DNA of 64,000 nt. It comes from Nissabacter sp. SGAir0207. GTDB lineage: Bacteria > Pseudomonadota > Gammaproteobacteria > Enterobacterales > Enterobacteriaceae. This document shows positions 1 to 64,000 of this stretch, piece after piece (positions within the stretch are counted from its first letter, which is position 1; the number at the start of each line of letters is the position of its first letter). The position numbers were made by a program, and so were the translations under genes. Under the pieces are notes generated by a model. The model had not been told where the DNA came from and made no database searches. It saw only the letters and a list, made by a program, of their open reading frames with translations. Location: assembly GCF_005491205.1 (NCBI RefSeq), contig NZ_CP028036.1:186001-250000 (forward strand). Reading direction: 5' to 3'.

Positions 1-1310
1 TCGAGGTAGCGGAAGGTGGCCGGGATCTGCAACACTTGCGCGCCCTGGGTGAAGTTAAAGCCCGGATGGAGGCGCATCTCCCGCAGTTCGTGCGGCGCGA
101 AGGGGCTGTCGATGCGCGTCGGCATCAGGGTGTACTCATACAGGTTGCTGGCCCCCGGCTCACGCGGGCATCGCATATAGACACCCTCGCCATCGGTGAT
201 GTTGAGGTGCCCGCCAAAGTAGCCGAACAGCGCATGGTCACGCAGCCGCGCATCCTGCTCAATCGCCGGGCGCAGCGGCTGGCCGGTCATGGTGGCCGGG
301 CGCGGCACGCCAAAAAACTCCAGCAAGGTGGCGGGGATGTCGATGGTCTGCGCCAGCGCCTGACGGCGCACCCCCTGCTGCGGGCAGCGCGGGTCGCGGA
401 TAAAGAAGGGCGTATGGGCGATTTCGTCATACACCGGCATGATATTTTTGCCCCACCACTGGTGCTCACCCAACAGGAAACCGTGGTCGGTGCAGACGAT
501 AAACAGCGTCTCTTCCCACAGCCCCAGCGCCTTGAGCTTGTCCACCACCCGGCCAAGGTAGTCATCACACTGCGTCACCAGCGCCTGATAGAACTTCCTC
601 ACCTTCTCTTCACTCACGCCGCCCGGCGCGTCGCAGTAGTAGGGCACCCAGCCATCAAACTCCTCCGGGGTGCAGCCATACTGCGCCAGATACGGCTCCG
701 CAACGAAGAACGGCTCATGGGGATCAAAGCACTCAATCTGCAAAAACCACTGGTCTTGCTGGTGGTTGGCCTCGAGGAAGGCCAGCCCGGCCCCGATAGT
801 GCGGTGCAGGCAGTGATCCGCCTGCGTCGGCATGGCGGCGCGGTTGATTTTGTCCTGCGCCATGCGGCCACGTCGGCGGCGGCGCGTCGCCTCATCCTCC
901 ATTCCCTGCCACTGGATGTCCGGCTGCGCCACCGCGCCCTGCCAGTGATCTCCCTCCTGCCCACGGATAAACTCAAAGGTGGAGTAGCGGGTATGGTAAG
1001 TGGCCCCGCCGTCACGCCAGTAGTGTTTATGGTCGGTCACCAGATGGGTGTGCACCCCGGCCTGCCGCAATGCCTGAATGGCGGAGAAGTCGAACGGCTC
1101 CAGCGGCCCCCAGCTACGGTGCAGGAAGTTGTAGCGCCCGGTGTGCAGCTCCCGGCGGGCTGGCATACAGGGCATACTGCCGACGTAAAAGTTGTCAAAT
1201 TGCACCGACTCCTGCGCCAACTGGCTGAAGCGCGGGGTGCGGGCATCCCCGCCATAGGGGGCGAGGTGCCGACGGGTCAGGGTATCAAACATCAACATCA
1301 CGGCTTTCAT
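1..1310 (-). CDS. Sulfatase family hydrolase, C-terminus cut by window edge
   Basis: The reading frame starts at ATG 1310 and runs off the left edge, so about 436 residues are visible. It belongs to the formylglycine-dependent sulfatases. The N-terminus (MKAVMLMFDTLTRRHLAPYG) carries the first metal-binding Asp, and about 40 residues later the core motif CMPAR (C-x-P-x-R) gives the Cys that is converted to formylglycine. A second metal segment, CTDHGFLLGEH, lies further on. There is no signal peptide, so a cytoplasmic enzyme is inferred. The start codon overlaps the stop of the upstream PTS gene as ATGA (1307-1310), implying translational coupling. The likely role is removing sulfate from a sugar after PTS uptake. 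The exact substrate cannot be read from the sequence. A phosphonate monoester hydrolase is an alternative, since those enzymes share this fold. Confidence 0.9.
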   Translation of the reverse strand, partial: MKAVMLMFDTLTRRHLAPYGGDARTPRFSQLAQESVQFDNFYVGSMPCMPARRELHTGRYNFLHRSWGPLEPFDFSAIQALRQAGVHTHLVTDHKHYWRDGGATYHTRYSTFEFIRGQEGDHWQGAVAQPDIQWQGMEDEATRRRRRGRMAQDKINRAAMPTQADHCLHRTIGAGLAFLEANHQQDQWFLQIECFDPHEPFFVAEPYLAQYGCTPEEFDGWVPYYCDAPGGVSEEKVRKFYQALVTQCDDYLGRVVDKLKALGLWEETLFIVCTDHGFLLGEHQWWGKNIMPVYDEIAHTPFFIRDPRCPQQGVRRQALAQTIDIPATLLEFFGVPRPATMTGQPLRPAIEQDARLRDHALFGYFGGHLNITDGEGVYMRCPREPGASNLYEYTLMPTRIDSPFAPHELREMRLHPGFNFTQGAQVLQIPATFRYL

Positions 1311-2848
1311 GGGTGTGCCTCCAGCCACTCTTCCACTTCGTTTTTAATCAGGGTCACGTGCGGGCCAAACACCACCTGCACGCCGGTGCCGCGAACCAGC
1401 GTGGCCCGGCTGCCGTGGGCGCTGAGCGCCGCTGCATCGACCTGTTGCGGCTCTTTAACCGTGACGCGCAACCGGGTGGCGCAGCAATCCAGCGCCAGAA
1501 TATTGCCCGGCCCGCCGAGGGCAGCAACGATCGCCGGCGCGCGGGCGCCAGCGTCTGCCAGCCTCTCTGGCGCTTCGCCCTCTGGCTCGCGGCCCGGCGT
1601 CTTCAGGTTGCGCCAGCCAATCAGCAGCCGGAAGGCGGTGTAGTAGAGGCAGAACATCACCGCCCCCAGTGGCAGCATCAGCACCCAGTTGGTTTTGGCG
1701 TTGCCCTGCAATACGCCGAACAGCAGAAAATCGATCAGCCCGCCGGAGAAGGTCTGGCCGACGGTGATCGCCAGCATGTGCGTCAACATAAAGGCCACGC
1801 CGGTCAGCAGGATGTGCACGCCGTAGAGCAGCGGCGCGCAGAACATGAAGGCAAACTCCAGCGGCTCGGTGATGCCGGTGAAAAAGGAGGTCAGCGCCGC
1901 GGAGAACATCAGGCTGGCCACTTTTTTGCGCTGCTCCGGCCGGGCGGCGTGCACGATGGCCAGCGCCGCGCCGGGCAGGCCAAACATAAAGTCCGCGAAG
2001 CGCCCCGCCATAAAACGCGAGACGCCAATGGTGTACTGGGTGACGCTGGGGTCAGCCAGCTGCGCGAAGAAGATTTTCTGTGTGCCCTGCACCAGTTGGC
2101 CGTTCACCACCGCCTCGCCGCCGACGCTGGTCAGCCAGAAGGGCAGATAGAACAGGTGATGCAGGCCAAGGGGGATCAGGCACTTCAAAATCATGCCGTA
2201 GCACAGGGTGCCGAGGTAGCCGGTCTGCTCCACCAGCCCGCCAAGGTGGCGGATGCCTGCCTGAATCGGCGGCCAGAGCCAGAACAGCGCCATGCCCAGA
2301 AAGATGGCAAAAAAGGAGCTGACAATCGGCACCAGCCGCGACCCGCTAAAGAAGGCCAGCAGGCTGGGGAGCGCGGTCTTGCCGAAGCGTTTCTGTACCC
2401 AGGCGGCCAGCAGCCCACTCAGGATGCCGCCCATCACGCCGGTTTGCAGGGTGACTATCCCCATCGCCCGCACCTGCCCGGCCGCCGCCAGATTCTCCTC
2501 CGCCAGCGTGCCGGAGAGCAGCAGCAGGGCGTTGATCGCCTGATTCATGACGATAAAACAGAGCACCGCCGCCAGCCCGGCGGTGCCTTTATCATTGCGC
2601 GCCAGCCCAACCGCGATGCCCACCGCAAACAGCAGCGGCAGATGGTCAAAGACCACGCTGCCGCACAGCTTCATGACCGTAAAGGTGGCCTGAAGCATGC
2701 CGTGCGTCAGGATGGGATAGGTGGTCAGGGTCACCGGGTTGGTCAACACGCCCCCGATCCCCAGTAGCAGCCCGGCAGCGGGCAGTAGGGCGATCGGCAA
2801 CATAAAGGACTTCCCCAAATTTTGTGCGCCGGCAAACAGTGTGCTCAT
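1307..2848 (-). CDS. PTS glucose/maltose-type permease, EIICB
   Basis: A 513-residue phosphotransferase permease that imports and phosphorylates a sugar at the inner membrane. An EIIC membrane domain of about 10 segments fills residues 1-410, with the family signature GLHHLFYLPFWLTSVGGE. A proline/alanine/glutamate-rich linker leads to a C-terminal EIIB domain whose phosphorylated Cys is in the motif CCATRLRVTV. No EIIA domain or gene is present, so it should borrow glucose EIIA (Crr), as MalX-type permeases do. I chose ATG 2848 because CAGGAG sits 6-7 bases upstream; the frame extends 41 codons further but that part looks non-coding. It is the first gene of a two-gene operon with the sulfatase. 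Confidence 0.92.
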   Translation of the reverse strand: MSTLFAGAQNLGKSFMLPIALLPAAGLLLGIGGVLTNPVTLTTYPILTHGMLQATFTVMKLCGSVVFDHLPLLFAVGIAVGLARNDKGTAGLAAVLCFIVMNQAINALLLLSGTLAEENLAAAGQVRAMGIVTLQTGVMGGILSGLLAAWVQKRFGKTALPSLLAFFSGSRLVPIVSSFFAIFLGMALFWLWPPIQAGIRHLGGLVEQTGYLGTLCYGMILKCLIPLGLHHLFYLPFWLTSVGGEAVVNGQLVQGTQKIFFAQLADPSVTQYTIGVSRFMAGRFADFMFGLPGAALAIVHAARPEQRKKVASLMFSAALTSFFTGITEPLEFAFMFCAPLLYGVHILLTGVAFMLTHMLAITVGQTFSGGLIDFLLFGVLQGNAKTNWVLMLPLGAVMFCLYYTAFRLLIGWRNLKTPGREPEGEAPERLADAGARAPAIVAALGGPGNILALDCCATRLRVTVKEPQQVDAAALSAHGSRATLVRGTGVQVVFGPHVTLIKNEVEEWLEAHP

Positions 2849-2880
2849 AACGGCTCCTGTGATCATCGGATGAAGTTTAA

Positions 2881-2909
2881 ATTTCACTATGTAGTTTTTA
2901 TTGTGAAAT
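2881..2909. promoter_or_regulatory. Inverted repeat, candidate operator of the PTS-sulfatase operon
   Basis: ATTTCAC (2881-2887) is followed after 15 bases by its exact complement GTGAAAT (2903-2909). It lies 33-61 bases upstream of the PTS start codon, where a repressor would act. The regulator is unknown and none is encoded next to the operon. Confidence 0.4.
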
Positions 2910-3100
2910 CTATATTTCGATCGAATGCCAGCAAAGTCAAAAGCGGATGCAGGAAGGGTGAGCTGCATCACCTACTTTTTTTGTGGTTAACGGGTGGGGA
3001 AAAAGGCGGAGTAAGACAGAAGCCCAGCCAGGACAGCGACGGATTCGATGCTATTTTGATCGATTGCGCCCTAATCAGTGGATTCCTATCTAAAAATTAG

Positions 3101-3128
3101 TTGTACAACAATTTCTGATTTGTATAAT
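3101..3128 (+). promoter_or_regulatory. Promoter with overlapping MlrA/BluR-type operator
   Basis: TTGTAC (3101-3106) and TATAAT (3123-3128) form a near-consensus sigma70 promoter with a 16-base spacer. The same bases make the half-sites TTGTACA and TGTATAA separated by 13 bases. This resembles the MlrA recognition pattern TTGTACA-N12-TGTACAA known from enterobacteria. MerR-family proteins commonly bind across the promoter spacer. It lies 55 bases upstream of a YmgB-like gene; in E. coli the ymgB operon is controlled by the MerR-type repressor BluR. Confidence 0.5.
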
Positions 3129-3182
3129 TTCCCTTTGAACGAAAAGTCGCTTATTTACTAACCAGATTTTTGGGGCTTAAAG

Positions 3183-3437
3183 ATGCAACGGCAACAACGG
3201 ACGCCAGTCACAAAGCGTGAAATCACGCATTCTTTCCGGTCAAACGCTCCCGGCGTACCCACACAAGAAGAGAGCCTGGGACAGGTTGTGGCGGAGATAT
3301 TGCGTGCCGGTGAGGCCGTAACGCGTACATCCATCTGTACCAAATTGCTGGCAAAGCTGGATCAGACCCCTGGGGCCGACATGGAAAAGCACTATCACGC
3401 TTTGATTGCGTTGGTACTGGGTCGGGAAGAACGATAA
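3183..3437 (+). CDS. YmgB/AriR-like biofilm/acid-resistance connector
   Basis: An 84-residue soluble protein whose second half (LGQVVAEILRAGEAVTRTSI, then residues to about 80) matches the helical core of the YmgB/AriR family: an initial LGQ-V helix, a G-x-x-V-x-R/N turn, then a long helix ending in a LGREE tail. In E. coli, YcgZ, YmgA and AriR act through the Rcs phosphorelay on curli and capsule; the same role here is inferred. The ATG at 3183 follows the promoter at 3101-3128 and is preceded only by a weak GGGG ribosome site. A rho-independent terminator follows at 3452-3474, so it is monocistronic, and a second family member lies 220 bases downstream. Confidence 0.75.
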   Translation: MQRQQRTPVTKREITHSFRSNAPGVPTQEESLGQVVAEILRAGEAVTRTSICTKLLAKLDQTPGADMEKHYHALIALVLGREER

Positions 3438-3451
3438 ATAATTTGTATCAC

Positions 3452-3474
3452 GCTGGCTCCGGCCAGCTTTTTTT
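3452..3474 (+). terminator. Rho-independent terminator of the first YmgB-like gene
   Basis: GCTGGC-TCCG-GCCAGC hairpin followed by seven T residues, 15 bases after the stop codon. Confidence 0.85.
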
Positions 3475-3659
3475 CATCCGCGTTTTTGAAATTCCCAAGT
3501 CATGATGACCCATATCAGCGCCTCCTGATCCCGGCAGACATGGCGTCAGCCACTCTGCCCATAAGCCGCCTGCCATGCGGCTGTATCGCTTTGCGCCTTG
3601 CCGGGCGCCGCCATCCAGCCGCATGACAGGCATTTCTCATTAACAACACAGGAGAGGGT

Positions 3660-3962
3660 TTGAACAACGACGATAACGTAAATAATATGCACAAACTTTT
3701 GGGAGAGGCAGTGATGTCGCTCCTTGAAGACCAGGGTGCTGTAAACAACCACACCATACTGGAGAGGCTGACGCAGCTTGCCGAGGGCGAGTCTGATGAG
3801 GACGTCATCATGGCTTACTGGCAAGCCAGAAAGGCCTTTCGCCAGTCCGCGTCGTCAGCGGCGGCCCGTCAGGCTTTAGACGATGGCTTTGCTGACACCA
3901 ATATGGTCAGGCTTCACTCCCACCGGGTTAGATTGAAACAATCCTCGGGTGAGAAGGAGTAA
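3660..3962 (+). CDS. Second YmgB/AriR-like protein (TTG start)
   Basis: A 100-residue acidic protein, paralogous to the gene at 3183. The segment MHKLLGEAVMSLLEDQGAVN followed by HTILERLTQLAE reproduces the YmgB-family helix-turn-helix dimer core, and the tail (residues 60-100) is basic and probably disordered. The best start is TTG 3660, placed five bases after GGAGAGG. An internal ATG at 3687 would remove nine residues and has no ribosome site. The two non-identical paralogues in tandem resemble the ycgZ-ymgA-ariR arrangement. A role as a stress-dependent connector to biofilm control is inferred from the family only. Confidence 0.65.
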   Translation: MNNDDNVNNMHKLLGEAVMSLLEDQGAVNNHTILERLTQLAEGESDEDVIMAYWQARKAFRQSASSAAARQALDDGFADTNMVRLHSHRVRLKQSSGEKE

Positions 3963-3981
3963 CGCCCTGGCCCATTAAGCA

Positions 3982-4020
3982 AACCGGTGGCGCGCAGATG
4001 AAGGCTGCACGCCACCGGTT
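3982..4020. terminator. Hairpin between convergent genes
   Basis: An 11-base-pair stem, AACCGGTGGCG paired with CGCCACCGGTT around a 17-base loop, lies between the convergent YmgB-like and lipoprotein genes. The T-run is short, so termination strength is uncertain. Confidence 0.5.
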
Positions 4021-4041
4021 CTTACCCCCGTTTCCCCGGCG

Positions 4042-4275
4042 TCAGTTATCCAGTTCGCTCATGTTGCTGATCTGGTCACGGTTGATCTGCTCGGTGCGGC
4101 CCGTCTGTGCGTCGCGATAGGAGACCAGCCCGGTGTCATTATCAATCTCTGGTTTGCCATCAGTGACAATGGTTCTGCCGTCAGTGGTTTTGATGGCCTG
4201 ATTCGATGAACAGCCCGCCAACGCTGCCAGTGAGGCTGTTGCCAATACCAGAGCCATTATGGTTTTTTTCCGCAT
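4042..4275 (-). CDS. YgdI/YgdR-family small lipoprotein
   Basis: A 77-residue protein with a lipoprotein signal (MRKKTIMALVLATASLAALA) and lipobox LAGC; Cys21 is the predicted lipidated residue, with Ser at +2 favouring the outer membrane. The mature part (NQAIKTTDGRTIVTDGKPEI, then DTGLVSYRDAQTG) is the DUF903 fold found in YgdI and YgdR, a small beta-barrel of unknown function. ATG 4275 is chosen because GGAGTGAAG directly precedes it; the longer frame to 4407 lacks a ribosome site and would bury the signal peptide. Confidence 0.88.
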   Translation of the reverse strand: MRKKTIMALVLATASLAALAGCSSNQAIKTTDGRTIVTDGKPEIDNDTGLVSYRDAQTGRTEQINRDQISNMSELDN

Positions 4276-4707
4276 CTTCACTCCTTGGTCACGTCCGGAA
4301 ATATGCCGCCCTCCAAAAGAGGGATCTGTAACCCTTAAAACTATACCAAGCGGAATAGTTTTCCTCCCCAAGGCAGGGTTTTTATCAGAAAAAGTATGAG
4401 AAATCATGAATATGATTATTTTTCATAAGCTTATTATGATTTCAAGTTTCAGGAGAATGGATGACCACAATTAACGCAGGGTTATATTTTCCTGATGTAA
4501 ATAGTTAAGTGAAGTAAAGTTTTGGCCAGCCCACCACGTTTTCCGGCGATTTTTACATTACTAGAGAAAAAACCGCCGCAACTATAGAAATGACAGACTT
4601 ATTAACAGTTTGCCTGAGCCAGATCGCAGCTTTCCCTCCCAGATTGGCCCCCAGCATATATGCTTAAACTGTGACACCCGTCACCCCTGCTGTTTTCATC
4701 CACTTTG
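4276..4707. other. AT-rich intergenic region
   Basis: 432 AT-rich bases between the divergent lipoprotein and YoaK-like genes. A 15-codon ORF with a good AGGAG site (4461-4508) is the only coding-like signal, and it is too short to call. Otherwise I see nothing specific. Confidence 0.4.
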
Positions 4708-5457
4708 ATGCTATTGGTGAATAATGTGCTGATCAAAAAGAAGAAGACCCGATCCCACACAGAAGACCGCTACCTGGCGCTGATTTTGGCGACCACCGCG
4801 GGCATCCTGAATGCCATGGCGCTAGGCGCGTTCGGTTTTTTTCCCTCCCATATGACCGGTAATGCCTCCCAGATCTCTTCGGAGGTCTCCAGCTCTGACC
4901 TGAATGATCTGATCTTCCTCGCTGTCCTGATCGGCGCGTTTGTGCTTGGCTCCACCACTGCCCGTTTCTCGGTGATTGCCGGGCTGAAGAACAATATCCG
5001 CACCATTTTTTGCCTGATTATTTTGGCCGAAGGGGTGGCGCTGACCTTGATGTCGGTGTTTGAGACCTTCTCCTACTCGCCACGGCATAACCGCGAGATT
5101 CTGGTGCTGCTGGGGTTCCTGATGGGGCTGCATAACTCCACCTCCACCCAGCTCTCCAATGGCCGGGTGCGGTCAACCCACATCACCGGCACCCTGACCG
5201 ACGCGGGCATCGCGCTTGGCTCGTTCTTCTCGTCGTTTGTCACCGGCACGGCCTCCAGCGATCGCCATTTCCATCGCAAACAGCTCTATACCCACCTCAC
5301 CACGGTCTTCTCCTTCCTGACCGGCTGTATCGTCGGGCTGATGCTGTTCAAGGAGTATGGCTTCAACGCGATGATTGGGCTGGGCATCTTTTTGATTATG
5401 GTTTCGCTGGTGTCGGTGGCCGCCACCCTGCGGATGGCACGCAAAGCCTTTTACTGA
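4708..5457 (+). CDS. YoaK/DUF1275 family membrane protein
   Basis: A 249-residue inner-membrane protein with about six hydrophobic segments. DUF1275 hallmarks are visible: the early glycine-rich helix (ALILATTAGILNAMALGAFG), then HMTGN, and the later LLGFLMGLHNSTS and HITGTLTD motifs that form the internal repeat of the family. No reaction is known for these proteins. ATG 4708 is preferred over the adjacent TTG 4705; neither has a good ribosome site. It is a single gene ended by a strong bidirectional terminator. Confidence 0.85.
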   Translation: MLLVNNVLIKKKKTRSHTEDRYLALILATTAGILNAMALGAFGFFPSHMTGNASQISSEVSSSDLNDLIFLAVLIGAFVLGSTTARFSVIAGLKNNIRTIFCLIILAEGVALTLMSVFETFSYSPRHNREILVLLGFLMGLHNSTSTQLSNGRVRSTHITGTLTDAGIALGSFFSSFVTGTASSDRHFHRKQLYTHLTTVFSFLTGCIVGLMLFKEYGFNAMIGLGIFLIMVSLVSVAATLRMARKAFY

Positions 5458-5472
5458 ACGCCATGCGGGCAT

Positions 5473-5505
5473 AAAAAAGCCGGTAACGTGAGTTACCGGC
5501 TTTTT
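5473..5505. terminator. Bidirectional terminator
   Basis: A-run, GCCGGTAAC-GTGA-GTTACCGGC stem and T-run lie between the convergent YoaK-like and acyltransferase genes. The A and T tracts let it work on both strands. Confidence 0.9.
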
Positions 5506-5516
5506 AGTGGGCTGGC

Positions 5517-6605
5517 TCAGGCCGCCACTTGTCGCGGCGGGCGGGAGGCGGTGTTTACCTCGCTCAAGCCAAACAGGAGACGCAGGAGTTTATAGCGCGT
5601 CATCTGGTAACCCAGCGCCACACTCAACAGGCAGGTTGAGGGAATAACAAACAGCATAAAGTAGTAGGGATTATGCGAGCCTCCCACGGTCATCCACATC
5701 CATGCCAGCAATAACAGCACCGGCAGATGCACCAGATAGAAAGGCAGGGCGATGCTGGTCAAAAAGGTGACGCCAGCGGAGGCATTCATCTTCAGGTTTT
5801 TAAATACGAAGAAGATGCCCAGACAGATTAACAGCGCGCACAATCCCTTTGAAAATTTGCTGACCAAGGCCAGCCCGGCAATATCTGCCTTGAACAGCAG
5901 ATACCACAGGATATAAATTCCGGCGAACGCCACTGACCATCCCAGCGTAATACGCTTCTCCAGATAATAGAGCACCATGCCGATGAAATAGAAGGGCAGG
6001 TAATTAACCATCTGGTTAATTTGCAATAGCGAGAATATCTCATGGCTCCGCTGGAGGGGCGCGGTCAGCGAGTTAAACGCCATGCAGCCATACACCAGAC
6101 AGGCCATCGCGGGCAGCAGCAGCAACCACGGCAGCGCATTGAGGCGGCGCGCCACGGCGGCAATCGCGTTGCTAAGCGTAACCGGGGCCAGCATCACCAG
6201 CAGGCTAATCATCGACAGCGTCACCAGGAACCAAAGGTGCTTATAGCTGAGGTAGTCCGCCCAGTCGCGGTCGGCAAACAGCGCTGACATCTCCAGAGAG
6301 ATGAGCGGCAAGATAATGGCGATGGAGGCCAGGGTGGGAACAATAATCCGTTTCACGCGGTTTTCCACAAAACGCCCCCGCCCTTTTTTCGTAATCACCA
6401 GCGCAGAGAAAAAGCCGGAGATCAGGAAAAAAAGCTCCATACGGAAATAGTGGGTGAAGTCGAGTGCCGCATCCAATTCACGGGCATATCCAAAGCTATA
6501 TTCAAATCCCCATGCGCCAGTCAATAACATTGAGGCATGGAATGTCGGGCCAAAAAACATAATGATAGATCTTAACAGGTCAAGGCCTATTAGGCGCTCT
6601 TTCAT
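5517..6605 (-). CDS. Acyltransferase 3 family membrane protein (OpgC-like)
   Basis: A 362-residue polytopic membrane protein with ten or so hydrophobic segments. The start (RLIGLDLLRSIIMFFGPTFH) carries the Arg-His pattern of the acyltransferase-3 family, and FFLISGFFSALV with the following basic loop (RVKRIIVPT) is the usual second signature. These enzymes transfer acyl or succinyl groups to periplasmic glycans, lipids or antibiotics; OpgC, which succinylates osmoregulated glucans, is a close architectural relative. The substrate cannot be inferred here. I use ATG 6605; a TTG four codons upstream is possible. The gene is monocistronic and lacks glucan genes beside it. Confidence 0.8.
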   Translation of the reverse strand: MKERLIGLDLLRSIIMFFGPTFHASMLLTGAWGFEYSFGYARELDAALDFTHYFRMELFFLISGFFSALVITKKGRGRFVENRVKRIIVPTLASIAIILPLISLEMSALFADRDWADYLSYKHLWFLVTLSMISLLVMLAPVTLSNAIAAVARRLNALPWLLLLPAMACLVYGCMAFNSLTAPLQRSHEIFSLLQINQMVNYLPFYFIGMVLYYLEKRITLGWSVAFAGIYILWYLLFKADIAGLALVSKFSKGLCALLICLGIFFVFKNLKMNASAGVTFLTSIALPFYLVHLPVLLLLAWMWMTVGGSHNPYYFMLFVIPSTCLLSVALGYQMTRYKLLRLLFGLSEVNTASRPPRQVAA

Positions 6606-6982
6606 CGCAATTACCAAATATTAATCAGGAGGTAATAATTATCTTATGACGAGTTTTTCATTGTCAATCATAAATTGGCAGCGGCCAAATTATGCTAGTT
6701 GCTGATTATTCCGTGATGAATTAATAGAAAAAGATAAATTAAGAGCAATCCTAAATAAACGCCGTTGCCAATTGAATTACACAATAAATCTATCGGAATT
6801 ATTGGAAAGTTTATCGTTGTTTTTAAAAATTTACCTATGCTTCGGCGGTTTAATAAACGATGGTACGAATAAGCGCCATCAGGGGGGCACACTGCGTTTT
6901 AGGATTAATGCCAGAGACGTGATGGCAATAAAAAAGCCGATAACCCAAGGGTTATCGGCTTTTATCCGCCAGTGGCCGGAGA
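6606..6982. other. AT-rich intergenic region with ddc terminator
   Basis: 377 bases of AT-rich DNA upstream of the acyltransferase. The only clear element is the terminator at 6930-6963. I see no supported ORF or RNA gene. Confidence 0.5.
6930..6963 (-). terminator. Terminator of the dat-ddc operon
   Basis: A-run, GCCGATAACC paired with GGTTATCGGC, then T-run; it lies 20 bases beyond the ddc stop and is symmetrical enough to act on both strands. Confidence 0.9.
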
Positions 6983-8449
6983 TTACGCCAGTTGTGCGGC
7001 GGTCTTCTCAACCAGTGCCAGCAGCACTTTGATGTCTTCCAGCGTCACGACCGGGTTCAGCAACGTCATTTTCAGGCAGGTAACGCCATCAAATTCTGTT
7101 ACGCCGACGTTGGCGCGGCCGGAGTCCAGCAGTGCGTCACCGATCTTCTGGTTGAACAGCGCCACGGCAGCATCGCCCTGCGCCGCCAGGTGCTCTGGAC
7201 GGAAGCGGAACAGCACGCTCGCCAGTTGCGGCTCCATCACCAGCTCGAGAGCCGGCTGCTCAGCCACATACTGCGCCACTTGCTGTGCCAGGGTGACACC
7301 GTGGTCGATGATCTCGGCATACTGCGTCTTGCCCAGTGCTTCCAGACCCATCCACAGTTTCAATGCATCGAAACGGCGGGTGGTTTGCAGCGATTTGGAG
7401 ACCAGATTCGGTACGCCCTGTGCTTCATCGAACTCAGAGTTCAGGTAAGCCGCCTGATAGCGCATCAGCTCGTAGTGGCGTGCCTCTTTCAGCAGGAACG
7501 CGCCGCAGCTGATGGTCTGGAAGAACTGCTTGTGGAAGTCCAGGGTAATGGAGTCCGCCAGCTCAAGGCCGTCCAGATAGTCACGGTACTTCTCGGACAT
7601 CAGCAGCGCGCCGCCCCAGGCCGCATCCACGTGCATCCAGATCTGGTGCTCAGCCGCCAGCGCCGCAATGGCGCGCAGCGGGTCAATGGCACCGGCGTCG
7701 GTGGTGCCGGCAGTGGCAACAATCGCCAGCACCTGCTCACCGTTGGCCTTGGCCTGCGCCAGTTTCTCTGCCAGATCGGTCACGTCCATGCGGGCGAAGC
7801 GATCGGTTTTCACTAGCGTGACGGACTGGTAACCCAGACCCAGCAGCGCCATGTTCTTCTGCACGGAGAAGTGGGCGTTCTCAGAACAGAACACCTTAAT
7901 CTTCCGCAGGTCGCCGATCAGACCATCCTGCTGGATGGAGTGACCCTGACGTGCGAAGAAGGCGTCACGCGCCAGCATTAGACCCATCAGGTTGCTCTGG
8001 GTGCCGCCGCTGGTGAACACGCCCGCATCGCCAGCCTGATAGCCAACCTGGCCGCGCAGCCACTCAATCAGCTTCATCTCAATGATGGTCGCAGAGGGGC
8101 TTTGGTCCCAGGAGTCCATGCTCTGGTTGGTGGCGTTGATCATCACCTCTGCCGCCTGGCTGATCACCAGACTCGGGCAGTGGAGGTGCGCCACGCACTG
8201 CGGGTGGTGTACCGACAGGCTGTCTTTCAGGAAGAACTCAATCGCGCGCTCAATGGCGGCCTGGTTGCCCAGGCCCTCCGCATTGAAGTCCAGCGCGATG
8301 CGCTCGCGCAGTTCCGCGACGCTCTTCCCTTGATACATCTCTGGCTGTTTCAGCCACTGCACCACCGCCTCGCTACTCTGGGCGATAGCCTGCTGGTATG
8401 CCTCAGTGCTTTGCGCGGAGGCCGCCAGAATCGGGTTTGACTTGGACAT
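6983..8449 (-). CDS. ddc: L-2,4-diaminobutyrate decarboxylase
   Basis: A 488-residue PLP-dependent group II decarboxylase that converts L-2,4-diaminobutyrate to 1,3-diaminopropane in the cytoplasm. The substrate/PLP segment GVFTSGGTQSNLMGLMLARD, the PLP Asp/Ala region (HVDAAWGGALL) and the lysine motif LDFHKQFFQT are all intact. Length and motifs match the Ddc proteins of Acinetobacter and enterobacteria. ATG 8449 follows an AAGAG-type ribosome site. It lies 18 bases after dat, so the two form an operon that makes 1,3-diaminopropane from aspartate semialdehyde. Confidence 0.95.
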   Translation of the reverse strand: MSKSNPILAASAQSTEAYQQAIAQSSEAVVQWLKQPEMYQGKSVAELRERIALDFNAEGLGNQAAIERAIEFFLKDSLSVHHPQCVAHLHCPSLVISQAAEVMINATNQSMDSWDQSPSATIIEMKLIEWLRGQVGYQAGDAGVFTSGGTQSNLMGLMLARDAFFARQGHSIQQDGLIGDLRKIKVFCSENAHFSVQKNMALLGLGYQSVTLVKTDRFARMDVTDLAEKLAQAKANGEQVLAIVATAGTTDAGAIDPLRAIAALAAEHQIWMHVDAAWGGALLMSEKYRDYLDGLELADSITLDFHKQFFQTISCGAFLLKEARHYELMRYQAAYLNSEFDEAQGVPNLVSKSLQTTRRFDALKLWMGLEALGKTQYAEIIDHGVTLAQQVAQYVAEQPALELVMEPQLASVLFRFRPEHLAAQGDAAVALFNQKIGDALLDSGRANVGVTEFDGVTCLKMTLLNPVVTLEDIKVLLALVEKTAAQLA

Positions 8450-8467
8450 TAACTCTTTTCGCTCTTA

Positions 8468-9850
8468 TCAGACCGGCTTGATGCCGGCAGCCACCAGGGC
8501 GTTTTCAAATTTATCCAGGAAGATCCCCAGCTCTTCATTGCTGATCAGCAGGGACGGCAGCAGGCGCAGCACGCTACCGTGACGGCCGCCGCGCTCCAGA
8601 ATCAGGCCATTCTCGAAGCATTTCTTCTGCAGAAGTGCCGAAAGCTCGCCATCCGCCGGGTAGCAACCCATGTGGTCTTTCTCTTCGTGCGGCTTGACGA
8701 TTTCGATGCCGATCATCAGGCCCAGACCACGCACGTGGCCCAGCACCGGATAGCGTTTCTGCATCTCGGCCAGTTGGCCCTTCAGCCACTCGCCCTGCGC
8801 AGCCACTTTGTCAGCCACATTGTTGTCTTTCAGGAATTTCAGCGTGGTCAGGCCGGTCGCCATCGCCAGCTGGTTACCACGGAAAGTACCGGTATGGTGG
8901 CCCGGTGCCCACGCATCGAACTCTTTCTTAATGCCCAGTACGGCCAGTGGCAGGCCACCGCCGACGGCTTTGGACATCACGATGATGTCCGGCTCAATGC
9001 CTGCGTGTTCGAAGGCGAAGAACTTACCGGTACGCGCGAAGCCAGCCTGTACTTCGTCCAGGATCAGCAGGATGCCGTGCTCTTGGGTCACTTTGCGGAT
9101 GCGTTGCAGCCACTCAACCGGGGCCGGGTTCACGCCGCCTTCACCCTGAACGGCTTCCAGGATAACCGCAGCCGGTTTGCGCACGCCGCTCTCAACGTCG
9201 TTGATCAGGTTTTCGAAGTAGTAGGTCAGTGCCTTCACGCCAGCTTCGCCACCGAGGCCCAGCGGGCAGCGGTAGAGGTGCGGGTAAGGCATGAACTGCA
9301 CTTCCGGCATCATGCCGTTGACCGCTTCTTTCGGCGACAGGTTGCCAGTCACGGACAGCGCGCCGTGGGTCATGCCGTGGTAGCCGCCGGAGAAGCTGAT
9401 CACGCCAGAACGGCCAGTGTGTTTTTTCGCCAGCTTCAGCGCCGCTTCTACCGCGTCCGCACCGGACGGGCCGCAGAACTGCAGGCAGTACTCTTTGCCT
9501 TCGCCCGGCAGCAGGGAGAGCAGGTACTCAGAGAACCCATCCTTCAGCGGCGTGGTCAGATCGAGGGTATGTAACGGCAAGCCGCTGGTAATGACATTTT
9601 GGATGCTCTGCAATACGTCAGGGTGGTTGTGGCCCAAAGCCAGCGTGCCCGCCCCTGCCAGGCAGTCAAGGTATTGTTTATTCTCGACATCCGTGATCCA
9701 GACGCCCTGCGCCTTGGCAATCGCCAGTGGCAGCTTACGCGGATAACTCCTGACATTTGATTCAAATTCGGCTTGGCGCGCCAAATAAGTTTCATTGTTA
9801 TTGTCTGATGAATTCGCACCTAAAGTATCAATACGGACTTTATCCGTCAT
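8468..9850 (-). CDS. dat: Diaminobutyrate--2-oxoglutarate 4-aminotransferase
   Basis: A 460-residue class III aminotransferase that makes L-2,4-diaminobutyrate from L-aspartate 4-semialdehyde and glutamate. The PLP site is intact: the cofactor-binding stretch [20 protein letters not shown], the Asp of [14 protein letters not shown], and the Schiff-base lysine in [18 protein letters not shown] 9850 is favoured (seven bases after AGGAG); ATG 9853 directly before it is equally in frame. It is first in the operon with ddc. 1,3-diaminopropane made by this pair can serve as a norspermidine precursor; no further norspermidine genes (nspC, cansdh) are visible here. Confidence 0.95.
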
Positions 9851-10493
9851 CATATCTCTCCTACAACCAGGGTTATTGGCAACGCCTGATTGGATAATTG
9901 AATTAAAAGTAATCACCGGTTTTTAAAGCGCGGCTAATATATGGCTTTTTAGCCCTCACCTCAATGATTAATTTTGTGTAGATTTGTATATGTATTTATC
10001 TATAGAGATCAATGCCTTGTTTGTTTATTGACCGCCCCGGTTTTACAGCGGACGTGACAGCGTCACCCCACAGGGCGCAAAACCGGGTTACTGCCGCTCT
10101 TCTCAAGGCATTTCGGTGGGTCGGCAAGGGGGAGAAATGGCGCTGGGGGCAGTCCGTGGTCAGGCGTGAATCGGCAAGTTTTGGTAAAAGCTGGACGCCC
10201 TTAGCCATAATTCCCAAGCGCGTCTTATTCTCAGTAAGAAATAATGCCGCTGTCTGGGATTGGTCTGGTTGCGTTTATTGTTGGGAAGTCCCTGATGGAC
10301 GTCTGGATATTTGGCGTTACACCGCAGCGTAATAACCTCTGTGGCATTTAGCGGTAATTTGTTAATTAGCGCCCACGCGTCGGCATCGCGTTGCGAGAAG
10401 CAGAGGAAGACTTAAGGGAAAGCCAGCTAAATCAAGGGATAAGGCGGGGAGGGGCAGTGATTCTGGGGCAGCCGTGGCCGCCCCAGCGAGGCA
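9851..10493. other. Long non-coding stretch upstream of dat
   Basis: 643 bases between the dat start and the stop of the YfaZ-like gene. The only ORF above 100 codons (10012-10332, plus strand) has no ribosome site, unusual composition and no recognisable motif, so I do not call it. The part next to dat is AT-rich and should hold the dat promoter. The length leaves room for an unrecognised small RNA. Confidence 0.5.
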
Positions 10494-11039
10494 TTAGAAA
10501 CGCACGGAGGCGCCGACGTACGGGCCGTCCACCAGCACGTTGTCTTTGCGGCCGCCCTTGTTGTCCAGTTCGATGTACTGGTAACCAACGCGCACGTTCA
10601 GCAGGGAGATCGGCGTGAAGCTCAGACCGCCCGCCGCTTCCTGGTAGCTGTCCAGGTGATCGGAGAAGGCTTCCGGCGCGTAGTAGTACTCGCCATACAG
10701 GCCCCACATGTCGTTGAAGGTGTACTGTGCGCCCGCGCCTACTGCCACGGCGAAGCCATCCTTGCCATCTTCTGGGTGAGTGAACAGCGCTTTTGCCGTC
10801 GGTGCCACGCGCAGCGGGCCAGCATCGATGTTGTAGCCCAGACCCAGACCATAGGTGCTGCCGTCATGGTCGCTACGCAGCCAGTTGCCCTTCAGGAACA
10901 GCCCTGATGTATTGGTGCCGAGGCCCACGTTCAGGTTGGTGTTGTGCTCGCCCACATCCACGCTGCCTTCGATTGCCTGTGCCGCGCCGCTCATCAGCAC
11001 CAGCCCCATTACGCTTCCAGTCAAAAGTTGCTTAAACAT
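10494..11039 (-). CDS. YfaZ-family outer membrane beta-barrel protein
   Basis: A 181-residue exported protein. The signal peptide (MFKQLLTGSVMGLVLMSGAA, cleaved after AQA) is followed by alternating amphipathic strands rich in Gly, Tyr and Asn (LNVGLGTNTSGLFLKGNW, YGLGLGYNIDAG, VGYQYIELD) and ends in VRF, the terminal Phe signature recognised by the BAM complex. This fits the small YfaZ barrel family, whose substrate is not known. ATG 11039 lies seven bases after GGAG; ATG 11042 is adjacent. It is a single gene. Confidence 0.85.
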   Translation of the reverse strand: MFKQLLTGSVMGLVLMSGAAQAIEGSVDVGEHNTNLNVGLGTNTSGLFLKGNWLRSDHDGSTYGLGLGYNIDAGPLRVAPTAKALFTHPEDGKDGFAVAVGAGAQYTFNDMWGLYGEYYYAPEAFSDHLDSYQEAAGGLSFTPISLLNVRVGYQYIELDNKGGRKDNVLVDGPYVGASVRF

Positions 11040-11159
11040 CATCCAGCTCCATATAAAGCAATAAATACATTGGGCAAAAAGGGTAAACAGCCACGCCCCA
11101 GCAAACAACTAAATTCAACAACCTTTACGTAATGATATGTTTCCCTAAGGAATTCGTGC

Positions 11160-12023
11160 TCAGGATGCGTACTTTTTCGCCCCTGCGACGCAAACTACCG
11201 CCGCCAGCGTCACCACGAGCATCGCCCCGCTGATGCGCTCATGGAGTAGCAATGCCGCCAGCGCCAGCCCGAAAAAGGGTTGCAACAGCTGCAACTGGCC
11301 GACGGCGGCGATCCCACCCTGCGCCAGCCCGTGATACCAGAAGATAAAGCCAATCAACATGCTGAACAGCGACACGTAGAGGAAGCCCAGCCAGGCCGCC
11401 GCAGGCACCAGGGTGAAAGTGGCTGGCTGGGTCAGCAGCGCGGCTGGCAGCATAATGGGCAGGGCGGCCAGCAGCGCCCAGCTGATCACCTGCCAGCCGC
11501 CCAGCCGACGCGACAACCGTGCGCCCTCGGCATAACCCAGCCCGCACACCACCACGGCCGCCGTCATCAATAGGGTGTCTTGCAGGCCGCCTCCGTGGCT
11601 GGTGCTTAGGGCGTAACCGGCGACACAGCCGCCCCCGGCCAGCGAGAAGAGCCAGAAGGCCGCGCGTGGGCGCTCGCCGCCGCGCAGCACTGCAAACAGC
11701 GCCGTGCAGAGCGGTAGCAGACCGACGAACACCATTGCATGGGCGGAGGTCAGGTGCTGCAACGCCAGCGCCGTCAGCAGTGGGAAGCCCACCACCACGC
11801 CCAGCGCGGTCAGCGCCAGTGGCAGCACATCCTGCCGGTTGGGCAGGGGCTGGCGTCGTCCGGCCAGCAACAGCGCCCCCAGCAGGGCCGCCAGCGTAGC
11901 GCGGGCGCAGGTCAAAAACAGTGGGTCAAAGCCCGCCACTGCCGCCCTAGTGGCGGGCAGTGAACCGGCAAAAATCATCACACCCACCATGCCGCTCATC
12001 CAGCCACGGGTCTTTCTCTCCAT
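11160..12023 (-). CDS. EamA/DMT-family transporter
   Basis: A 287-residue inner-membrane protein with ten hydrophobic segments in two repeats of the EamA domain (roughly 10-135 and 150-283). Repeat signatures include FAGSLPATRAAVAGFDPLFL with TCARATLAALL in the first half and GGIAAVGQLQLLQPFFGLAL in the second. Family members export amino acids or other metabolites. It is divergent from a MocR-type regulator, a common pair in which the regulator controls the exporter. The ribosome site AGGAG lies about nine bases upstream of ATG 12023. Confidence 0.9.
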   Translation of the reverse strand: MERKTRGWMSGMVGVMIFAGSLPATRAAVAGFDPLFLTCARATLAALLGALLLAGRRQPLPNRQDVLPLALTALGVVVGFPLLTALALQHLTSAHAMVFVGLLPLCTALFAVLRGGERPRAAFWLFSLAGGGCVAGYALSTSHGGGLQDTLLMTAAVVVCGLGYAEGARLSRRLGGWQVISWALLAALPIMLPAALLTQPATFTLVPAAAWLGFLYVSLFSMLIGFIFWYHGLAQGGIAAVGQLQLLQPFFGLALAALLLHERISGAMLVVTLAAVVCVAGAKKYAS

Positions 12024-12090
12024 CTCATGCTCTCCTGAAGGGTTGGCTTCCAGTAAAGCACTGGCAACTTATCGCCAGCCAGATACAATC

Positions 12091-12116
12091 CAGTACACTC
12101 TGCCAGAACTGTACTG
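12091..12116. promoter_or_regulatory. Candidate operator between EamA and MocR genes
   Basis: CAGTACA (12091-12097) and its exact complement TGTACTG (12110-12116) are separated by 12 bases in the 122-base divergent region. The likely binder is the adjacent MocR regulator. The GTACA-N12-TGTAC geometry also resembles MlrA-type sites, so the binder is not certain. Confidence 0.45.
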
Positions 12117-12145
12117 CCCTCAGTTCCCCTACAGTAAGGATCTTC

Positions 12146-13531
12146 ATGTCGCGCCCCCAGACCCGTATCGCGTTGCTGATGGAGCACATTCGCGCCCAAA
12201 TCGCTGCCCGTACCCTATTGCCGGGTGCGCGCCTGCCCTCGGTGCGCCAGCAGGCCGGGCTGGCTGGGGTTTCGGTATCAACGGTGGTGGAAGCCTATGA
12301 GCGGCTGGCGGCGGAGAACCTGATCGTCTCCCGGCCGGGCGCGGGCTTTTTCGTCAGTGGGCCGGTTGCGCCGCTGGATTTGACGCGTATGGCGGCGGGA
12401 GTTGACCGGGCGATCGATCCCCTCTGGATCTCGCGCCAGTCGCTGGACGCGGATGACCGGGTGCTGAAGCCGGGCTGCGGCTGGTTGCCGGAGTCATGGA
12501 TGTATGAGGAGGGGATGCGGCGCGCCTTGCGTCGGGCAGCGCGAGCCAGCACTCCGCTGCTCACTGATTACGGCACGCCAGCAGGCCACCCCGGCTTGCG
12601 CCACTTGCTGTTGCGCCGGATGGCGCTGGCGGGCATCCATGCCACGCCCGCGCAGATCATGCTGACGGAGTCCGGCACGCAGGCGATTGACCTGATCTGT
12701 CGCTTCCTGCTCCAGCCGGGGGAGTGCGTATTGGTGGACGACCCCTGCTATTTCAATTTCCATGCCCTGCTACGGGCGCACCGCGTCAAGGTGATTGGCG
12801 TGCCCTATACGGCGACCGGCCCCGATCTGGCGGCCTTTGAAGAGGCTCTGCACCTGCACTCGCCGCGCCTCTATATCACCAATGCCGGTATCCAGAACCC
12901 GACCGGGGCGACGCTCTCGCCCGCCACTGCCCATCGATTGCTCAAGATGGCAGAGGCCTCAGATTTAGTCATTGTTGAGGATGACATTTTTGCGGATTTC
13001 GAGCGGCAGCCCGCGCCGCGGCTGGCGGCCTTCGATGGGCTGTCACGGGTCATCCAGATCGGCAGCTTCTCCAAGAGCATCTCGGCATCCGTGCGCTGTG
13101 GGTACATCGCCGCGCGACCCGACTGGATCGACAGCCTGATTGACCTCAAGATCGCCACCAGCTTTGGCGGCGGCGGGCTGGCCGCCGAGATCGTGCTGGC
13201 GACGCTGACCGACAGCGGCTACCGGCGGCATATGGAGTCGGTACGCGGGCGGCTGGCGGTGGCGATGCAGGCCACACTAGGGCAATTGGCGCAGGTGGGC
13301 ATTACCCCGTGGCACACGCCGCACGCGGGCATGTTCCTCTGGTGCCGCCTGCCCGCTGGCGCAGAGGCCACAGCAGTCTCCCACGCCTGCCTTGAGCAGG
13401 GGATCATTCTGGCGCCGGGCAACGCCTTCAGCCAATCCGGCACCGCCGGTGACTTCCTACGCTTCAATGTCTCACGCTCTACCGATCCAAAACTCATCAC
13501 GGTGCTGAAAGGGGTACTGGCGGGAGTGTGA
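12146..13531 (+). CDS. MocR-type regulator (GntR HTH fused to aminotransferase domain)
   Basis: A 461-residue transcription factor with an N-terminal GntR winged helix (residues 1-75; LPSVRQQAGLAGVSVSTVVE is the recognition part) joined to a fold-type I aminotransferase-like domain (about 100-461). PLP residues are kept: NPTGATLSP, VEDDIFADF and the lysine in SFSKSISASVRCGY, so it probably binds PLP or a PLP-amino acid adduct as effector. ATG 12146 is set by AAGGA upstream; the frame extends 62 codons further into the divergent promoter and is not coding there. It probably controls the EamA gene. The ligand is unknown. Confidence 0.9.
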   Translation: MSRPQTRIALLMEHIRAQIAARTLLPGARLPSVRQQAGLAGVSVSTVVEAYERLAAENLIVSRPGAGFFVSGPVAPLDLTRMAAGVDRAIDPLWISRQSLDADDRVLKPGCGWLPESWMYEEGMRRALRRAARASTPLLTDYGTPAGHPGLRHLLLRRMALAGIHATPAQIMLTESGTQAIDLICRFLLQPGECVLVDDPCYFNFHALLRAHRVKVIGVPYTATGPDLAAFEEALHLHSPRLYITNAGIQNPTGATLSPATAHRLLKMAEASDLVIVEDDIFADFERQPAPRLAAFDGLSRVIQIGSFSKSISASVRCGYIAARPDWIDSLIDLKIATSFGGGGLAAEIVLATLTDSGYRRHMESVRGRLAVAMQATLGQLAQVGITPWHTPHAGMFLWCRLPAGAEATAVSHACLEQGIILAPGNAFSQSGTAGDFLRFNVSRSTDPKLITVLKGVLAGV

Positions 13532-13677
13532 ACATCCGGCTTTAGCTGAATCGTTTTTACATTTTTGGCGCACAAAGTGCGTTTACCCCCAAAAAATCGT
13601 GCAAGTTAACGCAAATTTTCATCAATCTGTGACCAAACCCACGAATACACCGGCCAACAGGCATGAATCCTTCAGCG

Positions 13678-13691
13678 GTGATAAGCATCAC
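13678..13691. promoter_or_regulatory. Possible CRP site
   Basis: GTGA-TAAGCA-TCAC has the CRP half-site order and six-base spacer. It lies 74-87 bases upstream of the DUF4432 gene. The outer bases deviate from consensus (G and G in place of T and A), so this is tentative. Confidence 0.3.
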
Positions 13692-13764
13692 GTTTTCATT
13701 TGTTAGCAATTTGTAAGCTACCTGCCACTTAAGCTAAATCAATTCAGCAACGGGAAGGGAACAG

Positions 13765-14973
13765 ATGAAAAAGGCTTTTCTGGCAGGGATGGTAGCGGCA
13801 TTGGTCAGCGGGCAGGCCGCGGCGCAGAGCTGGGTGCTGACGGATGCTGAACAGGGCGTGGAGCAGGGCAACTGGCAGGTAAGTAGCGAACAGCTGAAGC
13901 TGTCGGGCGCGCGCTTCAGCCTGGAGCAGAAAGTGCTGCATGGCGGTAAGCAGGAGGGCAGCAAGGTGCTGACCCTCACCAGCCCGGACGGCCTGACCAT
14001 CGCCCTCAGCCCCTCGCGCGGCATGGATCTGTTGCAGGTCAACGGCCACGGCGTGCGCCTCGGCTGGGACTCCCCGGTCAATGAGGTGGTCAACCCGGCC
14101 TATATTAACCTTGAGAGCCGCAACGGCCTTGGCTGGCTGGAGGGGTTCAACGAGATGATGGTGCGCTGCGGCTTTGAGTGGACCGGCCACCCGGTAACCA
14201 AGGATGGCATGATCTACACGCTGCACGGCAAGGCGGGCAACACCCCGGCCTCAAAAGTTGAGGTGGTGGTGGACGATCAGGCACCCCATGAGATCCGCAT
14301 CCGTGGCCTGCTGAAAGAGAACACCTTCAAAAAGGCCAATCTGGAGACCTGGACGGAGCTGCGCTATGTGCCGGGCAGTGACAGCTTCACGGTGCATGAC
14401 GTGCTGACCAACCATGCGGACTACCCGCACGACTACCAGATCATCTACCACAGCAACTTTGGCACGCCGATTCTGGAGAAGGACGCGCGCTTTATCGCCC
14501 CGCTGAAATCCGTCTCGCCGTTCAATGATTATGCGAAAAAGGGGCTGGAGGGCTGGAACACCTACAGCGCGCCAACCAAGGACTTCGACGAGATGGTGTT
14601 CAATCTGGTGCCGAAGGCAGACAGCAACGGCAAGACGGTGGCCGCCGTGATCAACAGTAAAGGCGACAAAGGGGCGGCGATTGAGTTTGATACGCGCCAA
14701 CTGCCGCTGCTGACGCTGTGGAAAAACACCGATACCCTGAAACAGGGCTACGTCACCGGCATTGAGCCGGGCACCAACTACGCCTACCCGGTGACCATTG
14801 AGAAGGAGCAGGGGCGCGTGAAGCAGTTGCAGCCGGGGCAGAGCACCGAATTTGTGCTGACCTACTCGCTGCTGAAAGACGCAGACGCGGTGCAGAAGGT
14901 GGAGGCGCGCGTGAAACAGATTCAGGGCGACGAGCGCGTGGCGGTGGATGAAAAACCGATCGCGGTCGAATAA
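13765..14973 (+). CDS. Periplasmic DUF4432 (aldose-1-epimerase-like) protein
   Basis: A 402-residue protein with a signal peptide (MKKAFLAGMVAALVSGQAAA, cleavage near AQS). The mature part matches DUF4432, a galactose-mutarotase-like beta-sandwich: SPSRGMDLLQVNGHGVRLGW, NEMMVRCGFEWTG, LHGKAGNTPAS, YHSNFGTPILE and GIEPGTNYAYP. By fold it should bind or epimerise a sugar. Most DUF4432 proteins I know of are cytoplasmic, so the export signal is notable. It is a single gene with its own terminator and a possible CRP site upstream. The sugar is unknown. Confidence 0.82.
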   Translation: MKKAFLAGMVAALVSGQAAAQSWVLTDAEQGVEQGNWQVSSEQLKLSGARFSLEQKVLHGGKQEGSKVLTLTSPDGLTIALSPSRGMDLLQVNGHGVRLGWDSPVNEVVNPAYINLESRNGLGWLEGFNEMMVRCGFEWTGHPVTKDGMIYTLHGKAGNTPASKVEVVVDDQAPHEIRIRGLLKENTFKKANLETWTELRYVPGSDSFTVHDVLTNHADYPHDYQIIYHSNFGTPILEKDARFIAPLKSVSPFNDYAKKGLEGWNTYSAPTKDFDEMVFNLVPKADSNGKTVAAVINSKGDKGAAIEFDTRQLPLLTLWKNTDTLKQGYVTGIEPGTNYAYPVTIEKEQGRVKQLQPGQSTEFVLTYSLLKDADAVQKVEARVKQIQGDERVAVDEKPIAVE

Positions 14974-14989
14974 TCTCCGCAGCGCCGAT

Positions 14990-15023
14990 AAAACCGGGCA
15001 GCTCGCCGCGCCCGGTTTTTTTT
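14990..15023 (+). terminator. Terminator of the DUF4432 gene
   Basis: AAAACCGGGC pairs with GCCCGGTTTT around a 10-base loop, followed by further T residues. Confidence 0.9.
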
Positions 15024-15245
15024 GCCCGTTTGTTAAGCAGTAGGCCAGTTCTCGCTAATGAATACCAAACTATACAAAAAGGCGCGATATTTTTTGTTGT
15101 GCGTAATCCGGTAGATAGCGACATCAGCCCGACGATAGGCGCGCTCTTTGTTAAAGAGGTGTTTATTTATTGCGCCCAAAAGCGCATGCTGGGTCTCCAT
15201 CCCCGGTAACCCGGCGGCCATTTCTTCTCCCCCAGGTTTTCCGTT

Positions 15246-15983
15246 ATGACACTTTATTCGACCGACACTGTATGCAGTGTTACGGGCGTATTGCCCACGA
15301 CACTACGACGCTGGCGCCGCGCTGGCCTGATAGCCGCCCCTGCCAGCAAGAGCGGCTACACCGGCAGCCAGCTAACCCGTATCCTGACCGTGCAGATCCT
15401 GACCCACGCTGGCGACACCCTGCCAGAGGTGCACACCCTGCTGACACAGCCCAATGCCTACCGGCACAGTGGCTGGGCCTGCCGGGAAGAGGAGCTGCTC
15501 ACGCTCTTGCATCAGGATGATACCCAATTTGATGACCGGCTATGGCAGATGGGCCTGGAGTACAGCAGTGATGCGTTCGTCCACCACTGCCTGCGGCCAC
15601 TCAATCTCTGGCTGCGTAGCGACTTCCATGTTGGCGCAACCTGCCGACTGACACGCTTCCATGCCGCCATGGTTGACCACGCGGGCCGCATGATGAACAG
15701 CGCCTACCGCCGGAAAACCGTGCCGCTGTTTCTGGAGGCGGTGAGCGTCACGGATGCGACCGAGATCTGGCTGGAGGCGATCCGGCTGACCGGGCAGGGG
15801 TTCCGGGTGGAGCTGTCGCCAGACGTTTCCGCCTTGCCCGCGACGGCGCTCAAAGAGTATGAGCACCATGTGATGTGGTGCGGCGCGGGCATCAGCCACA
15901 CCAAACATGCCCATTACCAGCAGCGGCTGGAAGCGGGTGACATGGTAATGCTCTCCGGCCCCGACACCCGTCTGGTCTCCTGA
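15246..15983 (+). CDS. MerR-family regulator, MlrA/BluR-like
   Basis: A 245-residue protein, the same length as MlrA and BluR (243). Residues 1-70 are a MerR winged-helix domain: YSTDTVCSVTGVLPTTLRRW, then a Gly-Tyr-Thr wing and the ILTVQILTHAGDTLPEVHTL segment. The remaining 170 residues are the effector-like domain seen in MlrA/BluR; I see no Cys metal cluster or intact cobalamin motif, so it is probably controlled by protein partners, as BluR is by BluF and MlrA by DgcM/PdeR. An MlrA-type operator lies just downstream (16008-16033), and a similar one precedes a YmgB-like gene at 3101. A biofilm role is therefore inferred. Confidence 0.75.
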   Translation: MTLYSTDTVCSVTGVLPTTLRRWRRAGLIAAPASKSGYTGSQLTRILTVQILTHAGDTLPEVHTLLTQPNAYRHSGWACREEELLTLLHQDDTQFDDRLWQMGLEYSSDAFVHHCLRPLNLWLRSDFHVGATCRLTRFHAAMVDHAGRMMNSAYRRKTVPLFLEAVSVTDATEIWLEAIRLTGQGFRVELSPDVSALPATALKEYEHHVMWCGAGISHTKHAHYQQRLEAGDMVMLSGPDTRLVS

Positions 15984-16007
15984 CTGCCGCGCGATTGGCG
16001 CGGCATC

Positions 16008-16033
16008 TTGTACAAAGTGTGATCGTTGTACAA
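16008..16033 (+). promoter_or_regulatory. Operator matching the MlrA consensus TTGTACA-N12-TGTACAA
   Basis: TTGTACA (16008-16014) and its exact complement TGTACAA (16027-16033) are separated by 12 bases. This is the arrangement described for MlrA at csgD. It lies 25 bases after the stop of the MlrA/BluR-like gene. TTGTAC with TACAAA (16029-16034) could also be weak promoter elements reading to the right. Confidence 0.6.
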
Positions 16034-16163
16034 ATATTGAACCCTCCGCCCCTTTTTCATTGCCCTTCGGCTGCAAGCCGCCTAGGGTGAATGGGCATGG
16101 ATGACAAAACCCTAAAAGAGCATTCCTTTGGAATTGCCGCCTGGCCCCTCAGGCGGCTTTTTT
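16034..16163 (+). ncRNA. Possible short transcript between operator and terminator
   Basis: A stretch of about 130 bases sits between the MlrA-type operator/promoter and a strong terminator reading in the same direction, so a short RNA could be made. It contains a 22-codon ORF (ATG 16097, AGGGTGA upstream) that runs into the terminator. Alternatively the terminator simply ends the MerR gene. No known sRNA is recognised. Confidence 0.25.
16136..16163 (+). terminator. Rho-independent terminator
   Basis: GCCGCCTG-GCCCCT-CAGGCGGC stem followed by six T residues, between the MerR gene and the convergent uvsE. Confidence 0.88.
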
Positions 16164-16172
16164 AATTGGCCC

Positions 16173-17135
16173 TCAGCGTTTGCCAAACAGGGCATAGGCG
16201 TAGAGCCGGTCACGGGCAAGGTTCTTCATCTTCACTTCGCACATGATGTCAAACTGCTCAAAGGAGAGCGCCCAGTCGTTGAGCGCCTTGTTGAAGTAGT
16301 AGTCCGAGTGGGCGCGCAGTTTGGTTTTCGGCACGCCGAGGCTGGCCTGATCGGGCAAGCCCTGCTCCGGGATGATTCCCTCCTGGGAGATGGAGTAGTG
16401 CAGCACCGGCCGCACGCCGCGCCAGGAGGCGATGACCCGCTCAATGCGCGGATCGTCAGGCGTGATGAACTCCGCCTCCTTCACCCAGTGGTGGTGGATG
16501 TCGAGCACAATCGGGCAGAGCGCCTCCGCCTGCAACACGTCGTCCAGCGAGCAGGAGATCTCATCGTTCTCCACGGTCAGCATCCGCTGCGCCTCCGGTG
16601 AGAGCCGGGCAAACGCCTCCTTGAACCCCTCAAACCCCTTTTTGCCATTCATATGGATGTTGATTTTGAAATCCTGAAAGGTCTGGCCATAGCCCATCAG
16701 CACCGCGCACAGCGCGTGGTACTCAATGTCCTCCAGCGCCCGATCCACCACCTGCGGGTTGTCCGAGGCCATCACCGAGTACTGGCCGGGGTGGAAAGAG
16801 AGCCGGATGCCCTTCTCCCGCGCAAACTCTCCGCAGCGGGTGAACAGCGGGTGCAGATCCGGCAAGAAGGTCTGGTAGAGCTGCGTCGCCTCCGGCACGG
16901 TGTAGAGCGGCAGCAGGTCACTGCCAATACGCATCATCCGCATCGCCTCTGGCAGCGAGGCGAGCTGCTCAAAGATCAGGTAGAGGTTGGTGAGGTTGGT
17001 CTTGGCAAGCCCATAGATCAGCGCCGTGCGCTGCTCGTCATCCAGGCTAAGGAAGCGGGTTCGGGTGGTGGCTTTAAACGGATAAAGCTGCTTGAGTTCT
17101 GAGTTAAGGTATTTACACGCAAAGCCTAATTTCAT
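16173..17135 (-). CDS. uvsE: UV damage endonuclease
   Basis: A 320-residue member of the UvdE/UvsE TIM-barrel endonucleases, which nick DNA 5' of UV photoproducts without the UvrABC proteins. Metal-binding segments expected for the family are visible in order: LSFHPGQYSVM, INIHMNGKKG, LTVENDE and LDIHHHWVK, which supply the His, Glu and Asp ligands. Length matches the bacterial enzymes. ATG 17135 follows AGGAG. It is a lone gene, as usual for uvsE, and is an uncommon extra in enterobacteria that already have UvrABC and photolyase. No damage-regulated box was recognised upstream. Confidence 0.9.
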   Translation of the reverse strand: MKLGFACKYLNSELKQLYPFKATTRTRFLSLDDEQRTALIYGLAKTNLTNLYLIFEQLASLPEAMRMMRIGSDLLPLYTVPEATQLYQTFLPDLHPLFTRCGEFAREKGIRLSFHPGQYSVMASDNPQVVDRALEDIEYHALCAVLMGYGQTFQDFKINIHMNGKKGFEGFKEAFARLSPEAQRMLTVENDEISCSLDDVLQAEALCPIVLDIHHHWVKEAEFITPDDPRIERVIASWRGVRPVLHYSISQEGIIPEQGLPDQASLGVPKTKLRAHSDYYFNKALNDWALSFEQFDIMCEVKMKNLARDRLYAYALFGKR

Positions 17136-17323
17136 GGTGACTCCTGTTGTTCCGCTTTGCCTAAGCTTAGCAACGAATGGCGAAACTCGCGGCGCAGGGC
17201 AGCCGGGCCGGCCTTTTGACGGCGGTGCATGTCGTTGAAACTAACAAAAATCTGCGTGACTCCACCGCGCTTTGCTGAATACTGGCATGACCGCTTCTCT
17301 CACAAAGGTCAACACATCCCGTC

Positions 17324-18523
17324 ATGGAATCCTGGAAGGTCAACCTTATCTCTATCTGGCTCGGCTGCTTTTTTACCGGGCTGGCCATCAGCCAAATCCT
17401 GCCGTTTTTGCCACTCTATATTGAGCAACTGGGCGTGCACTCGCCGGACGCGCTGCCGGTCTGGTCAGGGCTGACGTTTAGCGTCACCTTTTTGGTTTCG
17501 GCGCTGGTGGCGCCGCTGTGGGGCAGTCTGGCCGACCGCAAGGGGCGCAAGCTGATGCTGCTGCGTGCGGCGCTGGGCATGAGCGTGGTGATCTTCCTTC
17601 AGGCATTCGTCACCCAGCCGTGGCAACTGCTGCTGTTGCGCGGCCTGATGGGGCTGACTTCCGGCTACATCCCCAATGCGATGGCGCTGGTGGCAACCCA
17701 GTCGCCGAAGGATCGCAGCGGCTGGGCGCTGAGCACGGTGGCGACCGGCCAGATCAGCGGCGTGATTGCTGGGCCGCTGCTGGGCGGGATGCTGGCGGAT
17801 TGGATTGGCCTGCGCGCGGTGTTCCTGTTCACCTCCGGCCTGCTGTTGGTCTGCTTCTTTATTACGCTGTTCCTGATCAAGGAGAGCGGGCACCGCATCG
17901 TCAGCAAGCAGGAGCGGCTGAGCGGCAAGGCGATCTTCCGCACGCTGAAAAATCCGGCGCTGGTGGTCAGCCTGTTCTTTACCACGCTGACCATCCAGCT
18001 CTCCAACGGCTCCATCAGCCCGATTCTGACGCTGTTCGTGCGGCACCTGGCCCCGGATATCCAGAACATCGCCTTTGTCAGCGGCTTTATCGCCGCGGTG
18101 CCGGGGGTTTCGGCGCTCTTCTCCGCGCCGGTGCTGGGCAAGCTTGGCGACCGCATCGGCACCGGGCGGATCCTGGTGGCAACGCTTTCGGTCTCGATCC
18201 TGCTGTTTATCGGCATGTCTTTCGTCACCAGCCCGACCCAATTGGCGGTGCTGCGCTTCCTGCTCGGTTTCGCTGATGGCGCGATGATGCCAGCGGTGCA
18301 GACGCTGCTGCTGCGCCAAAGCAGTGACCAGACCACCGGGCGGATCTTTGGCTACAACCAATCCTTTATGTATCTGGGGAATGTGGCGGGGCCGCTGCTC
18401 GGCTCAATGATCTCGGCAATGGCGGGCTACCGTTGGGTGTTTGTCTGCACGGCGCTGGTGGTGCTGATCAACACGCTGGTATTCGTCAGCATCAGCCGAC
18501 GGCGGGAACGGCGCGCGGGATAA
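17324..18523 (+). CDS. mdtG: MFS multidrug exporter MdtG
   Basis: A 399-residue major facilitator protein with 12 predicted membrane segments. It follows E. coli MdtG closely: WLGCFFTGLAISQILPFLPL, LADRKGRKLMLLRAALGM (loop 2-3 signature), ISPILTLFVRHLA, VPGVSALFSAPVLGKLGDRI and RIFGYNQSFMYLGNV. MdtG confers fosfomycin and deoxycholate resistance when overproduced in E. coli and is activated by MarA/SoxS there; I did not identify a marbox. The N-terminus is about eight residues shorter than in E. coli. The ATG at 17324 has only a distant AAAGG. It converges on the NCS1 permease gene. Confidence 0.85.
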   Translation: MESWKVNLISIWLGCFFTGLAISQILPFLPLYIEQLGVHSPDALPVWSGLTFSVTFLVSALVAPLWGSLADRKGRKLMLLRAALGMSVVIFLQAFVTQPWQLLLLRGLMGLTSGYIPNAMALVATQSPKDRSGWALSTVATGQISGVIAGPLLGGMLADWIGLRAVFLFTSGLLLVCFFITLFLIKESGHRIVSKQERLSGKAIFRTLKNPALVVSLFFTTLTIQLSNGSISPILTLFVRHLAPDIQNIAFVSGFIAAVPGVSALFSAPVLGKLGDRIGTGRILVATLSVSILLFIGMSFVTSPTQLAVLRFLLGFADGAMMPAVQTLLLRQSSDQTTGRIFGYNQSFMYLGNVAGPLLGSMISAMAGYRWVFVCTALVVLINTLVFVSISRRRERRAG

Positions 18524-18536
18524 TATTTTTGATGGA

Positions 18537-18558
18537 TGCGGCCCCTGATGGGGCCGCA
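18537..18558. terminator. Hairpin between convergent mdtG and permease genes
   Basis: TGCGGCCCC-TGAT-GGGGCCGCA, a nine-base-pair stem. T-runs are weak on both sides, so it may be only a partial terminator. Confidence 0.5.
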
Positions 18559-18570
18559 GTGGTTTCTGGG

Positions 18571-19965
18571 CTACGCCTGACTGCCGCTGAGCGCCGGCAG
18601 GGCGTGGCGGCGGACGCAGAGCGGGTAGGCGATGGCGGTCACCACCAGACTGATTACCCAGGAGATGTCCGCGCCGGGGATCAGCTTCGCGTAGGGGCCG
18701 GTGAAGAAGGCGTTCTCCACGAAGGGGATCTGCACCACGATGCCGCCGAAGTAGACCAGCAGCGCCCGCCCGTTCAGCCGACCATAGCGGCCGCCGTCGG
18801 CGCTGAAGATGGCGTTGATGTCATAACGCTGCTTGTTGATCAGGTAGAAGTCGAGCAGGTTAATCACGCTCCACGGGATCAGCACCGCAATCAGCGCCAG
18901 AATCAGGTTGAAGAAGAAGGCGACGAAATTCTCCGAGGCGGCCAGTGCCACCAGCACCGAGGCGACCAGCACCAGCGTTGAGAACAGGATGCGCACCCGT
19001 GCGCCCGGCGTCCAGCTTGGGCGGAAGGTCTGCACGGCGGTGATCAGGGAGAGCACCGCGCCATACAGGTTCATTGAGTTGTGGCAGATGATGTTAATCA
19101 GGAACAGCACCATCAGCACCGGCCCCAGCCAGCCGGTGGCCTGCCGCACTGCCGCCATCGCGTCACTGCCATCCGGCACCATGTTGACCGCCACCATGCC
19201 GAACACAAAGGCCAGAATGGTGCCGCAACAGGCTCCAAGATAGGTGCAGAGGAAGGGGCGGGCGATGCCGACGCTGGCTGGCAGGTAGCGCGAGTAGTCG
19301 GAGGTGTAGGGCGAGAAGCTGATCTGCCACACCGCGCCGATGCAGAAGGTGGCGAACCAACCGGCCAGTGAGAAGCTGCCGCGCTGCCAGAAATCCGCCG
19401 GGAAGGGCTGGCCGAGCATCAGCGCCAGCCCGAGTAGCAGCGCCGCGCCCATCACCCAAGCCCCCACCTTGTTGATGCGGTGGATAAAGTGGTAGCCCAC
19501 CACACCAATCAGGGTGGCGGTGATCGCGCCGACCAGCGTGGCGCTCGGCAGCGGCAGCGCCGGGATGACGTTATTGATCACCTTGCCGGAGAGCGAGATG
19601 TTGGAGATAAAGAAGCCGAGGTAGATAACGGTGGTGAAGGCGATCACCAGCAGCGAGCCGTAGCGGCCAAACTGCGCGCGGCTCTGCACCATCTGCGGGA
19701 TGCCGACCTGCGGCCCCTGCGCGGAGGTGAGCGCCAGAAACAGCCCGCCAAACAGATGGCCAGCGACGATCGCCGTCAGGGCGGAGAGAATGTTCAGGTG
19801 GAACGTCTGGGTAGAGATGGCACCGGTCACCACCGCCAGTGGCGCGATGTTGGTGCAGAACCACAGGGTGAACAGGCTGCGCGCCTGCCCGTGGCGTTCA
19901 GCGGGCGGGACATAATCCACCGACTTGTTCTCAATCAAGGGGTTCTGCTCTGGCTGACTCTTCAT
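18571..19965 (-). CDS. NCS1-family purine/cytosine-type permease
   Basis: A 464-residue inner-membrane symporter with 12 hydrophobic segments. NCS1 features include the early SLFTLWFCTNIAPLAV helix, the GPQVGIPQMVQSRAQFG motif and SFSPYTSDYSRYLP in the middle. The family imports nucleobases, hydantoins, allantoin and related nitrogen heterocycles. ATG 19965 has an ideal GGAGG five bases upstream; the frame continues 23 codons further but without coding support. It is the last gene of the Rut-like cluster, 155 bases after the aldehyde dehydrogenase, and probably brings in its substrate. Confidence 0.9.
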   Translation of the reverse strand: MKSQPEQNPLIENKSVDYVPPAERHGQARSLFTLWFCTNIAPLAVVTGAISTQTFHLNILSALTAIVAGHLFGGLFLALTSAQGPQVGIPQMVQSRAQFGRYGSLLVIAFTTVIYLGFFISNISLSGKVINNVIPALPLPSATLVGAITATLIGVVGYHFIHRINKVGAWVMGAALLLGLALMLGQPFPADFWQRGSFSLAGWFATFCIGAVWQISFSPYTSDYSRYLPASVGIARPFLCTYLGACCGTILAFVFGMVAVNMVPDGSDAMAAVRQATGWLGPVLMVLFLINIICHNSMNLYGAVLSLITAVQTFRPSWTPGARVRILFSTLVLVASVLVALAASENFVAFFFNLILALIAVLIPWSVINLLDFYLINKQRYDINAIFSADGGRYGRLNGRALLVYFGGIVVQIPFVENAFFTGPYAKLIPGADISWVISLVVTAIAYPLCVRRHALPALSGSQA

Positions 19966-20090
19966 TGTATCCTCCGGCATGACATCAAAAGGGGTCGCGT
20001 TGGGGTCGTTTTCCTGAAAAAAGCGCATGGCCATCCGGGCAACATCATGGGTGTTGCCTTGGATACGATCTGGCGTGGTGGTTCCCGGAA

Positions 20091-20113
20091 CCGGCAGGGC
20101 AGCCCTGCCGGTG
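20091..20113 (-). terminator. Hairpin between aldehyde dehydrogenase and permease genes
   Basis: ACCGGCAGGGC pairs with GCCCTGCCGGT almost without a loop. There is no T-run, so it is more likely a processing or attenuation structure that lowers permease expression than a full terminator. Confidence 0.35.
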
Positions 20114-20119
20114 GGTGGC

Positions 20120-21586
20120 TTACCGCATTACAAAGGGATCATCGATCGGCTCGTCACTGGTGCGCAGCCACACGGTCTTGGTGGTGGTGTACTCCAGCGC
20201 GGCATCGATGCCGCCCTCACGGCCAAAGCCCGATTTGCCGTAGCCGCCGAATGGCGCCAGCGGCGAGACGGCACGGTAGGTGTTGAGCCACACCACGCCA
20301 CAGCGCAGGCGGCGTGTCACACGGTGGGCGCGCGTCAGGTTCTGGGTGAAGACGCCAGCGGCCAGCCCATACTCGGTGGCGTTCGCCAGCGCGATGGCCT
20401 CCGCCTCATCGCGGAAGGTCAGCACCGACAGCACCGGGCCAAACAGCTCCTGCACCACGCTCTCCGCCTGTGGCACGGCAGCGCAGTCGAGGATGGTCGG
20501 CGGGTAGTAGAAGCCGGGGCGATCGAGGGCGTAGTGGCCGGTCACCAGCCGCGCGCCCTGCTCCAGTGAGCGGTTGACTACCTGCTCAATCAGGTTCTTC
20601 TGCCGTTCGGTGCAGAGCGGGCCAAACTGGGTCTCCGGCTGCTGCGGGCAGCCAATCACAATACCGCTCACTTTCTGGGTCAGCTTCTCAATGAACGCCT
20701 CTTTGATGCTCTCGGCCACCAGCAGCCGCGAGCCAGCCACGCAGCTCTGCCCGGAGGCGGAGAAGATGGCAGCGACCTGCGCGTTGGCCGCGCTCTCCAG
20801 ATCGGCATCCTCAAACACGATAAACGGCGACTTGCCGCCCAGCTCCAGCGAGGTGCGCGCCAGGTTCTCCGCGCTGTTGCGGATGATGTGGCGGGCGGTC
20901 TCCGCCCCGCCGGTGAAGGCGATGTGGTCAACGTCGGGGTGGGTGGTCAGCACGCTGCCGCACTCGTCGGCAAAACCGGTGATGATGTTACATACCCCCG
21001 GCGGGAAGCCCGCCTCATCAATCAGGCGGGCGAAGGCCAGCAGCGGCGCGGGCGCGGCCTCCGAGGCCTTCACCACCACCGTGCAGCCAGCGGCGATGGC
21101 CGGGCCAATCTTGACCGCCGACAGGAACAGTTGGCTGTTCCACGGGATGATCGCCGCCACTACGCCGACCGGTTCGCGCTTGATCCAGGTCTCCATGTCC
21201 GGCTTGTCGATACTCAGCGTCGTGCCATCCATCTTGTCGGCCAGCCCGGCGTAGAAGCGGTAGTACTCCGCCACATAGCCGACCTGCGCCCGCGTCTCGC
21301 GGATGATCTTGCCGGTGTCCAGCGTCTCCAGCCGCGCCAAGTGGTCGGCGTGCTGCTCCACCAGTTCGGCCAGCCGCCACAGCAGCTTGCCGCGCGCGCC
21401 GGCGCTCATGGCGCGCCAGCCGTCCGAGTGGAAGGCCCGGCTGGCGGCGGCCACCGCGCGGTTCACCTCGTCGGTGCGCGCCTCGGCCATCTCCGCCCAC
21501 GGCTCGCCGGTGGCAGGGTTCAGTGAGGCGAAGCGGGCCGCGCCCTCGTCAAAGCGGCCATCAATATAGAGTGCGAACGATTCCAT
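20120..21586 (-). CDS. Aldehyde dehydrogenase
   Basis: A 488-residue NAD(P)-dependent aldehyde dehydrogenase. The cofactor and catalytic residues are intact: Asn in IIPWNSQLFL, Glu in LELGGKSPF, Cys in GQSCVAGSR and the NAD-binding FTGGAETAR. It should oxidise a semialdehyde to the acid in the cytoplasm. GGGGGAGAG precedes ATG 21586. It follows the LLM monooxygenase by eight bases in one operon, so the aldehyde is probably produced by ring opening and hydrolysis steps encoded upstream. The substrate is not determined by sequence. Confidence 0.93.
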   Translation of the reverse strand: MESFALYIDGRFDEGAARFASLNPATGEPWAEMAEARTDEVNRAVAAASRAFHSDGWRAMSAGARGKLLWRLAELVEQHADHLARLETLDTGKIIRETRAQVGYVAEYYRFYAGLADKMDGTTLSIDKPDMETWIKREPVGVVAAIIPWNSQLFLSAVKIGPAIAAGCTVVVKASEAAPAPLLAFARLIDEAGFPPGVCNIITGFADECGSVLTTHPDVDHIAFTGGAETARHIIRNSAENLARTSLELGGKSPFIVFEDADLESAANAQVAAIFSASGQSCVAGSRLLVAESIKEAFIEKLTQKVSGIVIGCPQQPETQFGPLCTERQKNLIEQVVNRSLEQGARLVTGHYALDRPGFYYPPTILDCAAVPQAESVVQELFGPVLSVLTFRDEAEAIALANATEYGLAAGVFTQNLTRAHRVTRRLRCGVVWLNTYRAVSPLAPFGGYGKSGFGREGGIDAALEYTTTKTVWLRTSDEPIDDPFVMR

Positions 21587-21594
21587 CTCTCCCC

Positions 21595-22635
21595 CTAGTC
21601 ACGAAATTCAGGCATAACGTAGCGAATGAAGCGCTCCAGCGATGCCTTTTTCCGTGCAAAGGTCATGCCGCTGTCCAGCCACAGGGAGAACTCCCCATAA
21701 CCCATCGCCTCATACTGTTTCAGCCGGGTGATCACCTCATTCGGCGTGCCGATTGCCAGGTTTTTGCGCATCATCTCCGGCGTGTAGTAGCGGTTGGCGG
21801 CGATCTCCTCGTCGCTCAGGGGCGCGATCAGCCCTTGCTCCACTGGCCGCTCATTCTTGAACCATGCGCCGAAGTAGTTGTAGAAGCGGTTAAGCTCCTC
21901 CGCCGCCTGTTGCGCGTCGGCCTCATCTTCCGCCACGTAGCCGTGCTGGAGCAGCATGATCTTCAGCGGCTTCTCGGGCGCGAACTGCTGGCAGGCCGCC
22001 TTGAAGCACTCCACCAGCCGCACGATCTCCTCCTCGCCTTGGTGCAGTGGCGTCACCTGCACGTTGCAGCCGTTCTTCACCGCAAACTCATGGCTGTTGG
22101 GGTCACGCGCCGCCACCCAGATGGGCGGGTGGGGCTGCTGTTTCGGCAGCGGGGCGGAGGTGGTGGAGGGGAATGACCAGTACTCGCCCTGATGGGCGTA
22201 GTCGCCCTCCCACAGTTTTTTCACCGCGGGCACCAGTTCGCGCATCCGCTGGCCAGCGTCCCAGGCGGTAAGGCCCGGCATCAGGCGCTCATATTCATAA
22301 GAGTACGCGCCGCGGGCGATGCCCAGCTCCAGCCGGCCGTTGGTTATCACGTCGGTCATCGCCGCCTCGCCCGCCAACCGGATGGGGTGGGTGAAGGGCG
22401 CGATGATGGTGCCGGTGCCGAGCCGCACATGCTGGGTGCGGTGGGCGATATCCACCAGATTGATCAGGGGGTTCGGGGCGATGGTGAAGTTCATGCCGTG
22501 GTGCTCGCCCGTCCAGATGGCGTGCATCCCGCCCTGATCGGCGATTTCACAGAGCTGCATCATCTCCTCATACAGCTGCTGCTGGGACTCCTCGGGCGAG
22601 GTTCTTTCCATATGGAGGAACAGGGACATTTTCAT
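21595..22635 (-). CDS. LLM-class flavin-dependent monooxygenase
   Basis: A 346-residue bacterial-luciferase-like enzyme. Family marks are the start MKMSLFLHMERTSPEESQQQ, IWTGEHHGMNFTIAPNPL, VRLGTGTIIAPFTHPIRLAG and NGRLELGIARGAYSYEYERL. With FMNH2 and O2 such enzymes hydroxylate or cleave ring carbons next to nitrogen or sulfur; RutA opens uracil this way. It should depend on the flavin reductase encoded 17 bases upstream. The ribosome site GAGGA is nine bases from ATG 22635. The exact substrate is unknown. The sequence looks clearly distinct from RutA, so ordinary uracil use is not assumed. Confidence 0.88.
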   Translation of the reverse strand: MKMSLFLHMERTSPEESQQQLYEEMMQLCEIADQGGMHAIWTGEHHGMNFTIAPNPLINLVDIAHRTQHVRLGTGTIIAPFTHPIRLAGEAAMTDVITNGRLELGIARGAYSYEYERLMPGLTAWDAGQRMRELVPAVKKLWEGDYAHQGEYWSFPSTTSAPLPKQQPHPPIWVAARDPNSHEFAVKNGCNVQVTPLHQGEEEIVRLVECFKAACQQFAPEKPLKIMLLQHGYVAEDEADAQQAAEELNRFYNYFGAWFKNERPVEQGLIAPLSDEEIAANRYYTPEMMRKNLAIGTPNEVITRLKQYEAMGYGEFSLWLDSGMTFARKKASLERFIRYVMPEFRD

Positions 22636-22652
22636 GCGGTTATCCTCGTAGG

Positions 22653-23582
22653 TTAGCTGGCGAACTGCCTGATTGAGCCGCTTTGCTCATCGCCGTAGTA
22701 GATGCCGTAGTTGCCGACCGCGTGCTCGCGCACAAAGCGGTTGAGCAGGGATTTCAGCGCCGAGTCAGAGAGCGGCAGCGCGGCGGCGCGGCTCAGGTCA
22801 AACCACTCGCCGCCGCGTGGCGTCGGCAGCGGGTCGGCGGCCTCCGTCGGCATGGCGCACAGGAACACGATGTGCTGGCGGTTCTGCTGGCGGTCGTCAT
22901 ACACCGAGTAGACCACGCCGGGGTTGGCGCAGATGTCGAGATCGGCCAGCAACGCCTTGAGCGTGTCACTGACGCTGTGCTGGCCGACGCGGCGTGACGG
23001 CAGCGCCGGGCCGCCGGTGGCCTGATCCACCATCACCGTATGCCCCTGACACTCGATCAGGGCGCTCACCACCACCTCCGGGCCTGCCAGCAGTGATTCA
23101 GCGCTGCGGGCCGGGGTGAAGTAGGCACCACGGTAGTAGCCCAGCCCGGCGGTGCCGCAGGAGTCGAATTGCTCCACGCGGCCAATCAAAATGGCGTGGT
23201 CGCCCGCATCCACCACTTGGTGCAGCGCGCAGTCAAACCATGCTGAGCTATGGTCAATCAACGGTGCGCCAGAGAGCGCTGGCCGCCAGCCGATCAGCGA
23301 GAAGCGATCCTCAATCTTCTGCGCGAAGATATTGGAGGTCTCCTGCTGCTGCTCCGACAGGATGTTGATGGCGAAGTGCGAACAGCCGGTGAAGTTGCTG
23401 AGGTTGGCCGAGCGCTTGTCGATGCTCACCAGCAGCAGCGGCGGATCTAGCGACACCGAGGAGAAGGAGTTGGCGGTAAAGCCGATCGGCTGCCCCTGCG
23501 GGTCGCGGCTGGTGACCACTGTCACGCCGGTCATAAAGGCGCCGAAGGCGTCACGTAACTGTCTGCGTTTATCTGCGTCCAT
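22653..23582 (-). CDS. Flavin reductase with extra C-terminal domain
   Basis: A 309-residue protein. Residues 1-165 form an HpaC/RutF-type NAD(P)H:flavin reductase (MTGVTVVTSRDPQGQPIGFT, ANSFSSVSLDPPLLLVSIDK, HFAINILSEQQQ, GDHAILIGRVE). Residues 166-309 form a second domain of about 140 residues (SALIECQGHTVMVDQATG onwards) whose spacing recalls a Nudix fold but which lacks the Nudix box. Ordinary reductases of this class are 160-190 residues long. It supplies reduced flavin to the LLM monooxygenase. Its start overlaps the hydrolase gene by 14 bases, and AAGGAG precedes ATG 23582. Confidence 0.87.
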   Translation of the reverse strand: MDADKRRQLRDAFGAFMTGVTVVTSRDPQGQPIGFTANSFSSVSLDPPLLLVSIDKRSANLSNFTGCSHFAINILSEQQQETSNIFAQKIEDRFSLIGWRPALSGAPLIDHSSAWFDCALHQVVDAGDHAILIGRVEQFDSCGTAGLGYYRGAYFTPARSAESLLAGPEVVVSALIECQGHTVMVDQATGGPALPSRRVGQHSVSDTLKALLADLDICANPGVVYSVYDDRQQNRQHIVFLCAMPTEAADPLPTPRGGEWFDLSRAAALPLSDSALKSLLNRFVREHAVGNYGIYYGDEQSGSIRQFAS

Positions 23583-24414
23583 CTGCCACTCCTTCAGGTG
23601 TGGGGAATAAAGAGCGGGAACCCCCCGCCGGGCGGAGGAACATCAGCAGCTCCTCATTGACCCGCTCGGCATCGGTCAGGTTCACCATATGTTTCGCATT
23701 CTCGATAATCACGGCGCGCCCGTGCGGGGCGGCCTGCGCCATCTGCCGTGCCATCGCCGGGCTGGAGTTAGCATCGAACTCGCCGGTCATCACCAGCACC
23801 GGGCAGCGCATCGCCTGCCAGCGGTCAGCATAGGTGCGGTCGCCGCCAGCAAAGGCACGGTAGGCGCGGGCGTAGCCCTCTACGTCCACCTGTTGCAGCC
23901 ACTCGCCAACCTGTGCGCGCAGCGTCTGCTCCTCCGGCGTGTCGCTGAACCAGCGTGCCAGCGGTGAGTCGAGGCGGGCGTGGCCGGTCGCCAGCTCCTG
24001 CGCCCGTTGCAGCACCGCCTCACGGGCGGCATCATTGCGCTTGAACACGCCGCTGATCACCACCGCGTGGCTGACCAGCGCTGGATAGTCAATCGCCAGC
24101 CCGGCGGTGATCAGCGCACCCATCGAGTGACCCGCCACCGCAAAGCACCCCTCCGGCCGCGTCGCCAGCAGGGCGGCCAGCCAGCGCACATAGTCGGGCA
24201 GGGTGGCGTCGTGCTGGAAACCCTCGCTCTGGCCGTGGCCCGGCATATCGACGGCAATCACCTTGAACGTGCGGCTCAGCCACTCAATCTGCGGATACCA
24301 CGCGGCGGCGTTCATGCCGACGCCGTGGATCAGCACCAGCGGCGGGCCGTCACCGGCCTCCAGATAGCTGGCGCGCAGGTTGCATTCAGACAGCAGCAGG
24401 GTTTTTCGGATCAT
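23569..24414 (-). CDS. Alpha/beta hydrolase (RutD-like position)
   Basis: A 281-residue alpha/beta hydrolase. The oxyanion region LVLIHGVGMNAAAW, nucleophile elbow AGHSMGAL (Ser), acid Asp in MTGEFDANSSP and His in ENAKHMVN make a complete catalytic set. It probably cleaves an amide, carbamate or ester produced by the monooxygenase, as RutD is proposed to do in uracil use; this is an inference from operon position. It overlaps the DUF1185 gene by 29 bases at its start and the reductase gene by 14 bases at its end. AAGGAA lies upstream of ATG 24414. Confidence 0.9.
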   Translation of the reverse strand: MIRKTLLLSECNLRASYLEAGDGPPLVLIHGVGMNAAAWYPQIEWLSRTFKVIAVDMPGHGQSEGFQHDATLPDYVRWLAALLATRPEGCFAVAGHSMGALITAGLAIDYPALVSHAVVISGVFKRNDAAREAVLQRAQELATGHARLDSPLARWFSDTPEEQTLRAQVGEWLQQVDVEGYARAYRAFAGGDRTYADRWQAMRCPVLVMTGEFDANSSPAMARQMAQAAPHGRAVIIENAKHMVNLTDAERVNEELLMFLRPAGGSRSLFPTPEGVADGRR

Positions 24415-24988
24415 GGCCCAATTCCTTCAAATCCAGGTAACGGTTGCCGATGCGGTGGTGCGGACGGCCGCCCAGCGCCGCGCCGAGGGCAATCACAATC
24501 TCATCGTTGAACGGCGCGTCGTTGATGTTGAACTGGATGGTCAGGTAGTGCTCGCGGCTGCCTTCGTCGTTCTTGCCCATCATCGGGATCAGGATCGGCG
24601 AGTTGGCCGGGCCACGGGTATTGTTGAAGGCGAGGTAACTTTTGCCCTGTACGGCGGAGCGGTAGTGGTTGCCGAAGTGCAGGGTGTGGATCAGCGCCGA
24701 GGCGTGCTCCAGTTCGCCATCCAGCCCGACCACCGCGCTCTTGCCAAACGCCTGCACCCGCTCGCCGGAGCCAGCCTCCTTGATGATTAGCCCGGTAAGC
24801 AGCTCGCCCAGCACCGGTGCCATCTCACGGATTTTCGGCGCGAGATCTTCCACGAAGCCCTCACCGGCCCACGGGTTCTTCACCACGGCGGCGGCAGCGA
24901 TCATCACCAGAGGGGAGCCGGCGGCCTTGCCTCCGTCGCTGTAGATCGTCTCAGTAGAGACCACGGTTTTGCGGATAGCTGGATGCAT
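24386..24988 (-). CDS. DUF1185 (amino acid synthesis family) protein
   Basis: A 200-residue protein of the AA_synth/DUF1185 family. The family pattern is visible in RKTVVSTETIYSDGGKAAGS, VMIAAAAVVKNPWAG, GKSAVVGLDGELEHASALIH and the C-terminal FNDEIVIALGAALGGRPHHR. No reaction is firmly known to me; the conserved His, Asp and Glu residues and its place first in this operon suggest a hydrolase or isomerase acting on a ring-opened or cyclic amide intermediate. GAGG precedes ATG 24988. Tight overlap with the alpha/beta hydrolase gene indicates coupled translation and a shared pathway. Confidence 0.85.
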   Translation of the reverse strand: MHPAIRKTVVSTETIYSDGGKAAGSPLVMIAAAAVVKNPWAGEGFVEDLAPKIREMAPVLGELLTGLIIKEAGSGERVQAFGKSAVVGLDGELEHASALIHTLHFGNHYRSAVQGKSYLAFNNTRGPANSPILIPMMGKNDEGSREHYLTIQFNINDAPFNDEIVIALGAALGGRPHHRIGNRYLDLKELGHDPKNPAAV

Positions 24989-25487
24989 GTCATCACCTCA
25001 ATTAAGTAAATAAAATGTTAATGTGAAGTCTCAGGTCGGGATATAACATTGGGTCTCATGGTATGTCAAAATGTGGTATACCATCATACGGAATACTTAT
25101 TGAGCAGCGTGCGAGGCGCGGTTGCTGACAAATAGATGACATTTTTCAAGCACTTTTATGACGTATGAAAGGGGAAGAAAACGCCCTGATGCCTCTGAGC
25201 CAATAAGGGCTGGGCAAGAACGGGGCGAGGGAAAGGTGGTTACGCAACTCCCTGATAAGCCTGCTTTAAAAGCGGAACTTCTGGCAGCGGGCGGTAACTG
25301 GCAGCACCCTTTTTGGCAATGTTACGAAATTGTGAGCCACCGCTGATTTAGCGAGGGCGGCCGATAGGGCAGGCGAGCCAGCCCTTGAAGGAGGCATTGG
25401 GTGACATTGCCTGTCACCCGGCGGGGTGCTAATAGTACCCAAGGCAGGCGTTAACGACGCGTTTTTCACTCTGGCACAAGGATACCC
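24989..25487. other. Divergent control region of the Rut-like cluster
   Basis: 499 bases between the DUF1185 gene and the divergent GntR gene. It contains the palindrome at 25074-25083 about 86 bases upstream of the DUF1185 start. A 62-codon ORF at 25158-25346 has no ribosome site and is not called. Confidence 0.5.
25074..25083. promoter_or_regulatory. GntR-type operator candidate
   Basis: TGGTATACCA is a perfect palindrome and has the TGGT-ATACCA character of FadR-subfamily (GntR) sites. A related half-site ATGGTATG lies 15 bases to the left. The likely binder is the GntR protein encoded at 25488. Confidence 0.55.
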
Positions 25488-26165
25488 ATGGCCCAACACC
25501 ACACACTTAAAATCGATAACACCCCTATTACCTTGCGTGAGTTGGCGCTGACCAAGGTGCGTCAGGCGATTATCTCCGGCTATTTTGGTGCCGGTGACCG
25601 GCTGGTGGAGCGCACCCTCAGTGAAGAGCTGGGCGTCAGCCGCAGCGTGGTCAGGGAGGTGATCCGCTATCTGGAGGCGGAGGGGCTGATTGAGAACGTG
25701 CCGAAAAAGGGGCCGATTGTCGCGGTGCTGACCTGGCAGGCCGCCGAGCAGATCTACAACATCCGCCAGTTGCTGGAGCAGGAGGCCGCACAGGATTGCG
25801 CCCGGCTGGCGACTGACGCCGACAAGCAGCGGCTGCACCGCAACCTGATGCAGATCGCCCAGGCCTCCAAAGAGCAGGATGACATCAAGCGGGTGGAGGC
25901 GTCGCAGGCTTTCTACGAGTCACTGTTTTTGGTGGCGAATCACACCATCGCCTGGGAGATTGTGCAGCGGCTCAACAGCCGCATCAGCCGCCTGCGGGCG
26001 CTGACGCTGAAATACCCCGACCGGCAGATCGCTGGCTTTGAGCGCATGTCACGGATCTATGACGCCATCGAGAAGAACGACCCGGCGCTGGCGCGGCAAC
26101 GGGTCTCCGAACACCTGACCGAGGCCGCCGCGCTGGCGCGCCACATCCTAACCCACGAGGAGTAA
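25488..26165 (+). CDS. GntR-family regulator, FadR/FCD type
   Basis: A 225-residue repressor. Residues 15-75 are the winged helix (LTKVRQAIISGYFGAGDRLV, then SEELGVSRSVVREVIRYLEA), and residues 85-220 are an all-helical FCD ligand domain with metal-site Asp/His residues (FYESLFLVANHTIAWE, HLTEAAALARHI). It is divergent from the Rut-like catabolic genes and most likely controls them in response to a pathway intermediate, binding the palindrome at 25074-25083. AAGGA precedes ATG 25488. The DUF1330 gene follows after three bases. Confidence 0.92.
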   Translation: MAQHHTLKIDNTPITLRELALTKVRQAIISGYFGAGDRLVERTLSEELGVSRSVVREVIRYLEAEGLIENVPKKGPIVAVLTWQAAEQIYNIRQLLEQEAAQDCARLATDADKQRLHRNLMQIAQASKEQDDIKRVEASQAFYESLFLVANHTIAWEIVQRLNSRISRLRALTLKYPDRQIAGFERMSRIYDAIEKNDPALARQRVSEHLTEAAALARHILTHEE

Positions 26166-26168
26166 ACC

Positions 26169-26459
26169 ATGCCTGCCTATTGGATTGCCCATGTCACCGT
26201 CAAAGACCCGCAGCAGTACCAGCACTACATGGATCTTGCGCCCCATGCCTTCCGCCAGTACCACGCCCGTTTTCTGGCGCGCGGCGAGCAAGCCGAGACT
26301 CTGGAGGGCACCGCCTACACCAAGCATGTGGTCATTGAGTTTGCCGATTACCAAACCGCGCTGGCCTGCTACCACTCTGACGCCTATCAGCAAGCCAAGG
26401 CACAGCGCGCCGACGTGGCCGAAGCGATGATCACCATCGTGGATGGGTTGCCAGCCTAA
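26169..26459 (+). CDS. DUF1330 family protein
   Basis: A 96-residue ferredoxin-like small protein of the DUF1330 family (PAYWIAHVTVKDPQQYQHYM, RFLARGEQAETLEG, VVIEFADYQTALACYHSDAY). Members form dimeric alpha/beta barrels and have no settled activity. It follows the GntR gene by three bases with GGAG upstream of ATG 26169, so it is co-expressed with the regulator and probably belongs to the same pathway, perhaps as a small isomerase or accessory protein. Confidence 0.88.
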   Translation: MPAYWIAHVTVKDPQQYQHYMDLAPHAFRQYHARFLARGEQAETLEGTAYTKHVVIEFADYQTALACYHSDAYQQAKAQRADVAEAMITIVDGLPA

Positions 26460-26478
26460 AACAGGGAGTAAACTGGCA

Positions 26479-26508
26479 TAAAAAAAGCACCGTAAAGGTG
26501 CTTTTTTA
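26479..26508. terminator. Bidirectional terminator
   Basis: AAAAAAAGCACC-GTAAA-GGTGCTTTTTT lies between the convergent DUF1330 and ABC ATPase genes. Confidence 0.9.
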
Positions 26509-26552
26509 GTACCGCAATAGTGCTGTTAATGTGCTGTTTTAGTATAAATGCG

Positions 26553-28160
26553 TTACGCCGCGCGGCCGGGCAGGGCGGCGAGCAGTTCGCGCGTCCACGG
26601 GTGTTGGGGCCGGTGGAACACCTGATCCACGTCGCCACTCTCCACCGCTTCGCCGTCCCGCATTACCAGTACCCGGTCAGCCAGATGGTGGATCACCCCG
26701 AGGTTGTGGGAGATAAACAGCAGCGCGGTCTGGTGTTCTGCCTGCATGTCGGCCAGCAGGTCGAGCACCTGCGCCTGCACCGAGACATCCAGCGCGCTCA
26801 CCGGCTCATCCGCCACCAGCAGCGCCGGGTTGGGGGCGAAGGCACGGGCGATGGCGACGCGCTGTCGCTGGCCGCCAGACATCTCGCGCGGATAGCGGTG
26901 CAAGAACCCGGCGCCCAGCCGTACCTCATCGAGCAACTGCCGCACCCGCTGGTGCCGCGCCGCGCCAAAGATGCCCGCGCTGTCGAGGCTTTCGCCAATG
27001 ATCTTCTCCACGGTGTAACGGGGGTCGAAGGAGCTGAGCGGATCTTGCGCAATGAACTGGAGCAGATGGCGATGCGGACGCCGCGCCGCCTCCTCCACCC
27101 GGCTCCAGGGACGCCCGCCGAGGGTGATAAGGCCACTGTCCGGCTCGGTCAGCCCCAGCACCATGCGGGCCACCGTGGTTTTGCCCGAGCCGGACTCGCC
27201 GACGATGCCGAGCGTCTCACCGGCGGCGAGCTGGAAATTGACATTGTGCACCACGTGGCGATCGCCATAGTGCTTGTGCAGGCCCGTCGCGACCAGCAGC
27301 GGCGTCGCGGGCGGTGGTCGCCGTGCAGGCAGCGGCTGCGGCTCCGGTGAGGCGAGGCGGAAACCGCGCGTCTCGGGCGTGGGCACCGCCTGCAAAAGTT
27401 GCCGCGTCCAGGGGTGGCGCGGCTGGCGCAGCAGCGATGCGGCGTGGCCCTCCTCGACCACCTCGCCGTCACGCATTACCAGCACCCGGTCAGCCAGTTC
27501 GCTCACCACCGAGAGGTCATGGCTGATCAACAGCAGTGACTGCCCGGCCTCGCGCCGCCGCCGCAACAGCGCGAGAATTTGCTGTTGCACGGTCATGTCC
27601 AGCGCGGTGGTTGGCTCATCGGCGATCAGCAGCGAGGGGCGGCCTGCCAGCGCGGCGGCAATCAGCGCCCGCTGGCGCAACCCGCCAGAGAGCTGGTGGG
27701 GATAGAGTGCCAGCCGCCGCTCGCCATCGGGGATACCCGCCTCCGCCAGCAGTTGCAGGCTGCGCGCCGGGATCTCGCGCCGGTCACCCGGTGCCGCGGC
27801 ACGCAGCGCATCCGCCAGTTGCTGGCCAATGCGCCGCAATGGGTCGAGGGAGACCAGCGCGTCCTGCAACACGTAGCCAATCTCCTTGCCGCGCAGCGCG
27901 CGCCACTGGCGCTGGCTGGCGTGGCGGCGATCGTGACCATTGATCAGCAGGCGGTCTGCACTGACGTGGGTGCGCCGGTCATGCAAGCCGAGCAGCGCCC
28001 GCGCCGTGACGGTCTTGCCGGAGCCGGACTCCCCCACCAGCGCCACCGATTCGCCGGGGCGGATCTGGAGATCCAACCCCTTGACGGCCACGGCCCGCCC
28101 CTGCGCGGCGGCAAATTCAATCCGCAGGTTCTGGATGTCGATCACCAAGGGCGTGCTCAT
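26553..28160 (-). CDS. Peptide-type ABC transporter, double ATPase
   Basis: A 535-residue fusion of two ATP-binding domains (about 1-255 and 285-535), as in GsiA and YejF. Each half has a Walker A (GESGSGKT), a signature (LSGGLRQRALIA in the first, MSGGQRQRVAIA in the second) and a Walker B ending (LLIADEPTTALD, LLVADEPVSALD). It powers uptake of a peptide-like solute. The start overlaps the preceding permease gene by ATGA, and it is the last gene of a five-gene operon with two permeases, a binding protein and a GNAT enzyme. Confidence 0.95.
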   Translation of the reverse strand: MSTPLVIDIQNLRIEFAAAQGRAVAVKGLDLQIRPGESVALVGESGSGKTVTARALLGLHDRRTHVSADRLLINGHDRRHASQRQWRALRGKEIGYVLQDALVSLDPLRRIGQQLADALRAAAPGDRREIPARSLQLLAEAGIPDGERRLALYPHQLSGGLRQRALIAAALAGRPSLLIADEPTTALDMTVQQQILALLRRRREAGQSLLLISHDLSVVSELADRVLVMRDGEVVEEGHAASLLRQPRHPWTRQLLQAVPTPETRGFRLASPEPQPLPARRPPPATPLLVATGLHKHYGDRHVVHNVNFQLAAGETLGIVGESGSGKTTVARMVLGLTEPDSGLITLGGRPWSRVEEAARRPHRHLLQFIAQDPLSSFDPRYTVEKIIGESLDSAGIFGAARHQRVRQLLDEVRLGAGFLHRYPREMSGGQRQRVAIARAFAPNPALLVADEPVSALDVSVQAQVLDLLADMQAEHQTALLFISHNLGVIHHLADRVLVMRDGEAVESGDVDQVFHRPQHPWTRELLAALPGRAA

Positions 28161-28990
28161 GCTGTTCTCCCTTCAAAACGTGCCTGCCAAACGCGACCAA
28201 CGCTGTTGACCGCCAACACCGTCAGGGTGATCGCCACCCCCGGCCAGACGCCAACCCACCACGCGTTGCGCAGGTAGTTGCGCCCCTCGGCCAGCATCAG
28301 GCCCCACTCCGCCGTGGGCGGTTGCGGCCCCATGCCAAGAAAACTCAGCCCGGCCGCGCCAATGATGGCGGAACCCAGCCCAAGGGTCGCCAGCACCGGC
28401 ACATGGGCGATGGCGTGCGGCAGCACGTGCCGCCATACCAGCCGTTGCGGCGACAGGCCAAAGGTGCGCGCCTGCTCCACATAGCCGGAGGCGGCAACCA
28501 CAAAGGTCTGGGCGCGCACCACCCGCGCAAAGCGCGGCACGGAGGCCACGCCGAGCGCAATGATCAGGTTGGGGGTGCCGGGGCCAGTGAAAGCGATCAG
28601 CATCAGCGCCAGCAGCAAATCAGGGAAGGCGGAGACCACATCCAACGCCCGGCTGATGAACTCATCCAGCGCGCCGCGCGCCAGCCCGGCCAGCAGCCCA
28701 AGCAGGGTGCCCGCCACTACCGCCACCCCCATCGCCGACAGGCTGATCAGCAGCGAGTAACGGCTGCCATAGATGACGCGCGCCAGCACGTCGCGCCCCA
28801 GTTGATCCGTGCCGAGCCAGTGGCTGGCCGAAGGTGGTAACTGGGCGTGAAGCGGGTCGGCCGCCAGCGGGTCATAGCTGGCGAGCCAGGCCGGGAACAG
28901 CGCCGCCAGCAGCACCAGCGCCAGAAAGGCCAGTGCTGGCAGCAGCCCAAGGGATGGCAGGCGGCGTGACAGCCGCAACGCGTGGCTCAT
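28157..28990 (-). CDS. ABC transporter permease, DppC type
   Basis: A 277-residue inner-membrane permease with about six segments. The extended DppC-type N-terminus (DPLAADPLHAQLPPSASHWL, then GTDQLGRDVLARVIYG) and the EAA-like loop (YVEQARTFGLSPQRLVWRHV) are typical of the OppC/DppC class. It overlaps both neighbours by four bases (ATGA), so the complex is made from tightly coupled genes. Confidence 0.93.
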   Translation of the reverse strand: MSHALRLSRRLPSLGLLPALAFLALVLLAALFPAWLASYDPLAADPLHAQLPPSASHWLGTDQLGRDVLARVIYGSRYSLLISLSAMGVAVVAGTLLGLLAGLARGALDEFISRALDVVSAFPDLLLALMLIAFTGPGTPNLIIALGVASVPRFARVVRAQTFVVAASGYVEQARTFGLSPQRLVWRHVLPHAIAHVPVLATLGLGSAIIGAAGLSFLGMGPQPPTAEWGLMLAEGRNYLRNAWWVGVWPGVAITLTVLAVNSVGRVWQARFEGRTA

Positions 28991-29988
28991 GGCTGCGCCT
29001 CCCCAGTCGGGCGCGGCGTGCGCAGGCGTGGGTCAATTAACAGGTAGAGAATATCCACCAGCGTGCTCATCACCACGTAGATAAACGCCGAGAAGATGGC
29101 GACGGCCAGCACCACCGGCAGATCTTTGCCCAGTACCGCATCCACTGTCACCTTGCCAAGGCCGGGTCGGCCAAACACCTGTTCGGTGATCACCGCGCCA
29201 CCCAGCAGCCCGCCTACCAGCCAGCCGGTGAGGGTGACCGCAGGCAGGGCCGCATGGCGCAAGCCGTGGCGCAGGCGGATGGTCAGGTTGCTGACGCCCC
29301 AGGCGCGCAGCGTCAGGGCAAAGGGTTCTGCCAGTGCATCTTCCAGCCCGCGCCGCAGCACCTGCGCCACCACGGCCCCCTGCGCCAGCCCCAGTGACAG
29401 CGCTGGCAGCACCAGCGCCGCCAGATTGCGGTCACCGGCCACCGGGAACCAGCGTAGGGTAAAGCTGAAAACAAACAGCAGCACGATCCCTAGCCAGAAG
29501 GAGGGGGTGGAGGCCAGCAGCAGCTCCAGCGCACCGGCCACCCGACGCCCCAGCGGGCGTCCGGCGGTCAGGGTGGCTACCGTCACGGCAAACAGCAGGC
29601 TCACTCCCAGCGCCGCGCCCGTAAGTTTCAGGGTCGGCCACAACTGCGAGAGCAGCAGCGTGCCCACCTCACTGTTCAGCAGGTAGGAGCGGCCGAAGTC
29701 GCCATGCAGCACGCGCCACAGGTAGTGCAGGTATTGCAGCCACAACGGCTGGTCCAGCCCCCATTCGGCCCGGATGGCCGCCTCAATCTCCGGCGTGCGC
29801 AACTGCTCGCCCACCAGCAGGCTGACGATGTCACCCGGCGCCAGATAGAGGCTGAGGAAGGAGAGGCTCACCGCCGCCCACAGCACCAGCACCCCACTGC
29901 CCAGCCGGGCGGCAATCTTTCCCGGCAGGGCGCTGCGCCCGGCACACTTGCGGCGGCGCGGCACACTGACACTGCTCTCAAGGCTCAT
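28987..29988 (-). CDS. ABC transporter permease, DppB type
   Basis: A 333-residue permease with six predicted membrane segments and an unusual basic N-terminal extension of about 25 residues before the first segment (LGSGVLVLWAAVSLSFLSLY). DppB-type features are GDFGRSYLLNSEVGTLLLSQ and the loop LAEPFALTLRAWGVSNLTIR. It pairs with the DppC-type protein. Gene order here is binding protein, DppB, DppC, ATPase. Confidence 0.92.
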   Translation of the reverse strand: MSLESSVSVPRRRKCAGRSALPGKIAARLGSGVLVLWAAVSLSFLSLYLAPGDIVSLLVGEQLRTPEIEAAIRAEWGLDQPLWLQYLHYLWRVLHGDFGRSYLLNSEVGTLLLSQLWPTLKLTGAALGVSLLFAVTVATLTAGRPLGRRVAGALELLLASTPSFWLGIVLLFVFSFTLRWFPVAGDRNLAALVLPALSLGLAQGAVVAQVLRRGLEDALAEPFALTLRAWGVSNLTIRLRHGLRHAALPAVTLTGWLVGGLLGGAVITEQVFGRPGLGKVTVDAVLGKDLPVVLAVAIFSAFIYVVMSTLVDILYLLIDPRLRTPRPTGEAQP

Positions 29989-29998
29989 GATGGACTCC

Positions 29999-31612
29999 TC
30001 AATGATCGCTCAGCCAGACGTCGTAGGCGTTTTCCGGCATCTGTTTAAAGGGGCGGAACCCGACACCGTGTACATAGGAGGCGGCAGCAATTTGGTCTTC
30101 CGGCTCATACAGCGGCACCGCCACCGCCTGTTGCAGGATGGCAAACGACTGCAAACGGCCATAGAACGCTTTGCGCTCGGTGTTATCCAGCGTCTGCGAG
30201 GCCCCCTCCAGCAGCGGGATGATCTCTGGCGCGTCGGTGCGGCTGTAGTTGATGGAGCCACCCGCATTGACCGGCAGGTAGTGGTTTTCGATGTCAATGC
30301 CGTCAGTCTCGGTATTGGAGTTGGCGATGGAGCCGAACTGACCGCTATTGCGCAGATCGACGTAGGTACCGGCATCCACATAGCGGATCTTCAGCTCCAC
30401 CCCCAGCCGCTGCCGCGCCTGCGCCTGAATGGCCTGCAACAGCACGTCACGCTGGTCGCGCACCGTGGCCTGTGCCTGGATGATCTCAATACTCAGCCGC
30501 TGCCCCTGCTGGGTGCGGAAGCCCTCGGCATCACGCGTCGCCCAGCCCGCTTCATCCAGCAGCCGGTTAGCCAGTGCCGGGTTGTTGCCATATTTGCCAT
30601 CAAGGCTGTTGTCATACAGCGGATCGACCGGTGAGGTGATGCCCCAGGTGCGGGTGCGCTCACCGCGGTAGATGGAGGCAAGCAGCGGCGCGATGTCCAG
30701 CCCCTGTAGCAGCGCCTGCCGCACGTTGAGCGACTGGGTAGGGCCATGTTTCACATTCAGGAACAGCGAGTAAGGCGTGCCGGGGTTCAGGGCGTGCTGG
30801 TAGCTGAAGTCCGGGTTCTGCTTGAACTCACCGGCATCATTGCCGGAGATGCCCTCAATCACATCCACCTGCCCGGAGAGCAGCGCGCCGGTACGCACCG
30901 AGGACTCCGGCAGGAAGCGGTAGGTGACGCCCTCCAGATAGGCTGGCCCCTGATGCGCAGCGTTGGCAGAGGCCCAGCGGTAGGCCGGATTGCGTACAAA
31001 CTCAATCTGTTGCCCCTTGTCGTAACGCTTGAGGATAAATGGCCCGGTGCCAGCAATCTCCGGCCCACCGGCCTTGAGTTGCGGTGAGGCCCAGGCCGCT
31101 GGCGAGAGCAGCTTCAGCCCGGCGGCGAAGGAGAGGAACGGCGAGTAGGCCTCTTTTAACGTGATGCGTACCGTCCCGTCATCGGGCGTCTCCACGGTGG
31201 CGATGTGCCGCCCCAGCGCACAGAGGCTGGAACCGGCGCAGTAGCCCGGCTGCTGGGTATGGCGGAAGTTCTCTGCCACCGCCTGCGCGTCCAGCTTGCG
31301 GCCATCGGAGAAGGTGACGTCTGGCCGCAGCGTGAAGGTGTAGGTTTTGCCATCCTCCGAGACCTGATAGCCGGTCGCCAGCCACGGAATAAACTCGCCA
31401 TTCGCTTTGCGCGCCAGCAGCGACTCATAGGCGACGCGCAGGATCAGCTCCGCCTTGGACTGGCCATTTAGCTGTGGGTTGAGGGTATTTGGCTCGGTCT
31501 CCACCCCCCAGATGAGGTGGCCCCCCGGCTGTGGCGTGTCATTGGCGGCGTGGGCGGCGAAGGCCAGCAGCAGGGCGCTGGCCGTCAGGAGCGGTAGGTG
31601 CATTTTGTTCAT
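29999..31612 (-). CDS. ABC transporter periplasmic binding protein, family 5
   Basis: A 537-residue exported protein with signal peptide MNKMHLPLLTASALLLAFAA (cleavage near AHA). The solute-binding family 5 pattern is clear: GGHLIWGVETEPNTLNPQLN, WLATGYQVSEDGKTYTFTLR, DVTFSDGRKLDAQAV and RQALLQGLDIAPLLASIYRG. Family members bind peptides, nickel, opines or glutathione-like ligands. ATG 31612 marks a proper signal peptide; the frame is open 68 codons further but those residues are not protein-like. It lies 32 bases after the GNAT gene in one operon. Confidence 0.92.
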   Translation of the reverse strand: MNKMHLPLLTASALLLAFAAHAANDTPQPGGHLIWGVETEPNTLNPQLNGQSKAELILRVAYESLLARKANGEFIPWLATGYQVSEDGKTYTFTLRPDVTFSDGRKLDAQAVAENFRHTQQPGYCAGSSLCALGRHIATVETPDDGTVRITLKEAYSPFLSFAAGLKLLSPAAWASPQLKAGGPEIAGTGPFILKRYDKGQQIEFVRNPAYRWASANAAHQGPAYLEGVTYRFLPESSVRTGALLSGQVDVIEGISGNDAGEFKQNPDFSYQHALNPGTPYSLFLNVKHGPTQSLNVRQALLQGLDIAPLLASIYRGERTRTWGITSPVDPLYDNSLDGKYGNNPALANRLLDEAGWATRDAEGFRTQQGQRLSIEIIQAQATVRDQRDVLLQAIQAQARQRLGVELKIRYVDAGTYVDLRNSGQFGSIANSNTETDGIDIENHYLPVNAGGSINYSRTDAPEIIPLLEGASQTLDNTERKAFYGRLQSFAILQQAVAVPLYEPEDQIAAASYVHGVGFRPFKQMPENAYDVWLSDH

Positions 31613-31644
31613 GGTGTCCCCGGAGGTGGTGATAAGGTCTGGCG

Positions 31645-32208
31645 TCAGGTGACCAGGTGGGTATCGGGCAGTGTGCGGACGAACTCCTTCTGCACCTGCG
31701 CCTGATAGTGCGCCGGATCCAAAATTTTTCGCAGGTAGACCAGCTCCACGCCCAGTGGGTTGGTGGCGGTGTGGAACGGCTGGTAGCCGCGCCGCTGGTA
31801 GAGGCCGGTCAGCCACGGGTGGCGGATGGCAGTCGCCAGATAGACCGCCGGGCTTTTCAGGGTATCGCGCAGGAAAGTCTCCTCGACATGCCCCATCAGC
31901 CGGCTGCCGACGCCCTGATGTTTGGCCTGCTCATCCACCGCGAACCAGTGGAGGAACGGCCAGGGGGCGAGCGCCTTGTCGATGGGCGTGGCCCAGCTAA
32001 AGCGGGCGCTGAGGGTGGCGATCGGCTGCCCGGCGCGCTCCAGCACGAAGGTGGTTTCCTGGCGGATCACCTCACGCACCTCCTCCACCGTTGCACGGGT
32101 AATGGTGAAGTGGATACCGTGCTGTTGCAGCGGCTTGTAGGCACGCTGCAACAGGGCGTGCAGCTCGGCCGCCTCCTGTTCGCGGGCAATGCGGATGATC
32201 TCTGTCAT
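31645..32208 (-). CDS. GNAT-family N-acetyltransferase
   Basis: A 187-residue GCN5-related acetyltransferase. The acetyl-CoA loop is HQGVGSRLMGHVEE (Q-x-x-G-x-G/S class) after the FLHWFAVDE strand, and the YQRRGYQPFH segment forms the family's last conserved motif. It is the first gene of the ABC transporter operon and divergent from an LLM monooxygenase. That trio resembles the S-alkylcysteine catabolic systems of Bacillus (yxe and ytm/sna operons), where the amine is acetylated before sulfur-carbon cleavage. The role is inferred. Confidence 0.88.
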   Translation of the reverse strand: MTEIIRIAREQEAAELHALLQRAYKPLQQHGIHFTITRATVEEVREVIRQETTFVLERAGQPIATLSARFSWATPIDKALAPWPFLHWFAVDEQAKHQGVGSRLMGHVEETFLRDTLKSPAVYLATAIRHPWLTGLYQRRGYQPFHTATNPLGVELVYLRKILDPAHYQAQVQKEFVRTLPDTHLVT

Positions 32209-32439
32209 GGTGTCCCTCGGGTGACCTGACGGTGTCGGATGTGCGGCGATTATTTAATTCGGGGAGAAGGGAAGTAAAACAACAATAATTGCTATCCTGT
32301 TGCGTCCGATGAATTAGCGACCTATTTCCCGCCGCGTTATGCGTCACGCTAAATATAAAATGCGTTTTTGTTGCTGGTATAAATCACCCTGCCCGTTATG
32401 GTGATGCCTTTCCATTACGGTAACGATAAGGAGAGGCAT

Positions 32440-33711
32440 TTGGCTGCCCACAACCCACGACGCCTAAAAACATTGGTCGGTGCCGGGCCGGTTATTTTCG
32501 CCGGTAACGATCAGGAGCCGGATAAAGGTATCCGGCGGGCGGCCGCACTGGCGAAAATTGCCGAGCGCGAGAAGATCACGGGCCTGTTTACCGCTGACCT
32601 GCTACAGCCCGATCCCGATGGCCCGACCGGTAGCCAGGAGCCGATTGTGGCGCTGGCGGCGCTCAGTCAGGCGACGGCGCAGATTGGCCTGATTGCCACC
32701 GTCTCCACCACCTACCAGCACCCTTACAATTTGGCGCGCATGATCGGCACCCTCGATCACGTCAGCGGCGGGCGTGCAGGCTGGAATGCCGTGACGTCGT
32801 CGATGGGGGAGGAGAACTTTGGCGGGCCGGGACTGCCGTCCCCGGAGTCGCGCTATGCCCGCGCCGCCGAGTTTATCGCGGTGATGAACGCGCTATACGA
32901 GGCCAATGACCCGCAGGCGGCGCAGCGCAAGCCGAATGGCGGCATCACGGTGGATACGCGCAAGCTGCACCCGATCAACCACCACGGGGATTTCTTCCAG
33001 GTGGCCGGGCCACTCAACGTGCCGCCCTCGCCCCAGCGGCGGCCGGTTCAGTTTCAGGCCGGGCAGTCTGAGGCTGGCGTGGCGCTGGGCGCGCGCTATG
33101 CCGAAGTGATCTACACCTCCCAGCCCACCTTTGAGGATGCGCAGCGCTTTGTGGCGGGCGTACGCCAGCAAGCGCAGGCGCTGGGCCGGGCGGTGATGCC
33201 GCTGATCATGAACTCATTCCATTCAGTGATTGGCGACAGCCCGGATGACGTCGCGCGCCGCCTGCGGGAGAAGCATGAGCGCATCGACTATGAGCGTGGC
33301 CGGTTAAAGGTGGCCGACATGCTGGGCGGCGAACTGGATCTCGCCCACCTGCCGCTAGACAAGCCACTGCCCGCCGCGCTGCTGCCAGACATCAGCCAGG
33401 TCAACCGCCGACGCGGCCGCGCGGAGATCTTCAAACGCTTTGCTTTGCAAGGACTGACGCTGCGCGAGCTGGTGGTTAAGGCGCAGGAGACCGGCCACTG
33501 GTTCACCGCAGGCACACCGGAGTCGCTGGCAGACGCGATTGAAGAGCGCTACCGCGCGGGCATTCTGGATGTGATCTCCCTGCATGGCCTTGGCAACCCT
33601 GACCAACAGGATCTGCTGCTCAACGGCCTGCTGCCAGAGCTACGCAGACGTCACCTGCTGGACGAGGACTACCTTGCAGACAATTTCCGTGGGAATTTAG
33701 GATTGGTGTAA
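32440..33711 (+). CDS. LLM flavin monooxygenase, NtaA/SnaA/DszA class (TTG start)
   Basis: A 423-residue flavin monooxygenase. Class features are present: ITGLFTADLLQPDPDGPTGS, TVSTTYQHPYNLARMIGTLD, HVSGGRAGWNAVTSS and NNH-like HPINHHGDFFQVAGPLNVPP, then FQAGQSEAG. Related enzymes oxidise or desulfurise N- and S-linked compounds. I set the start at TTG 32440 because AAGGAGAGG lies four to six bases upstream; ATG 32398 (14 residues longer) has no ribosome site. The first 30 residues diverge from the usual strand-one motif with GHH-x(3)-WRHP, and no alternate frame restores it. No flavin reductase is encoded next to it. Confidence 0.8.
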   Translation: MAAHNPRRLKTLVGAGPVIFAGNDQEPDKGIRRAAALAKIAEREKITGLFTADLLQPDPDGPTGSQEPIVALAALSQATAQIGLIATVSTTYQHPYNLARMIGTLDHVSGGRAGWNAVTSSMGEENFGGPGLPSPESRYARAAEFIAVMNALYEANDPQAAQRKPNGGITVDTRKLHPINHHGDFFQVAGPLNVPPSPQRRPVQFQAGQSEAGVALGARYAEVIYTSQPTFEDAQRFVAGVRQQAQALGRAVMPLIMNSFHSVIGDSPDDVARRLREKHERIDYERGRLKVADMLGGELDLAHLPLDKPLPAALLPDISQVNRRRGRAEIFKRFALQGLTLRELVVKAQETGHWFTAGTPESLADAIEERYRAGILDVISLHGLGNPDQQDLLLNGLLPELRRRHLLDEDYLADNFRGNLGLV

Positions 33712-34014
33712 AAAGGGTGACGTTTTGGTACCTTTTAGACACTTAATAGGTGCCAATTTAGTAAATGATTCACACCTTGCAGCACATACTCTGCATCAAC
33801 GTGTCATGAATTACTTGCGCTTCACGGCCTGGATTACGGCGTGAAGCCAATTCCAAGTGATGATAATTGCGAGATCTATTCACCAACATTGTTAGTTACA
33901 ACACACTTTACATTCTAATCATTAGCACGGAGCACAATAACAGTGCTCATCAGTGCCTATAGGCTGGGAATTGGAGCGGGCTGAAAGCCCCCATCATGGG
34001 GGCCAGGGTTGCCT
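33712..34014. other. Intergenic region
   Basis: 303 bases between the convergent LLM monooxygenase and NicO genes. It is AT-rich and has a short hairpin at its right end (33987-34003). I see no gene in it. Confidence 0.5.
33987..34003 (-). terminator. Possible terminator of the metal transport operon
   Basis: GCCCCC-ATCAT-GGGGGC hairpin 11 bases beyond the NicO stop; on the minus strand it is followed by TTTCAG, a weak T-run. Confidence 0.5.
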
Positions 34015-35016
34015 TTAGCGAAACAGGGGGCGCAGGCCGCCGGAGAGGGCGGGTTGGGCGGTAAACCACAGCAGGATGCTAGCGGCGATCAGCAGCAGGC
34101 CGCCGGCCAACGCCAGTGTGGGCCGGGCGATGCGCCACCAAGCCGGGGCAGGGCGGCCGCGCTGGCTGCGCAGGGCTAGCGCGCGGAAGCTGTGTACAAA
34201 CAGCGCCAGCAAAGACAGGGTGAGCGAAGTGCCGATCGCCATCACAAACGCCGATAGCACGCCCCAGACGTAGACGCCGATCACCTTGGAAAACAGCAGC
34301 ATCATCAGCGCGCCCGAGCAGGGGCGCAATCCCATCGACAGCACCAGCGCGGCGCGGGTGCGCCAGCCTGCCGCGCCCTTCAGCTCATCGTCGGAAGGCA
34401 TGTGGCGATGGCCGCAACCACAGTCAGCGCTATGGACATGCCCTACCGGCACCAAACGCCGGATCGGCTGACGCAGCGCCCGGACGCTCTGCCACGCCGC
34501 GCGCCCTGCCCGCAGGCTCAGATAGGCTCCCAGCCCGGCGACCAGCAGGTAACTCATGCGCTCCAGCCAGAAACTGCTGAGATGCAGCTGGCGCGAAGAG
34601 AGGTGCAGCACGCCCAGCATCAGCGTGACCAGTACCACCGCCACCGCGCCCTGCAACAGGGAAGCCAGTAGCGTCAGTTGCAGGCTGCTTTTCAGCCGCG
34701 CGGGGTGGGTGGTGAGGTAAGTGACGATCACTACCTTGCCGTGCCCCGGCCCGGCGGCGTGGAAAATGCCATACAGCAGGCTGAACAGCATCAGCACCGC
34801 GCCCGCCTGATGCGGGGCGTCATGCACCTGTTGCAGCAGGGCGATCATCCGGTCATGGAACACCTTCTGCCACTGGATGCCCTGAAAGAGCAACGCGGGC
34901 CACGCGCTGCGTAACCAGAAACCCGCGAACGCCACGCCAGCCAGCAGGAGCAGCAACGGCCATAGCGCCAGCCAGCGCGGACGGAGGGCGGCCTTCGCCG
35001 CGTCATTCATTGACAT
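34015..35016 (-). CDS. NicO-family nickel/cobalt/zinc transporter
   Basis: A 333-residue membrane protein with about six segments. The family signature GIFHAAGPGHGKVVIVTYLT is present, as is a His/Cys-rich cytoplasmic loop (HVHSADCGCGHRHMPSDDE) that should bind metal, and the second motif LRPCSGALMMLLFSK. RcnA-type members export Ni and Co. Members paired with DUF1007 proteins (ZevB in Haemophilus) serve zinc uptake. The pairing here favours the ZevAB type. It overlaps the DUF1007 gene by ten bases; a start at codon 3 is also possible. Confidence 0.87.
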   Translation of the reverse strand: MSMNDAAKAALRPRWLALWPLLLLLAGVAFAGFWLRSAWPALLFQGIQWQKVFHDRMIALLQQVHDAPHQAGAVLMLFSLLYGIFHAAGPGHGKVVIVTYLTTHPARLKSSLQLTLLASLLQGAVAVVLVTLMLGVLHLSSRQLHLSSFWLERMSYLLVAGLGAYLSLRAGRAAWQSVRALRQPIRRLVPVGHVHSADCGCGHRHMPSDDELKGAAGWRTRAALVLSMGLRPCSGALMMLLFSKVIGVYVWGVLSAFVMAIGTSLTLSLLALFVHSFRALALRSQRGRPAPAWWRIARPTLALAGGLLLIAASILLWFTAQPALSGGLRPLFR

Positions 35017-35633
35017 GTCAGCGTCACCCTCTGGGCAAATTGCTGGCCCAAATCCATCTCCTCCGGTGGGGCATCCGCCTTATCCAGCGACAGCGCATAC
35101 GCCTGCAACGAGGCGTCTGGCGCCGGGGTGTCCAGCGTGATGTTGCACGCTTCCATCCCGGCTGGCAGGGCGATGCGCAGCGCGCTCTCATAGTGCATAT
35201 CGACAAAGTAGCTGGGATCAAAGGTCGAGAAGTGGAACGTCTGGCCCTTCAGCGGCTGCGGCGTCGCCAGCGGCAGCACAAACTCCAGCACCGCCTTGCG
35301 GCCCTCACGCAGCAGGCGGTAGGAGGGCGGCAGGTTCTTGAACTTGACCGGCTGGCCGCCGTGGTAGAACTCGGTGAAGTAGTGCTGGGCCAGCACGTTG
35401 GCCATCACCTCCGCCGCCAGCTTTTTCCATATCTCGGAGCCAGCCTTGGCATCGCCAGCATCATAAAGCAGATCGGCGGAGGTGATCTCATCCATCGTCC
35501 AGCGCATCTCGATACCGGTCAGGGCGTTCTGCTGCTGAATCAGGGTGGCTTGCATATCGATAAAACTGTGGGGGTGCGCCCAGACCGCTGGGGCCAGGGT
35601 GAGCAGGGATAACAGGGTGAATCGCAATCGCAT
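35007..35633 (-). CDS. DUF1007 periplasmic protein (ZevA-like)
   Basis: A 208-residue exported protein with signal peptide MRLRFTLLSLLTLAPAVWA followed at once by the HPHSFID motif that marks DUF1007 and probably binds metal. Further conserved parts are GIEMRWTMDEITSADLLYD and FSTFDPSYFVDM. In Haemophilus influenzae, ZevA works with the NicO protein ZevB in zinc acquisition. The same two-gene order and overlapping stop/start are seen here. No Zur box was recognised upstream. Confidence 0.85.
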   Translation of the reverse strand: MRLRFTLLSLLTLAPAVWAHPHSFIDMQATLIQQQNALTGIEMRWTMDEITSADLLYDAGDAKAGSEIWKKLAAEVMANVLAQHYFTEFYHGGQPVKFKNLPPSYRLLREGRKAVLEFVLPLATPQPLKGQTFHFSTFDPSYFVDMHYESALRIALPAGMEACNITLDTPAPDASLQAYALSLDKADAPPEEMDLGQQFAQRVTLTCQ

Positions 35634-35794
35634 CCGCTACCGGTTCCTTATGTGTTGCGCGTCAACCGCGGGGGGCGGGAGAGGGGCACCACTATCGCAC
35701 TTAATCTGGCTGGAAGGAACAGGAGGAGGGTGCCCGGCATGGCGAACCGGGCAGGGCGGGCGAACCGGTTTACTGCGGGCCGGTTCTTGGCCGC

Positions 35795-36106
35795 TTATAG
35801 GGTGACAAGGGCGGCCAGGATGTTCGGGTCGCGCTGCACCATACGGATCAGCAAGACCGCCTGAGGATTCGGCTGGGTGGTGCCCGCCTCCCAACGCTGG
35901 TAGGTCGGTTCATCAATGCGCAGGTAGTCGGCAAACAGCGCTGCGGGGATCTTGAGGGACTCCCGGATGGCCGTCAGTTCGCCAGCTTTCAGGGTCAGCG
36001 GCTTGTTGGCCGGACGGTAGGCTGGCAGCGTGCGCTTGCCAGTGGTTCTCTCGTCCCACGCATCTAATCCCTGCACAAGTTCCTCAAATAATGCACGTTC
36101 TTTCAT
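35795..36106 (-). CDS. Xre-family DNA-binding protein, antitoxin-like, solitary
   Basis: A 103-residue protein with a lambda-Cro-type helix-turn-helix (LTAIRESLKIPAALFADYLR, then YQRWEAGTTQPNPQA) at residues 40-85 and a short C-terminal helix. The layout matches HigA/NadS-type antitoxins, whose toxin gene usually lies directly upstream. Only 138 bases separate it from the fhuE stop and no toxin ORF fits there or downstream, so it is a lone regulator or a remnant of a toxin-antitoxin pair. GGGAG precedes the ATG pair at 36109/36106. Confidence 0.8.
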   Translation of the reverse strand: MKERALFEELVQGLDAWDERTTGKRTLPAYRPANKPLTLKAGELTAIRESLKIPAALFADYLRIDEPTYQRWEAGTTQPNPQAVLLIRMVQRDPNILAALVTL

Positions 36107-36244
36107 CATCTACTCCCGTTTTAGTGATGTCAGAGGGTGCTCATAATATGCAACATAATCGTTACATATGTGAGCAATGTCAGCAATTTTCAGAGAAGTG
36201 CCAGACAAAAAATGGCCCCGTGAAACGGGGCCAGAAGGTGGGGG

Positions 36245-38407
36245 TTAGAAGTCGTAGTTAAGCGTGACTGAGGCATTGCGCGGTGCGCCATAGACCGCGT
36301 AGATGTCGAGATAGTCGTAATACTCTTTATCAAACAGGTTGTTGATGTTGCCCTGTACCGACAGCTGCTTGGTGATCTGGTAGCGGGCGAACAGGTTGAC
36401 CAGCGCGTAGCTACCCTGTTCCGCACGCATGGTGCCCAGCGGGCCATCGCCCTCTTTCCAGGTGGCGTTCTGCCAGTTCACGCCGCCGCCCACGGTCAGA
36501 TCGCGCAGCATTGGCAACTGGTAACGGGTGAACAGCTTCAGCTGGGTACGCGGCAGGTTCGGGTTGACCGCCGTGCCATCTTTGGCCTTGGCGATATAGC
36601 GTGACGCGCCGAAGGTCATCTGCCAGTTGTCGGTCAGCGCCCCGTTCAGCTCAAACTCCACGCCGCGGCTGACCGTGCCCTGCACCGGGGTGTAGGCCAG
36701 CTCCTGGCTGCCGGGGATGTAGCTGCCATCGCTCTGCGCCACGTTGTCCTGCTCGATGCGGAACAGTGACAGCGAGGTAGTCAGGCGGCCGTTGAACCAG
36801 TCGGACTTCACGCCGGTCTCATAGCTCTTGCCCTTCACCGGCTTGAGGTAGTTATTGTTGCTGTCGCGGTACTGCTGCGGCTGGAAGATGGAGGTGTAAC
36901 TCGCATAGGCTGACCATGCGTCGTTGATGTCATACACCACGCCAGCGTATGGCGTCACGTCATCTTCCTGATCGTTGGTGGTGGAGCCACCTGCGCGCCA
37001 GTTGGTGTAGCGGGCACCGGCGATCAGGTGCAGTGGATCGGTCACCGAGAAGCGAACGGCGGTGTAGGCGGATTTCTGGATGACGGTGTCATTCTGGTAA
37101 TCCACCCACGGGCTCCACGTCGGGTAGGCGATGTTGCCGTCCCACTGGTTGTAGTTGCCGATGTCCGATTCGCTCAGGGTGGACTGGGTATTGAAATAGT
37201 GGTTGTTCTGGCGGCTGTAGCTGACGCCTGCCACCAGTTCATGCTGACGGCCGAAAAGTTCGAACGGGCCGCTGGCGTAGGCGTCCAGCGCGTCGATCTT
37301 GCGTTTGCCGGTGTTCCAGCCGCCGTAGCCCATGACGCCGCTGCCGGTGGTTTTGTCCGGGTAGCCGGAGGGGTACATCAGGCGCGAGTCGAATTTGGTT
37401 TCATCGTGGCTGCCGTTCACCTTCATCAGCCAGCCGCTGTCAAAGCGCTGGGTCAGGGTGGCGAACACCTTTTTCGAGTCAATGTCGGTATAGGCCCAAT
37501 CTGGCGCGGCATTGAAGCTGCGATCGTAATGGGTGCGGCTGCCGTCGCTGTACCAGGTCGGAATGCCGCCCCAAGTCGGATCGGAGGTGTGGCTATCTTG
37601 ATAGTCATACCCCACGGAGAGGGTGGTGGAGTCGGTCAGATCCGCGTCGATCACGCCGTAGAAGAACTTCTTGCGCGAGTGGTAGCGATCGAGCCAGGTG
37701 TCATTGTCCTGATAGCCCGCCACGACGCGGCCACGCACGTTGCCGGAGTCGGTCAGCGGCGCGGAGACATCCGCCACGTAGCGCTGTTTGTCCCAACTGC
37801 CGTAGCTGGCGGAGAGTGAGCCGGTCAGCTCACGGCTGTCGGCGTGCTTGCGCACCATGTTCACTGAGGCAGAGGGGTTGCCCGCGCCGCTCATCAGGCC
37901 GGTCGCGCCGCGTACCACTTCGATCCGGTCATAGATGGCGGTATCACCGGCCTGATCGCCGAAGTTCCAGACGTCGCTGATGGTGGTCGGAATGTCGTCG
38001 TAGAGGAAGTTGGTGATCAGGAAGCCACGGGAGTAGAAGGTCACGCGATCGCTGTCTGCCACCACGGGGGAGATGGCGGTGGTGTTATTCAGCACATCTG
38101 ACACCGTTTGCAGGTTCTGGTCAGCCATGCGCTGCTTGCTGATGATACTGACAGACTGCGGCACGTCACGCGGTACTAGCAGCATTTTGGTGCCAGCGGT
38201 GGTGGTTTTTACGGTGTAATCCTGTGCGTCGGTATTAGTGCTGCCGTTACCGGCATCGGCGCTGACCACCAGTGTATCCGCTGCCTCTTCTGCCTGTGCC
38301 TGCGTGGTGTAGAGCGCGGTTGACACCATTACTGCCAGCAGCGACAAACCTGTGGCCGCGGTTGGCATCGCCGCGCGGTTGCCCTTTTCCCTGATATTCG
38401 AAAGCAT
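36245..38407 (-). CDS. fhuE: TonB-dependent ferric siderophore receptor FhuE
   Basis: A 720-residue outer-membrane receptor for coprogen and rhodotorulic acid-type ferric siderophores. After a long signal peptide (cleavage near AQAEEA) come a TonB-box region, a plug domain (RDVPQSVSIISKQRMADQNL, RIEVVRGATGLMSGAGNPSA) and a 22-strand barrel ending in NYDF. Many stretches track E. coli FhuE: NMVRKHADSRE, GYQDNDTWLDRY, PTWGGIP, YASYTSIFQPQ, FRIEQDNVAQS. ATG 38407 matches the FhuE start and follows GTGGA; an upstream ATG at 38443 lacks a ribosome site. A Fur-box candidate is at 38567-38585. Confidence 0.88.
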   Translation of the reverse strand: MLSNIREKGNRAAMPTAATGLSLLAVMVSTALYTTQAQAEEAADTLVVSADAGNGSTNTDAQDYTVKTTTAGTKMLLVPRDVPQSVSIISKQRMADQNLQTVSDVLNNTTAISPVVADSDRVTFYSRGFLITNFLYDDIPTTISDVWNFGDQAGDTAIYDRIEVVRGATGLMSGAGNPSASVNMVRKHADSRELTGSLSASYGSWDKQRYVADVSAPLTDSGNVRGRVVAGYQDNDTWLDRYHSRKKFFYGVIDADLTDSTTLSVGYDYQDSHTSDPTWGGIPTWYSDGSRTHYDRSFNAAPDWAYTDIDSKKVFATLTQRFDSGWLMKVNGSHDETKFDSRLMYPSGYPDKTTGSGVMGYGGWNTGKRKIDALDAYASGPFELFGRQHELVAGVSYSRQNNHYFNTQSTLSESDIGNYNQWDGNIAYPTWSPWVDYQNDTVIQKSAYTAVRFSVTDPLHLIAGARYTNWRAGGSTTNDQEDDVTPYAGVVYDINDAWSAYASYTSIFQPQQYRDSNNNYLKPVKGKSYETGVKSDWFNGRLTTSLSLFRIEQDNVAQSDGSYIPGSQELAYTPVQGTVSRGVEFELNGALTDNWQMTFGASRYIAKAKDGTAVNPNLPRTQLKLFTRYQLPMLRDLTVGGGVNWQNATWKEGDGPLGTMRAEQGSYALVNLFARYQITKQLSVQGNINNLFDKEYYDYLDIYAVYGAPRNASVTLNYDF

Positions 38408-38566
38408 ACTTTTTCCACTCTGATTATTTTTAATGTTCTGCATTGGCAAGCGGCGCACCGCCACCCAACGCAGGGATCAGAGCCGCTCTCCAGGCAGGAT
38501 AGTGTCCAGACGTCGCATTTCCGCGCAAAAGCAGGCGCAGCTCCTCATGCCAACGAAAGGAAAACA

Positions 38567-38585
38567 AATGAGAACTATACGCATT
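38567..38585. promoter_or_regulatory. Fur-box candidate upstream of fhuE
   Basis: The 19 bases AATGAGAACTATACGCATT match 15 of 19 positions of the common Fur-box form, and further TGATTATCA-like sequence follows at once, as in overlapping Fur sites. It lies about 160 bases upstream of the fhuE start codon, so a long leader is implied. Confidence 0.55.
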
Positions 38586-38686
38586 GTGATTATCAAAGCA
38601 AGGAAATGTTAACAGTTAATAAAGGAAGCGTTATTACGGCAGGAAAAGGGCAGGGCAGGCAGCTGGCCTGCCCCAGTTATGGCAGG

Positions 38687-39178
38687 TTAACGGGCGGCGT
38701 CTGGCAACGGCGCGCCCTGTTTTTCAATATAACTTTTCGCCACTTGATAGCAGGCATCAACGTGGGCATTGCCGATATATTTCATCGCAGCAAAACCGAT
38801 GCCAGCGGCAATTACCTGGCCAGCAAAGGGCACATATTTTACCAGCTGCTTGGAGGCCATTTTCATGCCGGCTTTTTTCAGCAGCCTGATCACCAAATCA
38901 CGGGTAATCGAGTGGCCTATTACCTTTGATCCCACGCTACCGGCGGTGGTCAGTACCAGCGCCTTGGCGGTAGGATCGAGGTTTTCAATATCCGATTCCG
39001 TCAGTTCGAACCTCTTGCTGATGGCCGGCAGCATCTCCAGCAGGATAGCGGCATCAGACCCCACATCCACGCCGGGCAACGGCACCGCCGATGCCACACC
39101 AGAGAGCGATGAGCGGCGGGTGACCATGCGATAACAGGCGTCACGGACCTTATCAAGTTCTTCCATTGTTTGAATCAT
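38687..39178 (-). CDS. DUF697-like protein
   Basis: A 163-residue protein of mostly hydrophobic helices. The pattern SSLSGVASAVPLPGVDVGSD, followed by LLPAISKRFEL and a C-terminal KYVPFAGQVIAAGIGFAAMK, resembles the DUF697 domain found in YcjF and after some GTPase domains, which contacts membranes. No GTPase is encoded nearby and the function is unknown. GGGAG lies six bases before ATG 39178. It is monocistronic. Confidence 0.65.
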   Translation of the reverse strand: MIQTMEELDKVRDACYRMVTRRSSLSGVASAVPLPGVDVGSDAAILLEMLPAISKRFELTESDIENLDPTAKALVLTTAGSVGSKVIGHSITRDLVIRLLKKAGMKMASKQLVKYVPFAGQVIAAGIGFAAMKYIGNAHVDACYQVAKSYIEKQGAPLPDAAR

Positions 39179-39354
39179 AAACGGCTCCCGGATTGCTCAA
39201 CATCCATTGAGTATAACCAATGATAAGCAGAACCGTGCCGCCAGCAGAACCGCACAAATGCCAACTCCCTCTGGGTGGAAAGGCACTAGGCTATATCCCC
39301 CTGTCCGCCAGCCTCTGGCGGCACTCCCTGTTTTGGCATTAAGAGAAGGTAATC

Positions 39355-40455
39355 ATGGCCCAGTTGTTTACGCCGTTTAAACTGAAGAACGTTACGCTCA
39401 AAAACCGCATCGCGATCCCGCCGATGTGCCAGTACTCCGCGGTAGACGGGCTGGCGAATGATTGGCACCACGTGCACTACGCGGGCCTGGCACGCGGCGG
39501 CGCCGGTCTGGTGATTGTTGAGGCGACGGCCGTGGCACCGGAAGGGCGCATCACCCCTTCCGATCTCGGTATCTGGAACGACGAGCAGGCCGCTGAGCTG
39601 GCAAAAGTCGCTGCCGCCATCAAGGCGGCCGGTGCGGTGCCGGGCATCCAGATCGCCCACGCTGGCCGCAAGGCGAGCGCCAACGCGCCGTGGGAAGGCG
39701 ACGACCATATCCCGACTGACGACGCACGCGGTTGGGAGACGCTGTCACCTTCTGCCATCGCCTTTGGTCAGGGCCTGCCAAAAGTGCCTAAGGCGATGAG
39801 CAAAGAGGAGATCAAACGTGTCATGGCCGATTTCGTCGCGGCGGCCCGCCGCGCGCGCGACGCGGGCTTTGAGTGGCTCGAGCTGCACTTCGCCCACGGC
39901 TATTTGGCACAGAGCTTCTTCTCCGTGCACGCCAACCAGCGTACCGACGAGTACGGCGGTGACTTCGCTGGCCGTAGCCGCTTCTTGATCGAGACGTTCG
40001 ATGCCGTTCGCGACGTATGGCCGCAGGATCTGCCGCTGACCGCCCGTTTCGGCGTGATCGAGTATGATGGCCGCGATGAGGAGACCCTCGCCGAGGCGAT
40101 CCAACTGACCACCATTCTGCGTGAGAAAGGGCTGGATATGCTGAGCGTGAGCGTCGGTTTCTCCACCCCGGACAGCAACATTCCTTGGGGGCCGGGCTTC
40201 CTGGCGCCGGTTGCGCATCGCGTACGTGAAGAGGCCGGACTGCCGGTGGCCTCCTCCTGGGGCGTAGAGCGCGCCGACGTTGCTGAGCGCTGTATTGCCG
40301 AAGGCGATATGGATCTGGTGATGATTGGCCGCGCCTTCCTGGCCGATCCGCACTACACCCTGCGTCTGGCGAAAAAGCTGGAGGCTGAGCGCCCGACCTG
40401 GGTACTGCCAGCCCAGTATGCGCACTGGCTGGAGCGCTACAGACTGGCTGAGTAA
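39355..40455 (+). CDS. Old-yellow-enzyme family NADH:flavin oxidoreductase (XenA/YqjM type)
   Basis: A 366-residue FMN ene-reductase. Marks of the thermophilic-like class are PPMCQYSAVDG with the regulatory Cys, IQIAHAGRKAS, the paired substrate His region (LHFAHGYLAQSFFS) and VMIGRAFLADP. Enzymes of this type reduce activated double bonds in enones, maleimides and nitro compounds with NAD(P)H, usually in detoxification. AGAAGG precedes ATG 39355. It stands alone with its own terminator, and no regulator is adjacent. Confidence 0.9.
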   Translation: MAQLFTPFKLKNVTLKNRIAIPPMCQYSAVDGLANDWHHVHYAGLARGGAGLVIVEATAVAPEGRITPSDLGIWNDEQAAELAKVAAAIKAAGAVPGIQIAHAGRKASANAPWEGDDHIPTDDARGWETLSPSAIAFGQGLPKVPKAMSKEEIKRVMADFVAAARRARDAGFEWLELHFAHGYLAQSFFSVHANQRTDEYGGDFAGRSRFLIETFDAVRDVWPQDLPLTARFGVIEYDGRDEETLAEAIQLTTILREKGLDMLSVSVGFSTPDSNIPWGPGFLAPVAHRVREEAGLPVASSWGVERADVAERCIAEGDMDLVMIGRAFLADPHYTLRLAKKLEAERPTWVLPAQYAHWLERYRLAE

Positions 40456-40462
40456 GCCTCTT

Positions 40463-40490
40463 CCCCCTCCCTCGCCGGAGGGGGTCTTTC
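40463..40490 (+). terminator. Terminator of the oxidoreductase gene
   Basis: CCCCCTCC-CTCGCC-GGAGGGGG stem, then TCTTTCT, just after the stop codon. Confidence 0.7.
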
Positions 40491-40606
40491 TCCTCTATTA
40501 CCTTCCTCACCGCCCCGTCGGCATTAAATGATTTTTGAACCCTTGCGTCAGCCGTTGATTTGCATTACGGTGTTTTTTTAACCAAGGTGACAACCTCGAA
40601 CACGCT

Positions 40607-41392
40607 ATGACTTATATTAAGTGGTTAAGTCTCTGTTATATCTTTATTATAGTAATATCACTGGGTTACAGTTATGCGAAGGCTTCCCAAGCTAGGGAAG
40701 ACCCGCCAAGCCAGAGTTGGGCGACAGCCCGACGTGATTCCGCCTCCATTGCGCCCGATCCGGTCAAATTCAGCAAGATAGCCATTGTGCAGGTTTATGG
40801 CGCGCCGACTTATGGCTGGCGCGGCATGGTGGCGGTGCATCCGTGGATCATCTTCAAAAAGGCCGGCGAGACCCAATACACCCGCTATGATGTGATTGGC
40901 TGGGGAGGCTCCAACGTTGTCCGGCGCGACTACGCGATCCCCGACGGCTACTGGTTTGGCTCGCGCCCACGGCTGCTGGTGTCGCACCACGGCGCGGAAG
41001 CGGAGGCGATGATTCCGCACATTTTGGCGGCGATAAAGAGTTATCCTTATCCCAATACCTACCACGCCTGGCCCGGCCCGAACAGCAACACCTTTATGGC
41101 CCACATTGGCCGCGAGGTGCCAGAACTGGCGCTCGATCTGCCATCCAACGCCATCGGCAAAGATTATCGCCCTTTGCTGAACCCGATTGGCCTGCCACCC
41201 TCCGGCAGAGGTTTGCAAGTCTCTTTGCTGGGCGTACTGGGCGTGACCTTGGGCGTACAGGAGGGAGTGGAGGTCAATGTGCTGGGGCTGAATCTGGGCA
41301 TAGACATCAAATCGCCCGCGCTGCGCCTGCCATTCATCGGCCGGGTTGGGTTTGATAACCCAGTGACCATGGTGGAAGAGGAAAACCATTAG
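40607..41392 (+). CDS. DUF3750 family protein
   Basis: A 261-residue protein with one N-terminal membrane segment (LSLCYIFIIVISLGYSYA), which may act as a signal anchor, and a periplasmic DUF3750 domain. Visible family parts are VQVYGAPTYGWRGMVAVHPW, DVIGWGG, and the late YHAWPGPNSNTFMAHIGREV motif, which carries conserved His and Asn. The Gly/Leu-rich tail (VSLLGVLGVTLGVQEGVEVN) is typical. The function is unknown; the Asn-Thr-Phe/His pattern suggests a papain-like hydrolase-type fold, but this is a guess. It is a single gene. Confidence 0.8.
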   Translation: MTYIKWLSLCYIFIIVISLGYSYAKASQAREDPPSQSWATARRDSASIAPDPVKFSKIAIVQVYGAPTYGWRGMVAVHPWIIFKKAGETQYTRYDVIGWGGSNVVRRDYAIPDGYWFGSRPRLLVSHHGAEAEAMIPHILAAIKSYPYPNTYHAWPGPNSNTFMAHIGREVPELALDLPSNAIGKDYRPLLNPIGLPPSGRGLQVSLLGVLGVTLGVQEGVEVNVLGLNLGIDIKSPALRLPFIGRVGFDNPVTMVEEENH

Positions 41393-41466
41393 GTGCAGTT
41401 AATGCTATTTATGTTAAATACCATTCCGCCAAAAGATTAAGTATTGTAATAACAGGGAGAACGCTC

Positions 41467-41496
41467 ATGGACTACTTCGCGAGAGGACACTTCTAA
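41467..41496 (+). CDS. Candidate leader peptide MDYFARGHF
   Basis: A nine-codon ORF with an AGGGAGA ribosome site seven bases before its ATG. Its stop codon (41494-41496) lies inside the left arm of the hairpin that hides the ribosome site of the next gene. This is the geometry of translational attenuation or coupling. The peptide has no known relative that I recognise. Confidence 0.45.
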   Translation: MDYFARGHF

Positions 41497-41523
41497 CTAA
41501 TCCACCATTAGTTTGGAAGTGTC
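41486..41523 (+). promoter_or_regulatory. Hairpin masking the ribosome site of the orphan gene
   Basis: GACACTTC (41486-41493) pairs with GAAGTGTC (41516-41523), and AACTAAT (41495-41501) pairs with ATTAGTT (41507-41513), leaving a small loop. The right arm contains GGAAGTG, the only ribosome site for ATG 41524, which follows the stem directly. A ribosome finishing the leader ORF would melt the left arm and free the site. Confidence 0.6.
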
Positions 41524-41814
41524 ATGAAAAAACTCAAAGATCACTATAAGTTCGTTAAACCGTGCCGCCCTTTAGGTAGCCCTTATACTTACTTTTATCG
41601 ATTAAGAAGTCTTACCTTTAAGCAGTTCAGCACCAAGCAAGAGAGAAGTTACTACTACCTGCACGAGATTGAGTATCGGGAGTACCCCCTCAAGCTTAGA
41701 AAGGCGCGCGGCAAGTTATTGCCAGATAACTGGGATGATTTCCCGACAAGTATTTATCGCGTAGCCAAAAGCTGGAAGCACAACTCGCGGAGAGCACACC
41801 AGTACTATCGCTGA
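41524..41814 (+). CDS. Orphan small basic protein
   Basis: A 96-residue protein unusually rich in Tyr, Lys and Arg (KLKDHYKFVKPCRPLGSPYT, REYPLKLRKARGKLL, SWKHNSRRAHQYYR), soluble and with a high calculated charge. I recognise no family. Its AT content is higher than that of neighbouring genes. It sits behind a nine-codon leader ORF and hairpin and ends at a strong terminator. The basic, aromatic composition would suit nucleic-acid or ribosome binding, but that is speculation. Acquired, phage-type DNA is possible. Confidence 0.6.
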   Translation: MKKLKDHYKFVKPCRPLGSPYTYFYRLRSLTFKQFSTKQERSYYYLHEIEYREYPLKLRKARGKLLPDNWDDFPTSIYRVAKSWKHNSRRAHQYYR

Positions 41815-41824
41815 CTCTCGCCTC

Positions 41825-41853
41825 AAGCCTGCGCATTAGCGCAGGCTTTTTTA
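41825..41853 (+). terminator. Terminator of the orphan gene
   Basis: AAGCCTGCGC-ATTA-GCGCAGGCTT stem followed by a T-run, ten bases after the stop. Confidence 0.9.
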
Positions 41854-41915
41854 TGCAAGGAATCGGCTGTACTCATGTGACATCACTGATGAACAAGGAG
41901 TGACCACCTCACTCT

Positions 41916-41949
41916 ATAACCTTATATAATGGGACTTATATAAAGTTAT
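41916..41949. repeat. AT-rich inverted repeat
   Basis: ATAACCTTATATAA (41916-41929) and TTATATAAAGTTAT (41936-41949) pair at 13 of 14 positions around a six-base loop. It has no T-run and does not look like a terminator. It could be an operator or a cruciform site. Confidence 0.5.
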
Positions 41950-42018
41950 ATTCTTGAAGCCCCTGATAACTCTCGTGTTTAACTCTTTTACAACCGGTGA
42001 AAATAGCAACAACCAAAC

Positions 42019-42083
42019 ATTGCGCTACGTGAAATCTGCTGGGGTAATTCCCTGCTAATTATTCAGATTTCGCGTAGCGCAAT
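42019..42083. repeat. Long inverted repeat, 20-base arms
   Basis: The arm at 42019-42038 (starting ATTGCGCTACGTGAAATC) and the arm at 42064-42083 (starting CAGATTTCGCGTAGCGCAAT) are complementary at 19 of 20 positions, the exception being a G-U pair in RNA, around a 25-base loop. It lies 28 bases beyond the stop of the TetR gene. No T-run follows on either strand. It may be a transcript-stabilising hairpin, a protein site or the scar of a small mobile element. Confidence 0.6.
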
Positions 42084-42111
42084 TATGTAGAAAAGTCTAA
42101 AAAGCACAGGT

Positions 42112-42690
42112 TCAGGCAAGGTTGGAAAGCCTGAAGTGAAGCAGTTGGAGCATAGAGCCTGCCGGATCTTCAAACCCCGCATTTTGCGCCACTACCTGTA
42201 CCCCCTCCAGCAACAGGGTGACCTCTTTCGCCAGCAGTTGTGGATCGGAAGCGCCCGCCTGTTTGCACAGCGCGACGATGCGCTGATACTGCCGCTGTTT
42301 ATGGGCAATGATCGCATCACGCACTTCCGTAAATTGCCCACCTATTTCAGCCAGCGTATTGGTGAACGGACAGCCGCGTTGCGACGTACTGCCAAGGCTG
42401 TCGGCAATAAAGCGGCCAAACTCCATCAGCTGCGCAACAGGATCATCAGGATGCTGTTCGGCCAGCTGATCAAAACGATGGCCATAATCCTCAACCAACA
42501 ATCCGATCCACTCGAGCACCAATACCTCTTTTGAGGCGAAATGGCGATAGAGCGTCATTTTGGTGGATTGTGCTCTCTCCGCAATCATATCAACGGAGAC
42601 GTGCGTGATACCTTGTTGATAAAAAAGCACTTCTGCGGCCTGTAACAGGCGATCCCGCGGGGGCAAACGTGGTTGGCTACTTCTGGGCAT
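42112..42690 (-). CDS. TetR-family repressor divergent from amidase
   Basis: A 192-residue regulator. Residues 10-58 form the TetR DNA-binding domain (LLQAAEVLFYQQGITHVSVD, then QSTKMTLYRHFASKEVLVLE), and the rest is a helical ligand domain with the TSQRGCPFTNTLAEIG motif typical of the subgroup whose C-terminus binds small aromatic or aliphatic ligands. It is divergent from the amidase gene, and the region between them carries two 16-base palindromes. It should repress both genes. AGGAA precedes ATG 42690. Confidence 0.92.
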   Translation of the reverse strand: MPRSSQPRLPPRDRLLQAAEVLFYQQGITHVSVDMIAERAQSTKMTLYRHFASKEVLVLEWIGLLVEDYGHRFDQLAEQHPDDPVAQLMEFGRFIADSLGSTSQRGCPFTNTLAEIGGQFTEVRDAIIAHKQRQYQRIVALCKQAGASDPQLLAKEVTLLLEGVQVVAQNAGFEDPAGSMLQLLHFRLSNLA

Positions 42691-42708
42691 ACATTCCTCA
42701 TTGCAATG

Positions 42709-42762
42709 ATACTGTTTAGTATCGTACGATACTCACAAGTATTGCGCGATACTAAACAGTAT
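42709..42762. promoter_or_regulatory. Double TetR operator
   Basis: AGTATCGTACGATACT (42718-42733) is a perfect 16-base palindrome. AGTATTGCGCGATACT (42738-42753) is a near copy whose centre is 20 bases away. Outer bases extend the symmetry: ATACTGTTTAGTATCG (42709-42724) is the exact complement of the bases at 42747-42762. Two TetR dimers bound side by side would cover both divergent promoters. Confidence 0.8.
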
Positions 42763-42809
42763 ACACCCGGTAGGGGTATACGTCTTCACCTGCAATCCAT
42801 CGGATCACT

Positions 42810-44240
42810 ATGAACAGTTCAGAATATACTTCCTACGATGCTGTCGGCCTGGCTCAACTCATCGCCAATGGCGAGGTCAAGCCTGAAGAAGTGCAACGCG
42901 CAGCCGTAAAAGCGATCAATGCGGTCAATGGCTCCTTGTCTGCCGTCATTGAAATGTGGGAAGGCGAAACGCACCATGCCCAAGGGCACTTGGGCGGCGT
43001 ACCGATGTTGGTCAAAGATCTGGGTATTTCGGTGAAAAACCGGCGCAACCAGCTCGGCAGCCGTCTGGCGGCGGATCAGGTCTCCGCGCACGACTCACAT
43101 CTCACGCAAAAAATGCGGGAATCAGGATTGGTGCTGCTGGGGCGAACCACCACGCCAGAGCTGGCCGCCAGTACCACCACCGAGCCTCAATTTAATGGCG
43201 GTACGCGTAATCCGTGGAACACGGATTACAGCGCCGGCGGATCAAGCGGTGGCTCTGCCGTGGCCGTGGCGTCAGGGATGGTGCCTGCCGCCCATGCGAC
43301 AGACGGTGGCGGCTCGATTCGGATACCGGCTTCCGCCAATAGGTTGTTTGGGCTAAAGCCCAGCCGTGGGCGCATCAGCATGGGGCCAGATGTTGACGAA
43401 GTGTGGTCTGGCCTTGCGGTGCATGGTTTTGTCAGCCGGACGGTACGGGACAGCGCCGCACTGCTGGACGCTGTTCAGGGCAACAGCAGCGGCGATCCTT
43501 TTGTGATTGCTCCCCTTTCCCAGCGCCTCATCTCCTGTGTGAACGCCGATCCGGGCACGTTGCGCATCGGTGTGATGACCGATCCGCTGAATGGCCAGCG
43601 CAGCGCCCCGGAAGTGGTCAGGGCGTTGGAACAGACGGTCGCGCACCTTATCTCGCTTGGTCATCAGGTAGAGGAGGTGACACCTGACATCGGCCTGAGC
43701 TGGGATGCCTTCGTGGAGATGAACGCCCGTTATTGGGCATCCAACACTGCGGCCTGGATTGATGCGCTGGCTTCAGCCACCAACAGCACGGTCGGGCCAG
43801 CGTTGCTCGAACCCTCCAACCTGGCCTTATGGCGGCTGGGCCATGAGCTGACGGCCATCGAGTTGGTGGGGGCGATGCATATGCGCAACACCGTCACCCA
43901 AAAGATGGGGCAATTCTACCAGCGCTACGACATGCTCTTGACGCCCACCCTGCCCAATCTCCCCGAGGTTTTGGGCCACTACAACCGCCATCAAGCGGAT
44001 CTGGATGGGCGCGGCTGGATGCACCACGTATTTGATCACTCCCCATTCACCGCGCTGGCCAATGTGTGCGGCACACCGGCCATGTCGGTGCCGTTGGGGT
44101 TCAGTGATTCACATAACCTGCCGATGGGTATGCAGTTTTTCGCGGCCTTTAATCAGGAGCCAGCCTTGGTGAAACTGGCGGGACAGCTTGAGCGCGCCTT
44201 CCCCTGGCATAACCGCCGTCCTGCCGTGTGGGCCGGTTGA
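42810..44240 (+). CDS. Amidase-signature family amidohydrolase
   Basis: A 476-residue enzyme of the amidase-signature family, related to GatA-like and aryl-amidase enzymes. The Ser-cisSer-Lys triad is complete: Lys in [13 protein letters not shown], and both serines in the core [20 protein letters not shown], with [12 protein letters not shown] following. It hydrolyses a small amide to acid and ammonia in the cytoplasm. Control by the divergent TetR protein suggests inducible use of a xenobiotic or plant amide. The substrate is not identifiable. A hairpin follows at 44253-44278. Confidence 0.92.
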
Positions 44241-44252
44241 CCCGAACCCTGC

Positions 44253-44278
44253 GCCTGCCCCCACCCTGTGGGGCAGGC
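44253..44278 (+). terminator. Weak terminator after amidase gene
   Basis: GCCTGCCCC pairs with GGGGCAGGC around eight bases; only ATTTA follows, so termination may be partial. Confidence 0.55.
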
Positions 44279-44390
44279 ATTTACCGCCGCGCCCCTGCAA
44301 CTTTCAACCCGCAAAAATGCAATTTCATTTGCGTTTAAGTTAAATTTTGGTTCTCATAGGAACAAAAAACCAAAAATCGCCGCCTGACGT

Positions 44391-44675
44391 TTACGCCCCC
44401 TGATTCCCCTCCGTGATCTGGTACTCCCTGACAATCGCCCGCGTCTCGCGGCCCCATTCGGAGGCCTTGGTTCTGGCCTGATGCAGGGCAAACGTCTGCG
44501 GGTCACTGAACAGCTCCTCGACCTGCCACACCAGCGGATCAGCCGTCTCGGTCACATTGAATGCCAGACAGCCGGTTTCCTCTTTGGTCAGCCTGATATG
44601 TTCAGGCAAGAAGCGGCGGACAAGCTCAGACTCCTCCACGTTTTTGCACAGCAAACGACCCGTCAGTTTGATCAT
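44391..44675 (-). CDS. Antibiotic-biosynthesis-monooxygenase (ABM) domain protein
   Basis: A 94-residue ferredoxin-like protein of the ABM/YgiN class (KLTGRLLCKNVEESELVRRF, EETGCLAFNVTETADPLVWQ, VEELFSDPQTFALHQARTKA). Members act as cofactor-free quinol monooxygenases or heme-type oxygenases; here only the fold is clear. AAGGGA precedes the ATG pair at 44678/44675. It is a single gene, divergent from a GNAT gene with 50 bases between the starts. Confidence 0.82.
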   Translation of the reverse strand: MIKLTGRLLCKNVEESELVRRFLPEHIRLTKEETGCLAFNVTETADPLVWQVEELFSDPQTFALHQARTKASEWGRETRAIVREYQITEGNQGA

Positions 44676-44725
44676 CATGTTCCCTTCTCTTTATGCCAGA
44701 AATGATAACAAAAGGAATTTCTACC

Positions 44726-45199
44726 ATGTTAATTCGTCCTTTTGCACCCTCCGATGCCAGCGCACTGGCAGATCTTTTCCATGCCTCAGTGCGTGAAGCG
44801 GGCATTCGGGACTACTCCGCTGAACAGGTTGCGGTTTGGAGTCCGGCCAGACCTGACCCAGCCAGGTATCTCCGGCAAGCTGAAAACCGGATTTTCCTGG
44901 TGGTCGTTGATGAAAGCGGCCAACCCATTGCCTATGGCGATGTAGAGATGAACGGGCATATCGATCACCTCTATTGCCATCCAGCACAGGTCGGAACCGG
45001 CGTGGGCGCGGCGCTCTACTTGGCGCTGGAGGTGGCGGCGCGTGAAGCTGGTATCAGCCGGCTGTTTGTCGAAGCGAGCGAGGCCGCCCGTCGGCTATTT
45101 GAGCGTCAAGGCTTCCAGATGGTGGAGCGGCAGGAGTTCCTGCGCCACGGGGTGCTGATCCACAACTACCGTATGGCGAAAACGCTCCTGCCGAGGTGA
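44726..45199 (+). CDS. GNAT-family N-acetyltransferase
   Basis: A 157-residue acetyltransferase. Order of elements: LIRPFAPSDASALADLFHAS at the start, HIDHLYCHPAQVGTGVGAAL with the acetyl-CoA loop (Q-V-G-T-G-V-G), and ASEAARRLFERQGFQMVERQ at the end, as in the PhnO/YafP-like subgroup. YafP-type enzymes protect against toxic or mutagenic amines, but the substrate here is unknown. ATG 44726 with AAAGGAA nine bases upstream is chosen over an upstream in-frame start. Confidence 0.85.
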   Translation: MLIRPFAPSDASALADLFHASVREAGIRDYSAEQVAVWSPARPDPARYLRQAENRIFLVVVDESGQPIAYGDVEMNGHIDHLYCHPAQVGTGVGAALYLALEVAAREAGISRLFVEASEAARRLFERQGFQMVERQEFLRHGVLIHNYRMAKTLLPR

Positions 45200-45226
45200 C
45201 AACGTCACTTGTCACGTGACTATTAA

Positions 45227-46267
45227 TTAAAACGTCAGCTGTACCTTGGCCGCCCTTCCCTTGTCTGCGGCCAGCACCAATGCCTCGGCCGCCTCCTGCA
45301 TCGGCATTTCGGCACTCAGCAGCGGCAGGGGATTGATGCGGGCTGACTCCAGCCAGCGCACGGCAGTTTCAAACTCCCCGTTGAAGCGGAACGAGCCTTT
45401 CAGTGCCAGCTCCTTCACCAGCAGGCTGCCGACCGGATAATTGATCTCGGGCGCGCCCATGCCGAGTTGGATCAGGGTGCCGCCGGGGCGCGTATAGGCC
45501 ACCAGCGCCGCAATCGCCGCCGGTGCGCCTGACGCCTCGAAGCTGGCGTCAAATACCCCGCCATTTTCTGTCCACTCGGCGGTGAGCGCCTCATCACGCG
45601 GATCGGCGACCGCATGGGCACCCATCTCCAGCGCCAGCGCCCGGCATCGCTCACTCAAATCGGTGGCGGTGATATGGGCGGCACCGGCGGCCAGCGCCGC
45701 GGCAATTACCAGACAGCCGATGGGGCCGGCACCGGTGACCAGCACCTTTTTGCCCACCAGATCGCCCGCCTGCCGGATGGCATGGATGCAGACCGCCAGT
45801 GGCTCGGCAAAGGCCATCACGCGCGCATCGGCCTGCGGATCGTAGGGCACGCACTGTTCAGGCGGCACCGCCACATACTCGGCAAAACCGCCGTTCACAT
45901 GGGGGAAGAACTGGGCGCTGCCCATAAAGCGCATGGCGCGACACAGGTTGGGTTGGCCCTCAAGGCAAAACGTGCAACGGCGACAGGGCTGCGACGGGTT
46001 GATCGCCACCAGCTGCCCGGCGTGCAGGCCGCTCTCTGCCGGGGCCTGCTCCACCCGGCCAATCAGCTCATGGCCCAGCACCATCGGCGCTTTCAGCACT
46101 GACATGCCAGCGCGGCCATGCAGAAAATAGTGGATGTCCGATCCGCAGATCCCTCCGCGCTCGACCTTGACCAGAACCTGATCCGCCTCCCAGACCACTT
46201 TATGTGGCTGGCAACTCACTTCATGCGCCTGTGTGATGACCACGGCATTGACCTGCTTCTGCTGCAT
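45227..46267 (-). CDS. idnD: L-idonate 5-dehydrogenase-like zinc dehydrogenase
   Basis: A 346-residue zinc-dependent alcohol dehydrogenase closely resembling E. coli IdnD (GGICGSDIHYFLHG, MVLGHELIGRV, INPSQPCRRC, MRFMGSAQFFPHVNGGF, MAFAEPLAVCIHA, INPLPLLSAE, KAAKVQL-type ending). Catalytic zinc residues (Cys, His, Glu) and the four-Cys structural zinc site are intact, as is the GAGPIGC nucleotide loop. It oxidises L-idonate to 5-ketogluconate. AGGAG precedes ATG 46267. It follows the idnO-like gene by 31 bases. No idnK, idnT or idnR is present, so a related sugar acid is possible. Confidence 0.8.
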   Translation of the reverse strand: MQQKQVNAVVITQAHEVSCQPHKVVWEADQVLVKVERGGICGSDIHYFLHGRAGMSVLKAPMVLGHELIGRVEQAPAESGLHAGQLVAINPSQPCRRCTFCLEGQPNLCRAMRFMGSAQFFPHVNGGFAEYVAVPPEQCVPYDPQADARVMAFAEPLAVCIHAIRQAGDLVGKKVLVTGAGPIGCLVIAAALAAGAAHITATDLSERCRALALEMGAHAVADPRDEALTAEWTENGGVFDASFEASGAPAAIAALVAYTRPGGTLIQLGMGAPEINYPVGSLLVKELALKGSFRFNGEFETAVRWLESARINPLPLLSAEMPMQEAAEALVLAADKGRAAKVQLTF

Positions 46268-46298
46268 ACTGGCTCCTGCTTGAAAGGGAAATAAGGGC

Positions 46299-47066
46299 TT
46301 ACAGCGTGGCCAGCCAGCCGCCATCGACGTAGATCATCTGGCCATTCACATAGGCGGAGGCATCAGAGGCCAAATAGATGGCGGTGCCCACCAGCTCCTG
46401 CGGGTTGCCCCAGCGCCCCGACGGGTTGCTGCTGCATACCCAGGCGTTAAAGGCGGTGTCATTGACCAGCGCCTCGTTCATATCCGTCAGGATATAGCCC
46501 GGCCCAATGCCATTGGACTGGATATTGTATTGCGCCCACTCGGCCGCCATCGACTTGGTGAGCAGCTTGATGCCGCCCTTGGCCGCCGTGTAGGGGGCCA
46601 CCGTGGCGCGCGCGGCCTCGCTGGTCAGCGAGCCGATGTTGATGATCTTGCCGCCGCTGTTGCGGGCCACCATCCGCCGCGCCGCCGCACGCGCCACCAA
46701 AAAGGCGCTGGTGAGGTTGGTGTCAATCACCCGCTGCCAGTCGCTCAGGGCCAGATCCAGCATCGGCTGGCGAAACTGGATGCCAGCGTTGTTGATCACG
46801 ATGTCCACCTGCACGCCTTCGCTGTCGAGCTGGCTGAACACCTGTTCAATCTCCTCCTCCTTGGCGACGTCGAACAAAAAGCCCCGCGCCTTGATGCCGT
46901 GCTCCTGCAAATGCGCCAGTGCGGTATCCATATGCGCCTGACGGGTGCCATTGAGAATGACGCTGGCACCGGCTTCCGCCAGCCCCATCGCATAGGCAAA
47001 GCCAAGGCCACGGGTTGAACCGGTAATAAGCGCAGTTTTGCCAGATAAATCGAACAGCGTATTCAT
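46299..47066 (-). CDS. idnO: Gluconate 5-dehydrogenase-like SDR
   Basis: A 255-residue short-chain dehydrogenase resembling IdnO. The cofactor loop is TGSTRGLGFAYAMG, followed by NNAGIQFRQP, the catalytic Ser (IGSLTSEAARATVAPY) and the Y-x-x-x-K pair in PYTAAKGGIKLL, then IGPGYILTDMNEALV and WGNPQELVG. It should interconvert 5-ketogluconate and gluconate with NADPH. ATG 47066 has GGGAG upstream; the frame runs 24 codons further without support. It is first in the two-gene operon with idnD and is divergent from the RraA-like gene. Confidence 0.8.
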   Translation of the reverse strand: MNTLFDLSGKTALITGSTRGLGFAYAMGLAEAGASVILNGTRQAHMDTALAHLQEHGIKARGFLFDVAKEEEIEQVFSQLDSEGVQVDIVINNAGIQFRQPMLDLALSDWQRVIDTNLTSAFLVARAAARRMVARNSGGKIINIGSLTSEAARATVAPYTAAKGGIKLLTKSMAAEWAQYNIQSNGIGPGYILTDMNEALVNDTAFNAWVCSSNPSGRWGNPQELVGTAIYLASDASAYVNGQMIYVDGGWLATL

Positions 47067-47664
47067 TGCATCTCCCAATCGATAAAAATAGGTGAGTGAG
47101 GTTCTACGGCAGATATTTCCCTTCGGCAATCCACTCATAAAAAGAGTGGAGCATAGATCACAAAGTTACCAGATTAATTGACAAGAGAGACATGGAAATA
47201 ACGATTTATTTTTTCACGGGCGGCAGAAGCCTTTCTTCTGCCTGACAGCCCAATATCGTGCACCTTGGGTGATTGAATTTGCCCGTCATTTTCACAATGG
47301 CAATTAAAAGCGTAGGGTGAAATAGGATTGTTGCACCATTATCTGGCATATATTCCCCATTTATTTACCGGTGTGCACTTTTTTGGTGAAAGAGGCATAA
47401 GAAAGCCCTATGAAGGCCGCCGGGCAGGCTAATTCTTCCTGTCGTTGCGTTGAATGGGCCAAAAAACCCGTGCAACACTCCGATTAAAATATTAAAAAAC
47501 AACGCATTGCAATGATACACCATTCAGGTTGCATGAATGTTACCAATCTCGATCTCCATCACAAATGCTTCACAAGCCCGGAAAAAAGTGATTGATAAGC
47601 GCCCAATCTAAGTGATAAAAGATTCTCACTTGATAACGTATTTTCAAATTTAAAGGGTCTTGCG
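47067..47664. other. Long AT-rich divergent control region
   Basis: 598 bases between the idnO-like and RraA-like genes. It has AT-rich tracts suited to two promoters and the palindrome CATTGCAATG (47505-47514), but no ORF with a ribosome site. It probably carries the control sites of both operons; the regulator is unknown. Confidence 0.5.
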
Positions 47665-48297
47665 ATGTCTCTTGAAACCGCTGATGTACGTATTTTGGAA
47701 GCCACTTCCCGCCCCGATAATAAATGGCTGGACGCCTTCGCCGCCTTCCCGGTGGCTAATATTGGTGACGCGATGGAACGTCTCAATATGTGTGACTCGG
47801 GCATTACGCCGATTAATCAGGGCATGTATTTCGTCGGCTTTGCATTCCCGATACAAGTCACGGCAGGTGATAATGCCGCTGTCATCAAGGCACTTGATTA
47901 TATTAAGCCGGATGACGTGATTATGGTGAATGGCATGGGCCACACCGATCGGGCCTTGGTGGGGGAGCAGCTGACGCAACGCTTTCAACATGCCGGGGCC
48001 GTCGCGCAGGTGATTGACGGGGCAGTGCGTGACCGTCAGGTGATCGAATCCACCGGCTTCCCCACCTACTGCCGGGGCGTCTCGCCCGCTGGCCCCTACA
48101 AAAATGGCCCCGGCGTAATTGGCGAGCCGGTCTCCATCGGCGGCGTGGTCTGCTGTGCAGGCGACATCGTGGTCGGTGACGACGATGGCCTCATCATCAT
48201 TCCCCTGCGGCGCGCGGAAGAGGTGCTGCAAAAGGTGAAAGAGGTGGCAAAACGTGAGGCGGAGATGACCGCAGAGGTCACCAAACAGTACCGCTGA
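47665..48297 (+). CDS. RraA-like / HMG aldolase family protein
   Basis: A 210-residue member of the RraA-like fold family, which includes 4-hydroxy-4-methyl-2-oxoglutarate and carboxy-hydroxy-oxoadipate aldolases, oxaloacetate decarboxylases and the RNase E inhibitor RraA. The active-site arginine and metal Asp are present in AVAQVIDGAVRDRQVIESTG, and the second conserved stretch GDIVVGDDDGLIIIP is intact, so an aldolase or decarboxylase activity is more likely than RNase regulation. It is the first gene of a long catabolic operon; the MHS transporter follows 62 bases later. AAAGGG precedes ATG 47665. Confidence 0.85.
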   Translation: MSLETADVRILEATSRPDNKWLDAFAAFPVANIGDAMERLNMCDSGITPINQGMYFVGFAFPIQVTAGDNAAVIKALDYIKPDDVIMVNGMGHTDRALVGEQLTQRFQHAGAVAQVIDGAVRDRQVIESTGFPTYCRGVSPAGPYKNGPGVIGEPVSIGGVVCCAGDIVVGDDDGLIIIPLRRAEEVLQKVKEVAKREAEMTAEVTKQYR

Positions 48298-48359
48298 GGC
48301 TTTATTCGCGCCGGGCGACACCCTCCCGGCCGGTTTCCACACTGTTCCAGGGCAATCAC

Positions 48360-49700
48360 ATGACGAAATCACACGCGGCATCCATCGATTACGCGCTGCC
48401 GAAAGATCGCGCCCACAAAAGCAATGCCGTGCGCCGCGCCTCGCTGGCTGGCGGCGTCGGTTCCTTTGTGGAGTGGTATGACTACGGCATCTATGGCCTG
48501 CTGGTCAGTTCGCTGGTGCTGGTCTTCTCCGCCAGTGACATGAGCCTTACCGATTCGGGCCTGATGCTCACCTACCTCGGCTTTACCGTCAGCTTTGTGG
48601 TGCGCCCCTTCGGCGGCATCATTTGCGGTTATCTGGGTGACAAGATGGGCCGCCAAAAGCTGCTGGCGGTGCTGTTGCTGATGATCTCGCTTGCCACCGC
48701 CGCCATTGGCTTGCTGCCGGGCTTTGCCACCCTGGGGTGGATGGCCCCGGTGCTGCTGATCCTGCTGCGCATTGTACAGGGCTTCTCCGCTGGCGGTGAG
48801 GTTTCTGGCGCGGGTTCGTTTGTCGCCGAGTATGCGGAAGACCACCGGCGCGCGGTGGTGATGTCACCGCTGGTGATGGGCTCTTTCATCGCGCTGCTGT
48901 TTGGCAGCCTGCTGATTACGGTGCTGATGAGCGTGCTGGGCACCGAGGCGATGAACAGCTGGGGATGGCGTATCCCGTTCCTGCTGGCAATCCCGATGGC
49001 GTTGGTGGGCGTCTACATCCGCACCCGCATTGAGGACACGCCCCACTTCCAGCTGGTGAAATCCAGCCAGCGTGTGGTGCGCAACCCGATCCGCGAGGTG
49101 CTGACCTCCCGCCGCCACCTGAAGGCGATTGCGCTGGCGATTACGCTGCCCGCCGTCAATGGGCCGGGTTACTACATCCTGTTTGTCTATATGCCCACCT
49201 ACCTCAACAAGGTGATGCACTTCTCGCAGATCCAGAGCCTGATGGTCACCGCATCCGGGCTGGTGACCATCGTGGCGGCCATCCCGCTGATGGCCTGGCT
49301 CTCTGATCGCCTTGGCCGCCGTCCGCTGCTGATCGCCTCGGCGCTGATGATGGGCGTGCTGGCGTGGCCCTGCTTCTGGCTGCTGACGCTGGGCATGATG
49401 CCGTTGGCCTGCATGGCCGCCATCCTGCTGGCGCTGGCCTTCGCTGGCCACGCCGGAGTGATCCAGACCACGCTGGCCGAGATGTTCCCGACCAACGTCC
49501 GCTACAGCGCCTACAGCATCGGCTTCAACCTCTCTACGGTGATCTTCGGCGGCTCCGCGCCGCTGCTGATGACCTGGCTTATCGGGCTGACCGGCATCGC
49601 CGCCATCCCCAGCTATATGGTGATGCTGACCGCTGGCATCACGCTGATCAGCGCCTTCGTGCTCAAAGAAACTGTCGGCAAGCCGCTCCGTGATGAGTAA
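48360..49700 (+). CDS. MHS-family metabolite:H+ symporter (MFS)
   Basis: A 446-residue inner-membrane transporter with 12 segments. The MHS signature is clear: GSFVEWYDYGIYGLLVSSLV, FVVRPFGGIICGYLGDKMGR, VQGFSAGGEVSGAGSFVAEY and the later LSDRLGRRPLL loop. Relatives carry alpha-ketoglutarate, citrate, shikimate, proline or betaine. It is second in the operon and presumably imports its substrate, which is therefore likely a small carboxylate or zwitterion. HyuA follows after 39 bases. Confidence 0.92.
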   Translation: MTKSHAASIDYALPKDRAHKSNAVRRASLAGGVGSFVEWYDYGIYGLLVSSLVLVFSASDMSLTDSGLMLTYLGFTVSFVVRPFGGIICGYLGDKMGRQKLLAVLLLMISLATAAIGLLPGFATLGWMAPVLLILLRIVQGFSAGGEVSGAGSFVAEYAEDHRRAVVMSPLVMGSFIALLFGSLLITVLMSVLGTEAMNSWGWRIPFLLAIPMALVGVYIRTRIEDTPHFQLVKSSQRVVRNPIREVLTSRRHLKAIALAITLPAVNGPGYYILFVYMPTYLNKVMHFSQIQSLMVTASGLVTIVAAIPLMAWLSDRLGRRPLLIASALMMGVLAWPCFWLLTLGMMPLACMAAILLALAFAGHAGVIQTTLAEMFPTNVRYSAYSIGFNLSTVIFGGSAPLLMTWLIGLTGIAAIPSYMVMLTAGITLISAFVLKETVGKPLRDE

Positions 49701-49739
49701 CGGCAGGCCAAAGCAATCTGAACTGTATTCGAGGTCATT

Positions 49740-51827
49740 ATGAAAAACACATCACCCTGGCGCATGGGGTTTGATATTGGCGGCACCTTTACCGATCTGG
49801 TGCTGCTGAATGATGAGACGGGCGAGGCGCTGCGCCACAAAACCCTGACCACGCCGGAGGATCCGTCAGAGGGGGCCTATACCGGGCTGACCCAGCTGGT
49901 GGCGATGGCCGGGCTACAGGCAAGTGATATCCACACCATCACCCACGGCACCACCTTGGCGATCAATGCCCTGCTGGAGCGCCGTGGGGCGAAAACCGCG
50001 CTGGTGGTGACACGCGGCTTCCGCGACGTGCTGGTGCTGGGGCGTGAGTACCGTTACGACATCTATGACCTGAATGGCGCCCCGGCCCAGCCGCTGCTGC
50101 CACGCTCACAGGCCTATGAGATCACGGAGCGCGTCACGGCGCGTGGTGACGTTGTCACGCCGCTGGATGAGGCGGAGGTGACGCAACTGGCGGCCACGCT
50201 GCGTGCAGAGGGCTACGAGTCTGTCGCGGTGCTCTGTATGCACGCCTACGCCTGGCCGGAGCATGAGATGCGCATCGAATCCATTCTGGCGCGCGAGCTG
50301 CCGGGCGTGTCGGTTTCCGTCTCCCATAAAGTCTCCCGCGAAATCCGTGAGTATGACCGTGGCGTGCTGACGGCGATGAACGCCTTTGTGAAACCCAAGG
50401 CGCGCCGCTACATGGCGCGGCTGGAGAGCAAGCTGCGTGAGGGCGGCTTTACCTGCGACTGGCTGGTGATGGGTTCCAACGGCGGTCTGATGGCCCCGCA
50501 GGTGGCCGCAGACTACCCGACCCGCATCATTGAGTCCGGCCCGGCTGGCGGCATTGTCGCTACTGCCGCCTTCGCGCGCCGCAATGCCATCAGCCAGGTG
50601 CTGGCCTTCGACATGGGTGGCACCACCGCCAAGGCCTGTGTGGTGCGCCACGGCGAACCCTCCATCACCACCGATTATGAGGTCGGGCGCGCCGATCGCC
50701 TGCTCAAGGGCAGCGGCCTGCCGGTGAAACTGCCAGTGGTGGACATGATTGAGATTGGCGCTGGCGGCGGCAGCATCGCCCGCGTGGACTCCCTTGGCCT
50801 GCTGGAGATTGGGCCGGAGAGCGCCAGCGCCTGGCCGGGGCCAGCCTGCTATGGCCGCGGCGGCGATCAGCCCACCGTTACGGACGCCAATCTGGTGCTC
50901 GGGCTGCTCGACCCGGACGCCTTTTTGGGCGGCCGCATGACGCTCGATGTCGAGGCGGCGCGCCGGGCCATCCAGCGCGTGGCCGATCCGCTGCATCTCT
51001 CGATTGAGGAGGCGGCGTGGGGCATCCATGAGGTGGCGAACAGCAAGATGTCCGAGGCGCTGCGCACCCACGCCGTGGAGAAGAATGTCAGCCCCTCCCA
51101 GATGACCATGCTGGCCTTCGGCGGCGCTGGCCCCAGCCATGCGTGGTCACTGGCAAAGCAACTGGATGTCAAACGCGTCTACTTCCCGAACGGGGCGGGC
51201 GTCTACTCCGCCTTTGGCCTGCTGACCGCGCCGCCCAGCGCCGACTTTGTGCGCCGCGACTGCTGCCCGCTCGATGCCAACGTGGATATCCGCCGCGTGG
51301 AAGCGGTATTTGCCGAAGGCTTTGATGAGGCGTTCACCACCCTCTCCGCCGCCCATGTCGATCCGGCCACTGCTACGCTGCAACGGCTGGCCGATGTGCG
51401 CTACGTCGGGCAGGGTTCCGAGCTGACCGTCGCCCTACCCGCTGAATTTTTGGTGCAGGGCGAGGTGTCCTCGCTGGTGGCCGCCTTTGAACGTGCCCAC
51501 CTGGCGCGCTTTGGCCGCACCCTGCCGGGGCAGCGGGTGGAAGTGGTGAACTGGCGTGGCCGCGTGCAGACCACGCCGCCCAAGCTGAACACCCGCGACC
51601 ACCCGGTTGAGGCCGAGCCGGACGCCCGGGCGAAAACGCTGAAGGTCTACCTTGGCCGTGAACAGGGCTTCAGTGACTGTCTGGTGGTGCCGCGTAGCCT
51701 CTTCGCCGTTGGCAGCCGCCTGCATGGCCCCGCCCTGCTGCAAGAGAAAGAGTGCGCCATCTACATTGGGCCGGGCGCCTCGGCGGTTTTGGATGAACAA
51801 GGCAATATCCTGATGGAGCTGAACTGA
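49740..51827 (+). CDS. Hydantoinase/oxoprolinase family protein, subunit A (HyuA type)
   Basis: A 695-residue ATP-dependent amidohydrolase subunit. Actin-like ATP-binding segments are visible at the start (MGFDIGGTFTDLVLLNDETG, TITHGTTLAINALLERRGAK) and in the middle (ESGPAGGIVATAAFARRNAI, LAFDMGGTTAKACVV, IEIGAGGGSIARVD). Family members include N-methylhydantoinase, 5-oxoprolinase, acetone and acetophenone carboxylases and caprolactamase, all coupling ATP to hydrolysis or carboxylation. It needs the B subunit, whose start codon overlaps its stop (TGATG). The substrate cannot be told from the sequence. Confidence 0.92.
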   Translation: MKNTSPWRMGFDIGGTFTDLVLLNDETGEALRHKTLTTPEDPSEGAYTGLTQLVAMAGLQASDIHTITHGTTLAINALLERRGAKTALVVTRGFRDVLVLGREYRYDIYDLNGAPAQPLLPRSQAYEITERVTARGDVVTPLDEAEVTQLAATLRAEGYESVAVLCMHAYAWPEHEMRIESILARELPGVSVSVSHKVSREIREYDRGVLTAMNAFVKPKARRYMARLESKLREGGFTCDWLVMGSNGGLMAPQVAADYPTRIIESGPAGGIVATAAFARRNAISQVLAFDMGGTTAKACVVRHGEPSITTDYEVGRADRLLKGSGLPVKLPVVDMIEIGAGGGSIARVDSLGLLEIGPESASAWPGPACYGRGGDQPTVTDANLVLGLLDPDAFLGGRMTLDVEAARRAIQRVADPLHLSIEEAAWGIHEVANSKMSEALRTHAVEKNVSPSQMTMLAFGGAGPSHAWSLAKQLDVKRVYFPNGAGVYSAFGLLTAPPSADFVRRDCCPLDANVDIRRVEAVFAEGFDEAFTTLSAAHVDPATATLQRLADVRYVGQGSELTVALPAEFLVQGEVSSLVAAFERAHLARFGRTLPGQRVEVVNWRGRVQTTPPKLNTRDHPVEAEPDARAKTLKVYLGREQGFSDCLVVPRSLFAVGSRLHGPALLQEKECAIYIGPGASAVLDEQGNILMELN

Positions 51828-53515
51828 TGACCTCTTCTACCCCTGATAACCTGCGCTTCCTTGACGACCCCATCAGCCTGCGCATCACCTGGGACCGGCT
51901 GGTCAGCATCTCGGAAGAGGCGGCCGCCACGCTGGTCAACATGGCTTTCTCCAGCATCATCCGCGAGGTGGGTGACTACTCCTGCCTGCTGATGGATGCC
52001 GAGGGCAACTCGCTGGCGCAGCCCAAAACCAGTGTACCGGTCTTTATCGGCACCCTGCCAGCGACGGTGCGCCACCTGCTGGCAAAATTCCCGGCTGACA
52101 CGCTGAAACCCGGCGACAGCCTGGTCACCAACGATCCCTGGCTCGGCACCGGCCACCTTAACGACGTTACCGTAGTCACGCCGGTGTTCCGCGACGGGCA
52201 GTTGGTGGCCTTCACTGGCTCGGCTGCCCACATGTCCGACATCGGCGGCTCGCTGAATATGGGCTCCTCCCGCGACATGTTTGAGGAGGGGTTCCTGATC
52301 CCGCCCAGCAAGCTGGCGATGGGCGGCGAGCTGAACCAACAGTTGCTGGATCTCTTTTTGGCCAACGTGCGCTCGCCAGATCAGGTGGAGGGTGACCTGC
52401 ACGCGATGCTGGCCGCCAACCAGATTGGCGCGCAGGGGCTGTTGGGCCTGATGGATGATTTGGGGCTGGCGTCCGTGACGCCGCTGGCCGAGAAGATCCA
52501 TGCCCTGACAGAGAACGCCATGCGCAAGGCGATCGAGGCGGTGCCGGATGGCCGCTACGAGGCGGCGGTGGACATCGGCGACTACGAGGGCGACATCCAC
52601 CTGAATGTGGCGGTGATTGTCAGCGGCAGTGACATCGTGATCGACTACACCGGCTCCTCGGCGGAGTCGCTGTTTGGCAGCAACTGCCCGATGTCTTTTA
52701 CCTACGCCTACAGCGTCTACCCGCTGAAGTGCCTGCTGGAGCCGCACCTGCCGAACAATGAGGGCTGCTTCAAGTCGATTACCGTCACCGCGCCGGAAGG
52801 CTCGATCGCCAATGCCCGCCCGCCCTGCGCGGTCGAGATGCGCAACCGGGTCGGCCACATGGCGCACGCCGCCATCTTCAGCGCGCTCGCTGACATCCTG
52901 CCGGGGCGCGTGATGGGCCACTCTGGCAGCGCACCCGTCACCTGTGACGTCTTCGCCGGGCAGTTTGATGATGGCCGCCGGTTTGTCGAAAGCCTGTGCG
53001 TGAATGGCGGCACCGGCGCGCGCCCGGCGGCGGACGGCATTGTAACCGGCTTCCCCGGCAACATGTCCTCCACGCCGGTGGAGTTGATTGAGAGCGCCAC
53101 GCCGCTACTGTTCCTGGAGAAGGCCATCGTGCCCGACTCCGGCGGCGCCGGGCGCTACCGGGGCGGCGTGGCGCAACGCATGGTGATACGCAACACCAGC
53201 CGCTTCACGCTCACTCACAGCATGTTCTACTCACGCCAGAAACACCCGGCGCAGGGCGTGCTGGGCGCGGCAGCGGGTTCGCCCAACTACGTCGCCATCA
53301 ACAACCAGCCGCTGGAGAAACCGGTCGGCCGCCATGATGTGCGGCCGGGGGATGAGATCACCATCCAGATGCCGGGCGGCGGCGGCAAAATGCCCGCCAG
53401 CGCGCGTGACCCACAGGCCATCCTGTTTGATTTGCAGGAAGGGTATATCACCGAAGAGGGGGCGATGCGTGACTACGGCATCGACGCCCACTCACTGACA
53501 GGGAGCAAGCCATGA
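51827..53515 (+). CDS. Hydantoinase/oxoprolinase family protein, subunit B (HyuB type)
   Basis: A 562-residue partner of HyuA. Conserved parts are RITWDRLVSISEEAAATLVN, DSLVTNDPWLGTGHLNDVTV, SAAHMSDIGGSLN, the MSFTYAYSVYPLKCLLEPHL to NNEGCFKSITVTAPEGS region and SGGAGRYRGGV. The His and Asp residues in the HLNDV and AHMSDIG motifs are those thought to bind the catalytic metal. Length and order fit the two-subunit hydantoinase class rather than a fused 5-oxoprolinase. It overlaps the SDR gene by ATGA. Confidence 0.92.
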   Translation: MTSSTPDNLRFLDDPISLRITWDRLVSISEEAAATLVNMAFSSIIREVGDYSCLLMDAEGNSLAQPKTSVPVFIGTLPATVRHLLAKFPADTLKPGDSLVTNDPWLGTGHLNDVTVVTPVFRDGQLVAFTGSAAHMSDIGGSLNMGSSRDMFEEGFLIPPSKLAMGGELNQQLLDLFLANVRSPDQVEGDLHAMLAANQIGAQGLLGLMDDLGLASVTPLAEKIHALTENAMRKAIEAVPDGRYEAAVDIGDYEGDIHLNVAVIVSGSDIVIDYTGSSAESLFGSNCPMSFTYAYSVYPLKCLLEPHLPNNEGCFKSITVTAPEGSIANARPPCAVEMRNRVGHMAHAAIFSALADILPGRVMGHSGSAPVTCDVFAGQFDDGRRFVESLCVNGGTGARPAADGIVTGFPGNMSSTPVELIESATPLLFLEKAIVPDSGGAGRYRGGVAQRMVIRNTSRFTLTHSMFYSRQKHPAQGVLGAAAGSPNYVAINNQPLEKPVGRHDVRPGDEITIQMPGGGGKMPASARDPQAILFDLQEGYITEEGAMRDYGIDAHSLTGSKP

Positions 53516-54324
53516 GCAATTTACAGGGGAAAGTGGTCGTCGTGACCGGCGCAGGCAGCGGCATTGGCAAAAGCGCTGCCATCATGTTCGCCCAGCGCGG
53601 CGCGCGGGTGGTGCTGGTGGGCCGCCGCCCGATGCCACTGGAGGAGGTCGCCAGCGCGATCAAGGCGCAGGGCGGGCAGGCGTGGGCCTATACCGCGCAC
53701 ATCGAGCGCAAGCAGGAGGTGACGGCGCTGGTGGGCTGGGTGCGTGAACAGCTCGGGCCGGTGGACATTCTGGTCAACAATGCTGGCAGCGCCAGCAAGA
53801 CCCTAAACGCCCGCTGGATCGAAGAGGCAGAGTGGGAGCAGGTGCAGGACGTGAACCTGAAAGCGGTCTTCCTGCTCAGCCAGGCGGTGCTGCCAGACAT
53901 GCTGGCCCGCCGGGACGGTACCATCATCACCGTCTCCTCACTGGCGGCGTTGCGCCCCAACCTGCTTGGCGGCGCGGCCTACGGGGCCGCCAAGGCCGGG
54001 GTGCGCAACTTCATGGCCTACCTGCACAACACCTTCCGCAATGAGGGGCTGCGCGCCACCACCATCCTGCCGGGCGAGGTCAATACCCCGATCATGGACA
54101 ACCGCGCCAACCCGCCCGCCGAGGCAGTGCGTGAACAGATGGTGCAGCCGGAGGACGTGGCCGAGGCGATTCTGCTCTGCGCCTCCCTGCCCGCCCGCAC
54201 GGTGGTGGAGGAGCTGCGCATCGCGCCCACCGCCCTGCGCGACATCTCGGGCGATCTCGAGGCGGGCCGCTGGAAAAACGCGCCGCCAGAGTGCCTTGCT
54301 GAACGTGACTCCCTGCTTAAATGA
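53512..54324 (+). CDS. Short-chain dehydrogenase/reductase
   Basis: A 270-residue SDR. The cofactor motif TGAGSGIGKSAAI, NNAGS, catalytic Ser in TVSSLAALRPN and Tyr-Lys in YGAAKAGVRNF are intact. The C-terminal 30 residues (DLEAGRWKNAPPECLAERDS) extend beyond the usual end. The Arg in VLVGRRP after the second strand suggests NADP use. It overlaps HyuB by four bases, so it acts in the same pathway, probably on a hydroxy or keto acid. Confidence 0.88.
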   Translation: MSNLQGKVVVVTGAGSGIGKSAAIMFAQRGARVVLVGRRPMPLEEVASAIKAQGGQAWAYTAHIERKQEVTALVGWVREQLGPVDILVNNAGSASKTLNARWIEEAEWEQVQDVNLKAVFLLSQAVLPDMLARRDGTIITVSSLAALRPNLLGGAAYGAAKAGVRNFMAYLHNTFRNEGLRATTILPGEVNTPIMDNRANPPAEAVREQMVQPEDVAEAILLCASLPARTVVEELRIAPTALRDISGDLEAGRWKNAPPECLAERDSLLK

Positions 54325-54342
54325 TTGGATGACGAGGTTTTT

Positions 54343-55500
54343 ATGCCAACACTGACCACCCCCTTCCGCGCCGCCGAGGCCGTGCTGCGCGTTGAGCGCA
54401 CCTCCCTGCGCGTGCAGCAGCCCGCCTCCAGCCAGGATATGGTCTCACTGGCGATGGGCGAACCCGACTTTGACACGCCGCCGCGCATCGTGCAGGCCGC
54501 TGCCGAGGCGTTGCAGCAGGGTTTCACCCACTACGCCCCCCTGCTCGGCGACAAGGCGCTCTGTCAGGCGCTGGCCGATGACATCAGCGCCCGCAGCGGC
54601 AACCCGGTTGCCACCGGCGAGGTGCTGGTGACCCACGGCGGCACCGCCGGGCTGGCGGCGGCCATCCTTTCGATGGTCAATCCCGGCGACCGGGTGGTGA
54701 TCCCTGACCCTACCTACTCGCTGTATGCCGATCTGGTCAACATGGCGGGCGGGATCTGCATCCCGATGCCCTGCAAACCTGACCTGCACTGGGATTTGGC
54801 GCGGCTGGAGACCTGTCTCGAGGGGGCGAAGCTGTTTGTCTTCTGCAATCCCGGCAACCCGACCGGCATCGTCCACAGCCGTGAGGAGATTGAGGCGCTG
54901 GGCAAACTGGCCCGCCAACATGACACGCTGGTGATTGCCGATGAGGCCTACAGCGATCTGGTGTTCACTGACCGCCCCTTCACCTCGGTGTTGCAGGTGC
55001 CGGAGTTTGCCGGGCGCACGCTCTACTGCCAGACCTTCTCAAAAAGCTATGCCATGACCGGCTGGCGCGTCGGCTACCTCTTTGGCCCTGCCGAGATGAT
55101 CGCGGCGGCGGCGCGGGTGCATAATACAGTGAATGGCTCGGTCAACACCGCGGTGCAGCGCGCCGCACGGGTGGCGCTGCTGGAGTGCCGCGACGATGTG
55201 CGCCGCATGTTTGCCATCTACCGCGAGCGCCGCGCCCTGATGATGGCAGGGCTGGCCGCCATCCCGGAGCTGAGCCTGAATGAGCCGGAGGGCGCATTCT
55301 ACTGCTTCCCGGCCTATTCGCTGCCGATCCCGGCTATTGATATAGTAGCGCTGCTGCGTGAGCAGGGTATCGCCGTCAGGCCGGGCAGTGAGTTCGGCGC
55401 GGCTGGCGAAGGGCACCTCCGGCTCTCTTACGCGGCCAGCACAGAAGCGATTGCCGAAGGGCTTAAACGTCTCCGACGCGGATTGGCGGGGATCCGCTAG
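54343..55500 (+). CDS. Pyridoxal-phosphate aminotransferase, class I/II
   Basis: A 385-residue fold-type I aminotransferase. PLP residues are all present: AMGEPDFDTP at the start, NPGNPTGIVHS (Asn), ADEAYSDLVF (Asp and Tyr), the Schiff-base Lys in QTFSKSYAMTGWRVGYLFG and the carboxylate Arg in LRLSYAAS. It should transaminate a 2-amino acid to a 2-oxo acid. ATG 54343 follows GAGG; it lies 18 bases after the SDR gene in the same operon. Confidence 0.92.
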   Translation: MPTLTTPFRAAEAVLRVERTSLRVQQPASSQDMVSLAMGEPDFDTPPRIVQAAAEALQQGFTHYAPLLGDKALCQALADDISARSGNPVATGEVLVTHGGTAGLAAAILSMVNPGDRVVIPDPTYSLYADLVNMAGGICIPMPCKPDLHWDLARLETCLEGAKLFVFCNPGNPTGIVHSREEIEALGKLARQHDTLVIADEAYSDLVFTDRPFTSVLQVPEFAGRTLYCQTFSKSYAMTGWRVGYLFGPAEMIAAAARVHNTVNGSVNTAVQRAARVALLECRDDVRRMFAIYRERRALMMAGLAAIPELSLNEPEGAFYCFPAYSLPIPAIDIVALLREQGIAVRPGSEFGAAGEGHLRLSYAASTEAIAEGLKRLRRGLAGIR

Positions 55501-55542
55501 GCATAGCGGGCAATAACAGGAATCGGCAAACCACAGGTAAAT

Positions 55543-56151
55543 ATGATGCGCAGTGATACCGAAAGAAACCGCAAGAACTTGATCCAGGCTGCCGCCCGGC
55601 TGTTCGAGCGCTCTGAAACCCCCATCAGCATGACCGAGATTGCCGCCGAGGCGGGCGTGTCGGTCGCCACCGCCTACCGGCAGTTCAACTCGGTGGAGGA
55701 GGTGCTGAACACCTACCGCCATGACGTCGGCCTGCTGCTGCTGGAGTACAGCCAGAAGCAGACCGGCAGCGGCCTGCAAAATCTGGAGAACATTAGCCGT
55801 TACTGGATCCGGCTGGTGCGCGAGCGCGGCGCGGCGATGGTGCCGATGCGTAACCGCCGTGGCTATCTGGAGCGTTTGTGGGAGGGGGCGGAGTACCTGC
55901 TGGTGCAGGCCAACGCCGTCCGGCCCGCGCTGCGCGACGCCATGACGGAGATGGATCTCCCGGATATTGGCGATAAGGCGGTCTTCCTCTGGAACATCCT
56001 GTTTGACCCGCGTGAGATCTTCGACCTGCTCGATACCGTGGGCCTGACCGAGAAACAGGTCGGCACCCAGCTGATGTCGGTGCTGGTCGGCGGGCTGCGC
56101 GGCTTTGCCACCGCCAATGCGTTTTCCGTGGACGCCTACCGGGTGAAGTAG
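55543..56151 (+). CDS. TetR-family regulator
   Basis: A 202-residue repressor with an N-terminal DNA-binding domain (LIQAAARLFERSETPISMTE, then AGVSVATAYRQFNSVEEVLN) and a helical ligand domain. It lies 42 bases after the aminotransferase gene in the catabolic operon and 100 bases before the dehydrogenase gene, so it may control this operon in response to substrate. I found no clear palindrome pair tying it to the promoter at 47.5 kb. ATG 55543 and ATG 55546 are adjacent. Confidence 0.9.
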   Translation: MMRSDTERNRKNLIQAAARLFERSETPISMTEIAAEAGVSVATAYRQFNSVEEVLNTYRHDVGLLLLEYSQKQTGSGLQNLENISRYWIRLVRERGAAMVPMRNRRGYLERLWEGAEYLLVQANAVRPALRDAMTEMDLPDIGDKAVFLWNILFDPREIFDLLDTVGLTEKQVGTQLMSVLVGGLRGFATANAFSVDAYRVK

Positions 56152-56251
56152 CCCCGCCCGGCACACTCTGCACCCCTACTTTTTGCATCACGTGACTGTG
56201 AGGGGCGCGCTCGCGCCAAACGCCAGCGCGCCCCTTTGAGAGGAGAGGACA

Positions 56252-57193
56252 TTGAACACTACATCCCATCAGGTACTCATCATCCAACCCGTCATGGAGT
56301 CGCTGGATCAGCAGCTCTCCGCCCACTATCTGTGCCACCGGCTCTACCAGTCCGGCGCGCCGGAGGCCTATCTGGCGCGCCACGGCGACGGGATCACGGC
56401 GATTGTCACGCGTGGCGATGTCGGCGTGCCGCGCTGGGTGATGGAGGCGCTGCCACAGCTTAAGGTCATCTCCGTTTTTGGCGTCGGGACAGACAAGATC
56501 GACACCGCCTACGCCACCGCCAGGGGCATCCAGATCAGCATTACCCGTGACATCCTGACCGATGATGTCGCTGACCTTGCTGTCACTATGGTGCTGGCCT
56601 TCTCGCGCAACCTGCTGGGCTACCACGCCTTTGCCCAGTCCGGCGCGTGGTCACAGGGCGGCCCGCTGCTCTCCAGCTCGCTGCGCGGCAAACGCGTGGG
56701 CATTGTCGGGCTGGGCAGTATTGGTCAGGCGATCGCCAGCCGCGCCCGCGCCTTTGGCATGGAGGTGGGCTACTGCGCCCGCACCCGCAAAACCGAGGAG
56801 TACGCCTACTTCCCGCACCCGGTCGATCTGGCCCACTATGCGGACTATCTGGTGCTGGCGCTCTCCGGCGGCCCGGACAACGAGGGGCTGATTGACAGTG
56901 AGGTGCTGGCGGCACTCGGCAGCGAGGGGGTGCTGGTCAACATCGCCCGTGGCAGCGTGGTGAATGAGGAGCACCTTATCCACGCCCTCACCACCGGTGC
57001 TATTCGCGGCGCGGCACTGGATGTGTTCCAGCATGAACCCGAGATCCCCGAGGCGTTGCGCCAGCGGGATAACGTGATCCTGACGCCCCACATCGGCAGC
57101 GCCACCCACGAAACGCGCCAGAACATGGCCGCCAACGTGATTGACAACCTGAGCGCCTATTTCACTGACGGGAAGGTAGTGACGCCGGTGTAG
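56252..57193 (+). CDS. D-2-hydroxyacid dehydrogenase (TTG start)
   Basis: A 313-residue NAD(P)-dependent 2-hydroxyacid dehydrogenase. The Rossmann motif is GIVGLGSIGQAIASRARAFG; catalytic residues are Arg in VNIARGSVVNEE, Glu in DVFQHEPEIP and His in LTPHIGSATHETR. SVFGVGTDKID matches the hydroxypyruvate/glyoxylate reductase branch, and the Arg in CARTRKTEE hints at NADPH. The TTG at 56252 is supported by AGGAGAGG six bases upstream, and no in-frame ATG is nearby. It probably reduces the 2-oxo acid made by the aminotransferase of this cluster. Confidence 0.88.
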   Translation: MNTTSHQVLIIQPVMESLDQQLSAHYLCHRLYQSGAPEAYLARHGDGITAIVTRGDVGVPRWVMEALPQLKVISVFGVGTDKIDTAYATARGIQISITRDILTDDVADLAVTMVLAFSRNLLGYHAFAQSGAWSQGGPLLSSSLRGKRVGIVGLGSIGQAIASRARAFGMEVGYCARTRKTEEYAYFPHPVDLAHYADYLVLALSGGPDNEGLIDSEVLAALGSEGVLVNIARGSVVNEEHLIHALTTGAIRGAALDVFQHEPEIPEALRQRDNVILTPHIGSATHETRQNMAANVIDNLSAYFTDGKVVTPV

Positions 57194-57245
57194 CGGGAAA
57201 TGAATGAAGCGGGCGATGCTGGTGGCCGCCCGCTACATATAGGCC

Positions 57246-57590
57246 CTAAAGCGCCGGCAGGTCGGTGCGGTCACCGCGGGTGGTGGGGTGGGAGATCACC
57301 AGAAACTCCACGGCCTGCGGCGAGTCATTCCGCGCTTGGTGCGGCGCGCCGGGCGGGATCTCGATGCCCTGCTGGGCGTGGAGAGTGTGCCTTTTCCCTT
57401 CCAGCTCCATCGTCAGCGTGCCGCTAAGCACAAAGAAAAATTGCCGGGAAATGGCATGGTAGTGGCGCGCCTCCTTCGTGTCAGCGGGCATCTTCTCGTG
57501 AATGACTAGCATCTCTGGCCGCTTCACCAGATACCAGCCGTCGCACTGCTCACCCCAGACATAGTGTTCCGCATTGTCCTTGGAAATCAT
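57246..57590 (-). CDS. Small cupin-domain protein
   Basis: A 114-residue single cupin. The two motifs are ARHYHAISRQFFFVLSG (His-x-His, then Gln/Glu-like position) and IPPGAPHQARN, giving a metal site with probably two or three His. Such proteins may be isomerases, dioxygenases or sugar-binding proteins; nothing here decides. ATG 57590 is set by AGGAG. It is convergent with the dehydrogenase gene and stands alone. Confidence 0.85.
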   Translation of the reverse strand: MISKDNAEHYVWGEQCDGWYLVKRPEMLVIHEKMPADTKEARHYHAISRQFFFVLSGTLTMELEGKRHTLHAQQGIEIPPGAPHQARNDSPQAVEFLVISHPTTRGDRTDLPAL

Positions 57591-57747
57591 GGTCACTCCT
57601 TTCATTCGCCGCTTACGTTGTCATGACCTTACCATGACACCGGCAGAATAGTTGCGCCGCAATTTCCCCGCCTCGCGTGATTGGCATGATTTGTCACCAA
57701 AATGTTAAGGTAAATGGAGACGCCCCACATTTTACAGGGAGGTGAAG

Positions 57748-58311
57748 ATGCAAGAGATCATGATGATGCGCCACGGCAAACCGGCGCTTGGTGAGCTTAG
57801 GCCGATCGCGGCAGGTGAGATGGCGCAGTTTATCAAGCACTATAACCGCGCCGACACCGGCGATGACCAGCCCACGGAGGAGGGCCGGCGACAGGCGCAC
57901 CGCGCCGCCGTGATTGTGAGCAGTGACCTGCCGCGGGCGCTCTCCTCTCTGCGGGCGCTGGGCCTGCACCCCTCGCAGACGCACGCGGTGTTCCGTGAGG
58001 CTGAACTGCCGGTGTTACGCCTGCCCGCGCCGCGCCTCGCTCCCTTCTCCTGGGTATTTTTATTCCGGCTGCTCTGGCTCGGCGGTTGGTCTGGCGAGGC
58101 GGAGTCCTATCGGGCTGCCCAGCAGCGTGCGGATGCCGCCTGTGACCGGCTGGTTGCGCTGGCGCAAAAGGCTGACGGGCCGGTGCTGCTGATGGGCCAC
58201 GGCATCATGAACCGCCTGATAGCCAAGCGCCTGATGCAGCGCGGCTGGCGACAATCGGCGGCGCCGGGCAAGGGCCACTGGGGACTGGGCATCTACCAAT
58301 CCGCGCCATAA
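57748..58311 (+). CDS. Histidine phosphatase family protein
   Basis: A 187-residue phosphatase of the histidine (phosphoglycerate-mutase-like) superfamily. The phospho-accepting His is in MMRHGKPALG, and the second His lies in LLMGHGIMNRLIAK; an Arg in SSDLPRALSS completes the pocket. The order and short length fit small-molecule or protein phosphohistidine phosphatases such as SixA-like proteins. ATG 57748 is used because GGAGG ends five bases before it; the frame opens at GTG 57742. It is monocistronic. Confidence 0.88.
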   Translation: MQEIMMMRHGKPALGELRPIAAGEMAQFIKHYNRADTGDDQPTEEGRRQAHRAAVIVSSDLPRALSSLRALGLHPSQTHAVFREAELPVLRLPAPRLAPFSWVFLFRLLWLGGWSGEAESYRAAQQRADAACDRLVALAQKADGPVLLMGHGIMNRLIAKRLMQRGWRQSAAPGKGHWGLGIYQSAP

Positions 58312-58382
58312 ACGCAACCGGCTATTTTTTATCACGTTTTTTTGCCCGTCGGCGTACAATCAAAAATAACGTATAAAATCTC

Positions 58383-58397
58383 TAGACGACTGGTCTA
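58383..58397. promoter_or_regulatory. NemR-type operator 1
   Basis: TAGAC-GACTG-GTCTA, an inverted repeat 22 bases upstream of the NemR-like gene; the same 17 bases TCTAGACGACTGGTCTA recur before the DJ-1 gene. Autoregulation is implied. Confidence 0.8.
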
Positions 58398-58418
58398 ATA
58401 AGGGCTATCTTTTAATCC

Positions 58419-59024
58419 ATGACGACTGCAACGCATTTATCTAAAGACTCTGTCCGCGAGCACATTCTCGCTACCGGCCAGCGCATTATGGCCAGCAAGG
58501 GGTATTCGGCTGTCGGGCTGAATGAGATCCTGAAAGATGCCGGGGTGCCCAAAGGCTCTTTCTACCACTACTTTGGTTCCAAAGACGCCTATGGCGTCGC
58601 GCTGTTGGAAGCCTATTTTGCTGACTATCTCGCCGATCTCGATGCGACGCTCAGCCAGCCCAACAGCAACATGGCGCAGCGGTTGATGCACTACTGGCAG
58701 CAGTGGCAGGCGACCCAATCCTTCCAGGATTGTCAGGGCAAGTGCCTCGCGGTGAAGCTCGGTGCTGAAGTGGCGGATCTCTCGGAGAACATGCGACTCG
58801 CGCTGAAGCAGGGCACGGCAGGCATTGTCAAACGGCTTAGCGCCGCCATTGAAGCCGGGGTGGCGGAAGGCTCGCTGAAGATCAACAACACGCCGACCCA
58901 CGTGGCGGAGAGCCTCTACCAGCTGTGGCTGGGAGCCAGCGTGATGGTGAAGATTGTCCGTAACAAGCAACCCTTTGAGTCAGCGATGCAGTTGACCCAG
59001 CAAAGTCTCAACATCACCCCTTAG
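58419..59024 (+). CDS. TetR-family repressor, NemR-like
   Basis: A 201-residue repressor. DNA-binding domain at residues 8-58 (REHILATGQRIMASKGYSAV, then GVPKGSFYHYFGSKDAYGVA). The ligand domain includes FQDCQGKCLAVKLGAEVADL with two Cys, which corresponds to the redox-sensing Cys region of NemR-type proteins that respond to quinones, methylglyoxal and hypochlorite. It sits between two copies of a 15-base inverted repeat, one before itself and one before the DJ-1/PfpI gene, so it should repress both until reactive electrophiles modify it. Confidence 0.88.
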   Translation: MTTATHLSKDSVREHILATGQRIMASKGYSAVGLNEILKDAGVPKGSFYHYFGSKDAYGVALLEAYFADYLADLDATLSQPNSNMAQRLMHYWQQWQATQSFQDCQGKCLAVKLGAEVADLSENMRLALKQGTAGIVKRLSAAIEAGVAEGSLKINNTPTHVAESLYQLWLGASVMVKIVRNKQPFESAMQLTQQSLNITP

Positions 59025-59037
59025 GGGGGTAATAACG

Positions 59038-59062
59038 ATGGCACGGAGCGGTGCCATTTTTT
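59038..59062 (+). terminator. Terminator of the NemR-like gene
   Basis: ATGGCAC-GGAGCG-GTGCCAT followed by a T-run. It separates the repressor from the DJ-1 gene, which then needs its own promoter. Confidence 0.88.
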
Positions 59063-59074
59063 AGCGCCTGATTC

Positions 59075-59089
59075 TAGACGACTGGTCTA
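59075..59089. promoter_or_regulatory. NemR-type operator 2
   Basis: A second exact copy of TAGAC-GACTG-GTCTA lies 34 bases upstream of the DJ-1/PfpI start, placing it at the promoter of that gene. Confidence 0.8.
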
Positions 59090-59122
59090 CTCTAAACCTA
59101 ACCTGTTCTACGGAGATGCAAC

Positions 59123-59803
59123 ATGAAAATTTTGATGGTACTGACCTCACACGATCAACTGGGCGACACTGGACGTAAAACCGGCTTCTGGCTGGAGGAG
59201 CTGGCCGCGCCCTACTACGCCTTCAAGGAGGCGGGTGCCGAGATCACTTTAGCCTCGCCGAACGGGGGCAATCCCCCGCTGGATCCGAAAAGCAATGAGC
59301 CAGCCTTCCAGACTGACCTGACCCGCCGCTTTGAGGCAGACGCCAGCGCGATGGCGCAACTCGCCACCACGGTGCGGCTGGATAGCGTATCGCAAGCGGA
59401 TTACGACACGGTGTTTTATCCGGGCGGCCACGGCCCGCTGTGGGATCTGGCGGAAGACAAGCACTCCATCGCCCTGATTGAGGCCTTCTTGCAGGCGGAA
59501 AAACCGGTGGCGCTGGTCTGCCACGCGCCGGGGGTGCTGCGCCATGTCACCACCCCGGCGGGGCGGCCACTGGTAGAGGGGAGAGCGGTCACCGGCTTTG
59601 CCAACAGCGAGGAGGAGGCCGTCGGCCTGACCCATGTGGTGCCATTCTTGGTGGAGGATGAACTGGTTGCCCTCGGTGGCCGCTACTCCAAAGGCGAGGA
59701 CTGGGGTTCTTACGTGGTGCAGGATGGCCTGCTGATCACCGGGCAAAACCCCACCTCCTCTGCTGCAACGGCCGCCCGGCTGCTTGCGCAGTTCGCCGGT
59801 TAA
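59123..59803 (+). CDS. DJ-1/PfpI family protein (glyoxalase III/Hsp31-like)
   Basis: A 226-residue DJ-1/PfpI superfamily protein. Catalytic features: Glu in WLEELAAPYYAF, GGHGPLWDL, and the nucleophile Cys in ALVCHAPGVLRHV, followed directly by His. The size and GKTG-like start (TSHDQLGDTGRKTGFWLEEL) match the class I Hsp31/glyoxalase III group, which turns methylglyoxal into lactate without glutathione. Its promoter has a copy of the NemR-like operator, so it fits an electrophile defence unit with the adjacent repressor. CGGAG precedes ATG 59123. Confidence 0.9.
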   Translation: MKILMVLTSHDQLGDTGRKTGFWLEELAAPYYAFKEAGAEITLASPNGGNPPLDPKSNEPAFQTDLTRRFEADASAMAQLATTVRLDSVSQADYDTVFYPGGHGPLWDLAEDKHSIALIEAFLQAEKPVALVCHAPGVLRHVTTPAGRPLVEGRAVTGFANSEEEAVGLTHVVPFLVEDELVALGGRYSKGEDWGSYVVQDGLLITGQNPTSSAATAARLLAQFAG

Positions 59804-59854
59804 TCCCGCAGGCAACGCAGCATCGCTGGCCCCACGGCCAGCGATGCGTGCGCT

Positions 59855-61327
59855 TTACTCAGGCCAGTGGCGCAAGACGTGCTGGCGCAGCGCCTCAGGG
59901 TAGCCCTGCTCAAAGGAGGCGTGCAGATGCCGCCCGGCCTCGGGTGCTGGCTGGAGGGTGTCATATACCACCTTCGGCCCCAGCCGTGCCTCATACTCCT
60001 CTTCGGTATAACACTGCGGCAACCTGACTACCCGCTGGTTCTCAAACACCGCGCGCCCCCCGGTGGGGTGGATGCGGGTAGAGAGCGCCCACACCACATC
60101 CTCGAGGTTGGTGGGATCAATGTCATCATCCACCAGGAAAACCTTGGGAACAAAGAGTGACGCATCGGTGCTGAACAGTACCTCCCCCACCCGCTGGGCG
60201 AACGCCTCGCTCTCCATATCCGGCAAATGCTTGCGCCAGTCCGACGGCACCACCACCAGCAGCCAGTGCACCGCCGAAGCCTCCGGCACCCAAACAGTTT
60301 TTACCGGCAGCCCGGCGTCGCGCAGGTGGGTCAGCATGTCTGCGGCAATGCCCATCGCCCAGACGGTGTGCGACTCATCGGTCGGGCGGCCCGCCACCAC
60401 CAGCGGCCAGATGGGATCATCCCGGTGGGTAATCACCTCTACGTGGAACGTCGGCTGGGCAGATGAGCCGGTGCCCAGATAGCCGCCATACTCGCCGTAG
60501 GGGCCTTCCATGCAGTCGCGCTCAATCGACACGTGCCCCTCAATCACAATCTCCGCCGAGGCTGGCACCTTGAGATCCACGCTGACGGCATCCACCAGCT
60601 CCACCGGCTCGCCCATCAGCGCGCCAACGAAATCGGCCTCATCCACTTCCGCCGGGATCGGGATGCCAGAGGCGCAGGAGATGGCCGGGGCCGGCCCCTG
60701 CACCAGCGCATAAGGCATCGGCTGGCCCAGCGCCACCCACTCGCCCCAGATCTGGCCGATGTGCTGGCTCGGCACCATCAGTCCCACCATCCGTTTGCCA
60801 TCCACCTTCATCACCCTGGCGATAGACCAGTTCACCCAGCGGCCATCGGGGGTTTTCACAATCAGCGTGCCCCAGGTATTGGCGTAGCGGCCCCCATCAC
60901 GCTCGTGGGCGAAGGGGATCGGGAAGCGGTCGAGGTTGGCATCATCGCCCTGCAACACGTTCTGGCGGCAGGGGGCGGTGGCCGCCTCCACCACCACGGG
61001 CGGCACCAACGGCAGGTGGCGGGCGGCGGAGAGCGCCTCGACAATCTCCGGGCCGGTGGCATCGGCTGGCAGGCCCAGCGACAGCGCCACGCGCGCGTAG
61101 CGCATCTCCGGGCGGGAGCAGAGGGCAGCTGGCGCGCCCAAAATGCGGAAACCCGGCTGCGCGCCGCGAATGTTGGCGAACAGCGGGGCGGGCGAGTGGA
61201 TCTCGCAACTGCGGCGGGTGATCGCGCCCGGCTCCAGATCGCCGTCCACTTCACGGCTGATGTGCATAATGTCGCCCAGTTCATCCAGCGCGGCGATATA
61301 ACTTCTCAGGTCACTCAGGTACTTCAT
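59855..61327 (-). CDS. UbiD-family prenylated-FMN decarboxylase
   Basis: A 490-residue member of the UbiD family, which decarboxylates aromatic or unsaturated acids using prenylated FMN. The prFMN/metal region NTWGTLIVKTPDGRWVNWSI, then RVMKVDGKRMVG, and the catalytic Glu-Arg-Glu set around IERDCMEGPYGEYGGYLGTG are present. AAGGAG precedes ATG 61327. The divergent MarR gene and nearby MFS gene suggest inducible breakdown of a phenolic acid (hydroxybenzoate, vanillate or gallate type). No UbiX-type prenyltransferase is beside it, so the housekeeping UbiX would supply the cofactor. Confidence 0.9.
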   Translation of the reverse strand: MKYLSDLRSYIAALDELGDIMHISREVDGDLEPGAITRRSCEIHSPAPLFANIRGAQPGFRILGAPAALCSRPEMRYARVALSLGLPADATGPEIVEALSAARHLPLVPPVVVEAATAPCRQNVLQGDDANLDRFPIPFAHERDGGRYANTWGTLIVKTPDGRWVNWSIARVMKVDGKRMVGLMVPSQHIGQIWGEWVALGQPMPYALVQGPAPAISCASGIPIPAEVDEADFVGALMGEPVELVDAVSVDLKVPASAEIVIEGHVSIERDCMEGPYGEYGGYLGTGSSAQPTFHVEVITHRDDPIWPLVVAGRPTDESHTVWAMGIAADMLTHLRDAGLPVKTVWVPEASAVHWLLVVVPSDWRKHLPDMESEAFAQRVGEVLFSTDASLFVPKVFLVDDDIDPTNLEDVVWALSTRIHPTGGRAVFENQRVVRLPQCYTEEEYEARLGPKVVYDTLQPAPEAGRHLHASFEQGYPEALRQHVLRHWPE

Positions 61328-61449
61328 CACTTGCTCCTTGCGTGGGGCCGGGCGCGCGGCCTGCTGTACAGCGGCGGCCCCCGCCGTATAAAGTGGGGGG
61401 TAACCCGTTTGCCACAGCAGGCCAGCGCGCAAATAGTTCGAATGCAAAC

Positions 61450-61465
61450 AGTTCGAATTCGAACT
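61450..61465. promoter_or_regulatory. MarR-type operator
   Basis: AGTTCGAATTCGAACT is a perfect 16-base palindrome, and a half-site AGTTCGAAT lies at 61435-61443. TATAAT (61465-61470) overlaps its right edge as the -10 box of the MarR gene. The position between divergent genes fits repression of both. Confidence 0.78.
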
Positions 61466-61500
61466 ATAATTTTATCATCCCAAAGGAGTCAAGAGAGCCT

Positions 61501-61989
61501 ATGCCAGAAAACCCTGATCTTATCCTCGCCGCGCCGCTCTGGCCGCATGGCGCGTCGTCGCTGATGCACCTGGTGCGCCGCGCCGGGCAACACTCCAGCG
61601 TCTGCTGGGCCAACAGCGTGGATACTGGGCTGTCTGCCGTGCAGTATGCGATTCTGGTGGTGCTGGCGGAGGAGAAGGTCTGTGACCAGCAAACGCTCGG
61701 CAACCGGGCCGGATTTGACAAGGCCACCGGCACCTATGTCATTGACCGCATGACAAAAAGCGGGCTGCTGAATGTGCTGGTTGACCCAGACGATCGCCGG
61801 CGCAAGCGAGTTTCCATGACGCCGGAGGGGGAAGCCATGCTGGCGCGGATGGTGGAGCAGGCCAAAGCCGCCGAGCGGATGATCACCGCCGGGCTGGATG
61901 CCAATGATATCGCTGACCTCAAACGGCTGCTGAGCAAGCTTGGCGGCGTGCAGGAGCCAGAATCCCATGCCATCGCTGAGCGCGGCTGA
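61501..61989 (+). CDS. MarR-family regulator
   Basis: A 162-residue winged-helix repressor. The DNA-binding part is LSAVQYAILVVLAEEKVCDQ, then TLGNRAGFDKATGTYVIDRM and the wing DPDDRRRKRVSMTPEG. MarR proteins of this kind usually sense phenolic acids. It is divergent from the UbiD-type decarboxylase, with a perfect palindrome between them, so it probably senses the decarboxylase substrate. Its 3' end overlaps the GlxA-type gene by 23 bases. Confidence 0.9.
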   Translation: MPENPDLILAAPLWPHGASSLMHLVRRAGQHSSVCWANSVDTGLSAVQYAILVVLAEEKVCDQQTLGNRAGFDKATGTYVIDRMTKSGLLNVLVDPDDRRRKRVSMTPEGEAMLARMVEQAKAAERMITAGLDANDIADLKRLLSKLGGVQEPESHAIAERG

Positions 61990-62992
61990 CGCGCGCCCCG
62001 ATCCCAAGCCCGAACTGACCATCGGGTTTTTACTGATGCGGCAATTTACCCTCGCCTCGGTGGCGGGGCTGGTGGAGTCGCTGCGCTTCGCGGCGGATGA
62101 GTCCTTCTCCAGCCGGCAGATTTTTTGCCGCTGGGAGTGGATGACCTGTGACGACCAGCCGGTCACCGCCAGCTGCGGCCTGCCGGTTTCGCCCACCGCC
62201 CCGCTCGATTTCACCCGCGAGTGGGACTACTTCGTGGTGGCCGGCGGCCTGCTGGAGGAGACACGCCAGCCGCCAGCCTGGCTGTTGCAGGCGCTGCGCG
62301 ACCTGCACGCGCGCAACATCCCGATCATTACGTTGTGCAGCGGCGCGTTTGTCGCGGGCAACGCCGGGCTGCTGGACAACCGCCACTGCGCCATCCACTT
62401 CACCACCCGTGAGGAGTTCAGCGCGCGCTTCCCGAAAGCCATCCCGGTCATCGACAAGACCTACATCAAGGATGGCGGCATCATCTCCTGCCCCGGTGGC
62501 ACCGCCATTGACCTGGCGGCGGATCTCATTCGCCACCACTGCGGCGTGGTGCGGTCGCAAAAAGTGCTGAAGTACCTGCTGGTGGATGAGCCAGCGGCCA
62601 GCAAAAAAGCCGTCCCGAAAACCGCCGTGGCGGAGGGCAACGTCTATGAGAATGCCTTGGTGAATCGGGTGATTGAGTACATGAGGCACCATCTGGATAC
62701 ACCGGTGCCGCTGAGTGACGTGGCGGAGTTTGCTGGCCTCACCTTCCGCCAGCTCAACCTGACCTTCACCAAGTGCACAGGGTGCTCGGCGGCGGTCTAC
62801 TGGCGGCGGATGCGGCTGGAGCAGGCGCGCAAGCTGATGGCCGACTCCAGCCGTAGTATCAATGAGATTGCGGCCGCCACCGGTTTCGCCGATGCCTCGC
62901 ACCTGATTGCCTGGTTCCGCAAGCAGTATGGCGAGACTCCCAGCTCCTTCCGCAAGCGTCGAAGGAAAGTGGAGAAGTTACTGAACGATTGA
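61967..62992 (+). CDS. GlxA-type regulator (DJ-1-like domain plus AraC HTH)
   Basis: A 341-residue transcription factor. Residues 15-190 form a DJ-1/PfpI-like sensor (LTIGFLLMRQFTLASVAGLV, IITLCSGAFVAGNAGLL with the Cys at the nucleophile elbow), and residues 235-335 form an AraC double helix-turn-helix (LSDVAEFAGLTFRQLNLTFT, then INEIAAATGFADASHLIAWF). GlxA-class proteins activate amino-acid or aromatic catabolic genes. ATG 61967 gives an overlap with MarR, so the two regulators are co-expressed. A terminator follows. Confidence 0.9.
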   Translation: MPSLSAADARPDPKPELTIGFLLMRQFTLASVAGLVESLRFAADESFSSRQIFCRWEWMTCDDQPVTASCGLPVSPTAPLDFTREWDYFVVAGGLLEETRQPPAWLLQALRDLHARNIPIITLCSGAFVAGNAGLLDNRHCAIHFTTREEFSARFPKAIPVIDKTYIKDGGIISCPGGTAIDLAADLIRHHCGVVRSQKVLKYLLVDEPAASKKAVPKTAVAEGNVYENALVNRVIEYMRHHLDTPVPLSDVAEFAGLTFRQLNLTFTKCTGCSAAVYWRRMRLEQARKLMADSSRSINEIAAATGFADASHLIAWFRKQYGETPSSFRKRRRKVEKLLND

Positions 62993-62995
62993 GGA

Positions 62996-63022
62996 AGGGG
63001 CTGCACCGCAGCCCCTTTTTTT
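62996..63022. terminator. Terminator between GlxA-type and MFS genes
   Basis: AAGGGGCTGC-ACC-GCAGCCCCTT stem with a T-run, four bases after the GlxA-type stop; on the other strand it also flanks the MFS stop. Confidence 0.9.
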
Positions 63023-64000
63023 CACCATGAGTTGCGCTTGGACATTTCGCCTCGCACCGGCGTTGGCCGCGCCTCGTCGTCAAGGGAGGCGGCCTCATCC
63101 AGACTGCGGGCACTGGTCTCCGGGGCAAGGAACCAGGAGAAGACCAGCCCGATGGCGGTGATGCCAGCGGCAATGTACATCGTCGGGCCAATGCCAATAT
63201 TCTGCAATGACACGGGTACCAGATAGGTGCCAATCGCCGCGCCCACCCGCGACATTGAGGTGCCGACGCCCACCGCACAGGCGCGGATTTCGGTCGGGAA
63301 GATCTCATTCGGGTAGACCAGCTGCAACACCTGCGCCCCGCCGATAAACAGCGCGTAGGCACCAAACATCAGCAGAATCAGGATGGAGGGGCCATCGCGC
63401 AGCATCCCGAGCATCAGCAGCGCCAGCCCAGACCACAGGAAACTTTGCAGCAGCAGCTTGCGGCGGCCAAGGCTGTTGACCAGCCGGGTCGCGATGATGC
63501 ATCCCACCACGAACAGCAGCGTGATCGCCACCGAGCCGTAGGAGGCCCAGTTTCCGCTCAGGTGCAGCGCCTCCAGCACCTTGGGCGCAAAGGCGTAGAC
63601 CGCAAACACCGGGATCACCGAGCAGGTCCAGAAGATGGTGACGAACGCCATGCGCTTGCCATAGCCGGAGTGCAGCAGGTGCATGAAAGAGAGGTTTTTG
63701 CTCTCCGCCTGCACCGGCAGGTTTTTCAGGCTGAAATCCTCGCCATAGACGCGGCGGATAATCGCCTCGGCTTCCGCGTGGCGCCCCTTGCTGATCAGCC
63801 AGCGGGGGGACTCCGGCGTGCCCAACCGAACCAGCAGCAGCGCCGCGCCAATGACCGAGGTACTGGCAAGCGCGATGCGCCAGGCGTCCGGGCCGCCAAA
63901 GTGCAGGATCGCCTCACCGCTCAGGTAGGCAAGCGCCGCGCCCGCGAACCACAGAATCGTCAGGGTCGCCAGACAGGGGCCGCGGTACTTTTTCGGCAGG
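63022..64000 (-). CDS. MFS sugar/aromatic acid transporter, N-terminus outside window
   Basis: About 326 C-terminal residues of a 12-segment major facilitator protein; the frame is open to the right edge. The sugar-porter-type motif GTPESPRWLISKGRHAEAEA at the end of the first half, the central cytoplasmic loop, the second-half loop (LVNSLGRRKLLLQS) and QLVYPNEIFPTEIRACAVGV are clear. The likely partner is the UbiD-type decarboxylase, whose substrate it may import. The stop overlaps the T-run of the shared terminator. Confidence 0.9.
   Translation of the reverse strand, partial: LPKKYRGPCLATLTILWFAGAALAYLSGEAILHFGGPDAWRIALASTSVIGAALLLVRLGTPESPRWLISKGRHAEAEAIIRRVYGEDFSLKNLPVQAESKNLSFMHLLHSGYGKRMAFVTIFWTCSVIPVFAVYAFAPKVLEALHLSGNWASYGSVAITLLFVVGCIIATRLVNSLGRRKLLLQSFLWSGLALLMLGMLRDGPSILILLMFGAYALFIGGAQVLQLVYPNEIFPTEIRACAVGVGTSMSRVGAAIGTYLVPVSLQNIGIGPTMYIAAGITAIGLVFSWFLAPETSARSLDEAASLDDEARPTPVRGEMSKRNSW

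Follow-up and report, generated by a model that had tools for sequence, protein, structure and literature searches.

A probable tgn cluster for trigonelline in Nissabacter sp. SGAir0207 and a tentative role for its DUF1185 protein

Trigonelline catabolism and the layout of the locus

Trigonelline (N-methylnicotinic acid) is a plant compound and a coffee alkaloid. Its degradation in Acinetobacter was reportedly described in PNAS in 2018 as a pathway in which oxidation comes before hydrolysis. Database-named tgn genes occur on a plasmid of Acinetobacter sp. PK01 (locus L084), and a similar gene set lies on pSymA of Sinorhizobium meliloti. No sequence labelled as A. baylyi ADP1 was found. In PMC7913881, a DUF1185 protein is described as homologous to TgnF of the trigonelline pathway. 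Here, a locus in the window (the whole 64-kb stretch of DNA that was analyzed) is compared with these systems. Judged from its sequence, the locus very probably represents a tgn cluster for trigonelline, to which we assign a probability of about 0.93. Direct observation covers its gene families and gene order, its similarity to genes bearing tgn names, and the sequence of the operator.

On the minus strand, the window contained genes for a DUF1185 protein (24386-24988, PF06684, E=4e-64), an alpha/beta hydrolase (23569-24414, PF12697/PF00561), a flavin reductase (22653-23582, PF01613), an LLM oxygenase (21595-22635, PF00296), an aldehyde dehydrogenase (20120-21586, PF00171), and an NCS1 permease (18571-20034, PF02133, E=9e-40). 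By coordinates, the DUF1185 and hydrolase genes share 29 bases and the hydrolase and reductase genes share 14, and the following gaps measure 17 bases (reductase/LLM), 8 bases (LLM/dehydrogenase), and 85 bases (dehydrogenase/permease). A GntR/FCD regulator gene runs divergently on the plus strand (25488-26165, PF00392 and PF07729), and a DUF1330 gene (26169-26459, PF07045, E=6.7e-33) starts 3 bases past it on the same strand. Open reading frames and Pfam matches bore out the positions and families of all seven genes named in the first-pass annotation, which had overlooked the DUF1330 gene within 18571-26459. Among 84 related loci, which come from several classes of Proteobacteria, 78 keep the order DUF1185-hydrolase-reductase-LLM-dehydrogenase unbroken; therefore, the arrangement is not due to chance. 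Rfam and tRNA scans of the 64-kb window gave no matches, and the sole match among 5426 E. coli genomes was an NCS1 fragment (4% of the query) on 4 plasmids in 4 genomes.

Similarity to database-named tgn genes, and a probable operator

The window and L084 shared the gene order DUF1330, GntR, DUF1185, hydrolase, tgnA, tgnB, tgnC, and cytosine-type permease, whose products were 58, 58, 73, 51, 48, 70, 69, and 63% identical, respectively; the names tgnA, tgnB, and tgnC in L084 come from database annotation, and no other gene there bears a tgn name. Identity to the Acinetobacter copies was only ~50% for the hydrolase and the reductase. The LLM oxygenase was 69% identical over 99% to an Acinetobacter protein (P0111) that NCBI names “flavin-dependent trigonelline monooxygenase oxygenase component,” and its gene product is predicted to be a TgnB-type oxygenase, the ring-opening component. 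It fell in a 23-row tree clade with the Acinetobacter and pSymA copies, and the closest oxygenases in the tree were those of Serratia, Chimaeribacter, and Pantoea. The flavin reductase (309 aa) appears to be of the TgnA type, with a C-terminal domain of ~150 residues, and 102 of 103 related reductase ORFs span 302-332 aa. Its residues 7-308 align to PDB 3rh7 (E=4e-78), which we regard as the reductase from the pSymA cluster of S. meliloti; a probable function for this orphan structure is a by-product of identifying the cluster.

The aldehyde dehydrogenase, found in all 84 loci, is a predicted TgnC-type enzyme (ring-opened hydroxybutyrolactone dehydrogenase). The alpha/beta hydrolase was named as a putative TgnD by its position, its L084 counterpart being annotated just “alpha/beta hydrolase.” Its PDB relatives include an alpha-(N-acetylaminomethylene)succinate hydrolase (3kxp), above which 3-oxoadipate enol-lactonase and RutD score. 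The NCS1-family permease is a probable trigonelline importer and was 63% identical to the permease gene that follows the dehydrogenase in the Acinetobacter loci L082 and L084. Of the 84 loci, 36 had an NCS1 match, 67 a GntR match, and 69 a DUF1330 match at most 5 kb from the LLM gene.

A palindrome, TGGTATACCA (25074-25083, no strand), recurs upstream of DUF1185 and is the probable GntR operator. Of 82 tgn regions (the window and 81 loci), 67 had it without mismatch and 79 with no more than one mismatch, up to 110 bp upstream of DUF1185. The operator is common to several classes and marks tgn loci, and the GntR protein probably represses from it. The 5.03-Mb genome contained two exact copies; the second (C1:710984) has a LacI-type regulator on one side and, on the other, genes that by eye resemble a sugar-use cluster, and was taken as chance.

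Proposed pathway and rival readings of the locus

If the locus follows the published Acinetobacter pathway, the NCS1 permease would bring trigonelline in, TgnA would supply reduced flavin, and TgnB would open the pyridinium ring, giving a formamido-hydroxybutyrolactone. TgnC would oxidize this lactone to 2-((N-methylformamido)methylene)succinate, from which TgnD would produce formate, CO2, methylamine, and succinate semialdehyde by hydrolysis. DUF1185 (TgnF) may handle the 2-formyl-dicarboxylate or enamine released at ring hydrolysis, and an unlinked succinate-semialdehyde dehydrogenase would complete the route for carbon. The cluster lacked TgnE, the succinate-semialdehyde dehydrogenase; elsewhere, the genome encodes homologues that are 59, 54, and 53% identical to the dehydrogenase of L084, candidates for this role from a large family. 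Genes resembling the N-methylglutamate route for methylamine lie 23 kb from the cluster; these would process the methylamine, and their presence fits its release. The first-pass annotation had proposed that a two-component flavin monooxygenase cleaves the ring of an N-heterocycle, giving an amide-aldehyde on the way to a central acid. This part very probably holds, and its analogy with two-component pyridine breakdown was correct, whereas the hydrolysis-first order runs against the Acinetobacter pathway, in which oxidation reportedly precedes hydrolysis. It had also treated the substrate class as unidentified, and had itself stated that publication of an identical cluster whose substrate is known would refute it; the published Acinetobacter tgn cluster is such a match.

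The same annotation had viewed the locus as Rut-like, a route for breaking down a pyrimidine, a hydantoin, or another heterocycle, with DUF1185 and the aldehyde dehydrogenase replacing RutB and RutC. By role, the two-component flavin oxygenase, the hydrolase, and the NCS1-type import do resemble the Rut uracil pathway. However, Pfam placed neither RutB nor RutC among the eight genes of 18571-26459, the two Rut models that matched remained far under their cut-offs (RutF, 87.7 of 254.75 bits; RutD, 67.8 of 238.5 bits), and the RutA profile was not among the best 25 of 28 families matching the LLM oxygenase, which instead shares the 69% identity with a named trigonelline oxygenase. A true RutA was located on another contig (C1:2393327, 728 bits vs. 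a cut-off of 498.3). Furthermore, only 5 of 27 genomes with an above-cut-off RutA had DUF1185, always on another contig or ~51 kb away, whereas all 23 TgnB-like genes had it within 20 kb. A Rut variant was rejected on the sub-cut-off scores and the true RutA elsewhere in the genome, and we consider this reading hardly credible. It is also very unlikely, if less so, that the same enzymes act physiologically on a compound close to trigonelline, for example nicotinate, N-methylnicotinamide, or a different N-alkylpyridinium. An identity of 69% does not reveal enzyme specificity, and the LLM family may have other substrates because divergent LLM-DUF1185 clusters occur (LLM, 38-54%). On the other hand, the operator and gene order are as in the Acinetobacter tgn loci, the N-methylglutamate-type genes nearby point to a substrate that carries an N-methyl group, and according to PMC8269262 steric hindrance makes it unlikely that TgnA/TgnB accept the isomer homarine.

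The DUF1185 protein

The DUF1185 protein of the window is best assigned as a putative TgnF, a link that is drawn from PMC7913881. DUF1185 was found in 82 of the 84 loci, and the remaining two were contigs ending before its position. Among 398 genomes, it was located within 20 kb of 23/23 TgnB-like, 19/19 enamidase-like, and 30/31 “6-hydroxynicotinate reductase” genes; the enamidase-like and reductase-like markers were picked as DUF1185 neighbors and related genomes are not independent, so Fisher values on this co-location are descriptive. Neither the reductase nor the enamidase marker was found in the genome of the window at E <= 1e-40. Eighteen of 84 DUF1185 matches (one a fragment) had none of the three markers within 20 kb, and therefore the two settings do not cover everything. 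Nine charged residues (R6, K83, E92, E94, H95, R110, D157, E163, and R179) were invariant in 54 DUF1185 members and look like an active site. The public Pfam name of the family, “amino acid synthesis,” partly reflects branched-chain-type transporter neighbors. We tentatively propose, at somewhat less than even odds, that it is a misnamed family of N-heterocycle breakdown enzymes, acting on a 2-formyl-dicarboxylate or the preceding enamine as a tautomerase, decarboxylase, or enamine hydrolase, since both settings should yield such a compound (at the 2-formylsuccinate stage for trigonelline and as 2-formylglutarate in the enamidase route). If true, the reported stimulation of succinate-semialdehyde oxidation would be due to faster delivery of the aldehyde by DUF1185.

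That stimulation could equally be read as the work of a helper that has no reaction of its own and activates succinate-semialdehyde dehydrogenase or the hydrolase, or serves either as a scaffold, which is possible but falls short of an even chance. In 77 of the 84 loci the DUF1185 and hydrolase genes overlap, by 29-35 bases, in line with such a partnership, yet only 25 of 84 loci had, in the fetched flanks, a dehydrogenase with at least 45% identity to that of L084, far fewer than had DUF1185. The charged residues noted above and the occurrence of DUF1185 beside the unrelated enamidase pathway also speak against a helper. The opening of a lactone or hydroxylactone was considered as well. Both the ring-opened trigonelline product and cyclic succinate semialdehyde are hydroxylactones, and the TgnF relative HcdD belongs to a coumarin-lactone cluster, but this job would leave the enamidase setting uncovered. 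According to PMC7913881, TgnF stimulates TgnE-dependent oxidation, and no such stimulation could be demonstrated for HcdD. The structural likeness of DUF1185 to the RutC (Rid/YjgF) fold was too weak to use in judging it as a stand-in for RutC.

Comparison with known systems

Proteobacterial loci with the genes of the Eubacterium barkeri-type nicotinate pathway (6-hydroxynicotinate reductase and enamidase) have DUF1185 close by, although in that pathway the ring is opened reductively and hydrolytically and the LLM oxygenase is not needed. The Rut uracil pathway is set apart by the RutB and RutC that the cluster lacks. The S. meliloti pSymA cluster (429.5-435.5 kb) shares the gene order of the window from GntR through DUF1185, hydrolase, reductase, and LLM to dehydrogenase, at 42-70% identity, but its operator carries one mismatch and its 40-kb stretch had no NCS1 permease or DUF1330 match. 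The Acinetobacter tgn cluster differs in its linked succinate-semialdehyde dehydrogenase, in a protein identity of 48-73%, and in the N-methylglutamate-type genes, which are not adjacent in the window genome. It shares with the window relatives of TgnA, TgnB, TgnC, the hydrolase, DUF1185 (TgnF), the NCS1 permease, GntR, and DUF1330 in the L084 order, as well as the same operator. With this locus, an enterobacterium would join the hosts of a nutrient pathway already known for this common plant metabolite.

Gene Content and Conservation of the Cluster

All seven genes that the first-pass annotation had placed in the cluster were found at the same positions. The minus strand carried the NCS1 permease, aldehyde dehydrogenase, LLM oxygenase, flavin reductase, alpha/beta hydrolase, and DUF1185 genes, and the GntR/FCD regulator gene was divergent from these. 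A DUF1330 gene (26169-26459) was absent from that list. The description of the cluster as Rut-like was not borne out: the RutF and RutD profiles matched its genes weakly and far below their cut-offs, and a true-scoring RutA (728 bits; cut-off 498.3) was located elsewhere in the genome, at C1:2393327. A UvsE-type UV endonuclease gene (16173-17135, minus strand; just below the NCBIfam cut-off), an MdtG-like MFS transporter gene (17324-18523, plus strand; below the equivalog cut-off), and, by eye, an apparent peptide-type ABC transporter operon (26553-31816, minus strand) lay outside the cluster.

A scan of species genomes confirmed at least 573 relatives, of which the best 80 (LLM identity of 69-88%) were retained and combined with four plasmid loci to give 84 loci. 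The order DUF1185-hydrolase-reductase-LLM-dehydrogenase was unbroken in 78 of these; the six exceptions included two contigs (3,275 and 6,106 bases) that ended within the cluster, one locus without a reductase match, and three with the reductase, or both the hydrolase and reductase, in the opposite orientation. Anywhere in the stretch, LLM and dehydrogenase genes were each present in 84/84 loci, the hydrolase in 83/84, and DUF1185 and the reductase each in 82/84. DUF1185 and the hydrolase overlapped by 29-35 bases in 77/84 loci, and DUF1330, GntR, and the NCS1 permease occurred within 5 kb of the LLM gene in 69, 67, and 36 of the 84, respectively. In a maximum-likelihood LLM tree of 36 chosen rows, the window LLM grouped with Serratia, Chimaeribacter, and Pantoea (four rows, support 100/100), and this group was nested in a 23-row group (100/99) that also held the Acinetobacter and pSymA copies.

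Several variant arrangements were observed. The hydrolase and flavin reductase formed a single open frame of 568-607 aa in seven of 116 hydrolase-type ORFs (L083:8223-9995, L077:8244-9995, L028:8283-10004, L034 and L041:8298-10004, L149:6148-7917, and L164:5879-7702), which would be either a natural TgnD-TgnA fusion or a frame merger. In loci L035, L044, and L076, the best reductase match (38-39%) was upstream on the opposite strand, and DUF1185 was upstream of LLM on the same strand as LLM; the hydrolase match (41-46%) of L035 and L076 was also upstream on the opposite strand, and L035 and L044 carried a second DUF1185 copy.

A Palindrome Upstream of DUF1185

The palindrome TGGTATACCA was located at 25074-25083, upstream of DUF1185. 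It was counted in the window and in the 81 of 84 loci with a placeable DUF1185 start (n = 82; L062, L070, and L079 were left out), and within 110 bases upstream of DUF1185 it was exact in 67/82 and had at most one mismatch in 79/82. These regions with their surroundings contained 73 exact copies in 1.68 Mb. The window genome (5.03 Mb) contained two exact copies, and the reversed pattern, used as a control, was equally frequent; therefore, it is the position of TGGTATACCA that is telling, and not its rarity alone. In a second locus set, the palindrome occurred with at most one mismatch within 150 bases in 15 of 21 DUF1185 genes with tgn-like neighbors (12 exact), which were labeled by the analyst from their neighbors, and in 0 of the 60 remaining DUF1185 genes. 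The GntR protein is the obvious candidate for binding this putative operator, for which no prior report was found in the literature searched, a set that did not cover most subscription papers or the key pathway paper.

Divergent LLM-DUF1185 clusters, with LLM identities of 38-54% to the window, were found in L144, L169, L173, L184, L191, and genomes G058, G286, and G310. The exact operator was retained in divergent loci L136 (G058), L138 (G310), and L139 (G286). Those of L169, L184, and L191 did not contain it, and may act on other ring substrates. The tgn-like loci L134, L137, and L142 had neither the operator nor a GntR match within the stretch, and instead contained an ORF of LysR-type appearance (by eye).

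Distribution and Possible Role of DUF1185

Among 398 genomes of the phylum, including the window genome, 59 harbored DUF1185 (84 matches listed). Seventy-two stretches covered 81 of these matches, leaving out the window's own, a fragment of 40 profile positions, and that of G388, which matches G390 in genus and score. DUF1185 was located within 20 kb of the TgnB-like LLM gene (E ≤ 1e-40) in 23/23 genomes, and within 5 kb in 18/23. Other frequent neighbors were molybdenum hydroxylases, branched-chain-type ABC transporters, a protein named "hypothetical protein" by NCBI that we take to be UPF0280-like, a protein called "6-hydroxynicotinate reductase" by both NCBI and JGI, and an amidohydrolase that matched enamidase 2vun (E = 5e-109). 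By whole-genome search, 19 of the 398 genomes carried the enamidase-like gene and 31 carried the reductase-like gene, and DUF1185 was within 20 kb of 19/19 and 30/31 of these, respectively. Of the genomes with DUF1185, 53/59 carried one or more of three markers (TgnB-like, enamidase-like, or reductase-like), compared with 1/339 of those without it. As a control, RutA scored above its cut-off in 27 genomes, and five of these also had DUF1185; the two genes lay on separate contigs in four genomes and about 51 kb apart in the remaining one. No prior report of a link between DUF1185 and enamidase was found in the same searched literature, with the same coverage.

The enamidase product is (S)-2-formylglutarate (PMC7356986, PMC9304392). 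TgnD chemistry would presumably proceed through 2-formylsuccinate, followed by loss of CO2. We therefore propose a role for DUF1185 at the stage of the 2-formyl-dicarboxylate or the enamine. In A. baylyi ADP1, TgnF is reported to stimulate the oxidation of succinate semialdehyde that depends on TgnE, and HcdD of a coumarin pathway, which is similar to DUF1185, is described as a homolog of TgnF (PMC7913881). Counting against this proposal, 18 of the 84 DUF1185 matches were near none of the three markers, some others were near fumarylacetoacetate-hydrolase-type or GMC-type genes, and HcdD, which belongs to a coumarin pathway, reportedly showed no effect (PMC7913881).

Expected Products and Comparison with Known tgn Loci

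Methylamine is expected from an N-methylated ring, which favors trigonelline over pyrimidines as the substrate. On the same contig, outside the window and about 23 kb from the cluster, locus L219 (G000:C2:168001-186000) contained genes resembling those of N-methylglutamate-type methylamine use, including a type III glutamate-ammonia ligase and a formyltetrahydrofolate deformylase (both above cut-off), a trio of glutamine amidotransferase, GXGXG, and glutamate-synthase genes, sarcosine-oxidase-type alpha and delta subunits (by Pfam; both NCBIfam models were below cut-off), and open frames that, on visual inspection, resembled FolD and the beta and gamma subunits. Together, these genes presumably form the N-methylglutamate pathway of methylamine use. 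The flanks of 9/84 tgn loci contained two or more of eight genes of this kind (≥35% identity), with matches of only 37-52% in two of these loci (L048 and L059), thus indicating linkage to tgn in a minority of loci, within the fetched flanks. For succinate semialdehyde, the window genome contained dehydrogenase candidates at 59, 54, and 53%, and a dehydrogenase at least 45% identical to that of L084, the Acinetobacter sp. PK01 plasmid locus, was present in the fetched flanks of 25/84 loci.

At E ≤ 1e-40, a protein search with the window LLM oxygenase retrieved 4102 relatives. Among the 120 matches listed, P0111 (69% identity over 99%) is named "flavin-dependent trigonelline monooxygenase oxygenase component [Acinetobacter]" by NCBI, P0118 (71%) was given the same kind of name by JGI, and the others had general monooxygenase names or none. 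In an Acinetobacter venetianus plasmid record (CP060162.1, 339442-340473), an LLM near the record end shared 83.1% identity with the window LLM, as did two Pantoea plasmid matches; this would reflect either a recent transfer or a mixed assembly.

Sinorhizobium meliloti 1021 pSymA contained one LLM match (67%), which lay in a cluster of the same order (429.5-435.5 kb), with NodA at 481 kb. The reductase of this cluster gave a full-length match of 679.6 bits to the unnamed "hypothetical oxidoreductase" in PDB 3rh7; hence, 3rh7 was taken as the reductase of the pSymA cluster. The Acinetobacter sp. PK01 plasmid carried, in the order of the window, DUF1330 (58% identity to the window), GntR (58%), DUF1185 (73%; annotated as "amino acid synthesis family protein," with the family confirmed by Pfam), hydrolase (51%), tgnA (48%), tgnB (70%), tgnC (69%), and a cytosine-type permease (63%), and its purU, folD, and sarcosine-oxidase-type genes immediately adjoined tgn. 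The TgnA/TgnB oxygenase system is described as opening the aromatic ring of trigonelline (PMC8269262).
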